NCBI GenBank assembly: GCA_003151935.1
Contig: PLYZ01000055.1
Location: 1,249 to 65,248 of the forward strand
DNA length: 64,000 nucleotides
Origin: Candidatus Dormiibacterota bacterium
Lineage (GTDB): Bacteria; Chloroflexota; Dormibacteria; Dormibacterales; Dormibacteraceae
Direction of reading: 5' to 3'
The position numbers were made by a program, and so were the translations under genes. The notes under the pieces are model-generated. The model was given only the letters and a program-made list of their open reading frames with translations, did not search any database and was not told the DNA's origin. This document shows, one piece after another, positions 1 to 64,000 of the stretch (position 1 is its first letter; every line of letters begins with the position of its first letter).

Positions 1-288
1 GCTGTACCCCGCGCCTGTGAAGGCCTGGGTTAGGTATGGCGCGTCAAAAGCGACGTAGCGAGCGGACGACGTCGTGTCCGGAAGGATGACTCCGACCATG
101 CCCTTGCCGGCCGCGACAAGGCCCTTGAGCTTCGGCATGTACGAGAAGTCCTGCGTGAACGAGCTGATGCTCAGGTCTGACGGCACCGTTCCGCTCGGCG
201 AGTTCGACGACGTCCCACCGCCGCCTCCACAGGCCATCGCGACGATCCCGAGCACACCGAGCGTCGGGATAAGTTTGGCGAACCTCAT
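1..288 (-). CDS. Sugar ABC transporter substrate-binding lipoprotein (N-terminal part, truncated by window edge)
   Basis: Reverse strand reads MRFAKLIPTLGVLGIVAMACGGGGGTSSNSPSGTVPSDLSISSFTQDFSYMPKLKG...; lipobox-like MACG and resemblance to the SBP at 1714-2787; open at the window edge so absent from the ORF track. Confidence 0.7.
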   Translation of the reverse strand, partial: MRFAKLIPTLGVLGIVAMACGGGGGTSSNSPSGTVPSDLSISSFTQDFSYMPKLKGLVAAGKGMVGVILPDTTSSARYVAFDAPYLTQAFTGAGYS

Positions 289-428
289 AGGTTCTCTCTC
301 CTATCTAAGTCACCTGTTGCCTTCTTCCCGGACAGCTCCGGGGCGAGAGTGCGCCGGCGAACAGGCCTTACTCAGAAACCCCACGGCGGGACCGGCCCGC
401 CTGCCCAGAGCATGTCTTACGCCCACAC

Positions 429-484
429 GTTTGTCAAGAGCGCGATCGTGCGACACATACAATTTGTTCAATCTCTTGACAAAC
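429..484. promoter_or_regulatory. 12-bp perfect inverted repeat GTTTGTCAAGAG...CTCTTGACAAAC in the divergent intergenic region; candidate ROK operator
   Basis: 429-440 GTTTGTCAAGAG and 473-484 CTCTTGACAAAC are exact reverse complements 32 bp apart; each arm contains a TTGACA hexamer pointing outward; lies between SBP (-) and ROK gene (+). Confidence 0.55.
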
Positions 485-514
485 CCACCCGGGCGCCCAT
501 GATTCCGATGCGCC

Positions 515-1717
515 GTGTCGAAGAATGGAGAGGGGACGCTCGGTTGGCTTAAAGACCGCAACCGCGAGCGCGTGTTGGGGGCGCTGCGCGAGCGCGGGCG
601 CATCAGCCAGGCCGACATCGCGCGCATGACCGGCCTTTCGCGCACGACTGTGCACACGTTCGTGGCGGAGCTGAAGGATTCGGGCATGGTGCACGAGGTC
701 GAGGCGAGCGTTCCGGATGTTCGTGGCGGCCGCCCGGCGGTGCTGCTCGTGCTGCGGGACTCGTCCCTTGCGGTGGTGGGCATCGACTTCGGGCACAGCC
801 ACGTGCAGGTCGCCGTCGCCGACCTGGTTCACAACCTGCTCGCGGAGCGCCGGTGCGATCTCGACGTGAACTACCATGCCGCCGAAGCGCTCGACACCGC
901 TACCCGAATGGTGGACGAGGTGCTGATCGAGGCCCACGTGGAGCGGAAGTCCGTCATCGGCGCCGGAATCGGAATCCCTGGACCGGTCGACCGCGCGCGA
1001 GGCACTGTCGGGTCGACCACCATCCTCCCGGGGTGGACCGGCCTTCGCATCGAGACCGAGATGCAGGAGCGCCTGGGCATCCCGGTCGAGATCGAGAACG
1101 ACGCCAACCTGGGCGCGCTCGCGGAGATGTCCTGGGGCGCCGGCCGCGAGTGCGCGAACTTCGCGTACATCAAGGTCGCCACCGGCATCGGGGCGGGGCT
1201 AGTGATCGACGGCCGGCTGCTGCGTGGAGCATCGGGGACGGCCGGGGAGATCGGGCACACGACCCTCGATGAGTCGGGCGCGCTCTGCTACTGCGGGAAC
1301 CGTGGGTGCCTCGAGACCGTGGCGTCGGGCCCGGCGATCATCCAGCTCGTCGGGCTCGTCGACGGTGAGGTCCCGAGCCTGTCCCGCATAGTCGAGCTTG
1401 CGATCGCGGGCGACGTGCGCTGCCGCCGGGCTATCTCCGATGCCGGTCATGAGATCGGCGTCGCCGTAGCGGGACTCTGCAACCTCATCAACCCCGAGCG
1501 CGTCATAGTCGGCGGTTTGCTCAGCCGTACAGGCGAGGTGCTCCTCCAGCCGATCCGGGAATCGATGCGGCGCCACGCCGTGCAGGCCGCGGCGGACATC
1601 ATCGATGTCGTACCAGCCGTGTTCGTCGAACGAGCCGAGCTCCTGGGCTCTCTCGCCCTTGCGCTCCAGAGCTCGAGCAGGCGGACGGCGAGGGCCGCAG
1701 TTCAGGCCGGCGGCTAG
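515..1717 (+). CDS. ROK family transcriptional regulator
   Basis: N-terminal wHTH (RISQADIARMTGLSRTTVHTFVAEL) plus ROK domain (GIGIPGPVD, ENDANLGALAE, GEIGHTTLDESGALCYCGNRGCLET). Confidence 0.9.
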   Translation: MSKNGEGTLGWLKDRNRERVLGALRERGRISQADIARMTGLSRTTVHTFVAELKDSGMVHEVEASVPDVRGGRPAVLLVLRDSSLAVVGIDFGHSHVQVAVADLVHNLLAERRCDLDVNYHAAEALDTATRMVDEVLIEAHVERKSVIGAGIGIPGPVDRARGTVGSTTILPGWTGLRIETEMQERLGIPVEIENDANLGALAEMSWGAGRECANFAYIKVATGIGAGLVIDGRLLRGASGTAGEIGHTTLDESGALCYCGNRGCLETVASGPAIIQLVGLVDGEVPSLSRIVELAIAGDVRCRRAISDAGHEIGVAVAGLCNLINPERVIVGGLLSRTGEVLLQPIRESMRRHAVQAAADIIDVVPAVFVERAELLGSLALALQSSSRRTARAAVQAGG

Positions 1718-2787
1718 GAGATTCCCACCGCGGCGCACGCCGCCGCGTACTGGTCGGTGCACAGATCGGCCCTGGTCCAGAATCCGTCGGCGATCACGGT
1801 CGAGATGATCGTCTGCCTGGTCACCGCCACCGGGCTCACGAGCACGGCGGGAACCATCGTGCTTCCGTTGTCGGCGGTATTTCCACCGGTCATCGAGGCG
1901 GGCACCGTCACGCCGTAAGCGAGGTCGTAGGCAAGCTGTGCCCCCGCTTCCGCCTCTGCTCGAACGGACCGGTACACGGTCATGTACTGCTCGCCGGCCA
2001 GAATGCGCTGGACCGCCGCGAGCTCGGCGCCGTCGCCCGTGATGGGAGGAAGCGGCTTGACCGCCGCCGCGCTCAGTGCCGCAAACGCCCCGCCGGCGCT
2101 CGTGTCGTCGGCGGCGTAGACCGCGTCCACTTTGTCGTGGAGCGCGGTCAGCGCATCCGCCATCTCTGTCTGGGCCGTGTCGGGGCCCGCTTGCGGTGTG
2201 TCGTAGGCCTTCGCGATGTTCACCTTGTTGCCCAGGATGGTTTGGACGCCCTGCTTCAGCAGCTTGGCGATGTTGTCTCCAGGGTCGCCGTTGATCATCA
2301 CGATGGTCGGGTTGGTCTTGCCTTTCAGCGCCGCGAGAAGTCCGTCTGCCTGCAGCTGGCCCACCGCCGCGTTGTCGAACGACACGAAGTAATCGACGGC
2401 CGGCGTGTTCAGGATGAGCCGCTCGTAGGCGATGACCGGGACGTGTCGGGCGCGGGCCTTGCCGGCGATCGCCGATGCCGTGGTGCCGTCGACCGGGTCG
2501 AGCACGAGGACGTTGGCTCCGCCTGCGAGCGCCGCCTCAGCCTGGCTCAACTGTGCCGCCGCGTCCTGGTGTGCGTTGCGATAGTCGACCGTGCAGTCCG
2601 CGCACATGGACTTGAGCGTGGCTTCGAAGATGGGCACGTGCTGGCTCTCGTACCGGGTGTCCTGGGTGTCGGGCAAGAGAAATGCGATCTTCTTGCCGAG
2701 CGTGACTCCAGCGTCAGTGCTCGGGCCACACGCGGTGAGACCCAGTGCGATGAGGAGCAGAGCGGGAACCAGCCTGGCCATTTTCAT
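1714..2787 (-). CDS. Sugar ABC transporter substrate-binding lipoprotein
   Basis: Lipobox LTACG; periplasmic-binding-protein pattern KKIAFLLPDTQDTRYESQ...VLVLDPVDGTTASAIAGKAR...VPVIAYERL. Confidence 0.85.
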   Translation of the reverse strand: MKMARLVPALLLIALGLTACGPSTDAGVTLGKKIAFLLPDTQDTRYESQHVPIFEATLKSMCADCTVDYRNAHQDAAAQLSQAEAALAGGANVLVLDPVDGTTASAIAGKARARHVPVIAYERLILNTPAVDYFVSFDNAAVGQLQADGLLAALKGKTNPTIVMINGDPGDNIAKLLKQGVQTILGNKVNIAKAYDTPQAGPDTAQTEMADALTALHDKVDAVYAADDTSAGGAFAALSAAAVKPLPPITGDGAELAAVQRILAGEQYMTVYRSVRAEAEAGAQLAYDLAYGVTVPASMTGGNTADNGSTMVPAVLVSPVAVTRQTIISTVIADGFWTRADLCTDQYAAACAAVGIS

Positions 2788-2898
2788 AACGTGGGGTGCG
2801 GCGACGGCCGACCCGCATTGTGTTGGCTGCCCCCGCGAGTGTCAAGTTGGGCCGCTTGATGAATTTCGCGTTGGCTGTCAGGGTTTCAAGCGAGAGAA

Positions 2899-3990
2899 AT
2901 GCAAGTTCTCGTAGCGCTGATCGGGATCGTGCTGGTTTTTATCGTTCTCAGGGACGCCTTCGAGACGATCATCCTGCCGCGCCGCGTGTCGGGGCCGCGA
3001 CTGTCGAAGATGTTCTACCAGGCCACGTGGAAGCCCTGGAAAGCCGCCGGCCGCCGCATGCGCCCCGGTGAATGGCGTGAGACCTTCCTCAGCACTTATG
3101 GGCCGCTCTCCCTACTCATGCTCTTCGTGGTATGGGGTGCGATTCTCGTCACGGGGTTCGCCGCGCTACTGTGGGCCGCGGGGTTCGACGTGAACCTCTC
3201 CGGCCCAGACCACCTTTACGTGAGTGGTACGACGTTCACGACGCTCGGCATCGGCGACTTCACCCCGCACACGGATCTGGCGCGGTTTATCACCGTGGTG
3301 GAAGCGGGCACAGGCTTCGGCTTCCTCGCGATCCTCATCTCATACCTGCCCGTGCTGTACCAGAGCTTCTCGCGGAGAGAGATCGCGATCTCGATGCTCG
3401 ACGAGTGGGCGGGGTCGCCGCCCAGCGCAGGAGACCTTCTGCGCCGCGCTTCCGAATCAAATGAGATGGACGAGCTGATCCCATTGATGGGGCGCTGGGA
3501 GACGTGGACCGCCGAGCTGCTCGAGAGCCACCTCTCGTACCAGGTGCTCAGCTACTTCCGCTCGCAACACGAAAACCAGTCCTGGGTCGCCGCGCTCACG
3601 GCGATCATGGATTTTTCCGCGCTGTGGCAGGCGAGCAAGGATCACGGCAAGTCCTGGCAGGCCCGCCGGGTATACGCCATGGGCCGGCATGCCCTAGGCG
3701 ACCTGAGCCAGGTGCTCCACGCCGTGCCGGAGTTCGACGCGCCCGACCGCCTGTCCGAGGCTGAGCTCATCGCGTTGCACGAGGCGTTGACGGCCGCAGG
3801 GAAGGACATCGACCTCGCTGCGTTTCGGGAGCGGCTGAACGCTCTGCGCAAAGGCTACGAGCCATACGCCATCGCGCTGAGCCACGAGCTTTTGATGGAG
3901 CTCCCACCGTGGATGCCGCTGGGCGAGCGGCAAGACAACTGGGAAACAACAGCCTGGGAAGGCGCCGCCCCAGGAGAATCCCTGCACTAA
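2899..3990 (+). CDS. Two-TM pore-loop ion channel family protein
   Basis: Two N-terminal hydrophobic segments with pore motif [16 protein letters not shown]. Confidence 0.75.
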
Positions 3991-4754
3991 AGAACTTTCG
4001 AGAGGAAGGACCGGGTCCGTTCCTGCTGCGGATTCGCCAGCACGTCGCGCGGCTTGCCCGCCTCGACGATCACCCCTCCGTCCATGAACACCAGCGTGTC
4101 GCCCACCTCGCGGGCAAACCCCATCTCGTGCGTCACCACGACCATGGTCATGCCGTCCTGGGCGAGGCGGCGCATGACGTCGAGCACCTCGCCGACCAGC
4201 TCGGGGTCCAGGGCGGAGGTGGGCTCGTCGAACAGCATCAGCTTCGGATCCATCGCCAGCGCCCGCGCGATCGCGACGCGCTGCTGCTGGCCGCCCGACA
4301 GCTGCTTCGGGTACGCGTTCGTCTTGTCGGCGAGGCCCACCCGATCCAGCAGTGCACGTGCGTAGGCCACCGCCGTGGAACGGCTCGCCTTCTTGACGCG
4401 GATCGGCGCCTCGATGAGGTTCTCGAGCGCGGTCATGTGAGGAAACAGGTTGAAGTGCTGAAAGACCATGCCGATCTCGGACCGCTTCTGACAAACCTCG
4501 CGATCCGGAAGCTCGTAGAGCTTGTCGCCACGCTGGCGATACCCGACCAGCTCTCCGTCGACCGACAGCCGGCCGGCGTCGATCTTCTCCAGGTGGTTGA
4601 TGCAGCGGAGGAACGTGCTCTTGCCGGAGCCCGACGGGCCGATCATGCACATCACCTCTTTCGGATTCACCTCGAGGTCGATTCCACGCAGCACCTCGAG
4701 CCGGCCGAAGCTCTTGTGCACCGCCTCCGCCTTGACCATCGGACCGGCGCTCAT
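3987..4754 (-). CDS. Polar amino-acid ABC transporter ATP-binding protein (GlnQ-like)
   Basis: Walker [10 protein letters not shown], signature LSGGQQQR, Walker [15 protein letters not shown]; start ATG at 4754 overlaps the permease stop. Confidence 0.93.
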
Positions 4755-5740
4755 CTGCGCCCCGGAGGGAAAGACACCGACACATCCGGTACCGGCGGCG
4801 GCGGCGCGTGGAACGTGAACAGCATCCGCCGGAATCTCTGGAAGGGCGTGGGTGGAAGCTCCCGTTGGGCGCCTCGAGCGAAATATCGCTCCACGTAGTA
4901 CTGGCCGATGGTCAGGACCGTCGTCATGGCCAGGTACCAGATGCTCGCGACGATCGCCAGCTCGATCACCAGGAAAGTGAAGTTCGCGATCTGTTCCGAT
5001 CGCGTGAAGAGCTCGGGCACCGCGGCGATTGAGGCGAGCGATGTGGTCTTCAACATCGAGATCGTCTCGTTCCCGGTGGGGGGGATGATGACGCGCATCG
5101 CCTGAGGCAGGACGATCCGGCGCATCAGCTGCAGCCTGTTCATACCGAGCGCCTGGGCAGCCTCGGTCTGGCCCTGCTCGACCGAGATGATGCCGGCCCG
5201 CACGATCTCCGCCATATAGGCGGCTTCGTTGAGCCCCAGGCCGAGGGTCGCCGCGGTGAAGGCGCTGATGAGCAGGTTGGTGCTCTCCTGCCAGTGCAGC
5301 GGAGTGCCGGGGATGCCGATTCCGATGTGCGGGAGGACCGTGTTGAGGTTGAACCAGAAAAAGATCTGGACGAGGACCGGGGTGCCGCGAAAGAACCAGA
5401 TGTAGAGCCAGCTCACCCATGACATCACCGGGCTGGGTGAAAGCCGCATCACGGCCAGGACGATGCCGAGCACGATGCCGATCAGCATCGCCAGCACCGT
5501 GAGCTCCAGCGTGATGACGATCCCTTCCAGGATCAGCCTGCCGGAAAGCCACTTCCACACCTGATCCCAGCGGAGGTCGGGTGCCGTCGCAAACGTGTAG
5601 ACGATATCGCCGGCGAAGGCCAGGACCAGCGCCCCGGATACCCACCGCCACGGGTGACGGACCGGAATCGCCTTGATCGCCTCCGGCCGCGGGCCGGCTT
5701 GTGAGCCGGGCGCCGCCGGGCCAGAGGCGATGTCGGTCAC
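4751..5740 (-). CDS. Amino-acid ABC transporter permease
   Basis: BPD_transp_1-type sequence: [20 protein letters not shown]...[45 protein letters not shown]. Confidence 0.92.
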
Positions 5741-5761
5741 TTCAACTTATGCGGTCGTACC

Positions 5762-6745
5762 TCAGTACGACGGCACGCACGTCGCGCCGATCGAGTTGTT
5801 GTTGTTGAGCGCCACGTCTGAGCTGGTGATGGCGCCGTCGCTGACGTTCCAGGTCTTGAGGATGTTGCTGTAGTAGCTGTTGTTGTCGATCAGGTACTTG
5901 ACCGCGTCCGTGATCGGCTTCTCCAGCGCGCTGCCCTTGACGATGGCGATGCCGTACGGCGCGACGCTGCAGGGCTGGCCGCCGATCTTGAACTTGCCGT
6001 TGGACTGCTTGACCTGGAAGTCGGCCACCGGTTGGTCGAGCCAGCCGAAGTCGGCGCGGCCCGAGAGCAGCGCCGAGTTGGCGTCGGTCTGGGTTCCGAA
6101 GCTCAGCACCTTGATGTCCTGCTTGCTCGCGCTCTTGCAGTTGTCCGCGTCGCCGGCGATGGCCGTGCCGCCGACCGACTGGCCCATGTAGCCCCAGGCG
6201 TCGGACTCTTCAGTCGTGCCCGATTCGACGGCGACGGTGTGCCCGCACATGTCCGCGGCCGTGCTGATCGTCGGGCCGCCGACCTTGACGATCCAGGCCT
6301 CTCCGGCCTTGTAGTAGGTGACGAAATCGATGCCGTTGTTCTCGCGCGTTTGCGTCGGACTCCAGCTCGAGATGCTGAACGAGTAGCGCGGCTTGTCGCC
6401 ACCCGCGACCTCGCTCGGAGTGCTTGCTTTGAGCTGGGCGATGATGTCGTCGAAGGTCACGTTGTTGAAGGTGCAGACGAGGCCCATCACCTTGCAGATC
6501 GCGTTGCCGAGGTCGATGTCCCAACCGGAGATCGCCCCCGTGTTCGGATCGATGAACTCGTTAGGCGCGTAGGTGGCGTCGGTGGCGATCTGAATCGGCC
6601 CCGAAACCGTCGACGGGACCTCGCTCGCGATGCTGGCGACCTTGCCAGGCCCGCCGGACGTGGTGGCCGTCGGTGTGGTCGATCCGCCGCACGCGGCGAG
6701 CACGATGGCCGCCGCGATCGCCGATAACGCTTTCTGAGCGCTCAT
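5762..6745 (-). CDS. Amino-acid ABC transporter substrate-binding lipoprotein
   Basis: Lipobox VLAACGG; SBP_bac_3-like IQIATDATYAPNEFIDPNTGAISGWDIDLGNAICKVMG; start taken at MSAQKALS. Confidence 0.9.
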   Translation of the reverse strand: MSAQKALSAIAAAIVLAACGGSTTPTATTSGGPGKVASIASEVPSTVSGPIQIATDATYAPNEFIDPNTGAISGWDIDLGNAICKVMGLVCTFNNVTFDDIIAQLKASTPSEVAGGDKPRYSFSISSWSPTQTRENNGIDFVTYYKAGEAWIVKVGGPTISTAADMCGHTVAVESGTTEESDAWGYMGQSVGGTAIAGDADNCKSASKQDIKVLSFGTQTDANSALLSGRADFGWLDQPVADFQVKQSNGKFKIGGQPCSVAPYGIAIVKGSALEKPITDAVKYLIDNNSYYSNILKTWNVSDGAITSSDVALNNNNSIGATCVPSY

Positions 6746-6830
6746 AGGTAGCCTCCCCTTCGCGGCAACTGGGCCGTCGGTCCGAATTGTAATTCGCGCA
6801 ATTTGCACGTGCTTAACGCTCGTCGTAGCC

Positions 6831-7676
6831 TTGCACCACGTGCCCTGGCTCGTGATCACGGACCCGTTTCCTCCCGGCTTCTACCTGGGGCCGCTGCAGA
6901 TCCGCTTTTACGGCCTCGCCTACGCGGTCGCGTTCATCGTGGGCACGGCCGTGGCCACGCGACACCTCGAGCGAAAGGGGATCTCCTCGAATGTCTCCGG
7001 GAACATCGCTTTCTGGACGATCGTGTTCGGGCTCATCGGGGCGCGGCTCTACTTCGACGTCCAGTCAGGCTGGTGGTTCTACCTGACGCATCCGCAGCAC
7101 ATCTTTGCGTTCTGGGAAGGAGGGATGGCGTTCTTCGGCGCGATCTTCGCCGCCCTGATCGTGCTGGTCGTCATGGCGCTTCGCCATCACCTCAATTTCT
7201 GGGACCTGCTCGATGCGGGCGTGCTGTTCGCCGCGGTCGGCCAGCCCATCGGCCGGCTGGGCAACGTCATGAACGGAGAGATCCTGGGTCCGCCATCCAA
7301 CCTGCCGTGGGCGCTCCGCTACACCAACCCGGCCTCGATGGCTCCGCAGCTGGGCGTGGCCTACCAGCCCGCGAACCTGTACGAAGCGGTTGGCACCCTG
7401 ATCATCCTTGGCGTTCTCCTCTACTTGCGCCGCCGTGGAGTGCCCTCCGGGGTCCTGGGACTGACCTACCTGGTCCTCTACCCGGTGAGCCAGCTGATCC
7501 TCTTCCAGTGGCGCACCGACTACGAGACGCCGGTCATCCTGTGGGGCCTCAAGCAGGCTCAGCTCACGTCGCTCGCGATGCTCTTGACCATCGTGCCGAT
7601 CTTCGTCCTGGTGTGGCTCCGGTCACGGCCGAAAGGCCAGGTGAGCGTGACCCCCGAGGGTATGATCCAGGCGTGA
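6831..7676 (+). CDS. lgt: Prolipoprotein diacylglyceryl transferase
   Basis: Multi-TM; GPLQIRFYGLAYAVAFIVG, Lgt signature GRLGNVMNGEILG. Confidence 0.93.
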   Translation: MHHVPWLVITDPFPPGFYLGPLQIRFYGLAYAVAFIVGTAVATRHLERKGISSNVSGNIAFWTIVFGLIGARLYFDVQSGWWFYLTHPQHIFAFWEGGMAFFGAIFAALIVLVVMALRHHLNFWDLLDAGVLFAAVGQPIGRLGNVMNGEILGPPSNLPWALRYTNPASMAPQLGVAYQPANLYEAVGTLIILGVLLYLRRRGVPSGVLGLTYLVLYPVSQLILFQWRTDYETPVILWGLKQAQLTSLAMLLTIVPIFVLVWLRSRPKGQVSVTPEGMIQA

Positions 7677-8305
7677 GCCGGTCGCTCAAGCTGGGCGGTG
7701 CGCTGGTTGGGTTTGGCATCCTCCTGTCGCAGCTGGGACACCTGCTGGTGTATCAACTGCAGTTCGGCTCGGCGGCACAGGCCGTCCAGAGCACCGGTGC
7801 GCATGCCTACTTCCCGACGCTCGTCAAGGCAGGCCTTGGCTTCGGTGCCGCGGCGTTCCTGGCGAGCCTCCTGGTCATCGGCGCGTCCAGGTTCGTGGCC
7901 GGCGGTCTCGGCGCCAGGCCGGCGGGCGGTCCTTCCTACGTGAGGCTGCTGGCGCTGATGTTCACGATCCAGATGGCCTGCTTCGGATTGCAGGAGACGG
8001 TCGAGTCGCTGGCGGCGGGTGCGGCGGTCGCCTCGGCTCCGCACATTCTTCTTCTGGGCACGATGGGCCAGCTGCCGGTCGCGGCCCTCGGCGCCCTCGC
8101 ATTCAAGTGGCTGCTGCTCCGGTTTGAGTCCGCCGTCACCGAGATCCGAGTTGCCATGGCTGCGCCGCCGGCTCGGGTTCCACCTGTCGCGATTGCAATC
8201 CCAGTCTGGGGCCATGACAACCGCCATCTCGTGCTCCGGCCGGCTGCGGGCAAATCGCTCTCCAAGCGCGGCCCGCCTTCCTCCATGCGCGTCAGCTCGA
8301 ACTGA
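7673..8305 (+). CDS. Integral membrane protein of unknown function
   Basis: GTG start overlapping lgt stop; SRSLKLGGALVGFGILLSQLGHLLVYQLQFG..., hydrophobic segments. Confidence 0.6.
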   Translation: MSRSLKLGGALVGFGILLSQLGHLLVYQLQFGSAAQAVQSTGAHAYFPTLVKAGLGFGAAAFLASLLVIGASRFVAGGLGARPAGGPSYVRLLALMFTIQMACFGLQETVESLAAGAAVASAPHILLLGTMGQLPVAALGALAFKWLLLRFESAVTEIRVAMAAPPARVPPVAIAIPVWGHDNRHLVLRPAAGKSLSKRGPPSSMRVSSN

Positions 8306-8347
8306 TCGCACGCGCGCATCTGCGCGCACAAATCAAAGGAGGAAAAA

Positions 8348-8707
8348 ATGAGTCGTGCTCGTCTCGCCATCGCCATCGGCGTGATCGTGGTTTTCGTTGT
8401 GGTCGGCGGCGTCATCATCCTGGCCAACCAGCATCACGGCGGCCGGAACCTGACCTTCAACGTCACGGTCACCGGCGCCAAGTCGATGTCGCCCAGCGCG
8501 CTATCCGCCAATCAAAACGACAACGTGACGATCAACATCGCCAGCGACACGACTGGCGAGGTGCACCTGCACGTCTACGACATCGCCTTCAATACAATTG
8601 CCGGCCAGACGGTCAGCCACACTTTCAAAGCCGTCAACACGTGCACCTGCGACATGGAATGGGAGAGCACGAGCACCCCGCTCGGCGCCCTGGTGGTGAG
8701 CCCATGA
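8348..8707 (+). CDS. Membrane-anchored cupredoxin-like secreted protein
   Basis: N-terminal TM then FNVTVTGAKSMSPSALSANQNDNVTINIASDTTGEVHLHVYDI; AGGAGG-like RBS upstream. Confidence 0.6.
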   Translation: MSRARLAIAIGVIVVFVVVGGVIILANQHHGGRNLTFNVTVTGAKSMSPSALSANQNDNVTINIASDTTGEVHLHVYDIAFNTIAGQTVSHTFKAVNTCTCDMEWESTSTPLGALVVSP

Positions 8708-8732
8708 GGGAGTCCCGGCCGGAGGCCCTCGA

Positions 8733-8850
8733 CGGATCTTCGGCGCCGATGCAACCCATCTGCGTTGTTGCGACCTCCGCTCCTCGCTTACGCATCAACG
8801 GATGCGCGCGCTCCGGTGCTCGGCCGCGCCTAGCATCTGGGCCACCTCGT
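8733..8850. repeat. Intergenic repeat-like element with CATCTG motif at both ends and a central CGCATC-AACG-GATGCG hairpin
   Basis: gatgcaacccatctgcgttgttgcg...tacgcatcaacggatgcgcg...cgcctagcatctggg. Confidence 0.35.
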
Positions 8851-8879
8851 CGCCGAATCTCTCGCCGAGGTCTCCAGCC

Positions 8880-10325
8880 GTGACTCCGGCAGCCGGAATA
8901 CTTCTCCACGGCTTCGGAGCGCGCTACGACCTTCCCATCTCGCTTGCCCTCTATCTATATGCGGCGGCGGGCGTGGTCGTCATCTCGTTCGTGCTCGTCG
9001 TCCTTTTCACCGGCGACCAGGTGGGTGCGAAAGCGCTCCAGTACCCGCGGCGTGCAGTGCCCGCCCTGGCGTCGATCGCGCGCAAGCCATGGCCGCGAAT
9101 CATCGGCGGCGTCATCGGGATCGCGGGCCTGCTGGCCATCGTCATCACCGGCCTTTTCGGCTCTACCAACCCGCTGTACAACCCCGCCGAGTACCTGACG
9201 TGGATCTACTTCTGGGCCGGGCTCTTCATCGTCTCGGGGCTCGTCGGAAATCTCTGGTACCTGGTCAACCCGTGGGCCGCGATCTATGACGCGGTGAAGC
9301 GGGGCCGGATCCCCCCACCGGCGCTTCGCGCCACCTCCCCGGCGAGCGGGGAGGTAAATCACGAGTCGCTGTTGAAGCTGCCCAATGTTGGGGTTTGGCC
9401 GGCGGCGGCCGCCTACTTCTCTTTTGCCTGCCTGGAGCTCACCACCGGCATGGCCAACCGTCCGTGGCTCGTCGCCACCACGGCGCTCGTTTATTCTGCG
9501 GTGACGCTGGTCGGGATGTTCCTGTTCGGCCGCGACGAGTGGCTGGAGCACTGCGAGGGCTTCACCGTCCTCTTCGGGATCGTCGGCCGCTTCAGCCCGG
9601 TCGAGGCTGAGCGGGACGAGACGGGTCGCATCGTCATGGTCTACCTGCGGCCGTGGGGCGTGGGCTTGCTCAAGCCTTCGCCGACCGGCTGGGATCGAGT
9701 GGTCTTCGTGATTCTCATGCTGTCGACGCTCGCCTTCGACGGGATCCTCGCCACGCCCTCGTGGCAGGACTTCACCGTTGCGCTCGAACCCATCTGGCTA
9801 CCGATGGGTGGCTTTGGATTCTTTTTTCTTCGCACGCTGGGCCTCGTCCTGCTTTCGATCGCGTTCCTGCTCGTGTTCATCACGTTCATGGAGCTGGTCA
9901 TCTTCCTGGGCAGGCGCAGCGTCGACCTCAAGGCGACGGTGTCCGCGTTTGCGCTCACGCTTGTGCCCATCGCTCTCGTCTACAACGCCGCCCACAACTA
10001 CAGCTACGTGGTCGTGCAATCCCAGGGTCTGATCCCGCTGCTCAACGATCCGCTCCAGAAGGGCTGGCATCTCTGGCCGGCCGTGGCGAACGTCACACCC
10101 AGCTTCGCGCTCGCGCAGGCGTCGACTGTGTGGTACGCGCAGGTGGTGCTGATCGTCCTCGGGCACGTCGTCGCGGTGTACCTGGCACACCTCAGGGCGG
10201 GCGAGCGTTTCCGCACGGCTCAGCGCGCGCTGCTCAGCCAGTACCCCATGCTGATCCTGATGGTGATGTACACCATGACCAGCTTGTGGATCCTCGCCCA
10301 GCCCATCACCCGCGAGACAGGATGA
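8880..10325 (+). CDS. Multi-pass membrane protein, unknown function
   Basis: Long hydrophobic ORF; GTG at 8880 is a more plausible start than 8802, which lies in the repeat-like element. Confidence 0.65.
9311..9355. repeat. REP-like palindromic element inside a coding region
   Basis: Reverse complement ACCTCCCCgctcgccGGGGAGGTGGCGCgaaGCGCCGGTGGGGGG; same architecture as 23524, 47292 and 49592. Confidence 0.7.
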
Positions 10326-11167
10326 GCCGTCCCGCGGCGAAGCGGCCGCCAGCCCCGCGGCCGCTGCGGAAGGCAGTGTCTCGCACGCCATCGTGGGTGG
10401 CGCCGGCGGCGGCCGTCGCCGGCATCGCCCTGCTGGTGGTCGCGTTCCTGGTCATCAGGTGGTACACGACGCCGCCAGCTCCCACTCCGCTGACCGTCGA
10501 CGCGACGCAGCAGGTGGTCGCGAGCATCACGAGCCTCCCCGCGACTGAGCTGGATGCGGTTGGTGCCGGCTCCGCGAACAACCTGATCAAACCGGTGTCG
10601 GGGACCCCGCTCACGGGCCCGAATGGGCACCCGGAGGTGTTCTACATGGGCGCCGAATACTGCCCGTACTGCGCGGCGGAGAGGTGGCCGATGATCATTG
10701 CCCTCTCGCAGTTCGGCACATTCTCCGGCCTACAGACCACGTCCTCGTCGTCGACCGACGTCTATCCGAACACGCCAACGTTCACGTTTCGCAGTGCCAC
10801 GTTCACGAGCCAGTACGTCGACTTCGTGTCCGTCGAGACGACCGACCGCAACCAGAATCCCCTGCAATCCCCGACTTCGGCTCAGCAGGCGCTCGTGACC
10901 AAGTACGACACCTCCGGCTCGATACCGTTCGTGGACTTCGGCAACCGGTACGCGTTTGACGGCGCCATGTACCTGCCCGACGTGCTGAGCGGGACGAGCT
11001 GGCAGGCCGTCGCGGACTCGCTGGCTCAGTCCACCTCCCCGCAGGCGAAAGCGATCCTGGGGTCCGCCAACCTCATCACCGCCGCCATCTGCCGCCTGAC
11101 CGCGGACCAGCCCGCGACGGTCTGCTCCTCCTCTTCGATCCAGGCCATCGAGCAGAAGCTGGGCTAG
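10322..11167 (+). CDS. DUF929-type membrane-anchored thioredoxin-like protein
   Basis: TM anchor then [31 protein letters not shown] (CPYC redox motif) and [12 protein letters not shown]. Confidence 0.8.
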
Positions 11168-11171
11168 CCGC

Positions 11172-11600
11172 GTGAGGCTGCAAGTGCTGGCGCTGGCCGC
11201 CGGCCTGGCGGGTGTCGGTATCTCGATCTACCTCACGGTGGTCCACTACTCGACGATCCCGCTGGCCTGCCCGGCGAACGCGGTGATCAACTGCGAGCAG
11301 GTCGTCACCAGCCCCTACGGGGTGATCGGTGGATCCGTGATCCCGACCTCGGCGGCGGGGATCGCCTGGTTTGCCGTGAGCGCCCTCCTCGCGGCGGGGT
11401 TGCTCAGCGGCCGAATTCAGCTGGCCCGGGCGCAGCTCGGCTGGGCGGCGATCGGCCTGGCCACAGTGCTGGGCCTGGTGTACGTCGAGATCGTCCGGTT
11501 GGGTGCCGTCTGCATCTGGTGCTCGGCCGCCCACGCCCTGGTCCTCCTGATCTTCCTGATTGCGCTGCCCCGAGGGAAGGGGAATAGGGTGACGTCGTGA
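11172..11600 (+). CDS. Vitamin K epoxide reductase (VKOR) family protein
   Basis: ISIYLTVVHYSTIPLACPANAVINCEQVVTSPYG...EIVRLGAVCIWCSAAHAL; CxWC plus paired loop cysteines. Confidence 0.88.
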   Translation: MRLQVLALAAGLAGVGISIYLTVVHYSTIPLACPANAVINCEQVVTSPYGVIGGSVIPTSAAGIAWFAVSALLAAGLLSGRIQLARAQLGWAAIGLATVLGLVYVEIVRLGAVCIWCSAAHALVLLIFLIALPRGKGNRVTS

Positions 11601-12367
11601 CCTGGCCCGTCGACCCGACGGTCTATGCCGGACTCATCGTGCTGTTCCTCGGACACGCCTGGCTGGCCGGCTCGGTGACCGACGCGCAGCGCAAGCACAC
11701 CCTCTACTTCGGCCTTGGGCTGGTCACCTTGTGGCTCGCCCTCGAGACGCCGATCGATACGATCAGCGACCGCTATCTCGACAGCGTGCACATGCTGCAG
11801 CATGTCCTGCTCGGCTTCGTCGCCCCGCCTCTGATGCTGCTCGGCCTGTCCTCCCAGATGGTCGAGCGGGTGGTGCGAGTCCCGGGGGTCCGCGCCATCA
11901 CCGAACCCGTGCCGGCCCTCGTGATCGCCGGCCTGGTGATGATCGTGTGGCATTTCCCTCCCCTCTATGACGCCACGCTTTACTCAGGGTCGCTCCACGT
12001 GCTGGAGCATGTGATGTTCATCGCGGCCGGCCTGCTGATGTACTGGCCGATGCTAGAAGCCACTTCAGCTCACGCGCGCTGGCAGATGTCGCCCCCGGCC
12101 AAGCTCCTTTACATGCTGGTGGCGACGCTTCCGCAGGACGGCGTGGCGCTCGCCCTCATCTTCTCGCGCGTGCCGTTTTATGAGTACTACACGCACGCGC
12201 CGCGTCTCGTCTCGTCCCTCACACCGCTGATCGATCAGACGCTGGCCGGCGCGGTCTTGATGATCCTCGGCAAGGCGACCCTCGCGATCGCCGCGATCGC
12301 AGTGTTCGTCAGGTGGTTCGGGAGCGAGCAGCGAGCCGACCAGGCCCACGCCATCACGAGCGGTTGA
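11597..12367 (+). CDS. CtaG-type cytochrome c oxidase assembly family membrane protein
   Basis: HMLQHVLLGFVAPPLMLLGLS, MIVWHFPPLYDATL, LHVLEHVMFIAAGLLMYWPML. Confidence 0.88.
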   Translation: MTWPVDPTVYAGLIVLFLGHAWLAGSVTDAQRKHTLYFGLGLVTLWLALETPIDTISDRYLDSVHMLQHVLLGFVAPPLMLLGLSSQMVERVVRVPGVRAITEPVPALVIAGLVMIVWHFPPLYDATLYSGSLHVLEHVMFIAAGLLMYWPMLEATSAHARWQMSPPAKLLYMLVATLPQDGVALALIFSRVPFYEYYTHAPRLVSSLTPLIDQTLAGAVLMILGKATLAIAAIAVFVRWFGSEQRADQAHAITSG

Positions 12368-12371
12368 TCAC

Positions 12372-12437
12372 GACCATCTGAGCCCGATAGGCTCCATCCC
12401 CAAGGCACCGGATGCGACCATCCGTGCCCGAATGGCG
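12372..12437. repeat. Dispersed ~65-bp repeat, copy C
   Basis: Reverse complement CGCCATTCGGGCACGGATGGTCGCATCC...GCCTATCGGGCTCAGATGGTC; aligns with copies at 29778 and 30764. Confidence 0.7.
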
Positions 12438-12443
12438 GACTTA

Positions 12444-13970
12444 CTAGGGTCGCAGGCAGGCGAGCCCGTTGCAGTCGCCGGCCAGCCAGCGTTCGAGTTC
12501 CGCGCTCAGCGCTTGGCTCGACGCTCCCTTTTCAAGGATCACCGTGAGCTCCTTGGTGCAGGCAACGCCGTAGCCGTTCTGGAACGCCTCCTGCACGACG
12601 CTCCTGTATTTCCCGTCGTCGCCTTCAGTCGCCATGTCGATCGCGATGTACTGAACGCCGGCGCTGATCGGGTCGATGGTCGGCCCGCCCACGCGTTGAA
12701 TCGGGATCTCATAGATCTGCAGCCGTGTAGCCAGATGAGGTAGGAGGGTTTGCGTGGAGGCGACGGCTGCCGCCGGAGGGATCACGTCGAGGCAGGATTG
12801 GATATTGGCCGCGGTGGCGCTCGAAACGCCATAAGTTCCCAGCTCGGCGAGCGGGTTGATGGCAATGCTGAGCACGACGCTCGTGGCGAACACTGCGAGC
12901 GCTGTGCCTGCCCCGACTCTGGATTGGTTTCGCGTCGACCACATTGCGGCGAGCCGAGCTGCCCCGTCGACTCCTGCAAACGCGAGGATCGGCGCTGACA
13001 GCATGGAGTAGTGCATGTGGAAGTTCCAGACATCCGGTAGGTCGTTCCAGAACCGGGCCAGAAACGATGGAATCGCGACCAACGTCAACGGCGATACGAC
13101 TGGTAGGAACAGCCAGTTTCCAAATGAGGCGATCCACACACGAGCCTTGGCAATTGGAGTGAAGAGGAGCTCCAGGCTGCTGAGCGGGTGTCGAAGAACA
13201 TGCACAGCCGCACTGAGTGGGCCAGCGCCCAGAGCGCTGTAGTCCCAGTGGCGATACGGCGCCCCCGCAAGCGCGGGCATGACTACGCCGATAACCACGC
13301 CGAACCAGGCGGCATTGACGGCCATGAGAACGGCTCCAATCAAGAACCTGCGCTGGACCGCAAGGATGTAGAAGCCGAGCGCGATCAGCGTGAGGGAAAC
13401 GTCCTCCCTCGTCAGCATGGCAACCGCCACCATCGCCACCAGCAGCCGGTTCCGCCGCGTGACCGTTGCGTAGAGCGCCCAGGAGATGCCCGCCACGGCA
13501 AACACGATGTGATGAAAATCGAAAAGAACGCCGGCGAGGATGCCCCAGTAAACGTAGAAGGCGGCCTGGAAAGCGAGCCCCGCGGTCGCCCCGAGGCGTT
13601 GAGCACCCCAGAGATATATGGGGACGCCCGCGACCGCGAGCAGCACGGCCTGGGCGATCAACAGAACCGCTGCCGAGTCCCAGATCCAGAACAGCGGTGC
13701 CAGAACGACGAGGATCGGATGGAAGTGATCTCCAAGCAGGTTGGGGATTCCGATCACCGTGTTGGGGATGACCTTGAACTGGCTGTAGCCCCAAACCGTC
13801 TGGGTCTGTGTCGCGAGGTCGATCGTGCTGCCGAAACTGTTGTGCCGGAAGAGCGAGATGGCTGAGTAGGACGCTGCTGCAGCGAAAGCCATGGCAACGG
13901 CAGCTGTGGTGGTTGCCCGCAGGTGGAGTCTTCGGGTCACTGCCTTAGGATTCGACGTGCTTGTCATCAC
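12444..13970 (-). CDS. DUF2079-type polytopic membrane protein
   Basis: SLFRHNSFGSTIDLATQTQTVWGYSQFK...LGDHFHPILVVLAPLFWIW...MLTREDVSLTLIALG. Confidence 0.8.
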   Translation of the reverse strand: MMTSTSNPKAVTRRLHLRATTTAAVAMAFAAAASYSAISLFRHNSFGSTIDLATQTQTVWGYSQFKVIPNTVIGIPNLLGDHFHPILVVLAPLFWIWDSAAVLLIAQAVLLAVAGVPIYLWGAQRLGATAGLAFQAAFYVYWGILAGVLFDFHHIVFAVAGISWALYATVTRRNRLLVAMVAVAMLTREDVSLTLIALGFYILAVQRRFLIGAVLMAVNAAWFGVVIGVVMPALAGAPYRHWDYSALGAGPLSAAVHVLRHPLSSLELLFTPIAKARVWIASFGNWLFLPVVSPLTLVAIPSFLARFWNDLPDVWNFHMHYSMLSAPILAFAGVDGAARLAAMWSTRNQSRVGAGTALAVFATSVVLSIAINPLAELGTYGVSSATAANIQSCLDVIPPAAAVASTQTLLPHLATRLQIYEIPIQRVGGPTIDPISAGVQYIAIDMATEGDDGKYRSVVQEAFQNGYGVACTKELTVILEKGASSQALSAELERWLAGDCNGLACLRP

Positions 13971-14686
13971 CTGACCCCCGCTTGCCCGGGCTGAGCCTGG
14001 TTCTGCCGGCCCATAACGAAAGCGAGAACCTTCGCTGGCTTCTTCCCCATATCAAAGATGTGCTGCCAGGCATCGCCGCACGTTTCAACGTGATCATCGT
14101 CGACGACGGATCCACGGATGGCACCGGTGCGCTGGCCGAATCACTTGCCCGCGAGCTGCGCATCGGGCTGAAGCTCGTCCGCCACGATCGCAAGTTGGGT
14201 TACGGAGCCGCCGTCGGCGATGGCCTTCGCGCCGCCGACCTCGAGTTCACTGCGTTCACCGACGCCGACGGCCAGCTCGAAATCGCCGACCTCGCGTTGC
14301 TCGTGCCGCACCTGAATGAGGCCGACCTCGTCGGAGGCTGGCGCCTCACTCGCGAGGATCCCGCCTTTCGATCCGTGATCAGCGGCGTCTTCAACCAGCT
14401 CGTGCTGCTGACGCTGCGCATTCCCGTCAAAGACGTCAACTGCGCTCTCAAGATCATCCGCACGGACATGCTGCGCAGGTTTGAGCTTCATTCGAAAAGT
14501 GCGCTTATCAATGCCGAGCTCTACTGGCAGGTCCAGGAGCACGGAGGCAGGTACGTCCAGGTCGGCGTGCCACATCACCCGCGAAGGATGGGCCGGCGCT
14601 CGGGCGGGCGACTCATTCCGATCCTGCGCGCGACGAAAGAGCTGGCCGAGATCCGCTTCCGCGGCTCAGGACCGCGTAGAGATTGA
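13961..14686 (+). CDS. GT2 family glycosyltransferase (dolichyl-phosphate-mannose-synthase-like)
   Basis: LSLVLPAHNESENLRWLLP...NVIIVDDGSTDGTGAL...FTDADGQLEIADL. Confidence 0.9.
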   Translation: MSSPDPRLPGLSLVLPAHNESENLRWLLPHIKDVLPGIAARFNVIIVDDGSTDGTGALAESLARELRIGLKLVRHDRKLGYGAAVGDGLRAADLEFTAFTDADGQLEIADLALLVPHLNEADLVGGWRLTREDPAFRSVISGVFNQLVLLTLRIPVKDVNCALKIIRTDMLRRFELHSKSALINAELYWQVQEHGGRYVQVGVPHHPRRMGRRSGGRLIPILRATKELAEIRFRGSGPRRD

Positions 14687-15895
14687 AGGCGCGGTGGGGA
14701 CCGTTCGCCTGCTTGCCGCGGGAGCTTTGATGTCGCCGCGCCCGCCAAATCGCCAGTCGACCCGTGGCGCGAACAGGTGCGGCTTGATCCTCTTCTTGTG
14801 CCGCTCGACCAGGCCGATCACACGATCGATCAGCGAGTCCTCGAGGCTGTGTGGTTGGAGGCCCAGGTCGAGCAGGCGCTGGTGCTTGGCGTTGTAGTAA
14901 TGCGCCTCCATCTCCGTGCGGGGGTTAGGGAGGTGTTCGATGCTCGTCTCGAGTCCGTGAGCGGTGCGCGCGGCCTGAACGCGAAGAGCAAGCTCCCCGA
15001 CAGAGAACTGCTCGGTGAACTGGTTGAACACGCGGTACTCGCCACGCTCTGGCGGGTTGAGCGCAGCCAGCTCGACGCATCGGACCGTGTCGCGGATGTC
15101 GATGAAGCCGCGGGTCTGGCCGCCCGTGCCGTACACAGTCAGGGGATAGTCGACGGCCGCCTGCGCACAGAAGCGATTGAGCACCGTGCCCCAGATGTCG
15201 TCGTAGTCGAAGCGGGTGCGCAGGTCTGAATCGAGGTCGGTTTCCGGCGTACCCGAGCCGTAGACGACGCCCTGGTTCAGGTCGGTTGCGCGCAGGCCCC
15301 ATGCGCGGCACGTGAACATGATGTTGTGGCTGTCGTGCACCTTGGAGAGGTGGTAGAACGAGCCGGGCTGTTTTGGGTAAGGCAGCCGATCCTTGCGGCC
15401 GTTGTGCGAGATCTCGATGAAGCCTTCCTCGATGTCGATGTTCGGTGTGCCGTACTCGCCCATCGTCCCGAGCTTGACCAGGTGACAATCCGCCGCCGAC
15501 TCGCGCAGCGCGAAGAGAAGGTTCAGCGTGCCGACCACGTTGTTGACCTGCGTCTCGACCGCATGCGGGCCAGAGATCATCGAGTACGGAGCCGATCGCT
15601 GCTCTGCGAAATGGATGACGACGTCCGGCCTGTACTGTGCGATGAGGGCGGTCGTGTCCGGGAGTGACCTCAGGTCCAATCGCTCCCACGTGATCTGCTT
15701 GCCGCTGATGGCCTTCCACCGCGCGACGCGGCGCTTCATCCCAGCGATCCGGACCAGGCTCTCCGTGCCGCACAACACATCCCACCTGCGCCGGATGAGG
15801 CTGTCGGCCGCGATGACGTCGTGGCCTTTCATCGAAAGGTGCATTGCCGTTGGCCAACCGAGGTAGCCATCTGCACCGAGGACGATGACTCGCAT
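14666..15895 (-). CDS. UDP-sulfoquinovose synthase-like NAD-dependent epimerase (SQD1 type)
   Basis: MRVIVLGADGYLGWPTAMHLS, GTMGEYGTPNIDIEEGFIEISHNGRKD, FDYDDIWGTVLNRFCAQAAVDYPLTVYGTGGQTRGFIDIRDTVRCVELA, YRVFNQFTEQFSVGELA. Confidence 0.85.
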   Translation of the reverse strand: MRVIVLGADGYLGWPTAMHLSMKGHDVIAADSLIRRRWDVLCGTESLVRIAGMKRRVARWKAISGKQITWERLDLRSLPDTTALIAQYRPDVVIHFAEQRSAPYSMISGPHAVETQVNNVVGTLNLLFALRESAADCHLVKLGTMGEYGTPNIDIEEGFIEISHNGRKDRLPYPKQPGSFYHLSKVHDSHNIMFTCRAWGLRATDLNQGVVYGSGTPETDLDSDLRTRFDYDDIWGTVLNRFCAQAAVDYPLTVYGTGGQTRGFIDIRDTVRCVELAALNPPERGEYRVFNQFTEQFSVGELALRVQAARTAHGLETSIEHLPNPRTEMEAHYYNAKHQRLLDLGLQPHSLEDSLIDRVIGLVERHKKRIKPHLFAPRVDWRFGGRGDIKAPAASRRTVPTAPSISTRS

Positions 15896-15904
15896 CAGTT
15901 CAAG

Positions 15905-16858
15905 TTATCGCGCGACGCGCGCGATCTGGGGGCGCTTACAAAACCATGACCACGTCGCTGCCAGGCCAGAGCCGATTGAGACCCTTGCCTTCCAATGCAA
16001 ATGTCGATGTGCTCGGCTGCTATCGAGACAAACTCTGCGAACTTCGAATTCGCGTGCAGGCAAGAACTCGCTTTCCGTAAGGCGGCCTGCTGCTTTAAGC
16101 AAGTGCTTGACGATTGCATTGATGCTGGTCTCTCGACCGGTTCCAATGTTGACCTCTCCACGCATGCGTCCGAAGATCGCCGCGACGTTGGCCGCCGCGA
16201 CATCGCCGACGTAGACGAAATCGCGTGTCTGGCCTCCATCGCCGTAGATGAGAGGAGGTGAGCCATCCAGCAAGCGGTAGCACGTGATGGCGACGACGCC
16301 GGCCTCCCCGGTGCCGTCCTGCCGCGGCCCGTACACGTTGCCGTATCGCACGGCAAGAGTCGAGACGCCGTGGCGCAATCCCAGCGCCGCGAGATAAACC
16401 TCTTCCGCTCGCTTGGCCGCGCCGTACGCGGACACCGGGGCCGCCTTGTGCACCTCGCGGGCGGGCAACTTCGCGTCCTGTCCGTAGATCGTTCCACCTG
16501 ACGAGGCGGTCACGATGCGACGCGTGCCGGCCTTGATCGCGGCATCGAAGAAGGCGACAGAGCTCGCCAGGCTCCGCTTCACGTGGTCGCCAGGGTCGCG
16601 CGCCGCCTTCTGCACTCCGCCCTTCGATGCGAGGTGCAGTGCGACATCCGGTTTGAATGCCTTCAGAGCGCGGGCGGCGGCCGGCGATCCACAGTCCGCC
16701 CGCAACACCTTCACCTCCCGCGGAAGAGCTTCTTCACAAGGGTGGCTGCGGTCGTCGATGACAAGCACCGAGGACCCGGCAGCCACCAACAGCTCGACCG
16801 AATGCGTCCCGATGAAGCCGGCGCCACCCGACACGGCGACGCGAGACTGGTGCGGCAA
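15905..16858 (-). CDS. NAD-dependent sugar epimerase/dehydratase
   Basis: SDR fold: SGGAGFIGTHSVELLVAAG, SAYGAAKRAEE, YGDGGQTRDFVYVGDVA. Confidence 0.88.
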   Translation of the reverse strand: MPHQSRVAVSGGAGFIGTHSVELLVAAGSSVLVIDDRSHPCEEALPREVKVLRADCGSPAAARALKAFKPDVALHLASKGGVQKAARDPGDHVKRSLASSVAFFDAAIKAGTRRIVTASSGGTIYGQDAKLPAREVHKAAPVSAYGAAKRAEEVYLAALGLRHGVSTLAVRYGNVYGPRQDGTGEAGVVAITCYRLLDGSPPLIYGDGGQTRDFVYVGDVAAANVAAIFGRMRGEVNIGTGRETSINAIVKHLLKAAGRLTESEFLPAREFEVRRVCLDSSRAHRHLHWKARVSIGSGLAATWSWFCKRPQIARVAR

Positions 16859-17872
16859 CTACTCCGCCTGGCTCGACGCGTCCGCCGCCTGTTCCGACGC
16901 TGCGCGCCCGCCTAGCCGCGCGTACGCAACCAGTCCCGCCAGGGCCAGCGGCAGTGTCGACACCGCTCGGAAGAGGACGGCCGCTGTCGCCGAATCCGCG
17001 ACGCTTACCCCGTAGCCCGAGAGGACCGCGACGAGAATCGCGTCTGCGGCGCCGAGTCCGAACGGCAGGGTCGAAAGTATCCCGGCCACCTGGGAGGTCG
17101 CATACACGGCCACCGCCTGCGTGATGTGGATCGCATCCCCCAGACCCGTGAGGAGAAGCATCACCTGCAGGCCGCTGAAGATGAAGACGGCGATCGTGAT
17201 GGCCGACGTCTGGATGAGAATCAGCGGTGACCGCAGGAGCCGGCGCAGGTTGTCCGCCATCTCGATCGCCCCCTCCTCGAACCTGCCCAGCAAGCGTCCA
17301 CGGGTGATGCGCCGGAGCGCCCAGCGCTCCAGAGCCGGTGGCGTTGCCAGCTCGATTGCGGCCGGCGCGAGGGTCGCCACGACCAGGCCGGCAGCGACCG
17401 CCGTCCATCCGACCAAACCGTGCCTCGGCAAGGTGACGAGCAAAAGGGCCACGACGGCCAGCAGGAACAGGCTGTACAGCCGCTCAAACGTGACCACCGC
17501 GGCTCCATCTCGTACAGGGACGCCCTCGGCCTTTCGCCACATGTAGGCCCGCACGTAGTCCCCGCTGGCGGCAGGGGTCACCGTGCTCGAGGTCTGCCCG
17601 ACAAGCTGAACCGGAATCATCGACCGGAGCGAGATTCTGTGGCCGAGGAATCGAAGCGCCACCTGCGCCCGCAAGGCGCGGAGCAGGACGATCGGTACGT
17701 TGAGAACGACGGCGGCGACCAGAGGCGCCAGATCGGCCTCTTGAATGCCGTCCCAGATCGACGCCGGCCGGCTGATCCAGATGACGGCGGTGGCGATCGC
17801 GAGCCCGATCACCAGGCCGGCAACTGGCCGGCGCGCAACCGCACGAATGCGGGCGCGTGCCGATCCAGTCAC
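16859..17872 (-). CDS. Lysylphosphatidylglycerol-synthase-TM / AglD-like membrane protein
   Basis: RAQVALRFLGHRISLRSMIPVQLVGQTSSTVTPAASGDYVRAYM...LPFGLGAADAILVAVLSGYG. Confidence 0.78.
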   Translation of the reverse strand: MTGSARARIRAVARRPVAGLVIGLAIATAVIWISRPASIWDGIQEADLAPLVAAVVLNVPIVLLRALRAQVALRFLGHRISLRSMIPVQLVGQTSSTVTPAASGDYVRAYMWRKAEGVPVRDGAAVVTFERLYSLFLLAVVALLLVTLPRHGLVGWTAVAAGLVVATLAPAAIELATPPALERWALRRITRGRLLGRFEEGAIEMADNLRRLLRSPLILIQTSAITIAVFIFSGLQVMLLLTGLGDAIHITQAVAVYATSQVAGILSTLPFGLGAADAILVAVLSGYGVSVADSATAAVLFRAVSTLPLALAGLVAYARLGGRAASEQAADASSQAE

Positions 17873-18026
17873 CGGCGGTACCGGGTCAGGTGCCGCATCC
17901 TGCGTTGCGACGATGCCTTGCTGCGAAGGGGGTGCTGTGGAGTGGATGACCCGACATCTTGATTTCCGAACCTTGGGAATTCCTGTGTTCGCCCTAACGC
18001 ACGGTTGGCGACGAAGCGCGATCGGC

Positions 18027-18056
18027 TTGACTTGGTGCGCGACACATCCCTAGAGT
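18027..18056 (+). promoter_or_regulatory. Candidate sigma70-like promoter upstream of the GH18-like gene
   Basis: TTGACT (18027-18032), 18-nt spacer, TAGAGT (18051-18056), about 24 bp before the ORF start. Confidence 0.35.
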
Positions 18057-18079
18057 GATCGGCTGCTTCGTTCCAGAAC

Positions 18080-20527
18080 ATGACACGACAGCGAACCCGC
18101 CACTTCGCCGTCGCTCTCGTCTTGAGCGCCGTTTTAGCCGCAGCCAGCGCCGAACCGGCGGTGGCCGGATTCACGGCGCCCACGAGACCATCAAGCCTGA
18201 TCTCAAAAGCCTCCACCCAGGTTGCGCAGACGCGGATCGCGGCGAGCGCATCACACACCAGCCGTGAGATCTTCGGATTCGCCCTCGCAAGCAGCCTGTC
18301 CGACCCCACAGTTGGATACCCCAGCTGGAACTTCGACCTGCTCTCGACGGTCGCCTACTACGGCCTTCATGTCGACGCCACTGGTCATTTCGCAAGCGAC
18401 AACGGCTGGTCGGTGTGGAACTCATCCGCGCTTGCCGACCTTGTTTCGATCGCCCACCAGCACGGCACCAGGGTCGTTCTCACCGTCATCCTTCAGGACT
18501 TCAGCGCCACCACTCCCAACATGTGCGCGGGGCTTGCGCATGCAGACGTCACTGTCGCGCAGGCGGTCAGCGAGGTTAGGGCGAAGGGCGTTGACGGCGT
18601 GAACATCGACTACGAGGGTCTGGACGGCGCTTGCGGCTCGGCCGATCCGTACTGGGCACAGCATGCGATGACGAGCATGGCGCAGCAGATGAGAGCGGGC
18701 CTCGGCTCATCCTCTTATCTGTCCATTGACACGTACGCTGGAGCGGCGGTCGACCCCTATGGATTCTTCGACGTCGTAAAGCTTGCCAGCTACGTCGATT
18801 CGATGTTCGTCATGGCCTATGACATGGAGTCTTCGAATTACGCCGGCGCACCGCTCTACTGCACCAGGTTCTGCCTCGGGCCCACCTCGCCCCTGACCGC
18901 CTACCGTTACAACGACACCAGCGTGATGGCTCAATACGTCGCTGCGGTTCCGGCGAGCAAGGTCATCTTGGGAGTGCCTTACTACGGGCGCAAGGCATGC
19001 GTCGCCAGCGCGAGCGGTCCCAACCAGTACCCGACCTCGAGCGTCGTGGCCGATTCCTACCTGGACGCCTCCGGTGAGGCGGCCGACTCTGAGGTCAAGC
19101 CCGGTTCGTACACCATTCACCGCGAGACCAACTCGGCAGGGATGGAGAGGTGGGACACCTGGTTCAACACAACACTCAACTGCACCCGCGAGCTTTACTG
19201 GGACGACGCCGTTTCCCTCGGCAAGAAGTACGACCTGGTCAACGCCGACGGATTGCGCGGAGTGGGCTTGTGGAACCTCAACTACGGCGGCGGTGCACCC
19301 GAGCTGTGGGCTGCACTGGAGAGCCACTTCGCGAGTTGCACGAGCGTAACCGTTGGCACCGCCCCGAACTCACCCGCCAACATCGGCACCCAGGTGACCA
19401 TGACGGCCACCGCCACGGGCTGTCCCAACCCGCGCTATGAGTTCTGGATACGGCCGGCCTCGTCGAGCACGTGGCAGCTTGTGCAGGCGTACTCCACCAG
19501 CCCGACCTACCGCTGGAACAGCAGTGGAGCGCCTCTGGGCATTGTTTACCTTGGGGTCTGGGCGCGGGATGCGGCGAGCACCGCGCCGGCCGACGTCTAC
19601 GGCTCGACCCCGTACAGCCTTACCTTGGCGTGTACATCAGCCACGCTTTCCTTTTCGCCGCCACCACCGTTGGCAAGTGGCTCAGGCACCCCGGTGACGA
19701 TCACCGCAAGCGCTTCAGGCTGCCCCAAACCCGCCTTTGAGTTCTGGATGCGGCCGGCGACATCGACCACCTGGCAGCTCGTTCAGGCCTACTCCAGCAG
19801 CGCGACCTATCGCTGGAACAGCAGCGGAGCGCCTGCTGGCATCGTGTACTTCGGGGTCTGGGCCCGGGACGCGTCGAGCACAGCGTCGGCCGACGTTTAC
19901 AGCTCGACTCCGTACACCATGTTCTCGCCATGCACCTCAGCCAGGCTGTCGTTCTCGCCGCCATCCTCTTTGCCGGTTGGCTCCGGTACACCGGTGACGA
20001 TCACTGCCGGCGCGTCAGGGTGCGCCAGCCCCAGCTTTGAGTTCTGGATGCGGCCGGCGACGTCGACGACCTGGCAGCTTGTGCAGGCGTACTCCACCAG
20101 CCCGACCTACCGCTGGAACAGCAGCGGGGCGGCTGCCGGCATCGTGTACTTCGGGGTCTGGGCCCGGGATGCGTCGAGCACCGCGTCCGCCGACGTCTAC
20201 AGCTCGACTCCGTACACCCTGTTCTCGTCATGCACCACCCCCACCCTTTCCTTTTCGCCCTCGTCCCCGTTGGTGCACGGCTCAGGTACCCAGGTGACGA
20301 TCACAGCGAGCTCATCGGGCTGCACCAACCCGACCTATGAGTTCTGGATGCGGCCGGCGACGTCGACGACCTGGCAGCTTGTGCAGGCGTACTCCACCAG
20401 CCCGACCTACCGCTGGAACAGCAACGGGGCGCCAGCCGGCACGGTGTACTTCGGGGTCTGGGCCCGGGACGCGGTGAGCACCGCCTCTGCCGACGTCTAC
20501 GGCTCGACTCCTTACGTGCTGACCTGA
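18080..20527 (+). CDS. Secreted GH18-like glycoside hydrolase with four C-terminal ~100-aa repeats
   Basis: Signal peptide; GH18-like KGVDGVNIDYEGLDG, FVMAYDMESS, KVILGVPYYGRKA; four YEFWxRPxxSxTWQLVQAYS repeats. Confidence 0.85.
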   Translation: MTRQRTRHFAVALVLSAVLAAASAEPAVAGFTAPTRPSSLISKASTQVAQTRIAASASHTSREIFGFALASSLSDPTVGYPSWNFDLLSTVAYYGLHVDATGHFASDNGWSVWNSSALADLVSIAHQHGTRVVLTVILQDFSATTPNMCAGLAHADVTVAQAVSEVRAKGVDGVNIDYEGLDGACGSADPYWAQHAMTSMAQQMRAGLGSSSYLSIDTYAGAAVDPYGFFDVVKLASYVDSMFVMAYDMESSNYAGAPLYCTRFCLGPTSPLTAYRYNDTSVMAQYVAAVPASKVILGVPYYGRKACVASASGPNQYPTSSVVADSYLDASGEAADSEVKPGSYTIHRETNSAGMERWDTWFNTTLNCTRELYWDDAVSLGKKYDLVNADGLRGVGLWNLNYGGGAPELWAALESHFASCTSVTVGTAPNSPANIGTQVTMTATATGCPNPRYEFWIRPASSSTWQLVQAYSTSPTYRWNSSGAPLGIVYLGVWARDAASTAPADVYGSTPYSLTLACTSATLSFSPPPPLASGSGTPVTITASASGCPKPAFEFWMRPATSTTWQLVQAYSSSATYRWNSSGAPAGIVYFGVWARDASSTASADVYSSTPYTMFSPCTSARLSFSPPSSLPVGSGTPVTITAGASGCASPSFEFWMRPATSTTWQLVQAYSTSPTYRWNSSGAAAGIVYFGVWARDASSTASADVYSSTPYTLFSSCTTPTLSFSPSSPLVHGSGTQVTITASSSGCTNPTYEFWMRPATSTTWQLVQAYSTSPTYRWNSNGAPAGTVYFGVWARDAVSTASADVYGSTPYVLT
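19337..20524 (+). repeat. Four tandem repeats with ~300-bp period in the GH18-like gene
   Basis: Repeat starts (TGC/TGT codon) at 19337, 19631, 19931 and 20231; gagttctggat(a/g)cggccggc recurs every 300 bp. Confidence 0.95.
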
Positions 20528-21783
20528 GGCGCCGGCGCCCTCTTACTCGTCGGTTTGCCGGCTAGGACCAGATACCCGATCAGGATCAAGAAAGCCAGCA
20601 CGATCGTGTTGTAGATGAAGAGATCAACCACGAAGCTCCACAGCGTCGCGGCGTAAAAGGCGGCGAGAAGTCCGGCGTAGCGAAGGTTGCCGGACCGGAC
20701 ACGTTGGTAGGCCATCTCGGCTCCAAAGCCGACCAGGGCGAGAAAGACGAGTGCGCCCGGAACGGTGAAGTCTTCGACCAGACCGCGAAACGCCGTATAG
20801 ATGTTGTAGCCGGCGCCATTGACAATCACCTGGTCCGTGTAGAGCCCTGCCACGCGTGTATGTATGTGCAGGAGGTCGAACACTCCCGCGAGCGTGTACT
20901 GGCCCAGGCTGGGATGGAAACTGGCCGATATGGCGTTATGCCCGAACCAAATCGAGAATGCGGCCAGGTATGGAAACGTGTCGGACCACAGCAGCTGGAC
21001 GACAGCGAGGGGTTGACCGCTCGACCAGCTGGCGTAGCGAATCATCTGAACCAGCACGAAAGCAATTGCGAGCCCGACCACCAGGCCCGCCAACAACGCT
21101 GCTCGTTTGAGGTTCAGGCGTGGAGGTCTGCCGGCCGCGATGGAGGTTGCCAGGTAGGAGCTTGCCGCAAGCGCCAGAGGGATCAGCAACGACGCCTTTG
21201 TCGTGAGGAGCACGGTGATGATCACTGAGGGCATAAAAGGTGCGACCGCGAGCCACCGCGTGGCTCTGGTGTTGCGTATGCCGAGCATGACCCCCGCCAA
21301 CAGGGCCCCCAGGTAAAGAGCGGCCGTCAGGTATCGCGCGAGGGCCGGCTCTTGCCAGGTTCCGGCATAGCGTTCAATTGCAAGCCGGTGAACGACTGCC
21401 AGCAGATTGATGATGTTTGGAAGGCCTTCGAGCGCGAAGCTGACGACGATGAGGACCACGACGGCAAGTCCCAACAGCGTGCACAGGCCGACGAACCACC
21501 GCAGTTTGGGCGGCTCGCTCAAAGGAGGACCGAGCGTTGCAGGCGCCCGCTGACGCCTCTGAGCCGCCCACGCGCCTAGCAAGACCGCTCCGCACGCGGC
21601 CGCCAGAAACAGCATTCCAGCCGGCGCGATGCTGATTGGGCTCGCCAGCAGGGGCAGGCCACCGAAGACGCACCAGTAAGCCGCGAAAAAGGCGGCGGGC
21701 GCGTACCAGCTTCCACCCAGCCTGCGGGCGATGATGGCGATCACCGGCAGCAGCAAGAAGATGGCAGCCGTAAGCCAGTTCAC
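20512..21783 (-). CDS. Polytopic membrane protein, O-antigen polymerase (Wzy)-like
   Basis: Multi-TM ORF; HRLAIERYAGTWQEPALARYLTAALYLG...YNIYTAFRGLVEDFTVPGALVFLALVGF. Confidence 0.7.
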   Translation of the reverse strand: MNWLTAAIFLLLPVIAIIARRLGGSWYAPAAFFAAYWCVFGGLPLLASPISIAPAGMLFLAAACGAVLLGAWAAQRRQRAPATLGPPLSEPPKLRWFVGLCTLLGLAVVVLIVVSFALEGLPNIINLLAVVHRLAIERYAGTWQEPALARYLTAALYLGALLAGVMLGIRNTRATRWLAVAPFMPSVIITVLLTTKASLLIPLALAASSYLATSIAAGRPPRLNLKRAALLAGLVVGLAIAFVLVQMIRYASWSSGQPLAVVQLLWSDTFPYLAAFSIWFGHNAISASFHPSLGQYTLAGVFDLLHIHTRVAGLYTDQVIVNGAGYNIYTAFRGLVEDFTVPGALVFLALVGFGAEMAYQRVRSGNLRYAGLLAAFYAATLWSFVVDLFIYNTIVLAFLILIGYLVLAGKPTSKRAPAPQVST

Positions 21784-21807
21784 GTTGGCCGTTCCGTCAT
21801 ATTTCCT

Positions 21808-22695
21808 CTAGAAGAACGTTCGGGCAAGATAGCGCGACGCTTGCTTGCGGTAGCGCGATGTGGCGCGGTTGAAAAGGCCCGCCCCGGTGCTGCGCTTGGT
21901 GTGCTCGATGACCAGAGTAGGGTCGTAGAGGACCGTCATGCCCAGCTTGCGTGCGGTCTCCGCGACAAAGATCTCCTCACCGAAGAGGAACGCGCCGTGG
22001 TCGAACGTACCCCCGCGCTCGAAGTAGCTCCGATGAAAGGCGATGAAGGCGCCCAGCGGAGCGTAGATCTTCTCGGTTGAAGAGGCCGGCACAGCCGGTC
22101 GTTCCTGCGACGCCGCTTCCATGGTCCGATGCTTGATCCAGCTCAGCCCCTGGTACATGACGTCGATCGGATAAGCGCTGAAGATCCAGCGGTATACGTG
22201 CATTCGAAGGCGGCCCGGGCGGACGCGCATGTATGGGTTCTGCTCGACCGAAGAGCCCTTGGTGCGTATCGAGGGCGCCACGACCGCCGGAGGGTCGTTG
22301 CGGTGGGAGTCGAAGAGTCGCTGAAGGACACCGCGATCCGGGAAGTAGACATCCGGGTTGGACACGATCACCCATTCGGGCATCGAATGGGTCTTTAGAT
22401 GGTCGTTCAGTGCCGCCGCCGCCCCACCGAAGTAGCCGAGGTTTTCGCCCGGCGCGATGGCCCTCACGCGGGGATCCCTCTTTATGGAATCAGGTACGCC
22501 GCCGGTGCCGGGAGGGGGGCTGTTGTCCACCACGGCCAACCGCAGCGACGACTGAAGCGTCAGATCGAGCGCGCTCAAAACGAAACGCTGCGTCTCGCCT
22601 GGCTTCAGATAGTTGACGCAGATGAGGAGGATGTCATCGTGTGCGGCGTCACGTTCCAACTGCCCGGACGCGACTTCAGTCGTCCTTTCTAGCAA
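21808..22695 (-). CDS. GT2 family (rhamnosyltransferase-like) glycosyltransferase
   Basis: LRLAVVDNSPPPGTGGVPDSI...GENLGYFGGAAAAL...VIVSNPDVYFP...GAFLFGEEIFVAETAR. Confidence 0.85.
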   Translation of the reverse strand: MLERTTEVASGQLERDAAHDDILLICVNYLKPGETQRFVLSALDLTLQSSLRLAVVDNSPPPGTGGVPDSIKRDPRVRAIAPGENLGYFGGAAAALNDHLKTHSMPEWVIVSNPDVYFPDRGVLQRLFDSHRNDPPAVVAPSIRTKGSSVEQNPYMRVRPGRLRMHVYRWIFSAYPIDVMYQGLSWIKHRTMEAASQERPAVPASSTEKIYAPLGAFIAFHRSYFERGGTFDHGAFLFGEEIFVAETARKLGMTVLYDPTLVIEHTKRSTGAGLFNRATSRYRKQASRYLARTFF

Positions 22696-22743
22696 AGCTT
22701 CGCGTTGAGTCTAGTGACACTGGCCCGCATGTTATCAGCCGCT

Positions 22744-23514
22744 TTATCGCGACTGTGCCACGCCGATCGCGTAGAGATTCTTGTAGCGCTGGTCTGATCC
22801 GGACGAGGGTTCCAGCTCGACGGGAGCGGTGTGATCGGCCATGCCGTCATGCACCGCGCCGAGCGTGGGCAGCTTGCCGTACAGCATTCGTTTAATCATG
22901 GATTTCGCCCGCATCGAACCTGGAATCAAGTTGAAGCGGACTGCAATATGTCGAATCCGCCCGAACAATCGCTCGCGCGAAGAAGTTGCCTCGACTTCGA
23001 AACCGCCGTACACCCGCACGTCAAAACCCACGGAACCAAACAGAGCTGTGATTTCGCTGAGATTCGGATAGCGAGTGCTGAAGGGGCTCGGGTTGAAATC
23101 GGGCCGGTCGCGGTTGGGCATGCACACCATCAACTTGCCGCCCGGCTTGAGCACGCGGCGGCACTCGGCCAGCGCGGCCTCCTGGTCGGCGAGGTAGTAG
23201 ATCATCTCGAGCATCACTACCGCGTCGAAGCTGTGGTCGCGAAACGGCAGGCGCTGAGCGTCCATGCGAACGAGATCCCCGTCGGGGAGATGCCGGCGCG
23301 CTTCCACGAGCAGCGCCATCGTGTAGTCGCCACCGACCACCAGCGGCGAACGAGCTTGTAGGTACGGCAGGCCCATGCCGCTGCCGCATCCGACCTCGAG
23401 CACAGCGCCGCCTGGCACGAGCTCGGCTGCCATCCGGTAGCGGAAGTACTGCATCGCAAGCTGCTCTGGAGACGCGGGCAGACCCCACGTTTCGGTGACC
23501 GTTGTGAAATCCAC
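22744..23514 (-). CDS. SAM-dependent methyltransferase (Methyltransf_11 type)
   Basis: GAVLEVGCGSGMGLPYLQAR...LPFRDHSFDAVVMLEMIYYLADQEAALAECRRVLKPGGKLMVC. Confidence 0.88.
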   Translation of the reverse strand: MDFTTVTETWGLPASPEQLAMQYFRYRMAAELVPGGAVLEVGCGSGMGLPYLQARSPLVVGGDYTMALLVEARRHLPDGDLVRMDAQRLPFRDHSFDAVVMLEMIYYLADQEAALAECRRVLKPGGKLMVCMPNRDRPDFNPSPFSTRYPNLSEITALFGSVGFDVRVYGGFEVEATSSRERLFGRIRHIAVRFNLIPGSMRAKSMIKRMLYGKLPTLGAVHDGMADHTAPVELEPSSGSDQRYKNLYAIGVAQSR

Positions 23515-23521
23515 GGAAGAG

Positions 23522-24186
23522 TTACCTCCCCGCTTGCCGGGGAGGTCCCGCCGAAGGCGGGGGTGGGGGGGTGTCCGCTGTCTTGCTGAAGGGCAGCAGC
23601 ACCGTGTCGATGATGATGCGAAGGTCGTCGCGGAACGTGCCCCGGCGCACGTACTCCAGCCCCAGGCGCATCTTCTCGGGCCGGATCAGCTCGGCGTAGG
23701 CGCGGTCGGGATCTTCGTGCCCGGCGAGGATCTCGCCCTCGTTGTGAAACCGCAGTGACGACCAGTCGGTGATCCCCGGCCGCACGTTCAAGATCTCGCG
23801 CTCCTCGGCTGTATACCCCGCCACCTCGTCGGCCACCTGTGGCCTCGGACCGACAAAGCTCATGTCGCCCTTGAGCACGTTGTACAGCTGCGGGAGCTCG
23901 TCGAACTTGTAACGGCGCAGCACGCGCCCGGTCCTGGTCAGGCGAGGGTCGTCGTTGGGGGTGTTCGGCCCACCCACGCGGTCCGCGTCGGTGACCATGG
24001 TCCGGAACTTGTACATGCGGAACTCGCGCCCGCCGCGGCCGACGCGGCGCCCTGAATAGACTGCGGGTCCATCGCGGTCCAGCTTGATTCGTGCCCAGAT
24101 CCCGAGCGTGATCGGAGAAGAGAGCACCAGTCCAACCGAGGCGAGCGCGATGTCGAACGCGCGCTTGGCGGCCGGGGATCGGCTCA
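23522..24186 (-). CDS. Undecaprenyl-phosphate sugar-1-phosphate transferase (bacterial sugar transferase), 5' end uncertain
   Basis: KRAFDIALASVGLVLSSP...MYKFRTMVTDA...YKFDELPQLYNVLKGDMSFVGPRPQ...VRPGITDW; no clear start near the DegT stop. Confidence 0.82.
23524..23570. repeat. REP-like palindromic element at the 3' end of the sugar-transferase gene
   Basis: ACCTCCCCgcttgccGGGGAGGTCCCGCCgaaGGCGGGGGTGGGGGG. Confidence 0.75.
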
Positions 24187-25287
24187 GGAGTAGAAGTCCT
24201 TGATGGCGCCCGCGACCTCCAGGACCTGCTCCTCGCCCAGCTCGTTGTTCAGGGGCAGCGAAAGCACTCGCGCGCAAAGCTCTTCGGTCCGGGGCAGGTT
24301 GAAGTGGTCCAGGCCGACGGGCTGCTTGTGGTTGGGCACTGGGCCCGGAGAGATCAGGGTTTCGATCCCTCTCTGCGCGAGGTGGTCGTGCAGCTGGTCG
24401 CGCCGGTCGGCTTCGATGACGTAGTTCTGGTAGATGTCGAAGAAGGGCCCGCCGTCGGGGGCCGGCGGTCGCTTCACGGCGCCCACGTCGGCCAGCTCCT
24501 CGTCGTAGATCGCGGCGAGCCTGCGCCGCTGGCTGATCCACTCCGGGACCTTTTTGAGCTTGAGGTCGAGGACCGCGGCCTGGAGGTTGTCGAGGCGGCA
24601 GTTCCAGCCCCAACCCGAGAATCCCGTCTTCGAGATGCGCCCGTGATCGCGCAGCTCGCGCAACCGCGCCGCGAGGCCGGCGTCACTCGTCACGACCGCT
24701 CCGGCGTCCCCGTAGGCTCCGAGCAGCTTGGCCGGGTAGAAGCTGAACGCGCCCGCGAGCCCCCAGGCCCCGCCGCGGACGCCGAGGTAGGCGCCGCCCA
24801 GAGCCTGGGCCGTGTCTTCGATCACAAGCAGGTCGTGCTTCTTGGCGATCTCCATCAGGCGGTCCATCTGCACGAGCCGCCCGTTCAGATGCACAGGCAT
24901 GATCGCCTTGGTGCGCGGCGTGATGGCGCTTTCGACGAGGTCGAGGTTCATGTTGTGGTCGGCGCCGACGTCCACGAGAATCGGCGTCGCCCCGACCTGG
25001 TGGATCACGGCCATGGTCGCCATGAACGTGTGCGACACCGTGATCACCTCATCCCCAGGGCCGATGCCGACCGCCTCGAGCAACAGCCTCAAGCCATCGG
25101 TGCAGTTGCTGACGCCAACCGCGTCAGCAGTGCCGACGAAGGCCGCTAGGTTGTGCTCGAAGTCGAGCATCTGCTGGCGCATGATGAGATCGCCCTTGCT
25201 GAGCAGGTCTCGCATCGTATCCATGACCTCGGACTCGATGCGATGAAATTCCTTGCCTGGTTCCCAGAACCTAACCGACACGGCCAT
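24184..25287 (-). CDS. DegT/DnrJ/EryC1/StrS-family PLP-dependent aminotransferase
   Basis: VSNCTDGLRLLLEAVGIGPGDEVITVSHTFMATMAVIHQVGATPILVDV...LLVIEDTAQALGGAYLG...FSFYPAKLLGAYGDAGAVVT. Confidence 0.93.
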   Translation of the reverse strand: MAVSVRFWEPGKEFHRIESEVMDTMRDLLSKGDLIMRQQMLDFEHNLAAFVGTADAVGVSNCTDGLRLLLEAVGIGPGDEVITVSHTFMATMAVIHQVGATPILVDVGADHNMNLDLVESAITPRTKAIMPVHLNGRLVQMDRLMEIAKKHDLLVIEDTAQALGGAYLGVRGGAWGLAGAFSFYPAKLLGAYGDAGAVVTSDAGLAARLRELRDHGRISKTGFSGWGWNCRLDNLQAAVLDLKLKKVPEWISQRRRLAAIYDEELADVGAVKRPPAPDGGPFFDIYQNYVIEADRRDQLHDHLAQRGIETLISPGPVPNHKQPVGLDHFNLPRTEELCARVLSLPLNNELGEEQVLEVAGAIKDFYS

Positions 25288-26212
25288 AGCTCCTCGCGAT
25301 GATCTGCTGGATCGTCTTCAACACCGACTCTTGGTCGAGCCCGTGCAACGACTTTAAGTAATTCTGGTCGCCGACCGTCGTGTTGAACTCCGGCCGCAAC
25401 CCGATCCGTTTCAGCGGAGCATGTCCAGAATCCATCTCGGCCATGACCTCGGCGACCGCGCCGCCCAGCCCGCCTTCGATGCTGTGCTCTTCGAGCGTGA
25501 AGACGTATCGCGTCTCGGTGGCAGCGCGGGTCACGGCGTCGCGGTCGATCGGCTTCACGGTGTGCATGCTCAGCAGCCGGACCCCGATACCCTGCGCGGC
25601 GATGTCCTTCGCCACCTTGTCCGCCGTGGCCAGCATCCCGCCGGACGCGATGAGGGTCACGTCGGAACCCTCGCGCAGCGTCAGGGCTCGCCCCAACTCG
25701 AAATCGGGCTGGGTCGTGTGCACGACCGGCTCGCCCGCTTTGCCCAATCTGAGATATGCCGGCCCGTCGTGTGCCACGACCGCTCGCGTGGCGAGGCGGG
25801 CCTCGATCGGGTCGCCCGGCGCGACCACGGTCATGTTGGGCAGGGCCCGCATGATCGCCACGTCTTCTGAGGCATGGTGCGTGACGCCCAGGTTGCCGTA
25901 GCCGAGGCCGCCACCGACTGCGACCACCTTGACGTTGGCGCGGTGATAGCAGACGTCGTTGCGGATCTGCTCGAGGCAGCGCAGCGTGCCGAAGTTGCCG
26001 ATCGAGTAGGTGAACACGATCTTGCCCGTCAGCGCCATCCCGACTGCGAGGCCGATCATGTTTTGCTCCGAGACGCCCGCGTTGACGAACTGGTCCGGGT
26101 GCTTTTCCGCAAAGGCCTCGATAATCGAGAAGCCGAGGTCGCCGACGATCAGGCATACGCGCGAGTCCTGGTCGGCCAGCTCGTTCAGCGTCTCGATGAA
26201 GGCAGTCCTCAA
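25271..26212 (-). CDS. Transketolase C-terminal subunit
   Basis: TTG start; FVNAGVSEQNMIGLAVGMALTGKIVFTYSIGNFGTLR...YGNLGVTHHASEDVAIMRALPNMTVVAPGDPIEARLA. Confidence 0.92.
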   Translation of the reverse strand: MRTAFIETLNELADQDSRVCLIVGDLGFSIIEAFAEKHPDQFVNAGVSEQNMIGLAVGMALTGKIVFTYSIGNFGTLRCLEQIRNDVCYHRANVKVVAVGGGLGYGNLGVTHHASEDVAIMRALPNMTVVAPGDPIEARLATRAVVAHDGPAYLRLGKAGEPVVHTTQPDFELGRALTLREGSDVTLIASGGMLATADKVAKDIAAQGIGVRLLSMHTVKPIDRDAVTRAATETRYVFTLEEHSIEGGLGGAVAEVMAEMDSGHAPLKRIGLRPEFNTTVGDQNYLKSLHGLDQESVLKTIQQIIARSYGRVG

Positions 26213-27042
26213 GAAGCAGCCACCTCCGCGAGGGCGGTGACCAATTCGTCGGGCGTCGGCTGCTTGTAGTGCCACAGCACCTTGCCTTCCATCCAGCTCA
26301 CGCCCTTGCCTTTGACGGTGTGCGCGATGATCGCGTTCGGCTTTCCTCCCTCGAGAGGAAGCGTCCCGAGCGTGGAGCTCAACTCCTTCACGTCGTGACC
26401 GTCCACCTCGCGCACCGACCACCCGAACGCCCGGAACTTGTCCGCGAGCGGTTCGAGCCTGAGCGTCTTGTCGACCCAGTCCAGGCTCTGGATCTTGTTG
26501 TAGTCGATGATGATCGTGAGGTTGTCGAGCTGGTGATGGCAGGCGAACAGCATCGCTTCCCAGTTGGAGCCTTCGTCCAGTTCGCCATCGCTCATGACCA
26601 CGAAGACGCGCCATGGTTCGCCGGCGCGCTTGCCCGTCAGCGCCATCCCCGTGCCTACAGGAAGGCCGTGGCCGAGCGATCCGCTCGACATTTCGATCCC
26701 GGGCACGCCGCCATGCGTGACGTGTCCGTAGAGCTGGCCGCCGTTGCGCGCGAACTCCGCAAGGCGCTCCACGGGCATGAAGCCGGCCTCCGCGACCGCG
26801 GCATAAACGATCGCGGCGGCGTGGCCCTTCGACACGATGAGCCTGTCCCTCGACGGCCAGGCCGGCCGTTTGGGATCGACGCGAAGGATGCGGCCGTAGA
26901 GCACCGCCAGGATGTCGGCCACGGAAAGACACGATCCGATGTGAGAGGTCTTCGCCTGGCTGATCATCCGGAGGGAATGCGAGCGCAGCTTTCGCGCCAG
27001 CGCGCGCAGCTCATCGTCAGATGCCCGGTTGTCCGCGCTCAC
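26209..27042 (-). CDS. Transketolase N-terminal (ThDP-binding) subunit
   Basis: GTG start; AKTSHIGSCLSVADILAVLYG...ILSKGHAAA-type motif, GSLGHGLPVGTGMAL, MSDGELDEGSNWEA. Confidence 0.92.
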   Translation of the reverse strand: MSADNRASDDELRALARKLRSHSLRMISQAKTSHIGSCLSVADILAVLYGRILRVDPKRPAWPSRDRLIVSKGHAAAIVYAAVAEAGFMPVERLAEFARNGGQLYGHVTHGGVPGIEMSSGSLGHGLPVGTGMALTGKRAGEPWRVFVVMSDGELDEGSNWEAMLFACHHQLDNLTIIIDYNKIQSLDWVDKTLRLEPLADKFRAFGWSVREVDGHDVKELSSTLGTLPLEGGKPNAIIAHTVKGKGVSWMEGKVLWHYKQPTPDELVTALAEVAAS

Positions 27043-27806
27043 GTGATCCTCGCGAAAGCGATGTAGGGGTCGAAGTCGAATCTCTCGAGCTGCAGCTTGC
27101 CGATTCCAAGCGTGTCCATCAATGCGAGCGTCTCGCCCGGCCACAGCGGGTTGTCGAGCTCATCGAAGGCCACGATCGCGCCCTTCGGCATGCGGGGCAC
27201 GAAAGCTTCGAGGGCCGCTTTCGTGGGTTCGTACAGGTCGAAATCCAGGAAGAGGAGGCTGACCACCAGGTGCGGATGGTCCGCCACGAACCGGGGAATG
27301 GTCTGCGTCGCGTCCCCCTTGATCAGCTCCACCTTCGGTATGTGACCGAGGAAGCGGTCTTTGTCATAGAGCTCGATCAATTTCAAGAGCTCGGAGTACG
27401 AGTCGGCGCGAAGCGCGCCGGGCTCCGCCGTCTTCCAAGCCGGGCCTGTCTGGTCCTTGTCGCCGACGGCGGGGAATCCCGCGAAGCTGTCGAAGCCGTA
27501 GATCCGGCGCGTCAGGTTCGCCGGCTCGAGCACCGCACTGAGCTTGGCCCACGCCATGAGCCCAAAGCCGCGGTTCACGCCGCACTCGACGATCGAGCCC
27601 TTGACCGGGATGACGCGCTTGAAGATCTCGTAGAGCGCGAAGAACCTGGTCAGGTGCTGGCGCCGGACGTACTTGGGAAAATTCTCGAGCCGGATTTCCA
27701 CGGTGTCGTCGCTGGCGTTGAAAATCTTTTCGGTCTCCGGACCGACCGTCCGTTCCTGCTCGGTGCGGAGAGGCTTCGGGTCGGGGTGCTCGGTGCTACG
27801 ACTCAT
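27039..27806 (-). CDS. TylF-type (macrocin O-methyltransferase-like) methyltransferase
   Basis: GSIVECGVNRGFGLMAWAKL...RIYGFDSFAGFP...VSLLFLDFDLYEPTKAALEAFVPRMPKGAIVAFDEL. Confidence 0.85.
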   Translation of the reverse strand: MSRSTEHPDPKPLRTEQERTVGPETEKIFNASDDTVEIRLENFPKYVRRQHLTRFFALYEIFKRVIPVKGSIVECGVNRGFGLMAWAKLSAVLEPANLTRRIYGFDSFAGFPAVGDKDQTGPAWKTAEPGALRADSYSELLKLIELYDKDRFLGHIPKVELIKGDATQTIPRFVADHPHLVVSLLFLDFDLYEPTKAALEAFVPRMPKGAIVAFDELDNPLWPGETLALMDTLGIGKLQLERFDFDPYIAFARIT

Positions 27807-29733
27807 CGGTGACCCGGCGCGCGTCGCGCTTTCTCTCGATGCGGGGTTCCTCGTGGCGGCGCAGCGGGTGGTCGCTGGCCGCGACCTTGAGCGTGCGCAC
27901 GAGCTCGTCGGTGCGGCCGTCGCGCGCCAGCTCATCGAGGCGCGTGATGGTCCAGTCGAGGTCCTCCGGGCTGAAGCTGTTCGGCGAGACCACCTCCATG
28001 ATCGCCGGATGGTCGGTGGGTCGCGACCCTTCATCGGGTCCGAGCAGCTCCTCGTGCAGTCGCTCGCCCGGCCGCAACCCTGTGTAGACGATCTCGATGT
28101 CGGCGCCAGGGCGCAGGCCCCGCGCACGGACAAGCGCTTCGGCAAGGCTGACGATCATCATCGGCTCGCCCATATCGAGCATGTACAGGTGCCCTCCCGT
28201 GGCGATGGTCAGCGTCGTGATGACAAGAGACACCGCCTCTCGGATGGTCATCATGTAGCGCGTCATGTCGGGGTGGGTGATGGTCACCGGACCGCCCTGC
28301 TCGATCTGCCTCTCGAAAAGCGGGACGACGCTGCCGCGGCTGCCGACGACGTTGCCGAACCGGACGGCCCAGCAGGTCATATCGCTCTGGCGGCCGAGGA
28401 TCATCTGCTCGCACAGGCGCTTGGTGCAGCCCATGACCGAATAGCGCGCCACCGCCTTGTCCGTCGAAATGAGAACGAATCTCTTGACACCCGCCGCCTC
28501 GGCGCAGCGAATCGTGTTGTAGGTGCCGACCACGTTGGTGATCACGGCCTGCGCGGGATACATCTCCAGCATCGGCACGTGCTTGTAGGCGGCGGCGTGG
28601 AAGACGAGGTCAGGGCGCTCCTCGGCAAAGAGCCGGATCATCGGCTCGCGGTCGGTGATCGAGATGAGCGCTTCCTTGACGTCGATCGACATCGCCATGC
28701 GCAGCTCCTCGGCGATGTCGAAAAGGCCGCTCTCGTTGTTGTCGACGAGCACGAGCCTGTGCGGATGCAGACCCGCAAGGAGGCGGCTCAGCTCCGACCC
28801 GATCGATCCTGCGGCGCCCGTGACGAGGACCGTCTTGCCCGCCACCTCGTCGCGAGCCTGCTCGACCTCGAGCTCGCGATGCGTGCGGCCGACGAGATCG
28901 TCGGCCGAAAGCTGGCGGAGCCGGGCTCCGCCGTGGCGGTGCATCCAGTGATCCGCACCCGGCACGATGAAAAGCGGCAGCCCCGCCTCCAGGCAGGCAT
29001 TGAGCATCTTCTTGTCTTTTGGCTGCGTGTCCCGGTCGAGCACGAAGGCGACGCCGTCCGCCTGCGTCGATTTGAGGAGGTGCGCCAGGTTGTCCGAGTG
29101 CCCGACCACCGGCACGCCTAGCACGGTGTGGTTCAGCTGCTTCGGGTCCATCGTCACGATTGCGATCGCCTGCCACTCCGGTCCCGGGGACTGGACCAGC
29201 TCCTTGACCGCCGGGTGAGAAGCGGAGGAGGCGACGATCAACAGCCGGCTGCCCGTCGCCGGTGCCCGCGAAAGCAGGCGGGGCAACAGGCGGAAGACCC
29301 CGATCGCCATCAACGCGGCGGGCGCGGCGAGCAGCGGAACGGCAAGCCGGAAGACCCTGTATTCCTGCGGCAGCGCCCAGTTGGCCAGGGTGATGATGAT
29401 CGACGCTTCAGCGACGGCGAACGCCGTGGCGATCGCGTCGTGGATGCCGGCCACCTTCCAGATCCGGCGGTAGAGGCCAAAGCGGGCTTCCGCCGCGCCC
29501 ATCGCCAGCACGACGAAAGCGACCGACAGCACTAGCAGCAGGCCCGACTGCAAACCCGTGATGACGCGTCCGCCGTAGTTCAGCTGCTGGAAGGCCTCCA
29601 GCATGATCCAGAAGATCACGACTTCGATCGCGAAACCGGGACTGTAGCGGACGAGCGCGCGGGCCTTGCGGGCAACCAGTGAGTCGGCTGGAACCGTGGG
29701 CGCCGGCTCGGGGACGGGGGTGAGGGTGCTCAT
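27796..29733 (-). CDS. FlaA1/CapD-type membrane-anchored nucleoside-diphosphate-sugar epimerase/dehydratase
   Basis: N-terminal TMs; GKTVLVTGAAGSIGSELSRLL, VFHAAAYKHVPMLEMYPAQAVITNVVGT, VLISTDKAVARYSVMGCTKRLCEQ, GLRPGERLHEELLG. Confidence 0.93.
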   Translation of the reverse strand: MSTLTPVPEPAPTVPADSLVARKARALVRYSPGFAIEVVIFWIMLEAFQQLNYGGRVITGLQSGLLLVLSVAFVVLAMGAAEARFGLYRRIWKVAGIHDAIATAFAVAEASIIITLANWALPQEYRVFRLAVPLLAAPAALMAIGVFRLLPRLLSRAPATGSRLLIVASSASHPAVKELVQSPGPEWQAIAIVTMDPKQLNHTVLGVPVVGHSDNLAHLLKSTQADGVAFVLDRDTQPKDKKMLNACLEAGLPLFIVPGADHWMHRHGGARLRQLSADDLVGRTHRELEVEQARDEVAGKTVLVTGAAGSIGSELSRLLAGLHPHRLVLVDNNESGLFDIAEELRMAMSIDVKEALISITDREPMIRLFAEERPDLVFHAAAYKHVPMLEMYPAQAVITNVVGTYNTIRCAEAAGVKRFVLISTDKAVARYSVMGCTKRLCEQMILGRQSDMTCWAVRFGNVVGSRGSVVPLFERQIEQGGPVTITHPDMTRYMMTIREAVSLVITTLTIATGGHLYMLDMGEPMMIVSLAEALVRARGLRPGADIEIVYTGLRPGERLHEELLGPDEGSRPTDHPAIMEVVSPNSFSPEDLDWTITRLDELARDGRTDELVRTLKVAASDHPLRRHEEPRIERKRDARRVTDES

Positions 29734-29777
29734 AGGCTGGTAAGAGTGTCGCAAATAGGCCCCCCCCACGCTCGACC

Positions 29778-29841
29778 CGCCATCTGGGCGGAATTGGCCG
29801 CATCAGCCGCCCGGGATTCGACCAACCGTGCCCGCATGGCG
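29778..29841. repeat. Dispersed ~65-bp repeat, copy A
   Basis: Reverse complement CGCCATGCGGGCACGGTTGGTCGAATCC...GCGGCCAATTCCGCCCAGATGGCG. Confidence 0.75.
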
Positions 29842-30711
29842 CGCACCAAGGCCGTCACGTACTTGCATCGCAACTGCATCGGGAGTCGCGTATACGTCCG
29901 CGGCGGTGAAGCGGAGCAAGCGAAGCCCGGCGCCAACCAGGCCGTTCTGGCGGCGGTTATCGTCCACCAGCCGATCACGGTGGTTGCCGCCGTCATATTC
30001 GATTGCGAGGCGCTGACGGGGATAAAACAGGTCGGGACGGCCTAAGAAACGACCCTGGTCGTCATGAATGGAAACTTGGACCTCGGGCCGCGGAAGTCTG
30101 GCGAGCACGAGGAGCATCCGCAGCCGAGTCTCCATCGCAGATTCGGCCTCAGGCTCGGCCAGGTCAACCACACGCCGAAGCCGAGCGACGCCTTTGGCTC
30201 CCGAATGCCCGGCGACATAAGCGCGCAGCTCGGCGATGGTGACCAGCGCTGCATGAAGGAACAGGTCTGCGGCAACGACTCCTTCGGTCAGCGGATCTCT
30301 GCCTCCGAGATCAATGACCGTACGCAGTGCCGAGGAGGTCGGCAGACCACGCCGACGCACGATCTCCTCGCGAGCGAGGGCCGCGCGGCGAACAGATGCG
30401 CCAGACCGGCGCCCGCTGCCGAAAGGTTCCGGGATGGTCACTTCGATCGGATCGCAGGGCACCACGTCCAGCCCGTGAAGCCAGGCCGCGGTGCGGCCGG
30501 AAAAAGCGGCGCCGGCCGGCAATCGCCTGGCGACCGCGCTCAGCATCAGTTGCGGACTTTCCTTCAAGCCCACCCAGCGGTAGAGACCTGAGCCCAGTCG
30601 CCGATAGCCGGCTCCTCGCAATTTGCCTCGGGCGATGCCCGCGGCCCTGGCTTCCGCAGTCGTGAACGGCCCGTTCCTGAGCGCGACAGGCACCGATGGT
30701 CTTGCTGGCAC
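29803..30711 (-). CDS. AbiEi-like / DUF559 (Vsr-like endonuclease fold) domain protein
   Basis: N-terminal wHTH-like segment, then VQVSIHDDQGRFLGRPDLFYPRQRLAIEYDGGNHRDRLVDDNRRQNGLVGAGLRLLRFTAADV. Confidence 0.78.
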   Translation of the reverse strand: MPARPSVPVALRNGPFTTAEARAAGIARGKLRGAGYRRLGSGLYRWVGLKESPQLMLSAVARRLPAGAAFSGRTAAWLHGLDVVPCDPIEVTIPEPFGSGRRSGASVRRAALAREEIVRRRGLPTSSALRTVIDLGGRDPLTEGVVAADLFLHAALVTIAELRAYVAGHSGAKGVARLRRVVDLAEPEAESAMETRLRMLLVLARLPRPEVQVSIHDDQGRFLGRPDLFYPRQRLAIEYDGGNHRDRLVDDNRRQNGLVGAGLRLLRFTAADVYATPDAVAMQVRDGLGARHAGTVGRIPGG

Positions 30712-30742
30712 CGAGCCAGCATCACCAGCCCGGCCCGATAAC

Positions 30743-33262
30743 TCAACCTAAGTCGTTAACGATGACCATCTGGGCCGAATTGGCTGTATCCGGAGCGGCT
30801 TTGGAGTCGACCAATCGTGACCGAAAGGCGAAGTCCAGCCCGAGCTTGAATGCGAGGATCCCGAAGATCCACAGGCCGCGGTCGCTGGGGATGTCCCCGC
30901 TCAGGTTCGAGACGGTGAAGAACACCGCGACGATCATCATCACTCCCGCGATCGCGGGGGAACCTCTTTTGATGCCGGCCCATAACAGGGCGAGGCAGCC
31001 CCCGATCAGCGGCGCAAAGATGAGCAGGAACCCGATGAGCCCTGTCTCCGATGCAACCTCGAGCGGCACGTTGTGCGGGTATTGATAGAAATTGCCAGGG
31101 CTATCAGAGTTGGCAACGGCGCCCGCGAAAGAACCCAGGCCTGTGCCCAGGATGGGGTCTTGCGCGAGGAGCTGGAAGCCGCGATACAGCATCTTGTCGC
31201 GATCCCCGGCGTTCCCCTCGAGGCTGATCAGGCGGTCGGTGATGCAGTTGCAGTACGTGTGCGGGGCCCTGTTGAAAGTGATCGCGATTGCTCCTCCGGT
31301 CAAGACCACCAGGACCAGCGGCAGCGCGACGTATCTGCTCGCCAGCGCATTGCGAAGCGCGTTTGGCTTGTCACGGGTCTCGCGCACGTACCTTGCTGCC
31401 GCCCAGTACGCCGCCGACAGGAGCAGCGCGATGGCGAACGCGACGAGCGACTGGCGCGCGCCCGCGAAGATGATCCCTGCGACACCCAGCACACCGATCG
31501 CGGCCGAGGCCCAGATGTTCTTCACCAGCCAGGGCTGCACCGCGATCAGCGTCCCGAGCGCGATCAGGTCGCCCTGCCAGCTGTAGCGGTCCGCGCCCAG
31601 GAACTTGTCACCCAGCAGCGCGACCGTGATGAGGGCGATCGCCGCGCCGATCGCGAGCTGCGATCCCGCCGCGGGCCAAGCGTCTTCGGCCCGCTCGACG
31701 ATCATCGCCACCGCGGCGGCGATGGGCAGGATGACGAACACGAAGTACTCGTACTTCGAGGTCCCGTAGCTCACCTGGGCGCTGTCGAGATGGAGCAGGT
31801 ATTTCGTGCGGAGCCACGAGACGGTCATCCAGACCGCGACCGCGCCGATGTAGGCGAGCATCAGCCGGTTGGTGTGGTTGAAGCGGAACGAGAACGCGGC
31901 CACCACCACATAGGCAACCGTGATCCCCAGCGCCAGCGCGGGTCGCTGAGGCGAGCTCGCGAGGATCGCGACCGGCAGCGCCGCCAGCATCGCGAGCCGC
32001 GCCAGCCCCCGAGCGCTGCGGTCCACCGGACCGGCGAAGACGTGCGCGATGCGGTTTACCTCGATCACGGTGAGCCCGGCGAGAAGCCAGAGGGCAAGCA
32101 CGAAGGCGAGCACGGCCCCGGTCGTGGGGTCGGCGACGCGCCGCAGCACGAACGCCAGCACGAGCGCGAACACGAAAGAGATCGCGAGGTTGCGAGCGTT
32201 GATCGGCCGCACGTGGTGGGCGTCGATCACGCTGCGGAGGGTTACGTAGGCAGCCCACGGCAGCGCGCCGATGAGCGTCAGCCGCAGAACGGTGACCCCA
32301 GCGCTGAAGCTCGGGCCGAGATAGATGTTCACGATCGGTCCGGCGAACACCTCGAGCAGCACGACTACGACCAGCGTTCCCGCGAGGGTGATGCCGACGA
32401 CCTCGACCACCTCGGTCCGCAGCTGCCTCACCTTTCCGGCCGCGAGCAAGCGCGCCGCGGCCGGCAGGAGCAGGAAGCTGACCGGAGTCAGGCTGGAGCC
32501 GATCATGCTCACCGCCGCGACGCCGAACGCGACGATGCCCGCCACGCGGATGTCCGCCGCCTGCGCGATGAGGATGCCCGGCATCGCGAACAGGAGCAGG
32601 GAGAAGAAATCGCCCGGCATTCGCGGTACGCCGAAGCGCGTCATCTCGCGTAGGCGTTCCTTGATGCCCGTGAGGTTGAAAGGCAGCCTCACCAGGGCGA
32701 TCCCGGACGCGATCGTCCAGCCGATTCCCATCGCGTAGAGGATCCAGGCGACCGATCCGTGGAAGAGCACGATCGCGGCGAGCGGCAGCAAGCCCATGTT
32801 GACCGCCATCAGGACGTTCGCGGCCTGGATCCGGTGGAGGCCGCGCAGGTAGCCATAGGCGACGGAGTGCAGCCCGCTGCCGGCAAGCAGGACAGGCAGG
32901 GCGAGGACGAGGCTCGCATAGCTTTCCGAACCGAAGAAGACGTGGCTCCAGAAGCCGGCGGCGACGAGCAGTACGACGCTGACAGCCGCGACCCCACCCG
33001 TGAGGACCATCAGCGCGGCCGCGGCGTATCCGGGGGACTTGCCGGATTTCTCCTCCTCGGCGTAGGCGACGTAACGCGCGACTCCGAGGTCCGCGCCCAG
33101 CAAGACGAGGGGCGCCAGGAGCGATAGCGTGCGGCGCGACAGGGAGTATTCCCCGAAGCCTTGCGTTCCCGAGTAGGCGGCGATCAGCTTGAACGCAAGC
33201 AGGTAGCTTCCGATCACAACGCCCTCGGCGAGGAAGGTCGTCGCGTAGTTGAAGCGCTTCAC
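30743..33262 (-). CDS. Wzx-like oligosaccharide flippase fused to O-antigen ligase/polymerase-like domain
   Basis: N-terminal half flippase-like (FGEYSLSRRTLSLLAPLVLLGADLGVARYVAY); C-terminal half WaaL/Wzy-like (GDRDKMLYRGFQLLAQDPILGTGLGSF...QYPHNVPLEVASETGLIGFLLIFAPL). Confidence 0.85.
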   Translation of the reverse strand: MKRFNYATTFLAEGVVIGSYLLAFKLIAAYSGTQGFGEYSLSRRTLSLLAPLVLLGADLGVARYVAYAEEEKSGKSPGYAAAALMVLTGGVAAVSVVLLVAAGFWSHVFFGSESYASLVLALPVLLAGSGLHSVAYGYLRGLHRIQAANVLMAVNMGLLPLAAIVLFHGSVAWILYAMGIGWTIASGIALVRLPFNLTGIKERLREMTRFGVPRMPGDFFSLLLFAMPGILIAQAADIRVAGIVAFGVAAVSMIGSSLTPVSFLLLPAAARLLAAGKVRQLRTEVVEVVGITLAGTLVVVVLLEVFAGPIVNIYLGPSFSAGVTVLRLTLIGALPWAAYVTLRSVIDAHHVRPINARNLAISFVFALVLAFVLRRVADPTTGAVLAFVLALWLLAGLTVIEVNRIAHVFAGPVDRSARGLARLAMLAALPVAILASSPQRPALALGITVAYVVVAAFSFRFNHTNRLMLAYIGAVAVWMTVSWLRTKYLLHLDSAQVSYGTSKYEYFVFVILPIAAAVAMIVERAEDAWPAAGSQLAIGAAIALITVALLGDKFLGADRYSWQGDLIALGTLIAVQPWLVKNIWASAAIGVLGVAGIIFAGARQSLVAFAIALLLSAAYWAAARYVRETRDKPNALRNALASRYVALPLVLVVLTGGAIAITFNRAPHTYCNCITDRLISLEGNAGDRDKMLYRGFQLLAQDPILGTGLGSFAGAVANSDSPGNFYQYPHNVPLEVASETGLIGFLLIFAPLIGGCLALLWAGIKRGSPAIAGVMMIVAVFFTVSNLSGDIPSDRGLWIFGILAFKLGLDFAFRSRLVDSKAAPDTANSAQMVIVNDLG
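30764..30830. repeat. Dispersed ~65-bp repeat, copy B
   Basis: Reverse complement CGCCTTTCGGTCACGATTGGTCGACTCC...CAGCCAATTCGGCCCAGATGGTC. Confidence 0.75.
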
Positions 33263-34479
33263 GCCGGCACCGGTTCCTTCTCGAATACGTCGAGCAGGCG
33301 AGCGGCCAGGCCCGGGATGTTGTGGTGCTCCAGGAGGTACCGGCGGCCGCGTTCTCCCATCTCGATCCGCTCGCTCGGCGTCAGCGCGACGAGCCGCTCG
33401 ACGGCGTCGGCCAGGACTTCGGGATCGCCTGGTGGCACGCTGAATCCCGCCTCGGCGTCGCGGACCGGATCGTAGGTCGACTTTCCGAAGAAGACGATCG
33501 GCCTTCCGGCCGCGAGGTAGTCGGTGAGCTTGTTGAGGCTGATGCCAAATCGGTACAGAGGCAGGTCGCGCAGCCCATAGATGAATGCGTCCGCCTCGCC
33601 CATCACCTTGCCCACCTCGCGCTTGGGCACGGCGGGGCGGAACTCGACGTTGTCCAGCCGCTCGTCATGCGCGCGCTTGATCAGTGCCTCGCGCTCCTGC
33701 CCCGAGCCGATCATCACGAACTTGACGTCGTCGCGGCCGCGCTTGTGGAGCGCGGCGGCGGCGTCGAGGATGCTGTCGAGCGAGTTGGACGCTACGAAGC
33801 CGCCCAGGAACATGATCCGGAAAGGTCTTCCCTGTCCACCCTCGTAAGGCTCCAGCTCTTCGTAACGCCCGAGCTCGACACCGTGCGGCACCCACAGGAT
33901 CTTGGACGGCGAAACGCCCTGCGACTCGACGTAAGCGTCCGTGTGGCGCCACAGCATGACGATGCGTTCGGCATGGGTGAAGAGGTAGCGCTCGAGCCGT
34001 CTCATCCAGCGCGCCGGGCGGCCGTCGGGGCTCAGCCGGCCGAAATCAATGAGGGTCTCGGGCCACAGGTCGGTGACCTCGAAGAAGAATCGCGCGCCCT
34101 TGACGCGGGCAATGAAAAGACCGGTCAGGGCAGCCAGCGGGTGGACCGAGACGCCGACGACCACCTGTGGCCGTTCGCGTCGGACGACGCCCGCGGCAAA
34201 CGCGAGAACGCTGAACACGAGCATGTTCAAGACGCGGCGCCAGTCGTTGCGACGGTAACCGGGGGCGTTGATCCAGACGTAGAGCACGCCCTCGATGTTT
34301 TCCTGCCGCCAGAGCCGCCAGCCGAGCTTGCGCGCCGGGCGGAAGTGATAGTGGCTGAAGCTGCAGACGAAGATGGTCGTGGGGTGCCCCTTCTCGACGA
34401 ACCGCCGCCCGATGTCGAAGCTTCGGGTGGCCAGCCCGTCGGGAGGATCCGCGTAGTGGTTGACGATCCAGATCCGCAT
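33259..34479 (-). CDS. GT4 family glycosyltransferase
   Basis: MRIWIVNHYADPPDGLATRSFDIGRRFVEKGH...FRIMFLGGFVASNSLDSILDAAAAL...LNKLTDYLAAGRPIVFFG. Confidence 0.92.
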   Translation of the reverse strand: MRIWIVNHYADPPDGLATRSFDIGRRFVEKGHPTTIFVCSFSHYHFRPARKLGWRLWRQENIEGVLYVWINAPGYRRNDWRRVLNMLVFSVLAFAAGVVRRERPQVVVGVSVHPLAALTGLFIARVKGARFFFEVTDLWPETLIDFGRLSPDGRPARWMRRLERYLFTHAERIVMLWRHTDAYVESQGVSPSKILWVPHGVELGRYEELEPYEGGQGRPFRIMFLGGFVASNSLDSILDAAAALHKRGRDDVKFVMIGSGQEREALIKRAHDERLDNVEFRPAVPKREVGKVMGEADAFIYGLRDLPLYRFGISLNKLTDYLAAGRPIVFFGKSTYDPVRDAEAGFSVPPGDPEVLADAVERLVALTPSERIEMGERGRRYLLEHHNIPGLAARLLDVFEKEPVPA

Positions 34480-34495
34480 GTTGCGGAGTCTCGCC

Positions 34496-35683
34496 CTATT
34501 TGCGCGTCGAGAGCGACTCGGTCACCTCAACGGCACCGCGTACCAGGTCGATGAGAACCGGGCTGAGCTGACGGAGCGCGTCGACGTTGGTGTCGCGGTG
34601 CTTGAGGGCGATGACGACGGCGTCGAACCGCGTTTCGGGCATGGAACGCACCAGCTCGACGTCCTTAGGAAAGTTGGCGCTGTCCACGATCGGGTCGTAC
34701 ACGACCACCGAATGATGCTTCGCCAGGCCGCGCGCGAACGCGATAGCGGCCGAAGCGCGCGCGTCAGGGTAGTTGGGCTTGTAGGACGCTCCGACCACGA
34801 GCACGCGGCCGCGCTCGATGCCGCTCGCGGACAGCAGCTCGCGCAGGTGGCCCGCGACGCGTTCGATGATCTGCTCGTTGCCGGTGACGGCGTCCTGGAG
34901 GATGGGCATCTCGAGGCCGTTCTGTCGCGCCGCATCGAGCAGGTAGCGCGGCATCGTTGGGATGCATGTTCCGCCTGCGCCCACGCCGGGCTGATGCGCC
35001 ATGAAGGCGAACGGCTTGGTCGCGGCCGCGTCGATCACGTCGGCCGCCACTATGCCCAGGCGCCGGCACAGCTCGGCGAACTCATTGATAAAGGAGATGT
35101 TCACCAGTCGAAATGAGTTCTCGAGAAGCTTGGACGCCTCGGCCACCTCGATCGGGTCGACCGGATGGGTGGTCACCCCGGCCTGCTTGTACAGATCGAT
35201 CGTGAGTTTCATCGCCTCGACGGTCAACGCCCCGACCACGCGCGGGATCTCGCCCAGCTCGGTGCCTCGGCCCGGGTCGAAACGCTCGGGCGCGTGAGCC
35301 ACGAGGCGCCCATTGGCGCCGAAACGTGCGGCCAGCTCGCGGGTGAAGCCGATCGGCACCGTGCTGGCGACGACGACCAACCTCTCCTTCTCATCGAGCG
35401 ACTGCGCGTCCGCGACGAAGCGGTCGAACGCGGCCATGCTGTTCTCGCCGGAGGGGGAGAGGTTGGGAAGGCAGAGGATGAGCGCGTCGGCATCATTCAG
35501 GTCGCCGATCCGAGTGCTGAGGCGCGAGCCCGCTTGCGAGCCGAGAGCTTTGATCCGCGGTTCGGAAACGTCGAATCCAACGGTCTCGCGGCCGGTACGC
35601 TGCCAGAGGGCGAGCTCTTGCGATCCGATGGTGCCGAGGCCGACCACGCCGACCCTTGAGATGGGGTTCAAATGAGCATCCAT
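34496..35683 (-). CDS. UDP-glucose/GDP-mannose (or UDP-ManNAc) dehydrogenase family protein
   Basis: VGVVGLGTIGSQELALWQRTG...VVASTVPIGFTRELAARFG...SKLLENSFRLVNISFINEFAEL...GVGAGGTCIPTMPRYL. Confidence 0.9.
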   Translation of the reverse strand: MDAHLNPISRVGVVGLGTIGSQELALWQRTGRETVGFDVSEPRIKALGSQAGSRLSTRIGDLNDADALILCLPNLSPSGENSMAAFDRFVADAQSLDEKERLVVVASTVPIGFTRELAARFGANGRLVAHAPERFDPGRGTELGEIPRVVGALTVEAMKLTIDLYKQAGVTTHPVDPIEVAEASKLLENSFRLVNISFINEFAELCRRLGIVAADVIDAAATKPFAFMAHQPGVGAGGTCIPTMPRYLLDAARQNGLEMPILQDAVTGNEQIIERVAGHLRELLSASGIERGRVLVVGASYKPNYPDARASAAIAFARGLAKHHSVVVYDPIVDSANFPKDVELVRSMPETRFDAVVIALKHRDTNVDALRQLSPVLIDLVRGAVEVTESLSTRK

Positions 35684-35802
35684 ACGGTATCAGGCGATCC
35701 TGCGCGTCGGCATCCACAGAATTGCCTCCCCGAGTGCGCCCCAAGTATGATTTGGTGGACCATGAGGCGTTCAGGGCTGCACCCGGTGGATTCGGTGCGC
35801 GG

Positions 35803-36375
35803 GTGACCGGTAGAGAATGGAAAGTCGAGTCAACCACGAGCCTTTTGCGCCGGGAACCATGGATCGAGGTGCTTGAAGAGCACATCGAGCTGCCCGACGG
35901 ACGGCGCGTCGACGACTTTTACACCATCCGCCTTCGTGACTTCGTCGTGGTGGCGCCGCTCACGGACGAAGGCAGCCTCGTCACCGTAGAGCACTACCGT
36001 CACGGCTCTCGCTCCGTGACGCAAGGCCTGCCGTCCGGTTTCATCGACGACGGCGAGACTCCGGCCGACGCGGCGCGCCGCGAGCTTCGCGAAGAGGCCG
36101 GCTACGAGGCGACGGAGTGGTTGGACCTTGGCCATTATGTGGTGGACGGCAACCGCGGCTGCGGCACGGAGCATGTGTTCCTGGCTCGTGGCTGCACCCG
36201 CGTCGCCGCACCCGTACAACTCGATCTCGCCGAGACCACCGTGCACGTGGTGCCGCTCGGAAGCGCCGTCGACTCGATGTGGAAAGGAAATATGCGCGAG
36301 CTCGCATCCGCGTCTGCGCTTGCGCTGGCTGTGTTAAGAATCAATGCGGAACCGGTATCCGCTGGGAGAGCGTGA
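35803..36375 (+). CDS. NUDIX hydrolase
   Basis: Nudix box GFIDDGETPADAARRELREEAGYEA; likely GTG start (VTGREWKVES). Confidence 0.88.
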   Translation: MTGREWKVESTTSLLRREPWIEVLEEHIELPDGRRVDDFYTIRLRDFVVVAPLTDEGSLVTVEHYRHGSRSVTQGLPSGFIDDGETPADAARRELREEAGYEATEWLDLGHYVVDGNRGCGTEHVFLARGCTRVAAPVQLDLAETTVHVVPLGSAVDSMWKGNMRELASASALALAVLRINAEPVSAGRA

Positions 36376-37508
36376 ATAGATTGGAAGCCAACAAGATCCG
36401 CGAAGGCGATCGCATCAAGGACTGGCGGAACCGAAGCGTCCTCGTAACGGGCGGCGCCTCGTTCATCGGGTCGCATGTCATCGACAAGCTGGTCGAACGG
36501 GGCGCGAACAAGATCCGCGTGGTCGACGACATGTCGAGCGGAACGCTCGAAAACATCCGCGGTCACATCGACCGCGGCGTCGTCGAGGTCAAAAAGGTCG
36601 ACCTCCTGAGCGCCGGCGCGGCCGAGGAGGCAACCCGCGGCATCGACGTCGTCTTCCACCTGGCGGCGATCCACGGCGGCCGCGGCTATGTCGAGATGCA
36701 CGACGCCGAATGCGGCCGGAACCTCGTGATGGATGGGCTGCTCGTGAAGGCCTCCATCGACCAGGGCGTCGACAAGTTCGTGTTCGCCTCGTCGGGCTGC
36801 GTGTATCCCAACTACATCCAGCAGGACCTCTCGAAGGAGCTGTACCTGACCGAGGAGATGGTGGGGCCGCCCTACGACTCGGACCACCTGTACGGCTGGG
36901 CAAAGCTCATGTGCGAGCTCACGCTCCAGGCCTATCACCGCCAGTTGGGCTTCAAGTCGGTGTCCTGCCGCTTCTTCACGGTTTACGGCGAGCGCGGCGT
37001 CGAGAACCATGCCGTGATCGCGATGATCGCGCGCGCCTTCATGGACCAGAATCCGTTCGAGGTCTGGGGCGATGGCAACCAGGTCCGCAACTGGACTTAC
37101 GTCGGCGACATCGCCGAGGGCATGCTCGCGGCGGCGGAGAGCGGGGTCGTGGACGGCACGCCCATCAACCTCGGCACGATGGAGCGCACCCGCGTCATCG
37201 ATGCGGTACACGAGGTGCTTCGCTACACGGGCAAGCAGGCCGACATCAAGTTCCTGACCCACATGCCCACTGGCCCGCTGAACAGGGTCGCGAGCAACAA
37301 GCTGGCCAAGGAGCTCATCGGCTGGAGCCCGAAGGTCACGTTCGTCGAAGGGCTGCACAAGACCATCGACTGGTACTTCTCCACCAAGGACCCCGACAAG
37401 GTGCGCGCGTCCTTCGACCGCATGCTGACCGACCGCGGTGAGGACAAGGGCGAGCCGGAGCCGGTCAAGGCCGGCGCAGCTGCTTCCAAAGCTCGAGGAC
37501 AGCGCTGA
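36372..37508 (+). CDS. NAD-dependent sugar epimerase (GDP-mannose 3,5-epimerase-like SDR)
   Basis: VLVTGGASFIGSHVIDKLVERGANKIRVVDDMSSG...FASSGCVYPNYIQQDL...YGWAKLMCEL...VWGDGNQVRNWTYVGDIAEG. Confidence 0.88.
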   Translation: MNRLEANKIREGDRIKDWRNRSVLVTGGASFIGSHVIDKLVERGANKIRVVDDMSSGTLENIRGHIDRGVVEVKKVDLLSAGAAEEATRGIDVVFHLAAIHGGRGYVEMHDAECGRNLVMDGLLVKASIDQGVDKFVFASSGCVYPNYIQQDLSKELYLTEEMVGPPYDSDHLYGWAKLMCELTLQAYHRQLGFKSVSCRFFTVYGERGVENHAVIAMIARAFMDQNPFEVWGDGNQVRNWTYVGDIAEGMLAAAESGVVDGTPINLGTMERTRVIDAVHEVLRYTGKQADIKFLTHMPTGPLNRVASNKLAKELIGWSPKVTFVEGLHKTIDWYFSTKDPDKVRASFDRMLTDRGEDKGEPEPVKAGAAASKARGQR

Positions 37509-38884
37509 TGGCGGCCAAGCCGACGATCTCGGTCATCGGCCTCGGCAAGCTCGGCGCTTGCATCGCCGCCTGCTTCGCGCACAAGGGCTTCGAGGTGATC
37601 GGCGCCGACGTGTCCGCGAAGACGGTAGAGCTCATCAACCAGCACAAGGCGCCTGTGACCGAGCCTCAGCTCAGCGAGATGATGGCCGGCGCAGGCGAGC
37701 GGCTTCGCGCCACGCAGGACATAGCCCAGGCCGTGGTGGACTCGGACGTGACCTTGATCGTGGTTCCGACCCCCAGCACCGCCGAAGGCGGCTTCTCGAT
37801 CGATTACGTCGTCGACGCTGCCCGCTCCATCGGGAAGGGTCTCAAGGCCAAGAAGGGCTACCACCTCGTCGTCCTCACCAGCACCGTCCTGCCCGGATCG
37901 ACCGAGTACGGCATGATGCCGGTCCTCGAGCGCGAGTCGGGCAAGCGGGCCGGCAAGGATTTCGGCGTCTGCTACAGCCCCGAGTTCATCGCCCTGGGCC
38001 AGGTGATCAAGGACTTCCTCAACCCCGAGTTCCTCCTCATCGGCGAGCACGACGAGCGGGCGGGCAAGCTGCTGGCGGAGACCTATCTCGCGGTTTGCGA
38101 CAACGCTCCCAAGATCGCGCGCATGAACCTCGTCAACTCCGAGCTCACCAAGATCTCCGTCAACGCATACGTGACCATGAGAATCTCGTTCGCGAACATG
38201 GTCGCCGCCATCAGCGAGCAGCTGCCGGGAGGCGACGTCGACATCGTCACGGGAGCGCTCGGGCTCGACACGCGAATCGGAAGCCGGTACCTCAAAGGCG
38301 CGGTGGCGTACGGTGGCCCGTGCTTCCCGCGCGACAACCAGGCGCTCGCGTACCTCGCCGGCCAGCTGGGCCAGTCGGGTGCGCTGTCGGAGGCGGTTCA
38401 CAAATACAACTCGTCGAGCAACCAGAGGCTGGCCGAGCGCGTCCTCGAGCTGGTCCCCAAGGGCGGCTCGGTGGCGGTGCTCGGGCTCTCCTACAAGCCG
38501 GACAGCAACGTCATCGACGAAGCTCCCGGTTTCCTGCTGGCGCAAAGCCTCGTCGAGTCGGGCGCGACCGTCAAAGTGCACGACGCGATGGCGATGGACT
38601 CCGTCCGCCGCGTGCTGGGAGACAAGGTCACGTACGCGGCCACCGCCGAGGAGGCGATCGCCGGCAGCGACGTGGTCGTCATCACCAACCCGGACAAAGC
38701 GTATGCGGCTCTCCAGCTGGCGTCGATTCCAAGGTCGACCATCGTGATCGACGCGTGGCGGCTGCTGCGCAAGCAGGCCGGTGACTCCCCCAACTATGTC
38801 GGCCTGGGGCTGGGAGACGACAACCAGCGCCTGTCCAGCGCTCTGGCGGGCATGTGGAACGAGACGGCGCGAACCCGAGCCTGA
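37508..38884 (+). CDS. Nucleotide-sugar (UDP-Glc/GDP-Man type) dehydrogenase
   Basis: ISVIGLGKLGACIAACFAHKGFEVIGADVS...TSTVLPGSTEYGMMPVLE...YGGPCFPRDNQALAYLA...LGLSYKPDSNVIDEAPG. Confidence 0.92.
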   Translation: MAAKPTISVIGLGKLGACIAACFAHKGFEVIGADVSAKTVELINQHKAPVTEPQLSEMMAGAGERLRATQDIAQAVVDSDVTLIVVPTPSTAEGGFSIDYVVDAARSIGKGLKAKKGYHLVVLTSTVLPGSTEYGMMPVLERESGKRAGKDFGVCYSPEFIALGQVIKDFLNPEFLLIGEHDERAGKLLAETYLAVCDNAPKIARMNLVNSELTKISVNAYVTMRISFANMVAAISEQLPGGDVDIVTGALGLDTRIGSRYLKGAVAYGGPCFPRDNQALAYLAGQLGQSGALSEAVHKYNSSSNQRLAERVLELVPKGGSVAVLGLSYKPDSNVIDEAPGFLLAQSLVESGATVKVHDAMAMDSVRRVLGDKVTYAATAEEAIAGSDVVVITNPDKAYAALQLASIPRSTIVIDAWRLLRKQAGDSPNYVGLGLGDDNQRLSSALAGMWNETARTRA

Positions 38885-38889
38885 CCAGC

Positions 38890-39735
38890 ATGGCCGTCAC
38901 CACTGACAGCGCCTCGGTCATCGACCAGGTCCGCGCGTACTGGAACCGGCGGCCCTGCAACGTCCGCCACTCGACCAGCCCGGTCGGCAGCAAGGAGTAC
39001 TTCGACGAGGTCGAGGCTCGCAAGTACTTCGTCGAGCCGCACATTCCAAAGTTCGCCGACTTCGCTCGCTGGAAGGGCAAGAAGGTGCTGGAGATCGGCT
39101 GTGGGATCGGCACTGACTCGATCAACTTCGCGAGAGCGGGCGCTGACGTCACGGTCGTCGACCTTTCGGATGAGAGCGTGGCCCTCTGCAAGAAGCGCTT
39201 CGCGGTTTACGGGCAAAAGGGAAATTTCTATCTCGGCGACGCGGAGGAGCTCAGCTCGTTCGTGCCGGTGGAGAAGTACGACCTCGTCTATTCATTTGGT
39301 GTCATCCATCACACGCCACGCCCTGAGCGCGTGATCGAGCAGATCAAGCTCTACTGCAAGCCCGAGACGGAGCTCCGCCTGATGCTCTACTCCAAGTGGT
39401 CGTGGAAGGTGCTGTGGATCATCCTCGCTTACGGCCACGGCGCCTTCTGGCGCGCCGACGAGCTGGTGGCAAAGTATTCGGAGGCCCAGGACGGCAGCCC
39501 GGTGACCTACTACTACTCGTTCCGCGGCGTGCGGTGGCTGCTGCGCGACTATGACGCCGTCAAGCTCAAGAAGGACCACATCTTTCCGTACCGCATCGAC
39601 AAGTACGTGAAGTACGAGTACCAGTGGGTCTGGTACTTCCGCTGGCTCCCGACGCCCTGGTTCTCCTGGCTCGAGCGAAGGCTCGGCTGGCACACGCTGA
39701 TCACGGCCCGTCCGAGGTCTGCCCCGACAGCGTGA
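38890..39735 (+). CDS. SAM-dependent methyltransferase
   Basis: GKKVLEIGCGIGTDSINFARAGADVTVVDLSDESVALCKKRF...YDLVYSFGVIHHTPRPERVIEQIKLYCKPETE. Confidence 0.9.
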   Translation: MAVTTDSASVIDQVRAYWNRRPCNVRHSTSPVGSKEYFDEVEARKYFVEPHIPKFADFARWKGKKVLEIGCGIGTDSINFARAGADVTVVDLSDESVALCKKRFAVYGQKGNFYLGDAEELSSFVPVEKYDLVYSFGVIHHTPRPERVIEQIKLYCKPETELRLMLYSKWSWKVLWIILAYGHGAFWRADELVAKYSEAQDGSPVTYYYSFRGVRWLLRDYDAVKLKKDHIFPYRIDKYVKYEYQWVWYFRWLPTPWFSWLERRLGWHTLITARPRSAPTA

Positions 39736-40745
39736 CGGCGGCGCCGAAGGTCAGCGTCGTCGCTGCGACGCGAAATGATGAACATGGCGGCAACCAGACG
39801 GCTCGCACGCAGCTGTTCATCAACGGCCTCGCGGAGCAAGCGCTGCGATTCAAAATTCCGGTCGAGCTGCTGCTGGTGGAGTGGAACCCGCCCGCGGACC
39901 GGCCCCCGCTGGCCGAGGCGCACAGCTGGCCGCGCTCCGAGTGGTTCGCGCCCAAGGTCATCACGGTCTCCCCGGAGCTGCACCGCGCGTTCCCACACTC
40001 GGACGGGCTACCCCTGTTCCAGATGATCGCCAAGAACGTCGGCATCCGCCGCGCCTCTGCCGAGTTCGTGCTGGCGACGAATATCGACATCCTGCTGAGC
40101 GACGAGCTGTTCCAATCCTTCGAGCGCGGACTGAAACCGAACGCGCTGTACCGCGTGGACCGCCTCGACGTCGAAGCCGATCTCGACCGCAAGCCGCTGC
40201 CGTCACCGGCGGAGGTCCGCGCGCTGCCGTGGATCCGAGCGCACCGGCAGGACGGGGCCTATTACCCTGACGGCAAGCGAGAGCCGTGGTACGCGGCCGC
40301 GCGCTCCATGGTCAACCGGACGATCTGGAACGCGCTGCACGGCGGCCCATTGCCGGACCTGTTCACGTTTGCCTGCGGAGACTTCACACTCACGACAAAG
40401 GAGGTCTGGGAGGGAATGCATGGCTACCCGGAATGGCCGATGTACTCCTTCCACCTGGACAGCCTCGCCCTCGTGCTGGCGTATCGCGCCGGGGTCGAGA
40501 TGGTCAACCTGGCTCCGCCGAAGGTCGCCCACCATCTCGAGCATGGCGCTGGCTCAGGCTGGACACCGGAGGGGGCTCGCCGCCTGTTCGGGCGGCTCGA
40601 AACAGCGGGAGTGCCCTACCTGAGCGGGAACGACTACGACAGGGTCGCGCGAGAGATCTTGGGTAAAGGACCTGGATTCCACCCGCTGAACGGCCCAGAG
40701 TGGGGGCTGGTTTCTAGGGATCTGCCGGTTACGGTTCCGAACTGA
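39732..40745 (+). CDS. Glycosyltransferase-like protein, paralog of 43362-44408
   Basis: GTG start overlapping the methyltransferase stop; VSVVAATRNDEHGGNQTARTQLFINGLAEQA...LATNIDILLSDELFQSFERGLKPNALYRVDR. Confidence 0.85.
   Translation: MTAAPKVSVVAATRNDEHGGNQTARTQLFINGLAEQALRFKIPVELLLVEWNPPADRPPLAEAHSWPRSEWFAPKVITVSPELHRAFPHSDGLPLFQMIAKNVGIRRASAEFVLATNIDILLSDELFQSFERGLKPNALYRVDRLDVEADLDRKPLPSPAEVRALPWIRAHRQDGAYYPDGKREPWYAAARSMVNRTIWNALHGGPLPDLFTFACGDFTLTTKEVWEGMHGYPEWPMYSFHLDSLALVLAYRAGVEMVNLAPPKVAHHLEHGAGSGWTPEGARRLFGRLETAGVPYLSGNDYDRVAREILGKGPGFHPLNGPEWGLVSRDLPVTVPN
40702..40730. repeat. Left copy of a ~30-bp imperfect direct repeat bracketing the toxin-antitoxin island
   Basis: 40701-40730 tgggggctggtttctagggatctgccggtt, 25/30 identical to 43327-43356. 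Confidence 0.5.
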
Positions 40746-40854
40746 TTCCGGTGCATCGACTTTGGCGCGATTGCCGGCGAACCGGTAGGGGTGTTCTGAG
40801 ATCAAGCCGCACTGCAACCCTACGGTTGACCATGGGGTTTACAATAGGCTTGAG

Positions 40855-41103
40855 ATGGCAGTTCCACGTGTGGTTACCGCAGACGACTTGAGAAGCCAGC
40901 TTGGCCGTGAGCTTGATCAGCTTCGTTCGAGTGAGGAAGTCCTTTTCGTCTCCAAGCGTGGGCGGCTAGCTGCGGTCCTCATCGATGTCGAACAGTACCG
41001 AGCCATGGTCGAGCGAGCCGAGTACCTCGAGGACAGCCTCGCCGCGCTGCAGGCCCGCGAGGAAGTCGACCGGGCCATCCCCTGGTCGAAGGTCCGCCAG
41101 TAG
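40855..41103 (+). CDS. Phd/YefM-family antitoxin
   Basis: VVTADDLRSQLGRELDQLRSSEEVLFVSKRGRLAAVLIDVEQYRAMVERAEYLED. Confidence 0.85.
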   Translation: MAVPRVVTADDLRSQLGRELDQLRSSEEVLFVSKRGRLAAVLIDVEQYRAMVERAEYLEDSLAALQAREEVDRAIPWSKVRQ

Positions 41104-41105
41104 CA

Positions 41106-41369
41106 CCGAGCAAGAGGTACGACGTCCGCCTCCACCCGGAGGCGATCAAGGCGTATCGCCGGCTCCGTGGATCTGTCGCCGATCGCGTTGCGGCCGCAAT
41201 CGATGACCTCGCGATGAACCCCCGTCCGCCGGGCTCAGTGAAGCTTGCCGGGCGGGATGACTTCCGCGTCCGCGTCGGCGATTACCGCATCGTCTACGCG
41301 GTGGACGATGCCGAAGACTTCGTCCTCATCGCCAAGATCGCTCATCGTCGCGATGTCTATCGGCGCTGA
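41106..41369 (+). CDS. RelE/ParE-family toxin (start codon not identified; not in ORF track)
   Basis: Frame reads PSKRYDVRLHPEAIKAYRRLRGSVADRVAAAIDDLAMNPRPPGSVKLAGRDDFRVRVGDYRIVYAVDDAEDFVLIAKIAHRRDVYRR*. Confidence 0.8.
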   Translation, partial: PSKRYDVRLHPEAIKAYRRLRGSVADRVAAAIDDLAMNPRPPGSVKLAGRDDFRVRVGDYRIVYAVDDAEDFVLIAKIAHRRDVYRR

Positions 41370-41470
41370 TCGCCCAGGCCTACGCGTTCGCGTATGGAAA
41401 GCCTTGCGAATTGTGGTGGGCCGTACCTCTTGGGCTCTAGCGCCGTGGCCGGGAGGAAGGTGGCAGGAGC

Positions 41471-42601
41471 TCAGAGCCCACCCGGAAGCCGGCCCGCCAG
41501 CAAACCATAGGCGCCGTAGAGCGACCCCACGGCTTTGCTGGGCTGAAGGGTGACCGCGGCAGACGATGAGCTCGCGAGATCGTAGACGACCAGGTTGGGC
41601 TGAGCCTGGAGCGCAAGGAGCACCTTGCCTTTTGTGATGAAGCCGAGCTCCGCAACCTCTCCCGGCAGCTTGCGCAGCTCACCCGTCGCGCCAGTGACGT
41701 AGATGCTTGTTCCGCTGAGGTTCACGTTGTCCACGATGAAGTTCCTGGTACCGGGCTCGAGCGCCTGGTAAACAGGGTTCGGCGGAACGTTGCCGAGCTT
41801 GATCTCCGCGCCCGTCCAGTCGTAGAACATCGCGGCGGCGTCGGAGTATCTCTCGCACAGGACGCCTTCGTGGGTCGGCAATCCTAACGGAAGACCCTCC
41901 TTGGCGGGACACAACTCGGCGATTCGGTCGCCGGTCGCCGAGTTGATAAGGTGGTACCCGCCGAGGGCACCGAACGGCGTAATTGACCCTCCGCGGCCGC
42001 TCTGGCTGGCGAATGGTATGGAGACCGCCACGACAAGGTTAGTGCCGAGCCACTCCACGGGCCACTCAGCGACGCTTGGCGAGCTGAAGATGTCGACTCG
42101 GTTGGCGCCGCTCAGATCGGAGACGTACATCTGCATCCCGCCGTAAGTGATGGCGAGACCCTCGACATGGTAAGTCAGAAGCGCGACCGCGATCCTGCGG
42201 TCGTCAGGGCTCACGGAAAAACGCGCCTGAATCGTCGCCGAAGATGGAAGCGTGGCCGCCACCGCAACGTTACTGTTTGGCTCGAAGCTCTTCAGCGTGG
42301 ATGGACCATCGAGGAAGTAGACCTTGCGGTCCGACGTGCTGACGAGGGGGCCGTAGCCTCCAAAGTCCGGCGACGGCCATTGTGCCGTGACATGGCCGCC
42401 GATCCGGCCATCGACGCCGACAAGGTAGATGGAGTATTGCCCGTCCCGAGATGCTTGCTGCACCACTGCGTACGCCGACGAGAAAGCGGTGTTCGATGGA
42501 GCGGCCGTTCTGGGTGTGATAGGGGCTGAGCTCGAGGACCCGGCGTTGCACGAAGTTACCAGCACGATGGCCGTTACGGACGCCAAGAGATCCCGCCTCA
42601 T
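41471..42601 (-). CDS. Lipoprotein, possible beta-propeller, unknown function
   Basis: Lipobox LVTSCNAG; repeated segments such as RFSVSPDDRRIAVALLTYHVEGLAITYGGMQMYVSDLSG. Confidence 0.6.
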   Translation of the reverse strand: MRRDLLASVTAIVLVTSCNAGSSSSAPITPRTAAPSNTAFSSAYAVVQQASRDGQYSIYLVGVDGRIGGHVTAQWPSPDFGGYGPLVSTSDRKVYFLDGPSTLKSFEPNSNVAVAATLPSSATIQARFSVSPDDRRIAVALLTYHVEGLAITYGGMQMYVSDLSGANRVDIFSSPSVAEWPVEWLGTNLVVAVSIPFASQSGRGGSITPFGALGGYHLINSATGDRIAELCPAKEGLPLGLPTHEGVLCERYSDAAAMFYDWTGAEIKLGNVPPNPVYQALEPGTRNFIVDNVNLSGTSIYVTGATGELRKLPGEVAELGFITKGKVLLALQAQPNLVVYDLASSSSAAVTLQPSKAVGSLYGAYGLLAGRLPGGL

Positions 42602-42642
42602 GACTGTTTAACACTATGCATTCGGCGGGGGTTACGTCGCGA

Positions 42643-42909
42643 TCAGCCTCGACGTGCCCTACGTTCGCGCGGGGGCTCACGGCGCTCAAGCCGAGCCACG
42701 GCTAATTCGAGCACCGACTTCATAAGCGTCTGGTATGGCACACCCGCTCGCTTCGCCTGCCTCTTAAGCCGTTCAAGCAGATCGTTTGGAACGCGAAGCG
42801 AGACAGCGACCGTTCGCGGCCTCTCGGAGAACAGTGCATCGACGTGCTCGTCAAACTCCTCATCGGACATGTCCTCGAACGGATCAGTCCACTTCGTGGC
42901 CGTACTCAT
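42643..42909 (-). CDS. BrnA/CopG-like antitoxin
   Basis: MSTATKWTDPFEDMSDEEFDEHVDALFSERPRTVAVSLRVPNDLLERLKRQAKRAGVPYQTLMKSVLELAVARLERRE; ATG at 42909 overlaps upstream stop (ATGA). Confidence 0.75.
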   Translation of the reverse strand: MSTATKWTDPFEDMSDEEFDEHVDALFSERPRTVAVSLRVPNDLLERLKRQAKRAGVPYQTLMKSVLELAVARLERREPPRERRARRG

Positions 42910-43187
42910 CGGTAGTACCTCCTGGCAGCACGTCGGCCGGCCTGGCGCGCATGGACGGGAAAGCGGCCGGCCGGGTGGTCGACCCACACTGCCACTAGCA
43001 ATCGACCCTTCAGAGTTGCGCCAACAACCGTGTGATAGGTCACGCGCGCGCGGACCTCGGTGGACTGGATACCATCGGCGTCATTCATCGCTTCGTCGAT
43101 CTCCTCGCGGCTGAGCCTTCGCTCTGGATGGTCAGCCAGCAAGTGGCGGAGGTTCGACGCCTCCCACACCACTGGCCTAGCATCCAC
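42906..43187 (-). CDS. BrnT-like/uncharacterised toxin partner
   Basis: MDARPVVWEASNLRHLLADHPERRLSREEIDEAMNDADGIQ...GRLLVAVWVDHPAGRFPVHARQAGRRAARRYYR; translationally coupled upstream of the antitoxin. Confidence 0.65.
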   Translation of the reverse strand: MDARPVVWEASNLRHLLADHPERRLSREEIDEAMNDADGIQSTEVRARVTYHTVVGATLKGRLLVAVWVDHPAGRFPVHARQAGRRAARRYYR

Positions 43188-43326
43188 TCGCGCCCAGTAT
43201 ATACGACGAGGCAGTTAGTTGCATTACAGGTCGCATATACGAATGGTGGCTGTAGTTTCCATGGTGCATGTTCATCCGACCACCCTTCCCCCTTCGGTTC
43301 GCGTTATGGCAAGCCCGCCGAATTGG

Positions 43327-43356
43327 TGGGGGCTGGCTTCCGAGGATCTGCGGGTT
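43327..43356 (+). pseudogene. Candidate remnant of the 3' end of a 39732-40745-like glycosyltransferase (right copy of the direct repeat)
   Basis: tgggggctggcttccgaggatctgcgggtt, reading WGLASEDLRVS versus WGLVSRDLPVT of the intact gene. Confidence 0.45.
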
Positions 43357-43361
43357 TCTGG

Positions 43362-44408
43362 CTACGGGCGGACCGGTTTGGGGACCGCCGTCTCGAAATC
43401 ATGTGACGCCAGGCCCCAGTCGTCGCCGTTGATCGGGTGGAAGCCGCGGCCTCCATGCACCATCCGGCGCGCCAGGCTCCGGTACGCCCGAGTGCTCAGG
43501 TAGGGGACGCCCGCTTCGTCCAGGCGGTCGAAGAGGCGGTTCGATTCGGGCGTCCAGCCCGAGCCCTCTCCGTGCTCCAGGTGATACGCAACCATCGGCG
43601 GCGGCAGGTTCACCATGTCGGTTCCGCCCGCATACGCCTGGAAGAGCGCCACGCCGTCCATGTGCCACGAGTACGCGGGCCATTCCGGATAGCCGTGCAT
43701 GGCAAACCAGATCTCGCGGCTCGTAAGCGTGAAGTCCCCACACCCGCTGGTGTGGAGCTTGGGCAGCCTCAGGCGATCCCAGGCGGCCGCGGTCTTGCGA
43801 GTCAGCTCCTTGACAGCCGGCTTGATCGCCAGCCTGTCGCGCCCATGCGGCCGCCGGACAACCGGAGGCCGGCCGTTCGGATAGTGCAGGCCATCGAGGC
43901 GGTGCTCACGCAGCACAGGGAGCGCGCGGCATTCGGCCGGCGACGGCAGGTTGGGTCCGCCGAGCTCCGCCAGCACGTCATGCCGGTCGACTCGATACAT
44001 GGCGTTGGGCTTGAGCCCCGTTTGCAGGAAGGAGAAGAGCTCGTCGCTGAAGAGGATGTCGATATTCGTGGCGAGGACAAAGGGCGCGGTCGAGCGCCGG
44101 ATGCCGACGTTCTTGCCGATCATCTGAAACAGCGGCAAGCCATCGGCGTGCGGAAAGGTCCGGTGCAGCTCGGGCGGAACGGTGATGACCGACGGCTGGA
44201 AATGCTCGCTTGGCTCCCAATCGAGCGCCTCGACCAGGGGAGGGTGGTCGGCGGGAGGATTCCATTCCACCAGGATCAGCTCGACCGGCAGCCGGAAGCG
44301 CTCTGCCTGCTCCGCCAGGCCTTCGACGAACAGCTGCATTCGGGCGAGCAGGTGGCCTCCGTGCGCGTCATTGCGCGACGTCGCGACCACGCTGAGCAAG
44401 GGGGTCAT
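43362..44408 (-). CDS. Glycosyltransferase-like protein, paralog of 39732-40745
   Basis: ATG at 44408 (MTPLLSVVATSRNDAHGGHLLARMQLFVEGLAEQAERFRLPVELILVEWNPPADHPP...); the upstream part of the 597-aa ORF is out of frame with the flippase. Confidence 0.85.
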   Translation of the reverse strand: MTPLLSVVATSRNDAHGGHLLARMQLFVEGLAEQAERFRLPVELILVEWNPPADHPPLVEALDWEPSEHFQPSVITVPPELHRTFPHADGLPLFQMIGKNVGIRRSTAPFVLATNIDILFSDELFSFLQTGLKPNAMYRVDRHDVLAELGGPNLPSPAECRALPVLREHRLDGLHYPNGRPPVVRRPHGRDRLAIKPAVKELTRKTAAAWDRLRLPKLHTSGCGDFTLTSREIWFAMHGYPEWPAYSWHMDGVALFQAYAGGTDMVNLPPPMVAYHLEHGEGSGWTPESNRLFDRLDEAGVPYLSTRAYRSLARRMVHGGRGFHPINGDDWGLASHDFETAVPKPVRP

Positions 44409-45670
44409 TGGACCTCGCGCGCGCTCAGCTCGCCGGTCTTGTGCCACAGCACCCAGTAGTAAGCCGCGGCGAGGAACGTCTGTGAGAAGACGTTGGCCCA
44501 GGCCGCGCCGAGGCCCGCGAACGGAGGGATGAGGATGAGATTCGCGATCACGTTGACGGCGAGCGAGCCGGCCGTCGCTGCGGCGAACCGGCGGGGATCT
44601 GTGACACCGGTAAGCCCCTGGATGGCAATCGCGGCGGCCCCGGGCAGGGTCGAGATCATGAGCACGACCACGATCGGCGCCGCGACGGCGTAGCGCTGGC
44701 CGAACAGGAACGAAAGCATGGGTTGGGCGAAGACCGCGAAGACAAGCGCCGCGGGCAGGGCCAGCAACACGCTCTGGGCGGCGACACGCTTGCCCGTTGA
44801 AAGCCGCGTGCGGGGATCCTGCCCTGCCGCCTCCGACAGCGCGAGCTGACCGAGGGCCGAGGGCAGCAGCAAGTTCATATCCTGGAAGCGATAGCTGGCG
44901 CCGTAGATGCCCGCCGCCCCAGTGCCGCGCAGCAGACCGACCAGGTAATTGTCGATCCGCTGGTAGACCGAGCCGACCGTGGTCGCCAGCGCGAACGGCG
45001 CCGCTGCCCTGATCGAAAGGCTGGGCCTGGGAACGCCCGGCAGCTCGGCCACCGACTTGCCTCGGACGTACAGATAGTCGATCACTCCGACGGCCAAACC
45101 TACGGCCGAGTAGGAGACCGTCACGGCAATCAGGCCGCCTCCGGCGAGCAGCCACAGGCCGCCTCCGGCCAGCACGACCGCGCGTGAACCGATCTCACTG
45201 ATCACCTCCATGCTTATGTTTCCCGTCGCTCGGTAACCTGTGATTGTCGGGTTGTAGAATCCCGCGCCCACGATGCTCAGGCTGAACACCAACGGTACCG
45301 TGAGATTGCGATCGCGTGTCGCGAGCACGTAGAGCAGCACCATGAGAATGGCGCCGGCCACCGACAGGAGCACCCTACGGGCGATCACAGCGTCGAGCAC
45401 GGCGCGGCGGATGCGGCCGGTGTCGACGACGTCGCGGGCAAGGAGGAACTGCAGGCCGAAATCGCTGAGCGAGGTCATGATGACGACCAGCGCGAGCGCG
45501 ACGCTGAACTGGCCGAACTCCTCGAGGGTGAGACGGCGCGCGACCAGGATCACCCACACCGCCGACAGCAGTGAGGCGACACCGCGGCCGAACGACAGCG
45601 CCACCGCGCGGCCGACCAGTAAGTGCCCCGAGAGCAGCCTTATGCGAGCGGTGTTCAGGAAATCGATCAA
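44405..45670 (-). CDS. Oligosaccharide flippase (MATE/Wzx-like)
   Basis: Likely TTG start (LIDFLNTARIRLLSGHLLVGRAVALSFGRGVASLLSAVWVILVARRLTLEEFGQFSVALALV); multi-TM. Confidence 0.82.
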   Translation of the reverse strand: MIDFLNTARIRLLSGHLLVGRAVALSFGRGVASLLSAVWVILVARRLTLEEFGQFSVALALVVIMTSLSDFGLQFLLARDVVDTGRIRRAVLDAVIARRVLLSVAGAILMVLLYVLATRDRNLTVPLVFSLSIVGAGFYNPTITGYRATGNISMEVISEIGSRAVVLAGGGLWLLAGGGLIAVTVSYSAVGLAVGVIDYLYVRGKSVAELPGVPRPSLSIRAAAPFALATTVGSVYQRIDNYLVGLLRGTGAAGIYGASYRFQDMNLLLPSALGQLALSEAAGQDPRTRLSTGKRVAAQSVLLALPAALVFAVFAQPMLSFLFGQRYAVAAPIVVVLMISTLPGAAAIAIQGLTGVTDPRRFAAATAGSLAVNVIANLILIPPFAGLGAAWANVFSQTFLAAAYYWVLWHKTGELSAREVQ

Positions 45671-46557
45671 GCGCCGTAACGGCGGGCGAATCGCCAGCTC
45701 CGCAAGCGGGTCCTGATTCGCCGGCTCGCGCGCAGCGTGTGACTGAGCAGCTGCCGAGGTCGGGCCATCCGGTACTTCCATCCCACCGCGGGCCCGATCT
45801 TTCCCTCCGCGCTCATCGTCCACGTCGCGTGCGCGATCGTGTAGTAGTTCGTCCAGTGCTTCACCCAGCTGCGGTTCGTACGGGCCTCGTCGCCATTCCA
45901 CACGTCGATTGCCGGCACGTGGCCGTAGTCGTGGTTCTGGTGGATCAAGGTCACGTACTCGGTCGCGTCGATCAACGGAATGTCGGACGCGACCGTGTTC
46001 CACAAGAGCCAGTTGTCGTACGCGGTCCTTCCGATCGCAAACGGGGGCATCTGGTCGTACTGGCCTCGCGGAAACATGAAGAGGTCAATCGCGCCGGCCG
46101 AGTGCAGCTTGCCGCCGGCGACGGCGCCGGGGGCCCAACGTGTCTCCCATCCCTGGTCAAACTCGAGCAAAGTCCTGATGTCGACGTCATGCCGCTGCGC
46201 GACGAGGAGGAATCGCTTCGACCAGTCTTGCGCGAGTCGCGCCGCCTGCAGGGTGCGCTGCGTGAGGATGATGTCGGCGCTGATGAATGCCAGCACGTCG
46301 CTGTTCGCGAGCGTGTCTGCCTGCCTGAACATTCCCGACACGAGGGGCGTGCCGTACGAGTTGGCCTCGACATCCTCCACCAGCTCCACGTCAAACCCGC
46401 CGACCACCTCGGCGGTGCCGGCTTCGTTGCAGAATAGAATGATCCTCGGCTTGGGACGCAACGACAGCCAGCTTCGGATCGCGTTCTGCTGGATGATCGC
46501 TACATGACCTTTGAATGCCTTGGGTGCTGAGAAGATCGTGAGCGGCGCGGAGTCCAC
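45667..46557 (-). CDS. Glycosyltransferase-like protein
   Basis: Probable GTG start (VDSAPLTIFSAPKAFKGHVAIIQQNAIRSWLSLRPKPRIILFCNEAGTAEVVGGF); DVLAFISADIILT. Confidence 0.7.
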   Translation of the reverse strand: MDSAPLTIFSAPKAFKGHVAIIQQNAIRSWLSLRPKPRIILFCNEAGTAEVVGGFDVELVEDVEANSYGTPLVSGMFRQADTLANSDVLAFISADIILTQRTLQAARLAQDWSKRFLLVAQRHDVDIRTLLEFDQGWETRWAPGAVAGGKLHSAGAIDLFMFPRGQYDQMPPFAIGRTAYDNWLLWNTVASDIPLIDATEYVTLIHQNHDYGHVPAIDVWNGDEARTNRSWVKHWTNYYTIAHATWTMSAEGKIGPAVGWKYRMARPRQLLSHTLRASRRIRTRLRSWRFARRYGA

Positions 46558-47248
46558 CGACGCGCCCGGGCGCTGGGACAACGCCGCTACCTTCTTACGC
46601 AAGGTGCACCGGCGCGCTCTGCGCGAAACGGTCGTGAGGTGGGCGAGATCACGCAAGTATCGCCGCATCTGGATCGACGTAGGGGCGCACGAGGGGGAGC
46701 TGACGTTTCCATTCGCGGCCGCGGATTCATCGCTGCTCGTCTACGCCTTCGAGCCCAACCTTCATGCGGCGAGCCGGATCATGGGCTGCCTGCGCAACTA
46801 CGTCGTCCTTCCGATCGCGGTCTCGGAGCGCGACGGCCACGCCGAGCTCAACCTCAACGCATACGAGCAGTCGAGCTCGCTGCTGCCGGCCGACGAGGAG
46901 GGGGTCAAGGAATGGGTCACGGAGCAGAAGTTCGAGGTCCTGGGCACCGTGACCGTCCCGACCATGCGGCTCGACACCTTCATGAATGACGCGGGAATCG
47001 AATTCGTCGACTACCTGAAGATCGACGCCCAGGGGCTCGACCTCGAGGTCGTCAAGTCGGCCGGGGACCGGCTCAGGGACGTGGCCAAGGTCCAACTCGA
47101 GGCGACGACTTCGTCCTATCGTCAGTACGAGGGTGCTCCTGGAAAATCGGTGATTATCGAGTACATGGATTCGATGGGCTTCCGCCTGGCCGGCGAGGAA
47201 ATCCAATCCCACGGTCAGGAGGCCAATCTTACTTTCTTGCGAGTCTAA
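46511..47248 (+). CDS. FkbM-family methyltransferase (start uncertain)
   Basis: RRIWIDVGAHEGELTFPFAAADSSLLVYAFEPNLHAASRI...TVPTMRLDTFMNDAGIEFVDYLKIDAQGLDLEVVKSAG. Confidence 0.85.
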   Translation: MNALGAEKIVSGAESTDAPGRWDNAATFLRKVHRRALRETVVRWARSRKYRRIWIDVGAHEGELTFPFAAADSSLLVYAFEPNLHAASRIMGCLRNYVVLPIAVSERDGHAELNLNAYEQSSSLLPADEEGVKEWVTEQKFEVLGTVTVPTMRLDTFMNDAGIEFVDYLKIDAQGLDLEVVKSAGDRLRDVAKVQLEATTSSYRQYEGAPGKSVIIEYMDSMGFRLAGEEIQSHGQEANLTFLRV

Positions 47249-47291
47249 ATTTGGCCTGGATGGGTGATGGGTGATGGGTGAGAGTAGCTCG

Positions 47292-47336
47292 CCTCCCCAC
47301 CATGTGGGGAGGTGGCGCGAAGCGCCGGAGGGGCGG
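47292..47336. repeat. REP-like palindromic element, intergenic copy
   Basis: CCTCCCCaccatgtGGGGAGGTGGCGCgaaGCGCCGGAGGGGCGG; preceded by three gatgggt units. Confidence 0.75.
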
Positions 47337-47341
47337 AGCGC

Positions 47342-49042
47342 CTAAGAACCCCGCAGATAGAGGTCGACGGTAAGCGACACCCCCTTGTACTTGCCCAGCG
47401 TGTGCGGGCCGGCGGGGGGGAGATCGGAGAACTGCCAGGACCGGTCATAGACGTACCCGCTGCCGGGACTCCTCACCCAGCTCGCCAGCGCCCTGAGGTA
47501 GGGCTGCCGGACGGGCGGGCAGAAGAAGACCTGGGCGACCTGCGTCACGTCCTCTCGATACACGACGATGGCCGGGCACCTGCTCGCCGTGGCGATGTAG
47601 TCGCCCGTCGTTGACGCGGGGTCGACGTCGATCGGCGTCGACTGCGGCGACGTCCCATCGGAGTTGATCATCAAGAGCTCGAGCGAAGCGGGCCACCCGG
47701 GACCAGGCGCATAGGAGAAGCACTGGCCGGCCGAGACGTGGCGGTTCAGCTCGGCGGCGACGCCGGAGGTCACGGACAGGAGCTCGACGTTGGCCCTGTG
47801 CTCATCGAGCGGCCAGCTGAACAGAGAGAAAGCCCCCAGCGCGTAGACGATGACCACGTAAACGCCCACCACGGCCAGCAACCGCTGCGAGAAGCGGGGT
47901 AAGGCCAGCGGCCATCTCGCTGCCGCGAGGCGTGACGCGCCCGCCACGAAGAAGATCCACACCGCCAGGCTCAGCCACTCACCGACGTGCGGGTTCTTGT
48001 TGGACGTCGCGGTGAACGCTCCGTAGAACAGCACCACGAGCCCGGCATAGATCCACTCCGCCCGCCCGAGCCGCCGGCGCACCAGGGCGACCGCCGCCAC
48101 CAGCGCGCCCACGATGACGGGCCACGCCTCGAGCTGGCCCAGCTGGCTCGGGATGCGCACCAGGTAGTACGTGGCGCTTTCGAAAAGGCCGAGGTTCATC
48201 GCGTAGGCGCCCTTGTAGGTGACCGCTGCCTCATAGAAATAGGTGACGGTCGTGGAGATCCCGTGCCCGAGGACGGCCCAGGGAAGCAGCAGCAGCGCGA
48301 GAAAGCCCACGGCCAGCGCCGTCGTGCGACCCACGCCTGGCGTCCGCCGGTTCCAGAACCAGATCACCGCGAGCGCGGCGAACCACGTGACCAGCGCCAC
48401 CGGCCCGGTCGACGGTTTCATCAGCACGGCGGCGGCCGCGAACGCGGCCGAGAGCAGGTAGCTCGGCCATCGCGGCGAATCTGCGAGCTCAGCAAGCAAT
48501 GCGACGGCCCACAGCACCAGCACCACGGCGAGGAAGTCGGGGCGCAGGTCGTCCAGGCCCCAGTTGTCGTTGTAGTTGGCCTGCCCGCTCAAAAACTCCC
48601 AGGAGCTCGAACGCACGCCCGCGCTCACAAGCGGCAGCAGCGCGGTCAGCGCCACCGCGGCGATCGCCAGCGTCCGGTTTGCGCGGCGACGAACGATCCA
48701 GTAGACGAGGACGAGGAGCAAGGCGATCGGCCAGAACCTCGCGGCGAACGCCTGCCACGTGCCGTCTCCGAGGACCAGGTAGTGCGCCGTGAGGACTGCG
48801 GTCCACCCGGGCGCGACGTTGTTCAGAGCATGCAGCGCCGTCTTCAGGTGCAGCCCCGCGATGAGGTGGTAGGGCGCCTGCGCATAGAAGAGGTAGCCGA
48901 CCCCGTCGTAGTCGGGCGGCCGCGCGAGGTAGCCCTCCTGGGCGCTGAACCAGAGGTCGGCCGCGAGCGCCACCGCGGCCACGACGCAGCAGAGAAGGAT
49001 CGCGCGAAGGCTGGGCCGGCGATAAGAGTCGATCGTCTTCAC
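47342..49042 (-). CDS. Polytopic membrane protein (GT39/GT87-like), tandem paralog 1
   Basis: GTG start VKTIDSYRRPSLRAILLCCVVAAVALAADLWFSAQEGYLARPPDYDGVGYLFYAQAPYHLIAGLH; multi-TM. Confidence 0.75.
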   Translation of the reverse strand: MKTIDSYRRPSLRAILLCCVVAAVALAADLWFSAQEGYLARPPDYDGVGYLFYAQAPYHLIAGLHLKTALHALNNVAPGWTAVLTAHYLVLGDGTWQAFAARFWPIALLLVLVYWIVRRRANRTLAIAAVALTALLPLVSAGVRSSSWEFLSGQANYNDNWGLDDLRPDFLAVVLVLWAVALLAELADSPRWPSYLLSAAFAAAAVLMKPSTGPVALVTWFAALAVIWFWNRRTPGVGRTTALAVGFLALLLLPWAVLGHGISTTVTYFYEAAVTYKGAYAMNLGLFESATYYLVRIPSQLGQLEAWPVIVGALVAAVALVRRRLGRAEWIYAGLVVLFYGAFTATSNKNPHVGEWLSLAVWIFFVAGASRLAAARWPLALPRFSQRLLAVVGVYVVIVYALGAFSLFSWPLDEHRANVELLSVTSGVAAELNRHVSAGQCFSYAPGPGWPASLELLMINSDGTSPQSTPIDVDPASTTGDYIATASRCPAIVVYREDVTQVAQVFFCPPVRQPYLRALASWVRSPGSGYVYDRSWQFSDLPPAGPHTLGKYKGVSLTVDLYLRGS

Positions 49043-50784
49043 CTGGCCTGCGCGCGCACGTACAGGTCGACCGTCAGCGTCAGCCCCTGGTAATTGCCCA
49101 GGGAGTGGGGACCGTTGGACGCGAGGTCGGTGAACACCCAGCTGCGGTCGAGCGTGTACCCGCTGCCCGGGCTGCGCACCCAATCGGCGACCGCGCGCAG
49201 ATAAGGCTGGCGGACCGGATACGCGATGAACTGCTGCGCCACCTGGGTGATGTCCTCGCGGTAGACGATGACGGCGGGGCACCTGCTCGCCAGGGTCACG
49301 TAGTCGGCGACCTTCATCGACGGGTTGACGTCCACCGGGGTCGAGCTGGGCGCCTTGCCGCTGGAGTCTGTCATGTAGTACTCGATCGAAGCGGGCCACC
49401 CCGGCCCAGGCGCGTACGCGAAGCATTGATCAGAAGACACGTAGCGCCCCATCTCGTGCGCGATCTGGGTCGTGACGCTCAACAGCTGAGCATTAGACCG
49501 CTGCTCGTTGGCCGGCCAGTTCGCCAGAGCAAATGCACCGAGGGCATAGACAACCAACAGGTAGGCTGCTGTGGCTCCAAGCACAAGAGATCCTCCCGTG
49601 CCCGCACGGGAGGTGGGCGTGCGAAGCACAAACCACCTCGCCGCAATCAGCCTCGACATGCCCGCCACGAAGAAGATCCACAGCGGCAGCGCGACCCAGA
49701 ACCCGACCAGGGTGTTCTTGTTCGAGATCACCGTGAAGGTTGCCCAATAGAGCGCGAACAGTCCGCCGTAGATCCACTCAGCTCGCGTGAGCCGCCCCCG
49801 CAGCAGCGCGACCGCCGCGAGGATCGAGCCGGCGATGATCGCCCAGACCTCGACCACCCCGAGCTGCTCCGGTAGGCGGACGGCGTAGTACGTCAGCGTG
49901 TCCAGCAGGCCAAGGCCCAGGTTGTAGGTACTGTGAAACGTCACCGAGATCTCGTAGTAGCGCGACACGGTCCCGGAGATGCCGCCCTTGATCGCCCACG
50001 GGCCCAGCAGCACCGCCAGCACGACCAGACCCAGCGCGCTCAGGCGCAGGGCCGACGGCTGCTTGCGGTTCCAGAACCAGACCACGACAAGGGCCAATCC
50101 CCAGGCGAGCAGCGAGAGGGGGGCGGTCGAAGGCTTCGCAAGCACCGCGGCAGCGGCGAACGCCGCCGACACCACGTAGGTCGACCGCCTCGGCGCCCGG
50201 TGGTGCTCCACGAGCGGGACGATCGAGCACAGGACCATGACGATCGAGAAGAAGTCGGGCCGGAGATCCTCGAGGCTCCAGAGCTCCCCGTAGTTCGCCT
50301 GGCCGCTGAAGAACTCCAGGGAGCTCGCCCGCACCGCGGCGCTGACCACCGGCAGCACGGCCGTCAGCCCCACCGCCGCCATGGCCACCGACCGGGTGCT
50401 GCGCGTGCGCGCGATCCAGTAGACGACCACCAGCAGCGGCGCCACCGCCCAGAAACGCGCCGTGAACGCCTGCCACGTCCCATCGCCGAGGATGAGCTGC
50501 TGGAACGCCATGGCGGCGATCCACAGCGGCGCAAGGCTGCTGTTCAGCTCAGAAAGAGCGGCCCTCGGATGCAGCCCGATCAGGAGGTGGGCCACCGATC
50601 TCGCGGTCCCCAGATAGCTGACCCCGTCGTAATCCGGCGCCCTGGAGAGATAGCCCTCCTGGGCGCTGAACCAGGCGTCCACAGCCACCACAGCCGCCGC
50701 CACGGCGCCGCAACCCAGCACCGACCAGAGGCTGGGCCAGCGGGACGGCTGTGCCGCCTCCGGCCAGGCTACCTCGGCAGGCAC
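49039..50784 (-). CDS. Polytopic membrane protein, tandem paralog 2
   Basis: VDAWFSAQEGYLSRAPDYDGVSYLGTARSVAHLLIGLHPRAALSELNSS; colinear similarity with 47342-49042. Confidence 0.75.
   Translation of the reverse strand: MPAEVAWPEAAQPSRWPSLWSVLGCGAVAAAVVAVDAWFSAQEGYLSRAPDYDGVSYLGTARSVAHLLIGLHPRAALSELNSSLAPLWIAAMAFQQLILGDGTWQAFTARFWAVAPLLVVVYWIARTRSTRSVAMAAVGLTAVLPVVSAAVRASSLEFFSGQANYGELWSLEDLRPDFFSIVMVLCSIVPLVEHHRAPRRSTYVVSAAFAAAAVLAKPSTAPLSLLAWGLALVVVWFWNRKQPSALRLSALGLVVLAVLLGPWAIKGGISGTVSRYYEISVTFHSTYNLGLGLLDTLTYYAVRLPEQLGVVEVWAIIAGSILAAVALLRGRLTRAEWIYGGLFALYWATFTVISNKNTLVGFWVALPLWIFFVAGMSRLIAARWFVLRTPTSRAGTGGSLVLGATAAYLLVVYALGAFALANWPANEQRSNAQLLSVTTQIAHEMGRYVSSDQCFAYAPGPGWPASIEYYMTDSSGKAPSSTPVDVNPSMKVADYVTLASRCPAVIVYREDITQVAQQFIAYPVRQPYLRAVADWVRSPGSGYTLDRSWVFTDLASNGPHSLGNYQGLTLTVDLYVRAQAR
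49592..49629. repeat. REP-like palindromic element inside paralog 2
   Basis: CCTCCCGTGcccgCACGGGAGGTGGGCGTGCgaaGCAC. Confidence 0.6.
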
Positions 50785-51650
50785 AGGACGTTCACACCGG
50801 TGAGCTTGTCGTCGACCAGCGGCTCAGCCGTCCCTGACGGACCGAACACGCGAATTTCATAGTCATAGGACCGCACCAGCTGCAGCAGCTCGGACGCGCT
50901 TGTTCCGAGCTGGCGCAAGGAAGGGTCGTACGCCTCCGCGACGATGATCGGCCGGAACTTCCGCAGCGTTTCCCGCGCCCCCTGCAGCACGGAAGTCTCG
51001 GAACCTTCCACGTCGATCTTCAGCAGGTCGAGCCGGGTGAGCCCCTGGGCGAAATCGTCCAGACTCATCAGGTCCACCTCGATTGAGCCGGCGCGTGTGT
51101 CGGCCGAGTAGGCAAACCCACCGATGGTGTTGTGGCCGGGGTGGTCAGATCCGGCCACCTCGAGGGTCGCCTTGCCCGCTTCTCGACCCAACGCCTGAGA
51201 GTGGACGTGCACATTCTTCAGTGCATTGATCGAGACGTTGGCCAGCAGCCTCTCCCGATCCCTCGGGCTTGGCTCGAAAGCGTGGACGCTGCCGCCTTCA
51301 CCGGCGAGGCTGGCTGCCATGAGCGTGAAGATCCCCGCGTTCGCTCCGACGTCGACGACGCACATGCCAGGACCGATGAGCCTGGACATCGCGAACATCT
51401 CGTTGGGTTCGTAGCGGCCATCGACATACGTGCACTGGCTTATGTCGCCCAAGAGGTGATGATTGAATCGCAGCCCAAAGTACCAGCCCGTGGTGACGGG
51501 CCCGTCATAGCCGCGTGATTGGGCCAGCCTCCAGATCAGCCTGCGCGTCCAGGCGCCTGGATCCTTTCGATCCCACTGGCCGAAATACCAGCCGGGAACA
51601 GGTTCGAGGCGGGGGACATGGAAAGCAGACCTCGCCGCGAGATCAAGCAC
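50769..51650 (-). CDS. FkbM-family methyltransferase
   Basis: GMCVVDVGANAGIFTLMAASLAGEGGSVHAFEPSPRDRERLLANV...LTRLDLLKIDVEGSETSVLQGARETLRKFRPIIVAEAYD. Confidence 0.9.
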   Translation of the reverse strand: MLDLAARSAFHVPRLEPVPGWYFGQWDRKDPGAWTRRLIWRLAQSRGYDGPVTTGWYFGLRFNHHLLGDISQCTYVDGRYEPNEMFAMSRLIGPGMCVVDVGANAGIFTLMAASLAGEGGSVHAFEPSPRDRERLLANVSINALKNVHVHSQALGREAGKATLEVAGSDHPGHNTIGGFAYSADTRAGSIEVDLMSLDDFAQGLTRLDLLKIDVEGSETSVLQGARETLRKFRPIIVAEAYDPSLRQLGTSASELLQLVRSYDYEIRVFGPSGTAEPLVDDKLTGVNVLCLPR

Positions 51651-51752
51651 GGGAGGCAGAGGCCGCCGGGGATGTTCGACGTGACCAGTGGGTTCGCCAG
51701 AGCTAGCTTCGATCTGACGAAGATAGCGTGCGTGTTGCGACGGCGGCCTGGA

Positions 51753-54023
51753 TCAGCTCACTGTGACGGGCGTGCTGGCGACGGTGTCATAAGGGCGCGA
51801 GCTGTTCGCATCCTTGACCCAGACCCCGAAGTACACCGTGCCGGCGGCGGCGCCGGTGCTGTTCCAGTTGTAGGTCGTGCTCGTCGAGTAGCCCTGCACC
51901 ACCTGCCAGGTGCTGGATGTGGCCGGCCGCATCACGAACTGGTAGAGCGGGCTGGGATCGGTGCAGCCCGATGCAGCGCCGGTGATGGTGACGTGGGTTC
52001 CGGAGCCACGAGCCACCGAGGCGGGCGCGGCGGAGACGGTGACTGAGGCGCAGGAGACCGACTGGACCACGAAGGGGGTGCTGGCGACCGCGTCATACGG
52101 GGCCGCGCTGTTCGCGTCCTTGGCCCAGACCCCGAAGTAAACGGTGCCCGCGGCGGCGCTGGCGCTGTTCCAGGTGAAGGTGGCGCCGGTCGAGTAGGCC
52201 TGCGCGACCTGCCAGTTGCTCTGCGAAGCCGGACGCATGACGAACTGGTAGAGCGGGTTGGAGTGCGTGCAGCCGGCGGCGACCGCGGTGAAGGTGATAT
52301 GGGTGCCCGACAGCTGAGGCGAGGCCGGCGAGCTGGAGATGCCAACCGAGCCACAGGAGCCAGGGTTGATCAAATAAGGGACGCTGGCCACGGTGTCATA
52401 GGCGGCTGGGCTGGTCACATCCCTGGCCCAGACCCCGAAGTAAACGGTGCCGTTGCCGGCGCCGGCGCTGTTCCAGTTGTAGGTGGCGCTCGTCGAGTAG
52501 CCCTGCACGACCTGCCAGGTGCTGGACGAGGCCGGACGCATGACGAACTGGTAGAGGGCGTTTGGGCAGCCCGTGGCGCCGGCGGTGAAGGTGACGTGGG
52601 TGCCCGGGGCCTGCGGCGACAAGGGCGCCGCGGTCTCAGTCACTGAAGCGCAGGCGGCAGGAGTAGCCGTGAACGTGGTGGTCGTGAAGGTGTCATATCG
52701 GCCGAGAGCGTCGGTGGTGTCGCCCGCGCTGCTCGAGTCGCGCGCCCGAGCCATGAAGTAGTACCGGCCCAACACCGGGGCGGTGGTCCTCCAGCTGAAC
52801 GTCGCGCTGCTCGAGTAGTCCTGACCCAGATTCCAGGTGGTCGATCCAGGCAGCTGCACCCAGAACTGGTAGAGCGGGTGGGGGCAGCCCGTCGAGCTGG
52901 ACGTGAACTGGACGGTCGTGCCGTAAGGGCCGGGCGACGCCGGCGAGGACGTCAGGTTTGCGGAGCCGCAGTGGCCGGGAATGACGGCGTTGGTGGTCAG
53001 GCTGTCCGTGCCGTCAGCGTCCGTGGCCGTCACGGTGAACGTGTAGCTGGTGCCCGGCGTCAGGTTGTTGAACGTGGTGGAGGTTGCGGTCGCAGGCAGG
53101 TTCTGAGTCACGCTGGCCGGCGTACTGGTCACGGTGTAGCCGGTGATCGGCTTGGCAGTTGGTTGGCAGGTCTGCGCCGGCTGCCAGGTGACCGTCGCGC
53201 TGGTGAAGCCGTTCACGGCGACAGGGTCGGGACCCATAACGGGCGGGCTGGGCAGCGCGCTCGCGTAGGACTGGGCAAGGCCCATGTAGTACGTCCAGTC
53301 CCAGTTCGGCCCAGGGTCGGTGTGATGGTCTGAGCCTCCGTAGAGACCGGGGTTGTTGGGGTCGGGGACCTGGTAGTGGCCGATGACGTGGTTGCGGTCC
53401 ATCGGCACGCCCCAGCGCGAGCAGATCGACGCGATCAGGTGCGCACTGGCCTGGTACATCGCGGTCGTGTACCAGGTCGGCTGAGCGTACGCATAGCCCT
53501 CGTGCTCGATGCCGATCGCGCGAGTGTTGTAGTCCCAGTTGCCCGCGTGCCATGCGATGTCTTGCTCGTGCACCATCTGCGTGATCTGGCCCGCGTCGGA
53601 GACCACGTAATGCGCCGACGCCGCGAAACTGGGGTCCTGAAAATCCTGGATCGCTGTCGCGTACGTGCCTTCGGTGTCGTGGATGACGATCAGCTGCACA
53701 GGGTAGTCATGCGGCCGGTTTGCCCACGAGAAGTTGTTCAAGTTGGCCGGATTCCAGGTTGCCAAGGGATAGTCGGGAGTACTGCTGACGGCTTGCGCAC
53801 CGCCGGCTGACGCGGCCGAGCTCTGCGCCGGCAACGGCTGCGGCGGCAGCGTGATCTGCTGGCCCGAGCTCAGCGCGCTCTGCATCACCGAGGTGAAAGA
53901 CGGCGTGGCGGCATAGACGCTTGCTTGAGGGGTCAGCGCGACGATCACAGGCAAGACGCACAGCCACCCAAGCTGCCTGCGCATCCCAGGGACGATACAG
54001 GAAGAACCGGTTCTAAATGTCAA
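51753..54023 (-). CDS. Secreted N-acetylmuramoyl-L-alanine amidase (Amidase_2-like) with FnIII-like domain and four ~100-aa repeats
   Basis: VQLIVIHDTEGTYATAIQDFQ...SAHYVVSDAGQITQMVHEQDIAWHAGNWDYNTRAIGIEHEG...VIGHYQVPDPNN; FnIII-like TGYTVTSTPASVTQNL...LTPGTSYTFTVTATDADG; repeats YQFVMRPASSSTWQVVQGYS. Confidence 0.9.
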   Translation of the reverse strand: MTFRTGSSCIVPGMRRQLGWLCVLPVIVALTPQASVYAATPSFTSVMQSALSSGQQITLPPQPLPAQSSAASAGGAQAVSSTPDYPLATWNPANLNNFSWANRPHDYPVQLIVIHDTEGTYATAIQDFQDPSFAASAHYVVSDAGQITQMVHEQDIAWHAGNWDYNTRAIGIEHEGYAYAQPTWYTTAMYQASAHLIASICSRWGVPMDRNHVIGHYQVPDPNNPGLYGGSDHHTDPGPNWDWTYYMGLAQSYASALPSPPVMGPDPVAVNGFTSATVTWQPAQTCQPTAKPITGYTVTSTPASVTQNLPATATSTTFNNLTPGTSYTFTVTATDADGTDSLTTNAVIPGHCGSANLTSSPASPGPYGTTVQFTSSSTGCPHPLYQFWVQLPGSTTWNLGQDYSSSATFSWRTTAPVLGRYYFMARARDSSSAGDTTDALGRYDTFTTTTFTATPAACASVTETAAPLSPQAPGTHVTFTAGATGCPNALYQFVMRPASSSTWQVVQGYSTSATYNWNSAGAGNGTVYFGVWARDVTSPAAYDTVASVPYLINPGSCGSVGISSSPASPQLSGTHITFTAVAAGCTHSNPLYQFVMRPASQSNWQVAQAYSTGATFTWNSASAAAGTVYFGVWAKDANSAAPYDAVASTPFVVQSVSCASVTVSAAPASVARGSGTHVTITGAASGCTDPSPLYQFVMRPATSSTWQVVQGYSTSTTYNWNSTGAAAGTVYFGVWVKDANSSRPYDTVASTPVTVS

Positions 54024-54044
54024 GGTTCAGCGGATAAAAATGAA

Positions 54045-54070
54045 GCGCCGCCGGGATCTCCCGGCGGCGC
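54045..54070 (-). terminator. Rho-independent terminator-like hairpin downstream of the repeat-only protein gene
   Basis: Perfect 11-bp stem GCGCCGCCGGG-atct-CCCGGCGGCGC; on the minus strand followed by TTCATTTTTATCC. Confidence 0.75.
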
Positions 54071-54105
54071 CCCAGATCGAGGTCAGGTCCTCGGTTACTT
54101 CGCTA

Positions 54106-55188
54106 TTAGGTCACCGGGACGCCAACGCTCGCGACGTTGTCGTAGCCGGCGGAGCTGGTGCTGTTGACGTCTTTCACATGGACTCCGAGGTACACGGTGC
54201 CGATGGCCGCGCCTGTGCTGTTCCAGTTGTACGTGGCGACGGCACTATAGGCCTGGACCAGCTGCCACGTGCTTGACGAGGCGGGTCGGATCCAGAACTC
54301 GAAGAGTGGCGAGTTGGTGCAGGTGGCCGCGGCGGTGGCGATGACGTGCGTGCCGCTGGTGTTGCTGTGCACGACGGTGGTCGGGACCGGGGTAATGGTC
54401 GGCACGCCGCACACAGATGCGTACACGGTGACGGGGGTGCTGGCGACGACGTCATAACCCGCGGAACTCGTGCTGTTCGCGTCTTTGATGTGGACTCCGA
54501 GGTACACGACGCCGGGCAGCGCGCCCGAGCTGTCCCAGTTGTAGGTCGCCAGGGCGCTGTAGGCCTGAACCAGCTGCCACGTGCTTACCGAGGCAGGCCG
54601 AATCCAGAACTCGTAGCGCGGCGTGGTGGTGCAGGTTGTGATGGTGGCGGTCGCAATGACGTGGGTGCCGCCAGGGTTGGGGTCGGCGTTCACCGATGTC
54701 GGGGCGGCGGTGATGCCGGGCCCACTGCATACAGAGGGCGGTGCAGCGGTCACGGTGACCGGCGTGCTGGCGACGGCGTCATAGGCCGCCGGGCTGGTGG
54801 CGTCTTTCACGTGGACCCCGAGGTACACGGTGCCGACGGCTGCGCCCGTGGTGTTCCAGTCATAGGTCGCCGTGGTGCTATACGCCTGAACCAACTGCCA
54901 GGTGCTTGAAGTGGAGACGCGCAGCCAGAACTCGTAACGCGGGCTGCTTGGGCAGCCGCTGGCGGTGGCGGTGGCGATGACGTGAGTACCGCCGCTCGTG
55001 CTGTACACCACGGTTGTGGGCACCGCCGTGATGCCCGCTCCCCCGCAGTAAGCAGTCGTCAGAAAGATGTGCAGAGACGCGCCACCAGACGTTGAAGCAA
55101 GCGCGGACGGAGCGATGGCGGCCGCGCCCAACAAAACCGTGACGATCGCCGCCGGGATCAGGCCCCGAGATCTAAGTCGTTTGATCAA
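54106..55188 (-). CDS. Secreted repeat-only protein (three ~100-aa modules)
   Basis: Signal peptide then three copies of ...GTHVIATA...YEFWxRxxSxSTWQLVQAYS...TYxWxxxGAxxGxVYLGVHxKDxxS. Confidence 0.85.
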   Translation of the reverse strand: MIKRLRSRGLIPAAIVTVLLGAAAIAPSALASTSGGASLHIFLTTAYCGGAGITAVPTTVVYSTSGGTHVIATATASGCPSSPRYEFWLRVSTSSTWQLVQAYSTTATYDWNTTGAAVGTVYLGVHVKDATSPAAYDAVASTPVTVTAAPPSVCSGPGITAAPTSVNADPNPGGTHVIATATITTCTTTPRYEFWIRPASVSTWQLVQAYSALATYNWDSSGALPGVVYLGVHIKDANSTSSAGYDVVASTPVTVYASVCGVPTITPVPTTVVHSNTSGTHVIATAAATCTNSPLFEFWIRPASSSTWQLVQAYSAVATYNWNSTGAAIGTVYLGVHVKDVNSTSSAGYDNVASVGVPVT

Positions 55189-55384
55189 CGCTGGTCTCCT
55201 TTGCCGCGGCAGCGGTCAGTTGAAGGGAAACAGATTGCACCCGTGCGCACACTCCCCCCAGGGATAGGCGCTAGTTTTGTACCACGCCCAGCCCTTCGGG
55301 TCAAGTACGAGCTTCAGCAATTGGACCCGTACCGTTAACTCAACTTGAACGTGACGCGAACTTGAGACTTGATGCGAGCGGCGG

Positions 55385-56461
55385 CTACCCGGTCCCGGCC
55401 CGCATGGCATGTGAAACCAGCGCCCAGCTGCCGCCGCCGTCGTTGGAGACGTACAGGTCACCCCCGTAGCAGTAGGCAAAAAACGTTGCCGAACCGGCGT
55501 GGCCGGCGATCGCCTCGACGGTCTGGTCGCTCGGCAGGCCGCTGCCTGGAACCCACGTCGCGCCACCATTGGTGCTGTACGAAATCAGGCCTGGCGAGCC
55601 CAATTTGGCCCCGCCGTTGCCCACCAGGATCGTGCCATTCCCTCCCGCTGCGACCGGACCGCTGAAGGAGCCACCGGTTGCCTGCCAGGAGCTGCCGGTC
55701 AGCAAGTAATCGCCATGTCCCGCGACCCGGACCAGAAGCGTGGGGTGGTTGCCACTGACGACGGCCATTTCAGTCACCGCGCCCTGAGCCACGGCGGGCT
55801 GTTCGGTGACGCTTTGCCCGTAGCTGGCCAGTTGAAAGACCCGGTTCCCGGAAGCAAGGTAGAACTGGCCCAGTGCCTGTCCAGGAACGACGATGGGATT
55901 GCTCAGCTGCGGCACGCTTGACTCCGACCACGTGGCCGATCCGTCCCGAGTCACCAGCAGCCGGCCCTGATGCGCGAACAGCCAGACGTTGGGCTCGAGG
56001 GAGCTGATCGCCAGCGGTTGATATGGACCCTTGCCCGGAGGCGGATTGAGCGCCGGCGCCCAGGCGACCCCGTCGTTTGTGAATTGAATCGTCGCGCCAC
56101 CGGTGATCGCGTGCCGAGGGTTGGCCGAGTCAATCGCCAGACCCGAGTTGATAGGGGGCGCGACCACGACGATCCAGGTGCGGCCACCGTCAGCCGACCC
56201 AATGGCCTGGCTCCCGACCGTCGCGATGACGGTGTTGGAGCCGTTCGTCACCAGCCGACCGGAAGCACCGAGGATCCCGGGCGTCTTGACCGTAGGAGAG
56301 GGAGTGGGCAAGGGGCTGGGCGACGGCTGAACAAAGCCGGCGGTCTCACCATGCCGGTCCGGCGAAAGCGATGAGAGGCTCGACCCGACCGCCACCCCAA
56401 GGCCGATCACCAGACCGACCAGCAGGACTCCGGCAACCACGGCCCAGCGAGGCGGCGTCAT
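55385..56461 (-). CDS. Membrane-anchored BNR/sialidase-like beta-propeller protein
   Basis: N-terminal TM; repeated SADGGRTWIVV, TRDGSATWSES, STNGGATWVPGSG, SNDGGGSWALV. Confidence 0.78.
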   Translation of the reverse strand: MTPPRWAVVAGVLLVGLVIGLGVAVGSSLSSLSPDRHGETAGFVQPSPSPLPTPSPTVKTPGILGASGRLVTNGSNTVIATVGSQAIGSADGGRTWIVVVAPPINSGLAIDSANPRHAITGGATIQFTNDGVAWAPALNPPPGKGPYQPLAISSLEPNVWLFAHQGRLLVTRDGSATWSESSVPQLSNPIVVPGQALGQFYLASGNRVFQLASYGQSVTEQPAVAQGAVTEMAVVSGNHPTLLVRVAGHGDYLLTGSSWQATGGSFSGPVAAGGNGTILVGNGGAKLGSPGLISYSTNGGATWVPGSGLPSDQTVEAIAGHAGSATFFAYCYGGDLYVSNDGGGSWALVSHAMRAGTG

Positions 56462-57072
56462 GGACGGCGAAGTTTAGGCAAATGGAGGCCAGATCGTCGC
56501 CCCACGATCCTGCCCGCCCGCAGTTTGGCCAGAAAGTCCTGGGCACCCGCAAACCCCTCGAGCTCGACATAGACCGCACCGATCTCCTTCAGCGAGTGCG
56601 CATCCGAGCCCGCTCCCGGAGCCGCGCCCAACAGGTCGCAAAGCTGAGCGGCCCGCGTGTTGATCCGGTCGTCAGACCGCCCATTCCACACCTCCACGAT
56701 GTCGATCATGTCCGCGATCTCCTCAATCGCCTCTTCGGTGAGATGCCGCCGCTGAGAGTCGTAGGGGTGCTCGAGATAGACCAGGCCCCCCTGGGCCTTG
56801 ATCCGGGCAGCCGCCTCCGCAGCCGGAAGCCGGGCCGGAACCGCCTCGGTCAAGAACAGCCCAATGAGCTCTCCGGAGGCAGTCATGAGCTCCTCGCCGA
56901 GCACAACCTCCCGGCCCTGCTCCCGCAGGCCAACGGCACCCTCGATGGTGTTGTGGTCGGTGAGAAACATCGGCGCCAGCCCGAGTTCCCGGCATCGACC
57001 CGCGACCAGCGCCGGATCGACCGAGCAGTCAAATGACGCCGAGCTGTGAACATGGAGGTCGATTCTCACCAT
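56458..57072 (-). CDS. PHP-domain metal-dependent phosphoesterase
   Basis: RIDLHVHSSASFDCSVDP...LAPMFLTDHNTIEGA...AQGGLVYLEHPYD...GSDAHSLKEIG. Confidence 0.88.
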   Translation of the reverse strand: MVRIDLHVHSSASFDCSVDPALVAGRCRELGLAPMFLTDHNTIEGAVGLREQGREVVLGEELMTASGELIGLFLTEAVPARLPAAEAAARIKAQGGLVYLEHPYDSQRRHLTEEAIEEIADMIDIVEVWNGRSDDRINTRAAQLCDLLGAAPGAGSDAHSLKEIGAVYVELEGFAGAQDFLAKLRAGRIVGRRSGLHLPKLRRP

Positions 57073-57164
57073 CGCAGGGTGAGGTTATCTCGCGCGTGCC
57101 ACAAAGGGCCGGCGCGAGTAGGATGATCAATCTTTGCGACTCTTAGGGGAGACTTAACGCGTCC

Positions 57165-58601
57165 GTGGAGCTGAGCAGATATATCCAGGTCCTAAGGCAA
57201 CGCCTGTGGATGGTCATCGCCTGCCCGCTCATCGCCGCGCTAGCGGCGGGGATCGTCAGCTTCCTGCTCCCCCCGGTTTATGAAGCGCACGTTTCGCTGT
57301 ACATAAAGCCGGCCCAGCCAATCTCATCCATCGATCCCACGACGGGGCAGATCACCAGCGACCAGGTCCTGCGCACCTACGCCGACTGGATGACCCAGCG
57401 GCCAACTCTCGACTCGGTCGACACGCAGCTTGGCCTGGGGCTGCGCTACGAGGATCTGCTCAAAAAGATCACGGCGACGCCCCAACCCAACACTCTCCTG
57501 CTGGACGTCGCGGTGCAAGACACGAATGCCACGGTCGCCCGCGACATCGCCAACCAGCTGGTGGCCGATTTCATCGACACGGTCAAGAAGACCCAAGCAG
57601 CAGCGACCCAAGGAGCAAATGCTCAGCCGGTAGACAACCTGGTCATCACCGCGCCGGCCGTGACTCCCGACAAACCCGTCTCGCCCAATAAGACCCTGAA
57701 CGTCACCATTGCCTTCGCCGCAGGACTCCTGCTCGCCCTTGGCCTTGCGTTCCTGCTCGATTACCTCGACCAGTCGATCAAAGGCGACGACGACCTCATC
57801 GAGCGTCTGGGCCTGATCCCGATCGGCCACATTGCATGGATTCCGGTGGGCAAAGGCAAGCGCAGCGAGCTGGTCGCCCTCGATACGCAGTCCCCATCGT
57901 CAGAGGCTTTCAAGGCCCTTCGGACGGGCGTGTTGTTTTCCACTATCGAGCAGCAGCTGAAGGCCATCGTCATCACCTCGGCCGAGACGGGCGAGGGCAA
58001 ATCGCGAACGGCGGCGAACCTGGCTATCGCCCTGGCGCAGGCGGGCCACAAGACGCTTCTGATCGATGCGGACTTCCGGCGCCCCTCGCAGCACCGAATC
58101 TTCGGCAAGATCCGCAACATCGGGCTGTCGAACCTGATCCTCCAGGACGCCACCGAAAGTGATGCGATCACCTCGGTAGATGGCGTGCCCAACATGTGGC
58201 TGCTCCCCTCCGGTCCGACGCCACCGAATCCTTCGGAACTTCTGGGGTCACCCCGAATGCTGGAGGTGATGGCGAAACTCTGGCACGACTTCAGCTATGT
58301 GATCGTCGACACGCCGCCTGTCAACGCGGTGACCGACTCAGCCATCCTCGCGGCCTCGGCGAACGCGACGATCCTGGTGGTCGAGCAGGGAAAAACCACA
58401 TTCCCAGCGCTGAAGCACGCCAAGGAGATGCTCGAACGCGTCAAGGCCAATACGATCGGCGCGGTGATGAATAAAGTCCGCGCCTCGAGCGGTGCTTACT
58501 CCTACGGGTATGGCAACTACCTGCCGTCCCCCAACGGGCACCCCGCGAAGGATCGGGCAGCCTCGGAATCGGAGCGCGAGAGCCACCCGGCCGAGACCTG
58601 A
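57165..58601 (+). CDS. Wzc/CpsCD-like polysaccharide chain-length / BY-kinase fusion protein
   Basis: Wzz-like N terminus (ELSRYIQVLRQRLWMVIACPLIAALAAGIVSFLLPPVYEA), Walker A-like TSAETGEGKSRTAANLA, TLLIDADFRRPSQH, YVIVDTPPVNAVTDS, C-terminal YSYGYGNY. Confidence 0.88.
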   Translation: MELSRYIQVLRQRLWMVIACPLIAALAAGIVSFLLPPVYEAHVSLYIKPAQPISSIDPTTGQITSDQVLRTYADWMTQRPTLDSVDTQLGLGLRYEDLLKKITATPQPNTLLLDVAVQDTNATVARDIANQLVADFIDTVKKTQAAATQGANAQPVDNLVITAPAVTPDKPVSPNKTLNVTIAFAAGLLLALGLAFLLDYLDQSIKGDDDLIERLGLIPIGHIAWIPVGKGKRSELVALDTQSPSSEAFKALRTGVLFSTIEQQLKAIVITSAETGEGKSRTAANLAIALAQAGHKTLLIDADFRRPSQHRIFGKIRNIGLSNLILQDATESDAITSVDGVPNMWLLPSGPTPPNPSELLGSPRMLEVMAKLWHDFSYVIVDTPPVNAVTDSAILAASANATILVVEQGKTTFPALKHAKEMLERVKANTIGAVMNKVRASSGAYSYGYGNYLPSPNGHPAKDRAASESERESHPAET

Positions 58602-58615
58602 CCCGCAGCTGTCCG

Positions 58616-59326
58616 TTGAAAGTCATCATCCCGGCTGCCGGCTTGGGTAAGCGGTTTGCGGCGGTCGGATTCACCTCACCAAAAGAGCTGCTGCTGCTCG
58701 GTGGCAAGTCATTGATCGCGCATGCCCTCGCAGAGGCCAAGCGCGCCGGGTTCGACTCGGCGGTCGTAGTTGTTTCGCCGGCGAAAGACTCACTTATCAG
58801 GTATCTCTCCGAGAATGAGACTCCGCTACCGGTCGAAACCGTTATTCAGCCACAGCCCCGCGGCATCGGCGACGCTGTGCTTCGCTGCTGGGATGGTGAG
58901 GCGATGGGAGTCTTGCTCCCGGACGATGTCGTCCTTGGGACTCAGCACTGGACGGATTTGGTTGATACGCACCGCCGATCCGGCGCTGCTGCTCTCTGCG
59001 TCCGGATGGTCCCGATCGAAACGGCGAGCCGGTTCGGCATCGTCGAGCGCGACGGCGATAGGGTAATTGGGCTCGTCGAAAAGCCGGCGCCCGCGACGAA
59101 CACGTCAAACCTTGCGATCTTCGGGCGTTACGTGGTGACCGCACCGGTAATAGCCGGCCTGAAGGCGCTCCACACGGAAGGCGAAGTGGAACTCACCTAC
59201 GGCTTTGCGGCCGCGATCGACACGCGGCAGGGGGTCCGCGCCGTCCTTTTCGAAGGCGAGTTTTACGACTGCGGCACTCCAGCCGACTACGCTAGTTCCT
59301 TAAGCAAATACGCTAGCTTGGCTTAA
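58616..59326 (+). CDS. Sugar-1-phosphate nucleotidyltransferase (GalU-like)
   Basis: KVIIPAAGLGKRFAAVGFTSPKELLLLGGKSLIAHAL...GVLLPDDVVLGT...GLVEKPAP...EFYDCGTPADYA; TTG start. Confidence 0.88.
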   Translation: MKVIIPAAGLGKRFAAVGFTSPKELLLLGGKSLIAHALAEAKRAGFDSAVVVVSPAKDSLIRYLSENETPLPVETVIQPQPRGIGDAVLRCWDGEAMGVLLPDDVVLGTQHWTDLVDTHRRSGAAALCVRMVPIETASRFGIVERDGDRVIGLVEKPAPATNTSNLAIFGRYVVTAPVIAGLKALHTEGEVELTYGFAAAIDTRQGVRAVLFEGEFYDCGTPADYASSLSKYASLA

Positions 59327-59365
59327 CCCGGCAGTAGCCAGACGCGGCCAGACCCGTTGCGACCT

Positions 59366-59389
59366 CTAGGCGCCTGCCTAGGCTTTTTT
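59366..59389 (+). terminator. Rho-independent terminator-like hairpin
   Basis: CTAGGC-gcct-GCCTAG followed by GCTTTTTT. Confidence 0.65.
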
Positions 59390-59417
59390 GACTGTAGGCT
59401 TATCGCGTCAATAAACG

Positions 59418-60434
59418 ATGCTGATCGCGCGTGCACCGACACGCATCAGTTACGCCGGTGGGGGAACGGACATCGAGCCGTATTCCGCCGAGCACGGCGG
59501 AATGGTGGTCAGCGCCGCGATCGACAAGTACTTCTATGTCTTCATCGCGCCCAATGGGGACGGCGCGCTAGAGGTCAGCTCAGCCGACTATCGTGCCTTC
59601 CTTCGGTACGGGGCCAACGGTGACCCCATCGGCGTGGGTGGTGAGCTGACGCACGCCGAGGCCGCCCTCCAGTACGTAGGCATTACCCGCGGTTACTCGG
59701 TGTTCATGGCCTCGCAGGTCCCAGCGGGCACTGGCCTCGGCTCGTCCTCCGCCGTCGCGGTAGCCCTGATCAAGGGTCTAACCACGCTTAAGCACGTATC
59801 GCTCAGCAAGACAGAATTGGCGGCGGCAGCTTGTGAGATCGAGCTCGGACGGCTGCGGATGCCGATTGGGCGCCAGGATCAATACGCCTCAGCGTTCGGT
59901 GGGATCAACGCCATCCACTTCTCGGCGAACGGCGTTCGCGTGGAGAAGCTCGAAGTTCCATCCGGTACCCTCGAGCGCCTGCAGCAAGAAACCATGCTCT
60001 TTTACACGGGCTTGCTTCACGATTCGTCCGTGATCCTTCGGGACCAGAAAGCTCGGATGACGGACCCCCAGCGCTCGAATCTCGAGAATTTGCACGCGAT
60101 CAAGCGGGCGGCAGAGATGACCCGGGATGCGCTGCTCGAGGGCGCTGTTGAGCGTATAGGCCCGATCATGGATGATGCCTGGGAGGCCAAGAAGGGCCTC
60201 GGCAACGGGATCACCAACCAGACCATTGACAGCGCCTATAGCGCCGCCCGCCAGTCAGGCGCTCTCGGAGGGAAGATCGCCGGTGCCGGTGGTGGGGGCT
60301 TCATGGTCATGATCTGCCCACCTGACCGCCAGGGCGCGGTTGAGACAGCTCTACACGCACAGGGCTTGGTCCGGGCCGACTTCAACTTCGATTTTGCCGG
60401 CGCGCGGGTGCTCATGAACAATGTCGCGGACTGA
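59418..60434 (+). CDS. GHMP kinase, D-glycero-D-manno-heptose-7-phosphate kinase-like (HddA-like)
   Basis: MLIARAPTRISYAGGGTDIEPYSAEHGGMVVSAAIDKY...QVPAGTGLGSSSAVAVALIKGL...GRQDQYASAFGGINAIHF...GALGGKIAGAGGGGFMV. Confidence 0.88.
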   Translation: MLIARAPTRISYAGGGTDIEPYSAEHGGMVVSAAIDKYFYVFIAPNGDGALEVSSADYRAFLRYGANGDPIGVGGELTHAEAALQYVGITRGYSVFMASQVPAGTGLGSSSAVAVALIKGLTTLKHVSLSKTELAAAACEIELGRLRMPIGRQDQYASAFGGINAIHFSANGVRVEKLEVPSGTLERLQQETMLFYTGLLHDSSVILRDQKARMTDPQRSNLENLHAIKRAAEMTRDALLEGAVERIGPIMDDAWEAKKGLGNGITNQTIDSAYSAARQSGALGGKIAGAGGGGFMVMICPPDRQGAVETALHAQGLVRADFNFDFAGARVLMNNVAD

Positions 60435-61824
60435 ATCAACCGTGCGTGCGCGCACCCTCAGCTGGGGTCGCGTTCGCCTTGTGCTCATTCTCTTCGATTT
60501 CAGCGCTGTCCTCTTGGCTCTTGAGGCCTCCAACATCGCGCGCTATTCGCTCGGCTGGAGCCTCAACGGTGACATCTCAAGCCTGGACCCGCTGGTCCCT
60601 CCCTTATGTCTTGCGATCGCGCTGTTGAGCTACCGCGTCTCCGATCTCTACTCGATGCAGCTCGTGGGCTCGGGCCTGAACGAGTACCGGGCCATCGTCA
60701 TGAACACCACCTTTGCCTTCGCCGCCATCGTGATCGTCGGATACATCGATCAAGGCTTGCACATTTCGCGCGCGTTCCTGCTGCTGTTCTGGTTGGCGGC
60801 CATCGTGCTGGTAGGCGCAGAACGCTTCATCGCAAGGCGGGTCGTTCGACGTTGGTCCGCATCACGAGGCGGCCTGCGTCGGGTGCTCGTGGTAGGCGCG
60901 AATGAGCAGGGGGTCCAAATCGCCGAGGAACTGTCAAGGAACCCGGCGGCGTGCAGCGTCGTCCTGGGCTTCCTTTCGGAGTATCGACCAGTTGGCCAAT
61001 CGACGAACGGCAGCTTCAAGATCTTAGGCGAACCGATGGAGCTTTACGAGGTTGCCAAGCGCGAGGGCGCAACGCATGCGGTCGTGGTGGAGTCGTCACT
61101 CAGCTGGGAAAGTCTGCGTTTCATCGTGCGGTCGATGCACGCCAGCCAAACACCTCAAGTTCTGCTGGCGCCGGGGCTGTTTGACGTTTCGGCGACCCCG
61201 CTGCGGTCCACCCAATTGGGTCGCGCCCTACTCCTGGCGCCCAGGGCGACGCGCATCTCTGGCTTTGAAGCGTTCCTCAAGCGCACGTTTGACCTCGGCG
61301 TTGCGATTCCCGTGCTGGTGCTGACCCTCCCGCTACAAATCGGGATCTGGGGCTACCTCAAATCGGCGGGTGCTGCGAGGCCGGTTGAAGTACTCCGTGC
61401 TTCAGGTTTCAGGGGCGCGCCGATCACTATCTGGCGGTTTGCCGGCGGAGCTCGACTACGTGCAAGTCACTTGACGCGACTGCCCTCACTCTGGCAGGTA
61501 ATCAGAGGCAACGCGAGCCTGGTCGGACCTCGGCCAGTGCTCCTCGAAAACACTGGTCCTTATGAGCGCTGGGGCGATGTGCTCGCCGCTCTGAAGCCGG
61601 GGTTCATCGGACCGTGGTGGCTTTCGGGGCACGGCCGCCCGGCTGAGGTGAATGAAGAGATCGAAGCAGACCTGAACTACGCGCGCTCGTATTCGATCTG
61701 GCTGGACCTTCGCATCTTGCTCGCGGTGGGGTGGGCATTACTGACCAGCTGGCGGCACGCCGCCACCCCCGGACAACAACGACACGGCATCGGCGCGCCG
61801 GTGAACGCGGCGGACGAAGACTAG
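60421..61824 (+). CDS. Polyprenyl glycosylphosphotransferase-like protein with divergent catalytic region
   Basis: Four TMs plus CoA-binding-like domain (RRVLVVGANEQGVQIAEELSRN) and C-terminal KRTFDLGVAIPVLVLTLP...LTRLPSLWQVIRGNASLVGPRPVLLENTGPYERW. Confidence 0.8.
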   Translation: MSRTESTVRARTLSWGRVRLVLILFDFSAVLLALEASNIARYSLGWSLNGDISSLDPLVPPLCLAIALLSYRVSDLYSMQLVGSGLNEYRAIVMNTTFAFAAIVIVGYIDQGLHISRAFLLLFWLAAIVLVGAERFIARRVVRRWSASRGGLRRVLVVGANEQGVQIAEELSRNPAACSVVLGFLSEYRPVGQSTNGSFKILGEPMELYEVAKREGATHAVVVESSLSWESLRFIVRSMHASQTPQVLLAPGLFDVSATPLRSTQLGRALLLAPRATRISGFEAFLKRTFDLGVAIPVLVLTLPLQIGIWGYLKSAGAARPVEVLRASGFRGAPITIWRFAGGARLRASHLTRLPSLWQVIRGNASLVGPRPVLLENTGPYERWGDVLAALKPGFIGPWWLSGHGRPAEVNEEIEADLNYARSYSIWLDLRILLAVGWALLTSWRHAATPGQQRHGIGAPVNAADED

Positions 61825-62972
61825 CTTCGGATACGTAGGGTCCCGTTGCGGCTGATGATCAACTCGACCGCTTCGGAGATGTCTTTCACGGTGTGGTCGG
61901 CTCCGTTCTCAGCCTTATCACCGATCCTACCGTCCGTGACGAGGATGCTGATGCAGCCCGCCGCCCGCGCTGCTTGGGCATCTGTCTCCCAATCGCCAAT
62001 CATCACGGCCGAGTCGAGGTCGACGCCATATCGGTCTCGCGCCTGGAAGAAAAGTCCGGGAGCCGGCTTGCGGCACTCGCAGCCGTCCTCCGGGGTATGC
62101 GGGCAGACAAGGAACGCCTCTATCTCCCCACCGAACCGCCGCGCCTCATCAGCTAGGCGTGAGTGGATCCTGTCCACTTCGGCCAAAGTCGTTAGCCCGC
62201 GCCCGATCGCCGATTGATTCGTTACCACAAAGACTCGATGACCCTGCTTCGACAACGTGCCGAGGGCCTCTAGCGCGCCGGGCAGGACCTCCATCTCCAA
62301 GCGGCTCTTCACGTAGTCATCTCGGTTTTTGACGATTACGCCGTCGCGGTCAATCAGCACCGCGGGCTTGCGAGCGGACCGTCCGGCATCGAGTAGCAGC
62401 TTCGTCAACAGGTGTTCGAATAGCAGGTGCCCAGTTTCGACATGCCCGTAGTCGTAGGACGGCATGTGTACGTAGTGGTCGCAGAGATCGCGGGTGGGGC
62501 CGCCTGCGAGGCCTCCGAAAGCAATCGTCCTAACGCCGATCCGCTTGGCGACCTCGATTGCCCTGATGAGGTTGGGCGAGTTGCCTGAGCACGAGATCAG
62601 GATCAGAAGGTCGCCCGCTCGCGCGTGTGTTCTGAGTTGGGCGGCAAATACGTTCTCGTAGCCAGTGTCGTTAGCTATGGCGGTGAGTGCCTCAACGTTG
62701 TCAGTCAAGGCGTGCGCCCGCAGCGGCTTGCGACCGGGTATGAACGCTTGCTTCGATAAGTCATTTGCCATGTGGGAGGCCGTGGACGCCGACCCACCGT
62801 TGCCGACGATGAAGATGGCGCGGTCTTCTTCCCATGCACTCCAAAGCACGTCGAGGCAGACGGCAAGCTGCTGAGGGTCGACGCCACGAATAGCCGCGAC
62901 CATCCCGTCGAGGTAAGCGTCAATTGAGCCGAGTGGACGGCTCGCGAGTTTGGACGCCGGTGTTAAGCTCAA
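61821..62972 (-). CDS. GmhA-GmhB-like fusion: SIS-domain phosphoheptose isomerase + HAD heptose-bisphosphate phosphatase
   Basis: N: IFIVGNGGSASTASHMANDLSKQAF...LILISCSGNSPNLIRAIEVAK; C: KPAVLIDRDGVIVKNRDDYVKS...VFVVTNQSAIGRG...CPHTPEDGCECRKPAPGLF...MIGDWETDAQAARAAG. Confidence 0.92.
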   Translation of the reverse strand: MSLTPASKLASRPLGSIDAYLDGMVAAIRGVDPQQLAVCLDVLWSAWEEDRAIFIVGNGGSASTASHMANDLSKQAFIPGRKPLRAHALTDNVEALTAIANDTGYENVFAAQLRTHARAGDLLILISCSGNSPNLIRAIEVAKRIGVRTIAFGGLAGGPTRDLCDHYVHMPSYDYGHVETGHLLFEHLLTKLLLDAGRSARKPAVLIDRDGVIVKNRDDYVKSRLEMEVLPGALEALGTLSKQGHRVFVVTNQSAIGRGLTTLAEVDRIHSRLADEARRFGGEIEAFLVCPHTPEDGCECRKPAPGLFFQARDRYGVDLDSAVMIGDWETDAQAARAAGCISILVTDGRIGDKAENGADHTVKDISEAVELIISRNGTLRIRS

Positions 62973-63178
62973 ACTGCGTGCCTAATGGGGTGAGTCAGCC
63001 TTGGCAACAGACCTCCAATAAATGAAAGCCTAGATCGGTCGGTGGCGGGCAAGCCCTGAACCCCTATGTTTCGAGTGGCGGAGGTCGATAACCTTGGAGG
63101 CGCCGAGGTTGACAGGTCTGGGAGGTGGTTGTCAAGCATGAGATGCAGCGGTGGGTCCTCTTGCATTGGCGAGGGCCG

Positions 63179-63261
63179 ACGCTGCGACAGGAAAGCGTAA
63201 GGCAAATGGAGGCTAGCGCCAACCAAACTACTCGCGCTTTGGGCCTTCTGCGTCGCAGCGT
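63179..63261 (+). other. Long imperfect hairpin in the 5' region of the terminal sugar-transferase gene; candidate structured leader
   Basis: ACGCTGCGAC (63179-63188) pairs perfectly with GTCGCAGCGT (63252-63261); inner GCGtAAGGC pairs with GCCTTcTGC. Confidence 0.45.
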
Positions 63262-63331
63262 TTAGTGGTACCCCGGCGGCAAGACACCGCCATTGTCAGC
63301 CGGGTGCCTTCGCAGAGTTTGGAGGAGAAGA

Positions 63332-64000
63332 ATGTGCGCGGTGGCAGCGGGTAGCGGAGGGAGCGTTGGCTTCAACCAGCCTCGCGGGAGTCGGGCCATG
63401 GACGTCGCCCTTAGTCTCATTGGCCTGATTGCGGTCAGCCCCCTGCTCGTCGCCGCTTGCTTGGGTATCTTGGTAGAAGACGGTTGGCCAGTCATTCATC
63501 GCAGGAAGGTTCTCGGATTGGGTGGGTCTGAGTTCAAAGCGCTCAAACTCAGAACGATGCGGGCCGATGCAGACCAGTGGATCGTGCAGGAGCCGGCACT
63601 GTACGAGCAATACCGGGCGCATACGAAGTTGGACAAGGACCCCCGTGTCACGCGACTGGGACGTCTGCTGCGCGGGCTCCATATCGATGAGTTACCACAG
63701 CTGGTGAACGTGCTCGCTGGGCAAATGAGCATTGTCGGACCTCGGATGATTCACCCATCAGAACTCGCCAGGTTCGGGTCATTTGGGACCGCACGTCTAA
63801 GTGTGCGTCCTGGAATTACCGGGCTGTGGCAGGTATCCAAAACTAGCTATGGCTACGACGAGAGAATAGCGCTCGATCGATTCTACATAGAGAACCATTC
63901 TTTGGTCCTCGACCTACGAATAGCTCTACTAACCATCCCGTCGATATTTGGGTGGAGAACTAACCTCCTTCCGACGCCACCAAATCGCCTTGGTGGCAAC
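63332..64000 (+). CDS. Undecaprenyl-phosphate sugar-1-phosphate transferase (3' end beyond window)
   Basis: GGAGGAG RBS then MCAVAAGSGGSVGFNQPRGSRAMDVALSLIGLIAVSPLLVAACLGILVEDGWPVIHRRKVLGLGGSEFKALKLRTM...LHIDELPQLVNVLAGQMSIVGPRM...VRPGITGLWQVS; open at window end so absent from ORF track. Confidence 0.88.
   Translation, partial: MCAVAAGSGGSVGFNQPRGSRAMDVALSLIGLIAVSPLLVAACLGILVEDGWPVIHRRKVLGLGGSEFKALKLRTMRADADQWIVQEPALYEQYRAHTKLDKDPRVTRLGRLLRGLHIDELPQLVNVLAGQMSIVGPRMIHPSELARFGSFGTARLSVRPGITGLWQVSKTSYGYDERIALDRFYIENHSLVLDLRIALLTIPSIFGWRTNLLPTPPNRLGGN

Follow-up and report, generated by a model that had tools for sequence, protein, structure and literature searches.

Related genomes from one family of uncultured, soil-dwelling bacteria carry sequence-unrelated C-terminal repeat arrays on orthologous secreted proteins, and usually a single array type marks all of the tested proteins of a genome. 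One of these types is built from a two-cysteine module of about 100 amino acids, first seen in the window (the whole 64-kb stretch of DNA analysed here). We consider it probable that the module array is an exchangeable glycan-binding address tag, through which secreted enzymes would stay attached to the surface polysaccharide of the cell that makes them. This reading draws on homology, protein architecture, predicted fold, co-conservation of the cysteines, array replacement, agreement of type within genomes, linkage to a polysaccharide locus and the presence of a lectin family among the replacing arrays. Array swapping, replacement by a lectin and the locus linkage are what favour it over the alternatives weighed below.

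The module and the proteins that carry it

The three open reading frames of the window lie where the first-pass annotation had placed them, and their strands can now be added: plus for P0001, minus for P0002 and P0003. The eleven module copies counted earlier (4 + 4 + 3) are confirmed by cysteine pairs and by a profile HMM, and Pfam likewise recovers both of the catalytic types that had been named, GH18 (2.1e-20) and Amidase_2 (2.4e-33). The same Pfam scan adds an fn3 domain in P0002 that had gone unmentioned.

18080..20527, plus strand: P0001, putative signal peptide, GH18 domain (18380-19285) and four modules
19337..19630, plus strand: P0001 module 1, Cys 420/448
19631..19930, plus strand: P0001 module 2, Cys 518/548
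19931..20230, plus strand: P0001 module 3, Cys 618/648
20231..20524, plus strand: P0001 module 4, Cys 718/748
51753..54023, minus strand: P0002, putative signal peptide, Amidase_2 domain (53307-53705), fn3 domain (53007-53204) and four modules
52653..52970, minus strand: P0002 module 1, Cys 352/380
52356..52652, minus strand: P0002 module 2, Cys 458/486, the copy used for structure prediction
52053..52355, minus strand: P0002 module 3, Cys 557/585
51756..52052, minus strand: P0002 module 4, Cys 658/687
54106..55188, minus strand: P0003, putative signal peptide and three modules only (the open frame reaches 55215)
54730..55047, minus strand: P0003 module 1, Cys 48/79
54412..54729, minus strand: P0003 module 2, Cys 154/186
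54109..54411, minus strand: P0003 module 3, Cys 260/290

Each of the 11 window modules begins with a cysteine, separated from the second by 27-31 residues, and all share the core Y-x-F-W...W-Q...Y-S...W-N...G-x-V/Y. Pairs of window modules are 33-85% identical, with a mean of 54% over the 11 copies. The HMM built from these copies finds each of them at 8e-38 to 3e-47, far above chance, values that are partly due to construction since the same 11 copies built the model. The catalytic motif of the P0001 GH18 domain, DGVNIDYE, is intact, and the N termini of all three proteins, judged by eye, are likely Sec-type signal peptides.

The window is part of a 111-kb contig (C74) of a 2.9-Mb genome assembled in 97 contigs (G000). 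Beyond the window the 11-copy HMM finds 20 extra module copies, all at 8e-13 or better, in four further proteins: one with a TIG domain and 5 modules, one with CAP and TIG domains and 4 modules, one with a PQQ propeller and 3 modules, and a second GH18 protein (1310 aa) with 8 modules. The contig as a whole thus holds 31 modules in seven secreted proteins, and the array is C-terminal in every one.

A search of the whole genome places every G000 module match on C74, which may be a contaminant within this MAG. The contamination estimate for G000 is 3.85%, or about 113 kb, close to the length of C74. The better-conserved metabolic genes flanking on C74 are 86-91% identical to those of G025 (genus g2); the other contigs of G000 show about 87% identity to G002, of the same genus, and 74% to G025 (median). 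Comparison of tetranucleotide usage and GC content did not decide whether C74 is native or foreign to G000. If it is a contaminant, its source still belongs to the same bacterial family and the contrast between G000 and G002 falls; the array contrasts inside genera g9 and g2 stand even then, and the main contrasts are independent of C74.

Module matches were found in 18 of the 61 genomes searched, with a patchy distribution that includes absence from two genomes of the same genus. The matched records are soil Chloroflexi and Candidatus Dormiibacterota MAGs, together with two contigs of one Acidobacteria MAG, and among relatives a phosphoesterase is a further N-terminal partner. As for a phage or plasmid origin of the module, tblastn gave no match among phages, plasmids and viral contigs.

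Family, fold and cysteines

The first-pass annotation could place the module in no known family and suggested that it might be novel, a suggestion that two sets of matches do not support. Of 17 single modules taken from G000 and its relatives, 16 match the NCBIfam model NF010681 ('triple tyrosine motif-containing protein'), at best 1e-8, and Pfam Y_Y_Y (PF07495) matches 29 of 41 module proteins of relatives, at best 1.6e-28. On sequence grounds the module most likely belongs to a divergent branch of the Y_Y_Y or 'triple tyrosine motif' repeats, a family already described; the literature found under 'triple tyrosine motif' says nothing about the module family. Single modules match Y_Y_Y at 0.01 or better in 12 of 44 cases, and within a module of the 1310-aa GH18 protein on C74 the score is 32.4 bits (cut-off 26.6 bits). 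Over the window copies in P0001, P0002 and P0003, no Pfam model exceeds its cut-off. P0001 and P0003 give no Y_Y_Y match at all, and the match in P0002 (27.7 bits, cut-off 26.6) covers residues 315-340, within the fn3 domain and outside the modules. The equivalog threshold of NF010681/PRK14081, 842 bits, lies far above the best score of 67.7 bits, and what is held in common is the repeat unit alone.

Like the Y_Y_Y and NF010681 repeats, the module occurs in tandem, is an apparent Ig-like sandwich and has three conserved tyrosine positions (columns 35, 52 and 70, conserved at 93, 89 and 82% in 280 copies, in module-alignment rather than Pfam numbering). It differs from them in its two invariant cysteines and from Y_Y_Y in its location, as the module sits on secreted enzymes, whereas Y_Y_Y usually follows the beta-propellers of membrane sensor regulators. 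Pfam finds no sensor, membrane or kinase domain in the module proteins of the window and C74.

The Ig-like fold proposed earlier is borne out by prediction. An AlphaFold2 model of P0002 module 2, computed from a 44-row alignment, is a putative seven-strand sandwich with a pLDDT of 97.2, and its best match among solved structures is the starch-adherence protein Sas6 (TM 0.74, E 8.6e-4; Sas6 domain unspecified), with fn3 domains ranking next. Sequence searches of the PDB with the modules returned chance-level matches only. Matches to the coronavirus main protease in the PDB and to Pfam Peptidase_C30 (to 9.5e-14) are regarded as spurious, since the model is an Ig-like sandwich and the PDB fold matches agree; on the same grounds, those to DUF3303 and Kisspeptin are taken as spurious local resemblance.

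A disulfide, also anticipated in the first reading, receives indirect support from the joint presence of both cysteines in 270 of the 270 copies that cover the site. Judging by strand order, Cys3 and Cys31 would flank the first two strands of the model, as a disulfide requires. Several aromatic columns of the module alignment are more than 80% conserved, and some of these will be core positions; W46, Y52 and W60 are among the conserved aromatics. Module identity is 52% between proteins of one genome, 54% within a protein and 42% across genomes, a within-genome likeness as might be expected if the modules shared a ligand or exchanged sequence.

Array types on orthologous proteins

Relatives of the P0001 GH18 domain were found in 33 of the 61 genomes, with differing C-terminal arrays. 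Besides the module of the window (type A), about seven array types, unrelated in sequence, occur on the GH18, amidase, CAP and beta-propeller orthologues, whose C-termini were assigned by type HMMs.

Type A: module of the window, on the GH18 proteins of G000, G025, G029, G010, G035, G026, G032 and G030
Type B: YGGLHPF repeats
Type C: NEW1-like Ig repeats
Type D: WYDR repeats
Type E: PLL-like propeller (lectin)
Type F: LDTR repeats
Type G: FG-GAP-like repeats
Type H: one further type

Single-linkage BLAST clustering of the C-termini joins types through common linker domains.

Across the GH18, amidase, CAP and propeller orthologues, G000, G025 and G032 each read A,A,A,A, and G010, G026 and G030 read A,A,A. 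Other genomes are as uniform in a different type: C,C,C,C in G016 and C,C in G019, E,E,E in G031, H,H in G007, D,D in G028, and B,B in both G005 and G044. The sole deviation in G008 (C,C) and in G012 and G021 (D,D) is a propeller homologue of type F, and G002 has type B on its GH18 protein and on one of two CAP copies. Five genomes depart from the single type through homologues of the propeller family; the other exceptions are G004, G040, G060 and G015, together with one CAP copy of G002. Whole-genome searches with types B-E found their use to be mostly exclusive, though a few copies of type B are also present in most g9 genomes and G040 carries both A and E.

Protein pairs from the same genome share a type in 46 of 59 cases, compared with a mean of 11.0 and a maximum of 25 in 20,000 shuffles; the shuffles ignore relatedness, an effect that the thinned and within-genus tests lessen and do not remove. 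Thinning to one genome per genus and type leaves 35 of 46 pairs in agreement (6.9 in shuffles), and genus g9 alone gives 19 of 20 (9.0 expected), a value reached by 2 of the 20,000 shuffles. When the propeller family is left out, whose matches are 38-45% identical and probably paralogues, 28 of 29 pairs agree against 7.3 in shuffles. Pairs encoded on different contigs agree too (20 of 33 versus 6.1 expected, or 14 of 15 versus 3.1 without the propeller family), so the concordance of type is not mere linkage. Relatedness was taken from genus codes, since rpoB is in fragments in G000 and almost absent from G025, and the pair counts exclude the second CAP copy of G002, which has no assigned type.

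The GH18 tree places type-A domains from genera g1, g2 and g9 in one clade (100/99), while type C unites g2 and g7, and type B unites g1, g4 and g9. Because clades defined by type span genera, enzyme and array often move as a unit from genus to genus; the tree nevertheless needs at least 13 type changes, so exchange behind older GH18 lineages has also occurred. In three amidases of type C a single type-A module still stands immediately ahead of the type-C repeats, in the position of P0002 module 1, and it looks like either a replacement junction or a fixed piece of the amidase that is older than the exchange.

Type E is the known lectin family among the replacing types; B, C, D, F and H come without a known binding function. 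The type E model (pLDDT 92) has PHL as its best PDB match (39% identity, E 1e-20, TM 0.75 on the query) and also matches the structure of PLL2 with O-methyl sugars, and the Pfam matches of this array are to fungal fucose lectin and DUF346. Judged from these alignments and the model, the type E array is a homologue of the PLL/PHL-type lectins of Photorhabdus, of which PLL3 has L-fucose and O-methylated glycans as ligands (PMC6943638). These seven-bladed lectins are homologous to type E and not to the window module, to which they are a functional counterpart only. By analogy, the ability of a lectin to take the module's place on these proteins is the best clue so far that the array occupies a glycan-binding place.

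Many bacterial Ig repeats are stalks that lengthen or protect proteins. Tandem Ig-like domains might here, too, do nothing but add length or confer protease resistance, any stable repeat being interchangeable with any other, and the fn3/Ig-like fold of the module and the many differing repeats that occupy the array position would both suit such a role. There is also a precedent in the Y_Y_Y domain of BT4663, which works as a spacer at the membrane and in dimerisation (PMC5121618). We think an inert stalk unlikely, however: the arrays are terminal rather than placed between domains, one replacing type resembles a PLL lectin at 39% identity, and several aromatic columns are more than 80% conserved, even if some belong to the core. 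Agreement of type across contigs would also be left unexplained.

The repeat-only protein P0003, the homogenised module sequences within a genome and the use of one array type per genome bring to mind another arrangement, in which modules of different proteins bind each other in a species-specific lattice with P0003 as scaffold, and the single type would reflect like-with-like assembly. The PLL-type arrays that replace the module are known for binding sugar, not for forming a lattice, and self-association of this kind seems to us very improbable.

Polysaccharide locus and proposed surface anchoring

The surface-polysaccharide setting described in the first-pass annotation holds up under Pfam, which identifies Wzy_C, Wzx, Wzz/kinase, glycosyltransferase, epimerase, DegT and FkbM genes in the window. 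Among them are the following.

14666..16858, minus strand: two NAD-dependent sugar epimerase/dehydratase genes
24184..25287, minus strand: DegT/DnrJ/EryC1 sugar aminotransferase (3.7e-95)
30743..33262, minus strand: Wzy_C / O-antigen ligase-type protein (1.3e-14)
44405..46003, minus strand: Wzx-type flippase (Polysacc_synt; 2.3e-16)
46511..47248, plus strand: second FkbM methyltransferase (1.8e-19)
50769..51650, minus strand: FkbM methyltransferase adjoining P0002 (3.3e-26)
57165..58601, plus strand: Wzz and ParA/BY-kinase-like chain-length regulator

Neighbours of type-A genes in relatives (n=110) include 13 methyltransferases, 7 Wzy_C, 6 DegT and 6 epimerases along with several glycosyltransferases, although much of the type-A region is collinear between G000 and G025, whose neighbourhoods are therefore not independent. 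Among control proteins from other contigs (n=110) there are 3 methyltransferases, and Wzy_C, DegT and epimerase fall outside the top 25 families. The neighbours of type B-E genes (n=110; epimerase 8, GT4 7, GT2 5, Wzy_C 5) are similar to those of type A.

This setting bears on whether the array might act as a carbohydrate-binding module that guides amidases and chitinase-like enzymes to the walls of fungi, plants or competitors. PLL-type lectins are best known for binding foreign (host) glycans, GH18 and Amidase_2 are able to act on foreign walls, and the relatives live in soil, according to record titles. Such targeting is nonetheless improbable in our judgement, as the genes lie within the cell's own polysaccharide locus, the tag is also present on CAP, propeller, TIG and repeat-only proteins, and its type varies between close relatives yet agrees inside a genome.

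The address-tag reading can be set out as a series of steps. Sec would export the module proteins, and each module, going by sequence and model, would fold with one disulfide. Behind N-terminal domains as unrelated as GH18, Amidase_2, CAP, TIG, a PQQ propeller or a phosphoesterase, or behind none, tandem weak sites in the C-terminal array would bind the cell's own surface polysaccharide multivalently, the ligand presumably being made by the locus that houses the module genes. The array could then retain surface proteins and enzymes that remodel the wall at the envelope, no covalent anchor being needed, and related genomes would use another tag type on orthologous proteins. We infer that tag and polymer would change jointly.

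The Firmicute CWB1, CWB2, SLH and SH3b/GW repeats are likewise tandem arrays that anchor amidases and other surface proteins non-covalently (PMC5817068); the present system differs in that arrays of several unrelated types take each other's place inside one genus or family. Pfam finds no CWB1, CWB2, SLH, SH3b or LysM match in the module proteins of the window and C74, nor do these appear among the leading families of relatives. In modular phage endolysins, too, the catalytic domain is kept and the C-terminal wall-binding domain varied (PMC7551664). The module proteins differ from endolysins in being chromosomal, in that several carry the same type at once, and in giving no phage or viral match. 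The domain family of the module was thus already known, as were the swappable wall-binding domains of endolysins and Firmicute surface proteins. Going by a light literature search, no published case is known to us in which several unrelated types of array swap across a whole set of surface proteins encoded in the chromosomes of close relatives.

Interchangeable arrays on orthologous enzymes amount to a natural exchange experiment, and the swaps point to what several uncharacterised families of repeats do, triple-tyrosine repeats included. A more far-reaching possibility, which we put forward tentatively, is a genome-wide 'address code': the tagged surface proteins of each genome would share one array type out of about eight unrelated ones that bind glycan, and this code would be replaced along with the polysaccharide locus and so predict polymer chemistry. 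If true, tag type would allow the chemistry of the surface polymer to be read from sequence. The array swaps suggest an anchoring principle that may be able to change along with the surface polysaccharide.

Arrays that replace the type-A module

Some amidases of relatives (L224:4106-7087 and L228:5355-7712) carry one copy of the type-A module, the two-cysteine Ig-like repeat, followed by three or four of the NEW1-like type-C repeats, and these are apparent junctions from array replacement. Type-B repeats (YGGLHPF...YWPGWDIARD; examples at L223:525-2903, in L220 and L222, and in others) occur widely in the class of these bacteria. No Pfam match was found for them, and they possibly form an undescribed propeller or repeat family.

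Methyltransferases are common at the type-A loci of relatives (L056-L075), where they account for 13 of 110 neighbours; they are absent from the leading families among the neighbours of type B-E genes. Perhaps O-methylated sugars are what type A recognises.

Genomic setting

Beside P0002, the Amidase_2 protein with four type-A modules, are two overlapping long ORF calls:

47342-49426, minus strand, long ORF
49039-50784, minus strand, long ORF

Neither found a Pfam match, and both show 57-62% identity to a region of the related genome G025. Over the shared stretch, only one of the two frames can be the main one.

Around 61-81 kb of contig C74 (window 61000-64000 and beyond; L016), GC falls to 0.60 and tetranucleotide composition is strongly unlike the remainder, a segment that is likely a recent import within the polysaccharide locus.

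An Acidobacteria gp7 MAG also encodes the module, at 60-62% identity, on two of its contigs (L038 and L053), which reflects either misbinning of these contigs or cross-phylum transfer.

Matches to Peptidase_C30

Among 41 module proteins of relatives (alignment A3), 12 match Pfam Peptidase_C30, the coronavirus main protease (best 9.5e-14). We judged this profile match spurious and rejected that identity; it could misdirect automatic annotation of module proteins.
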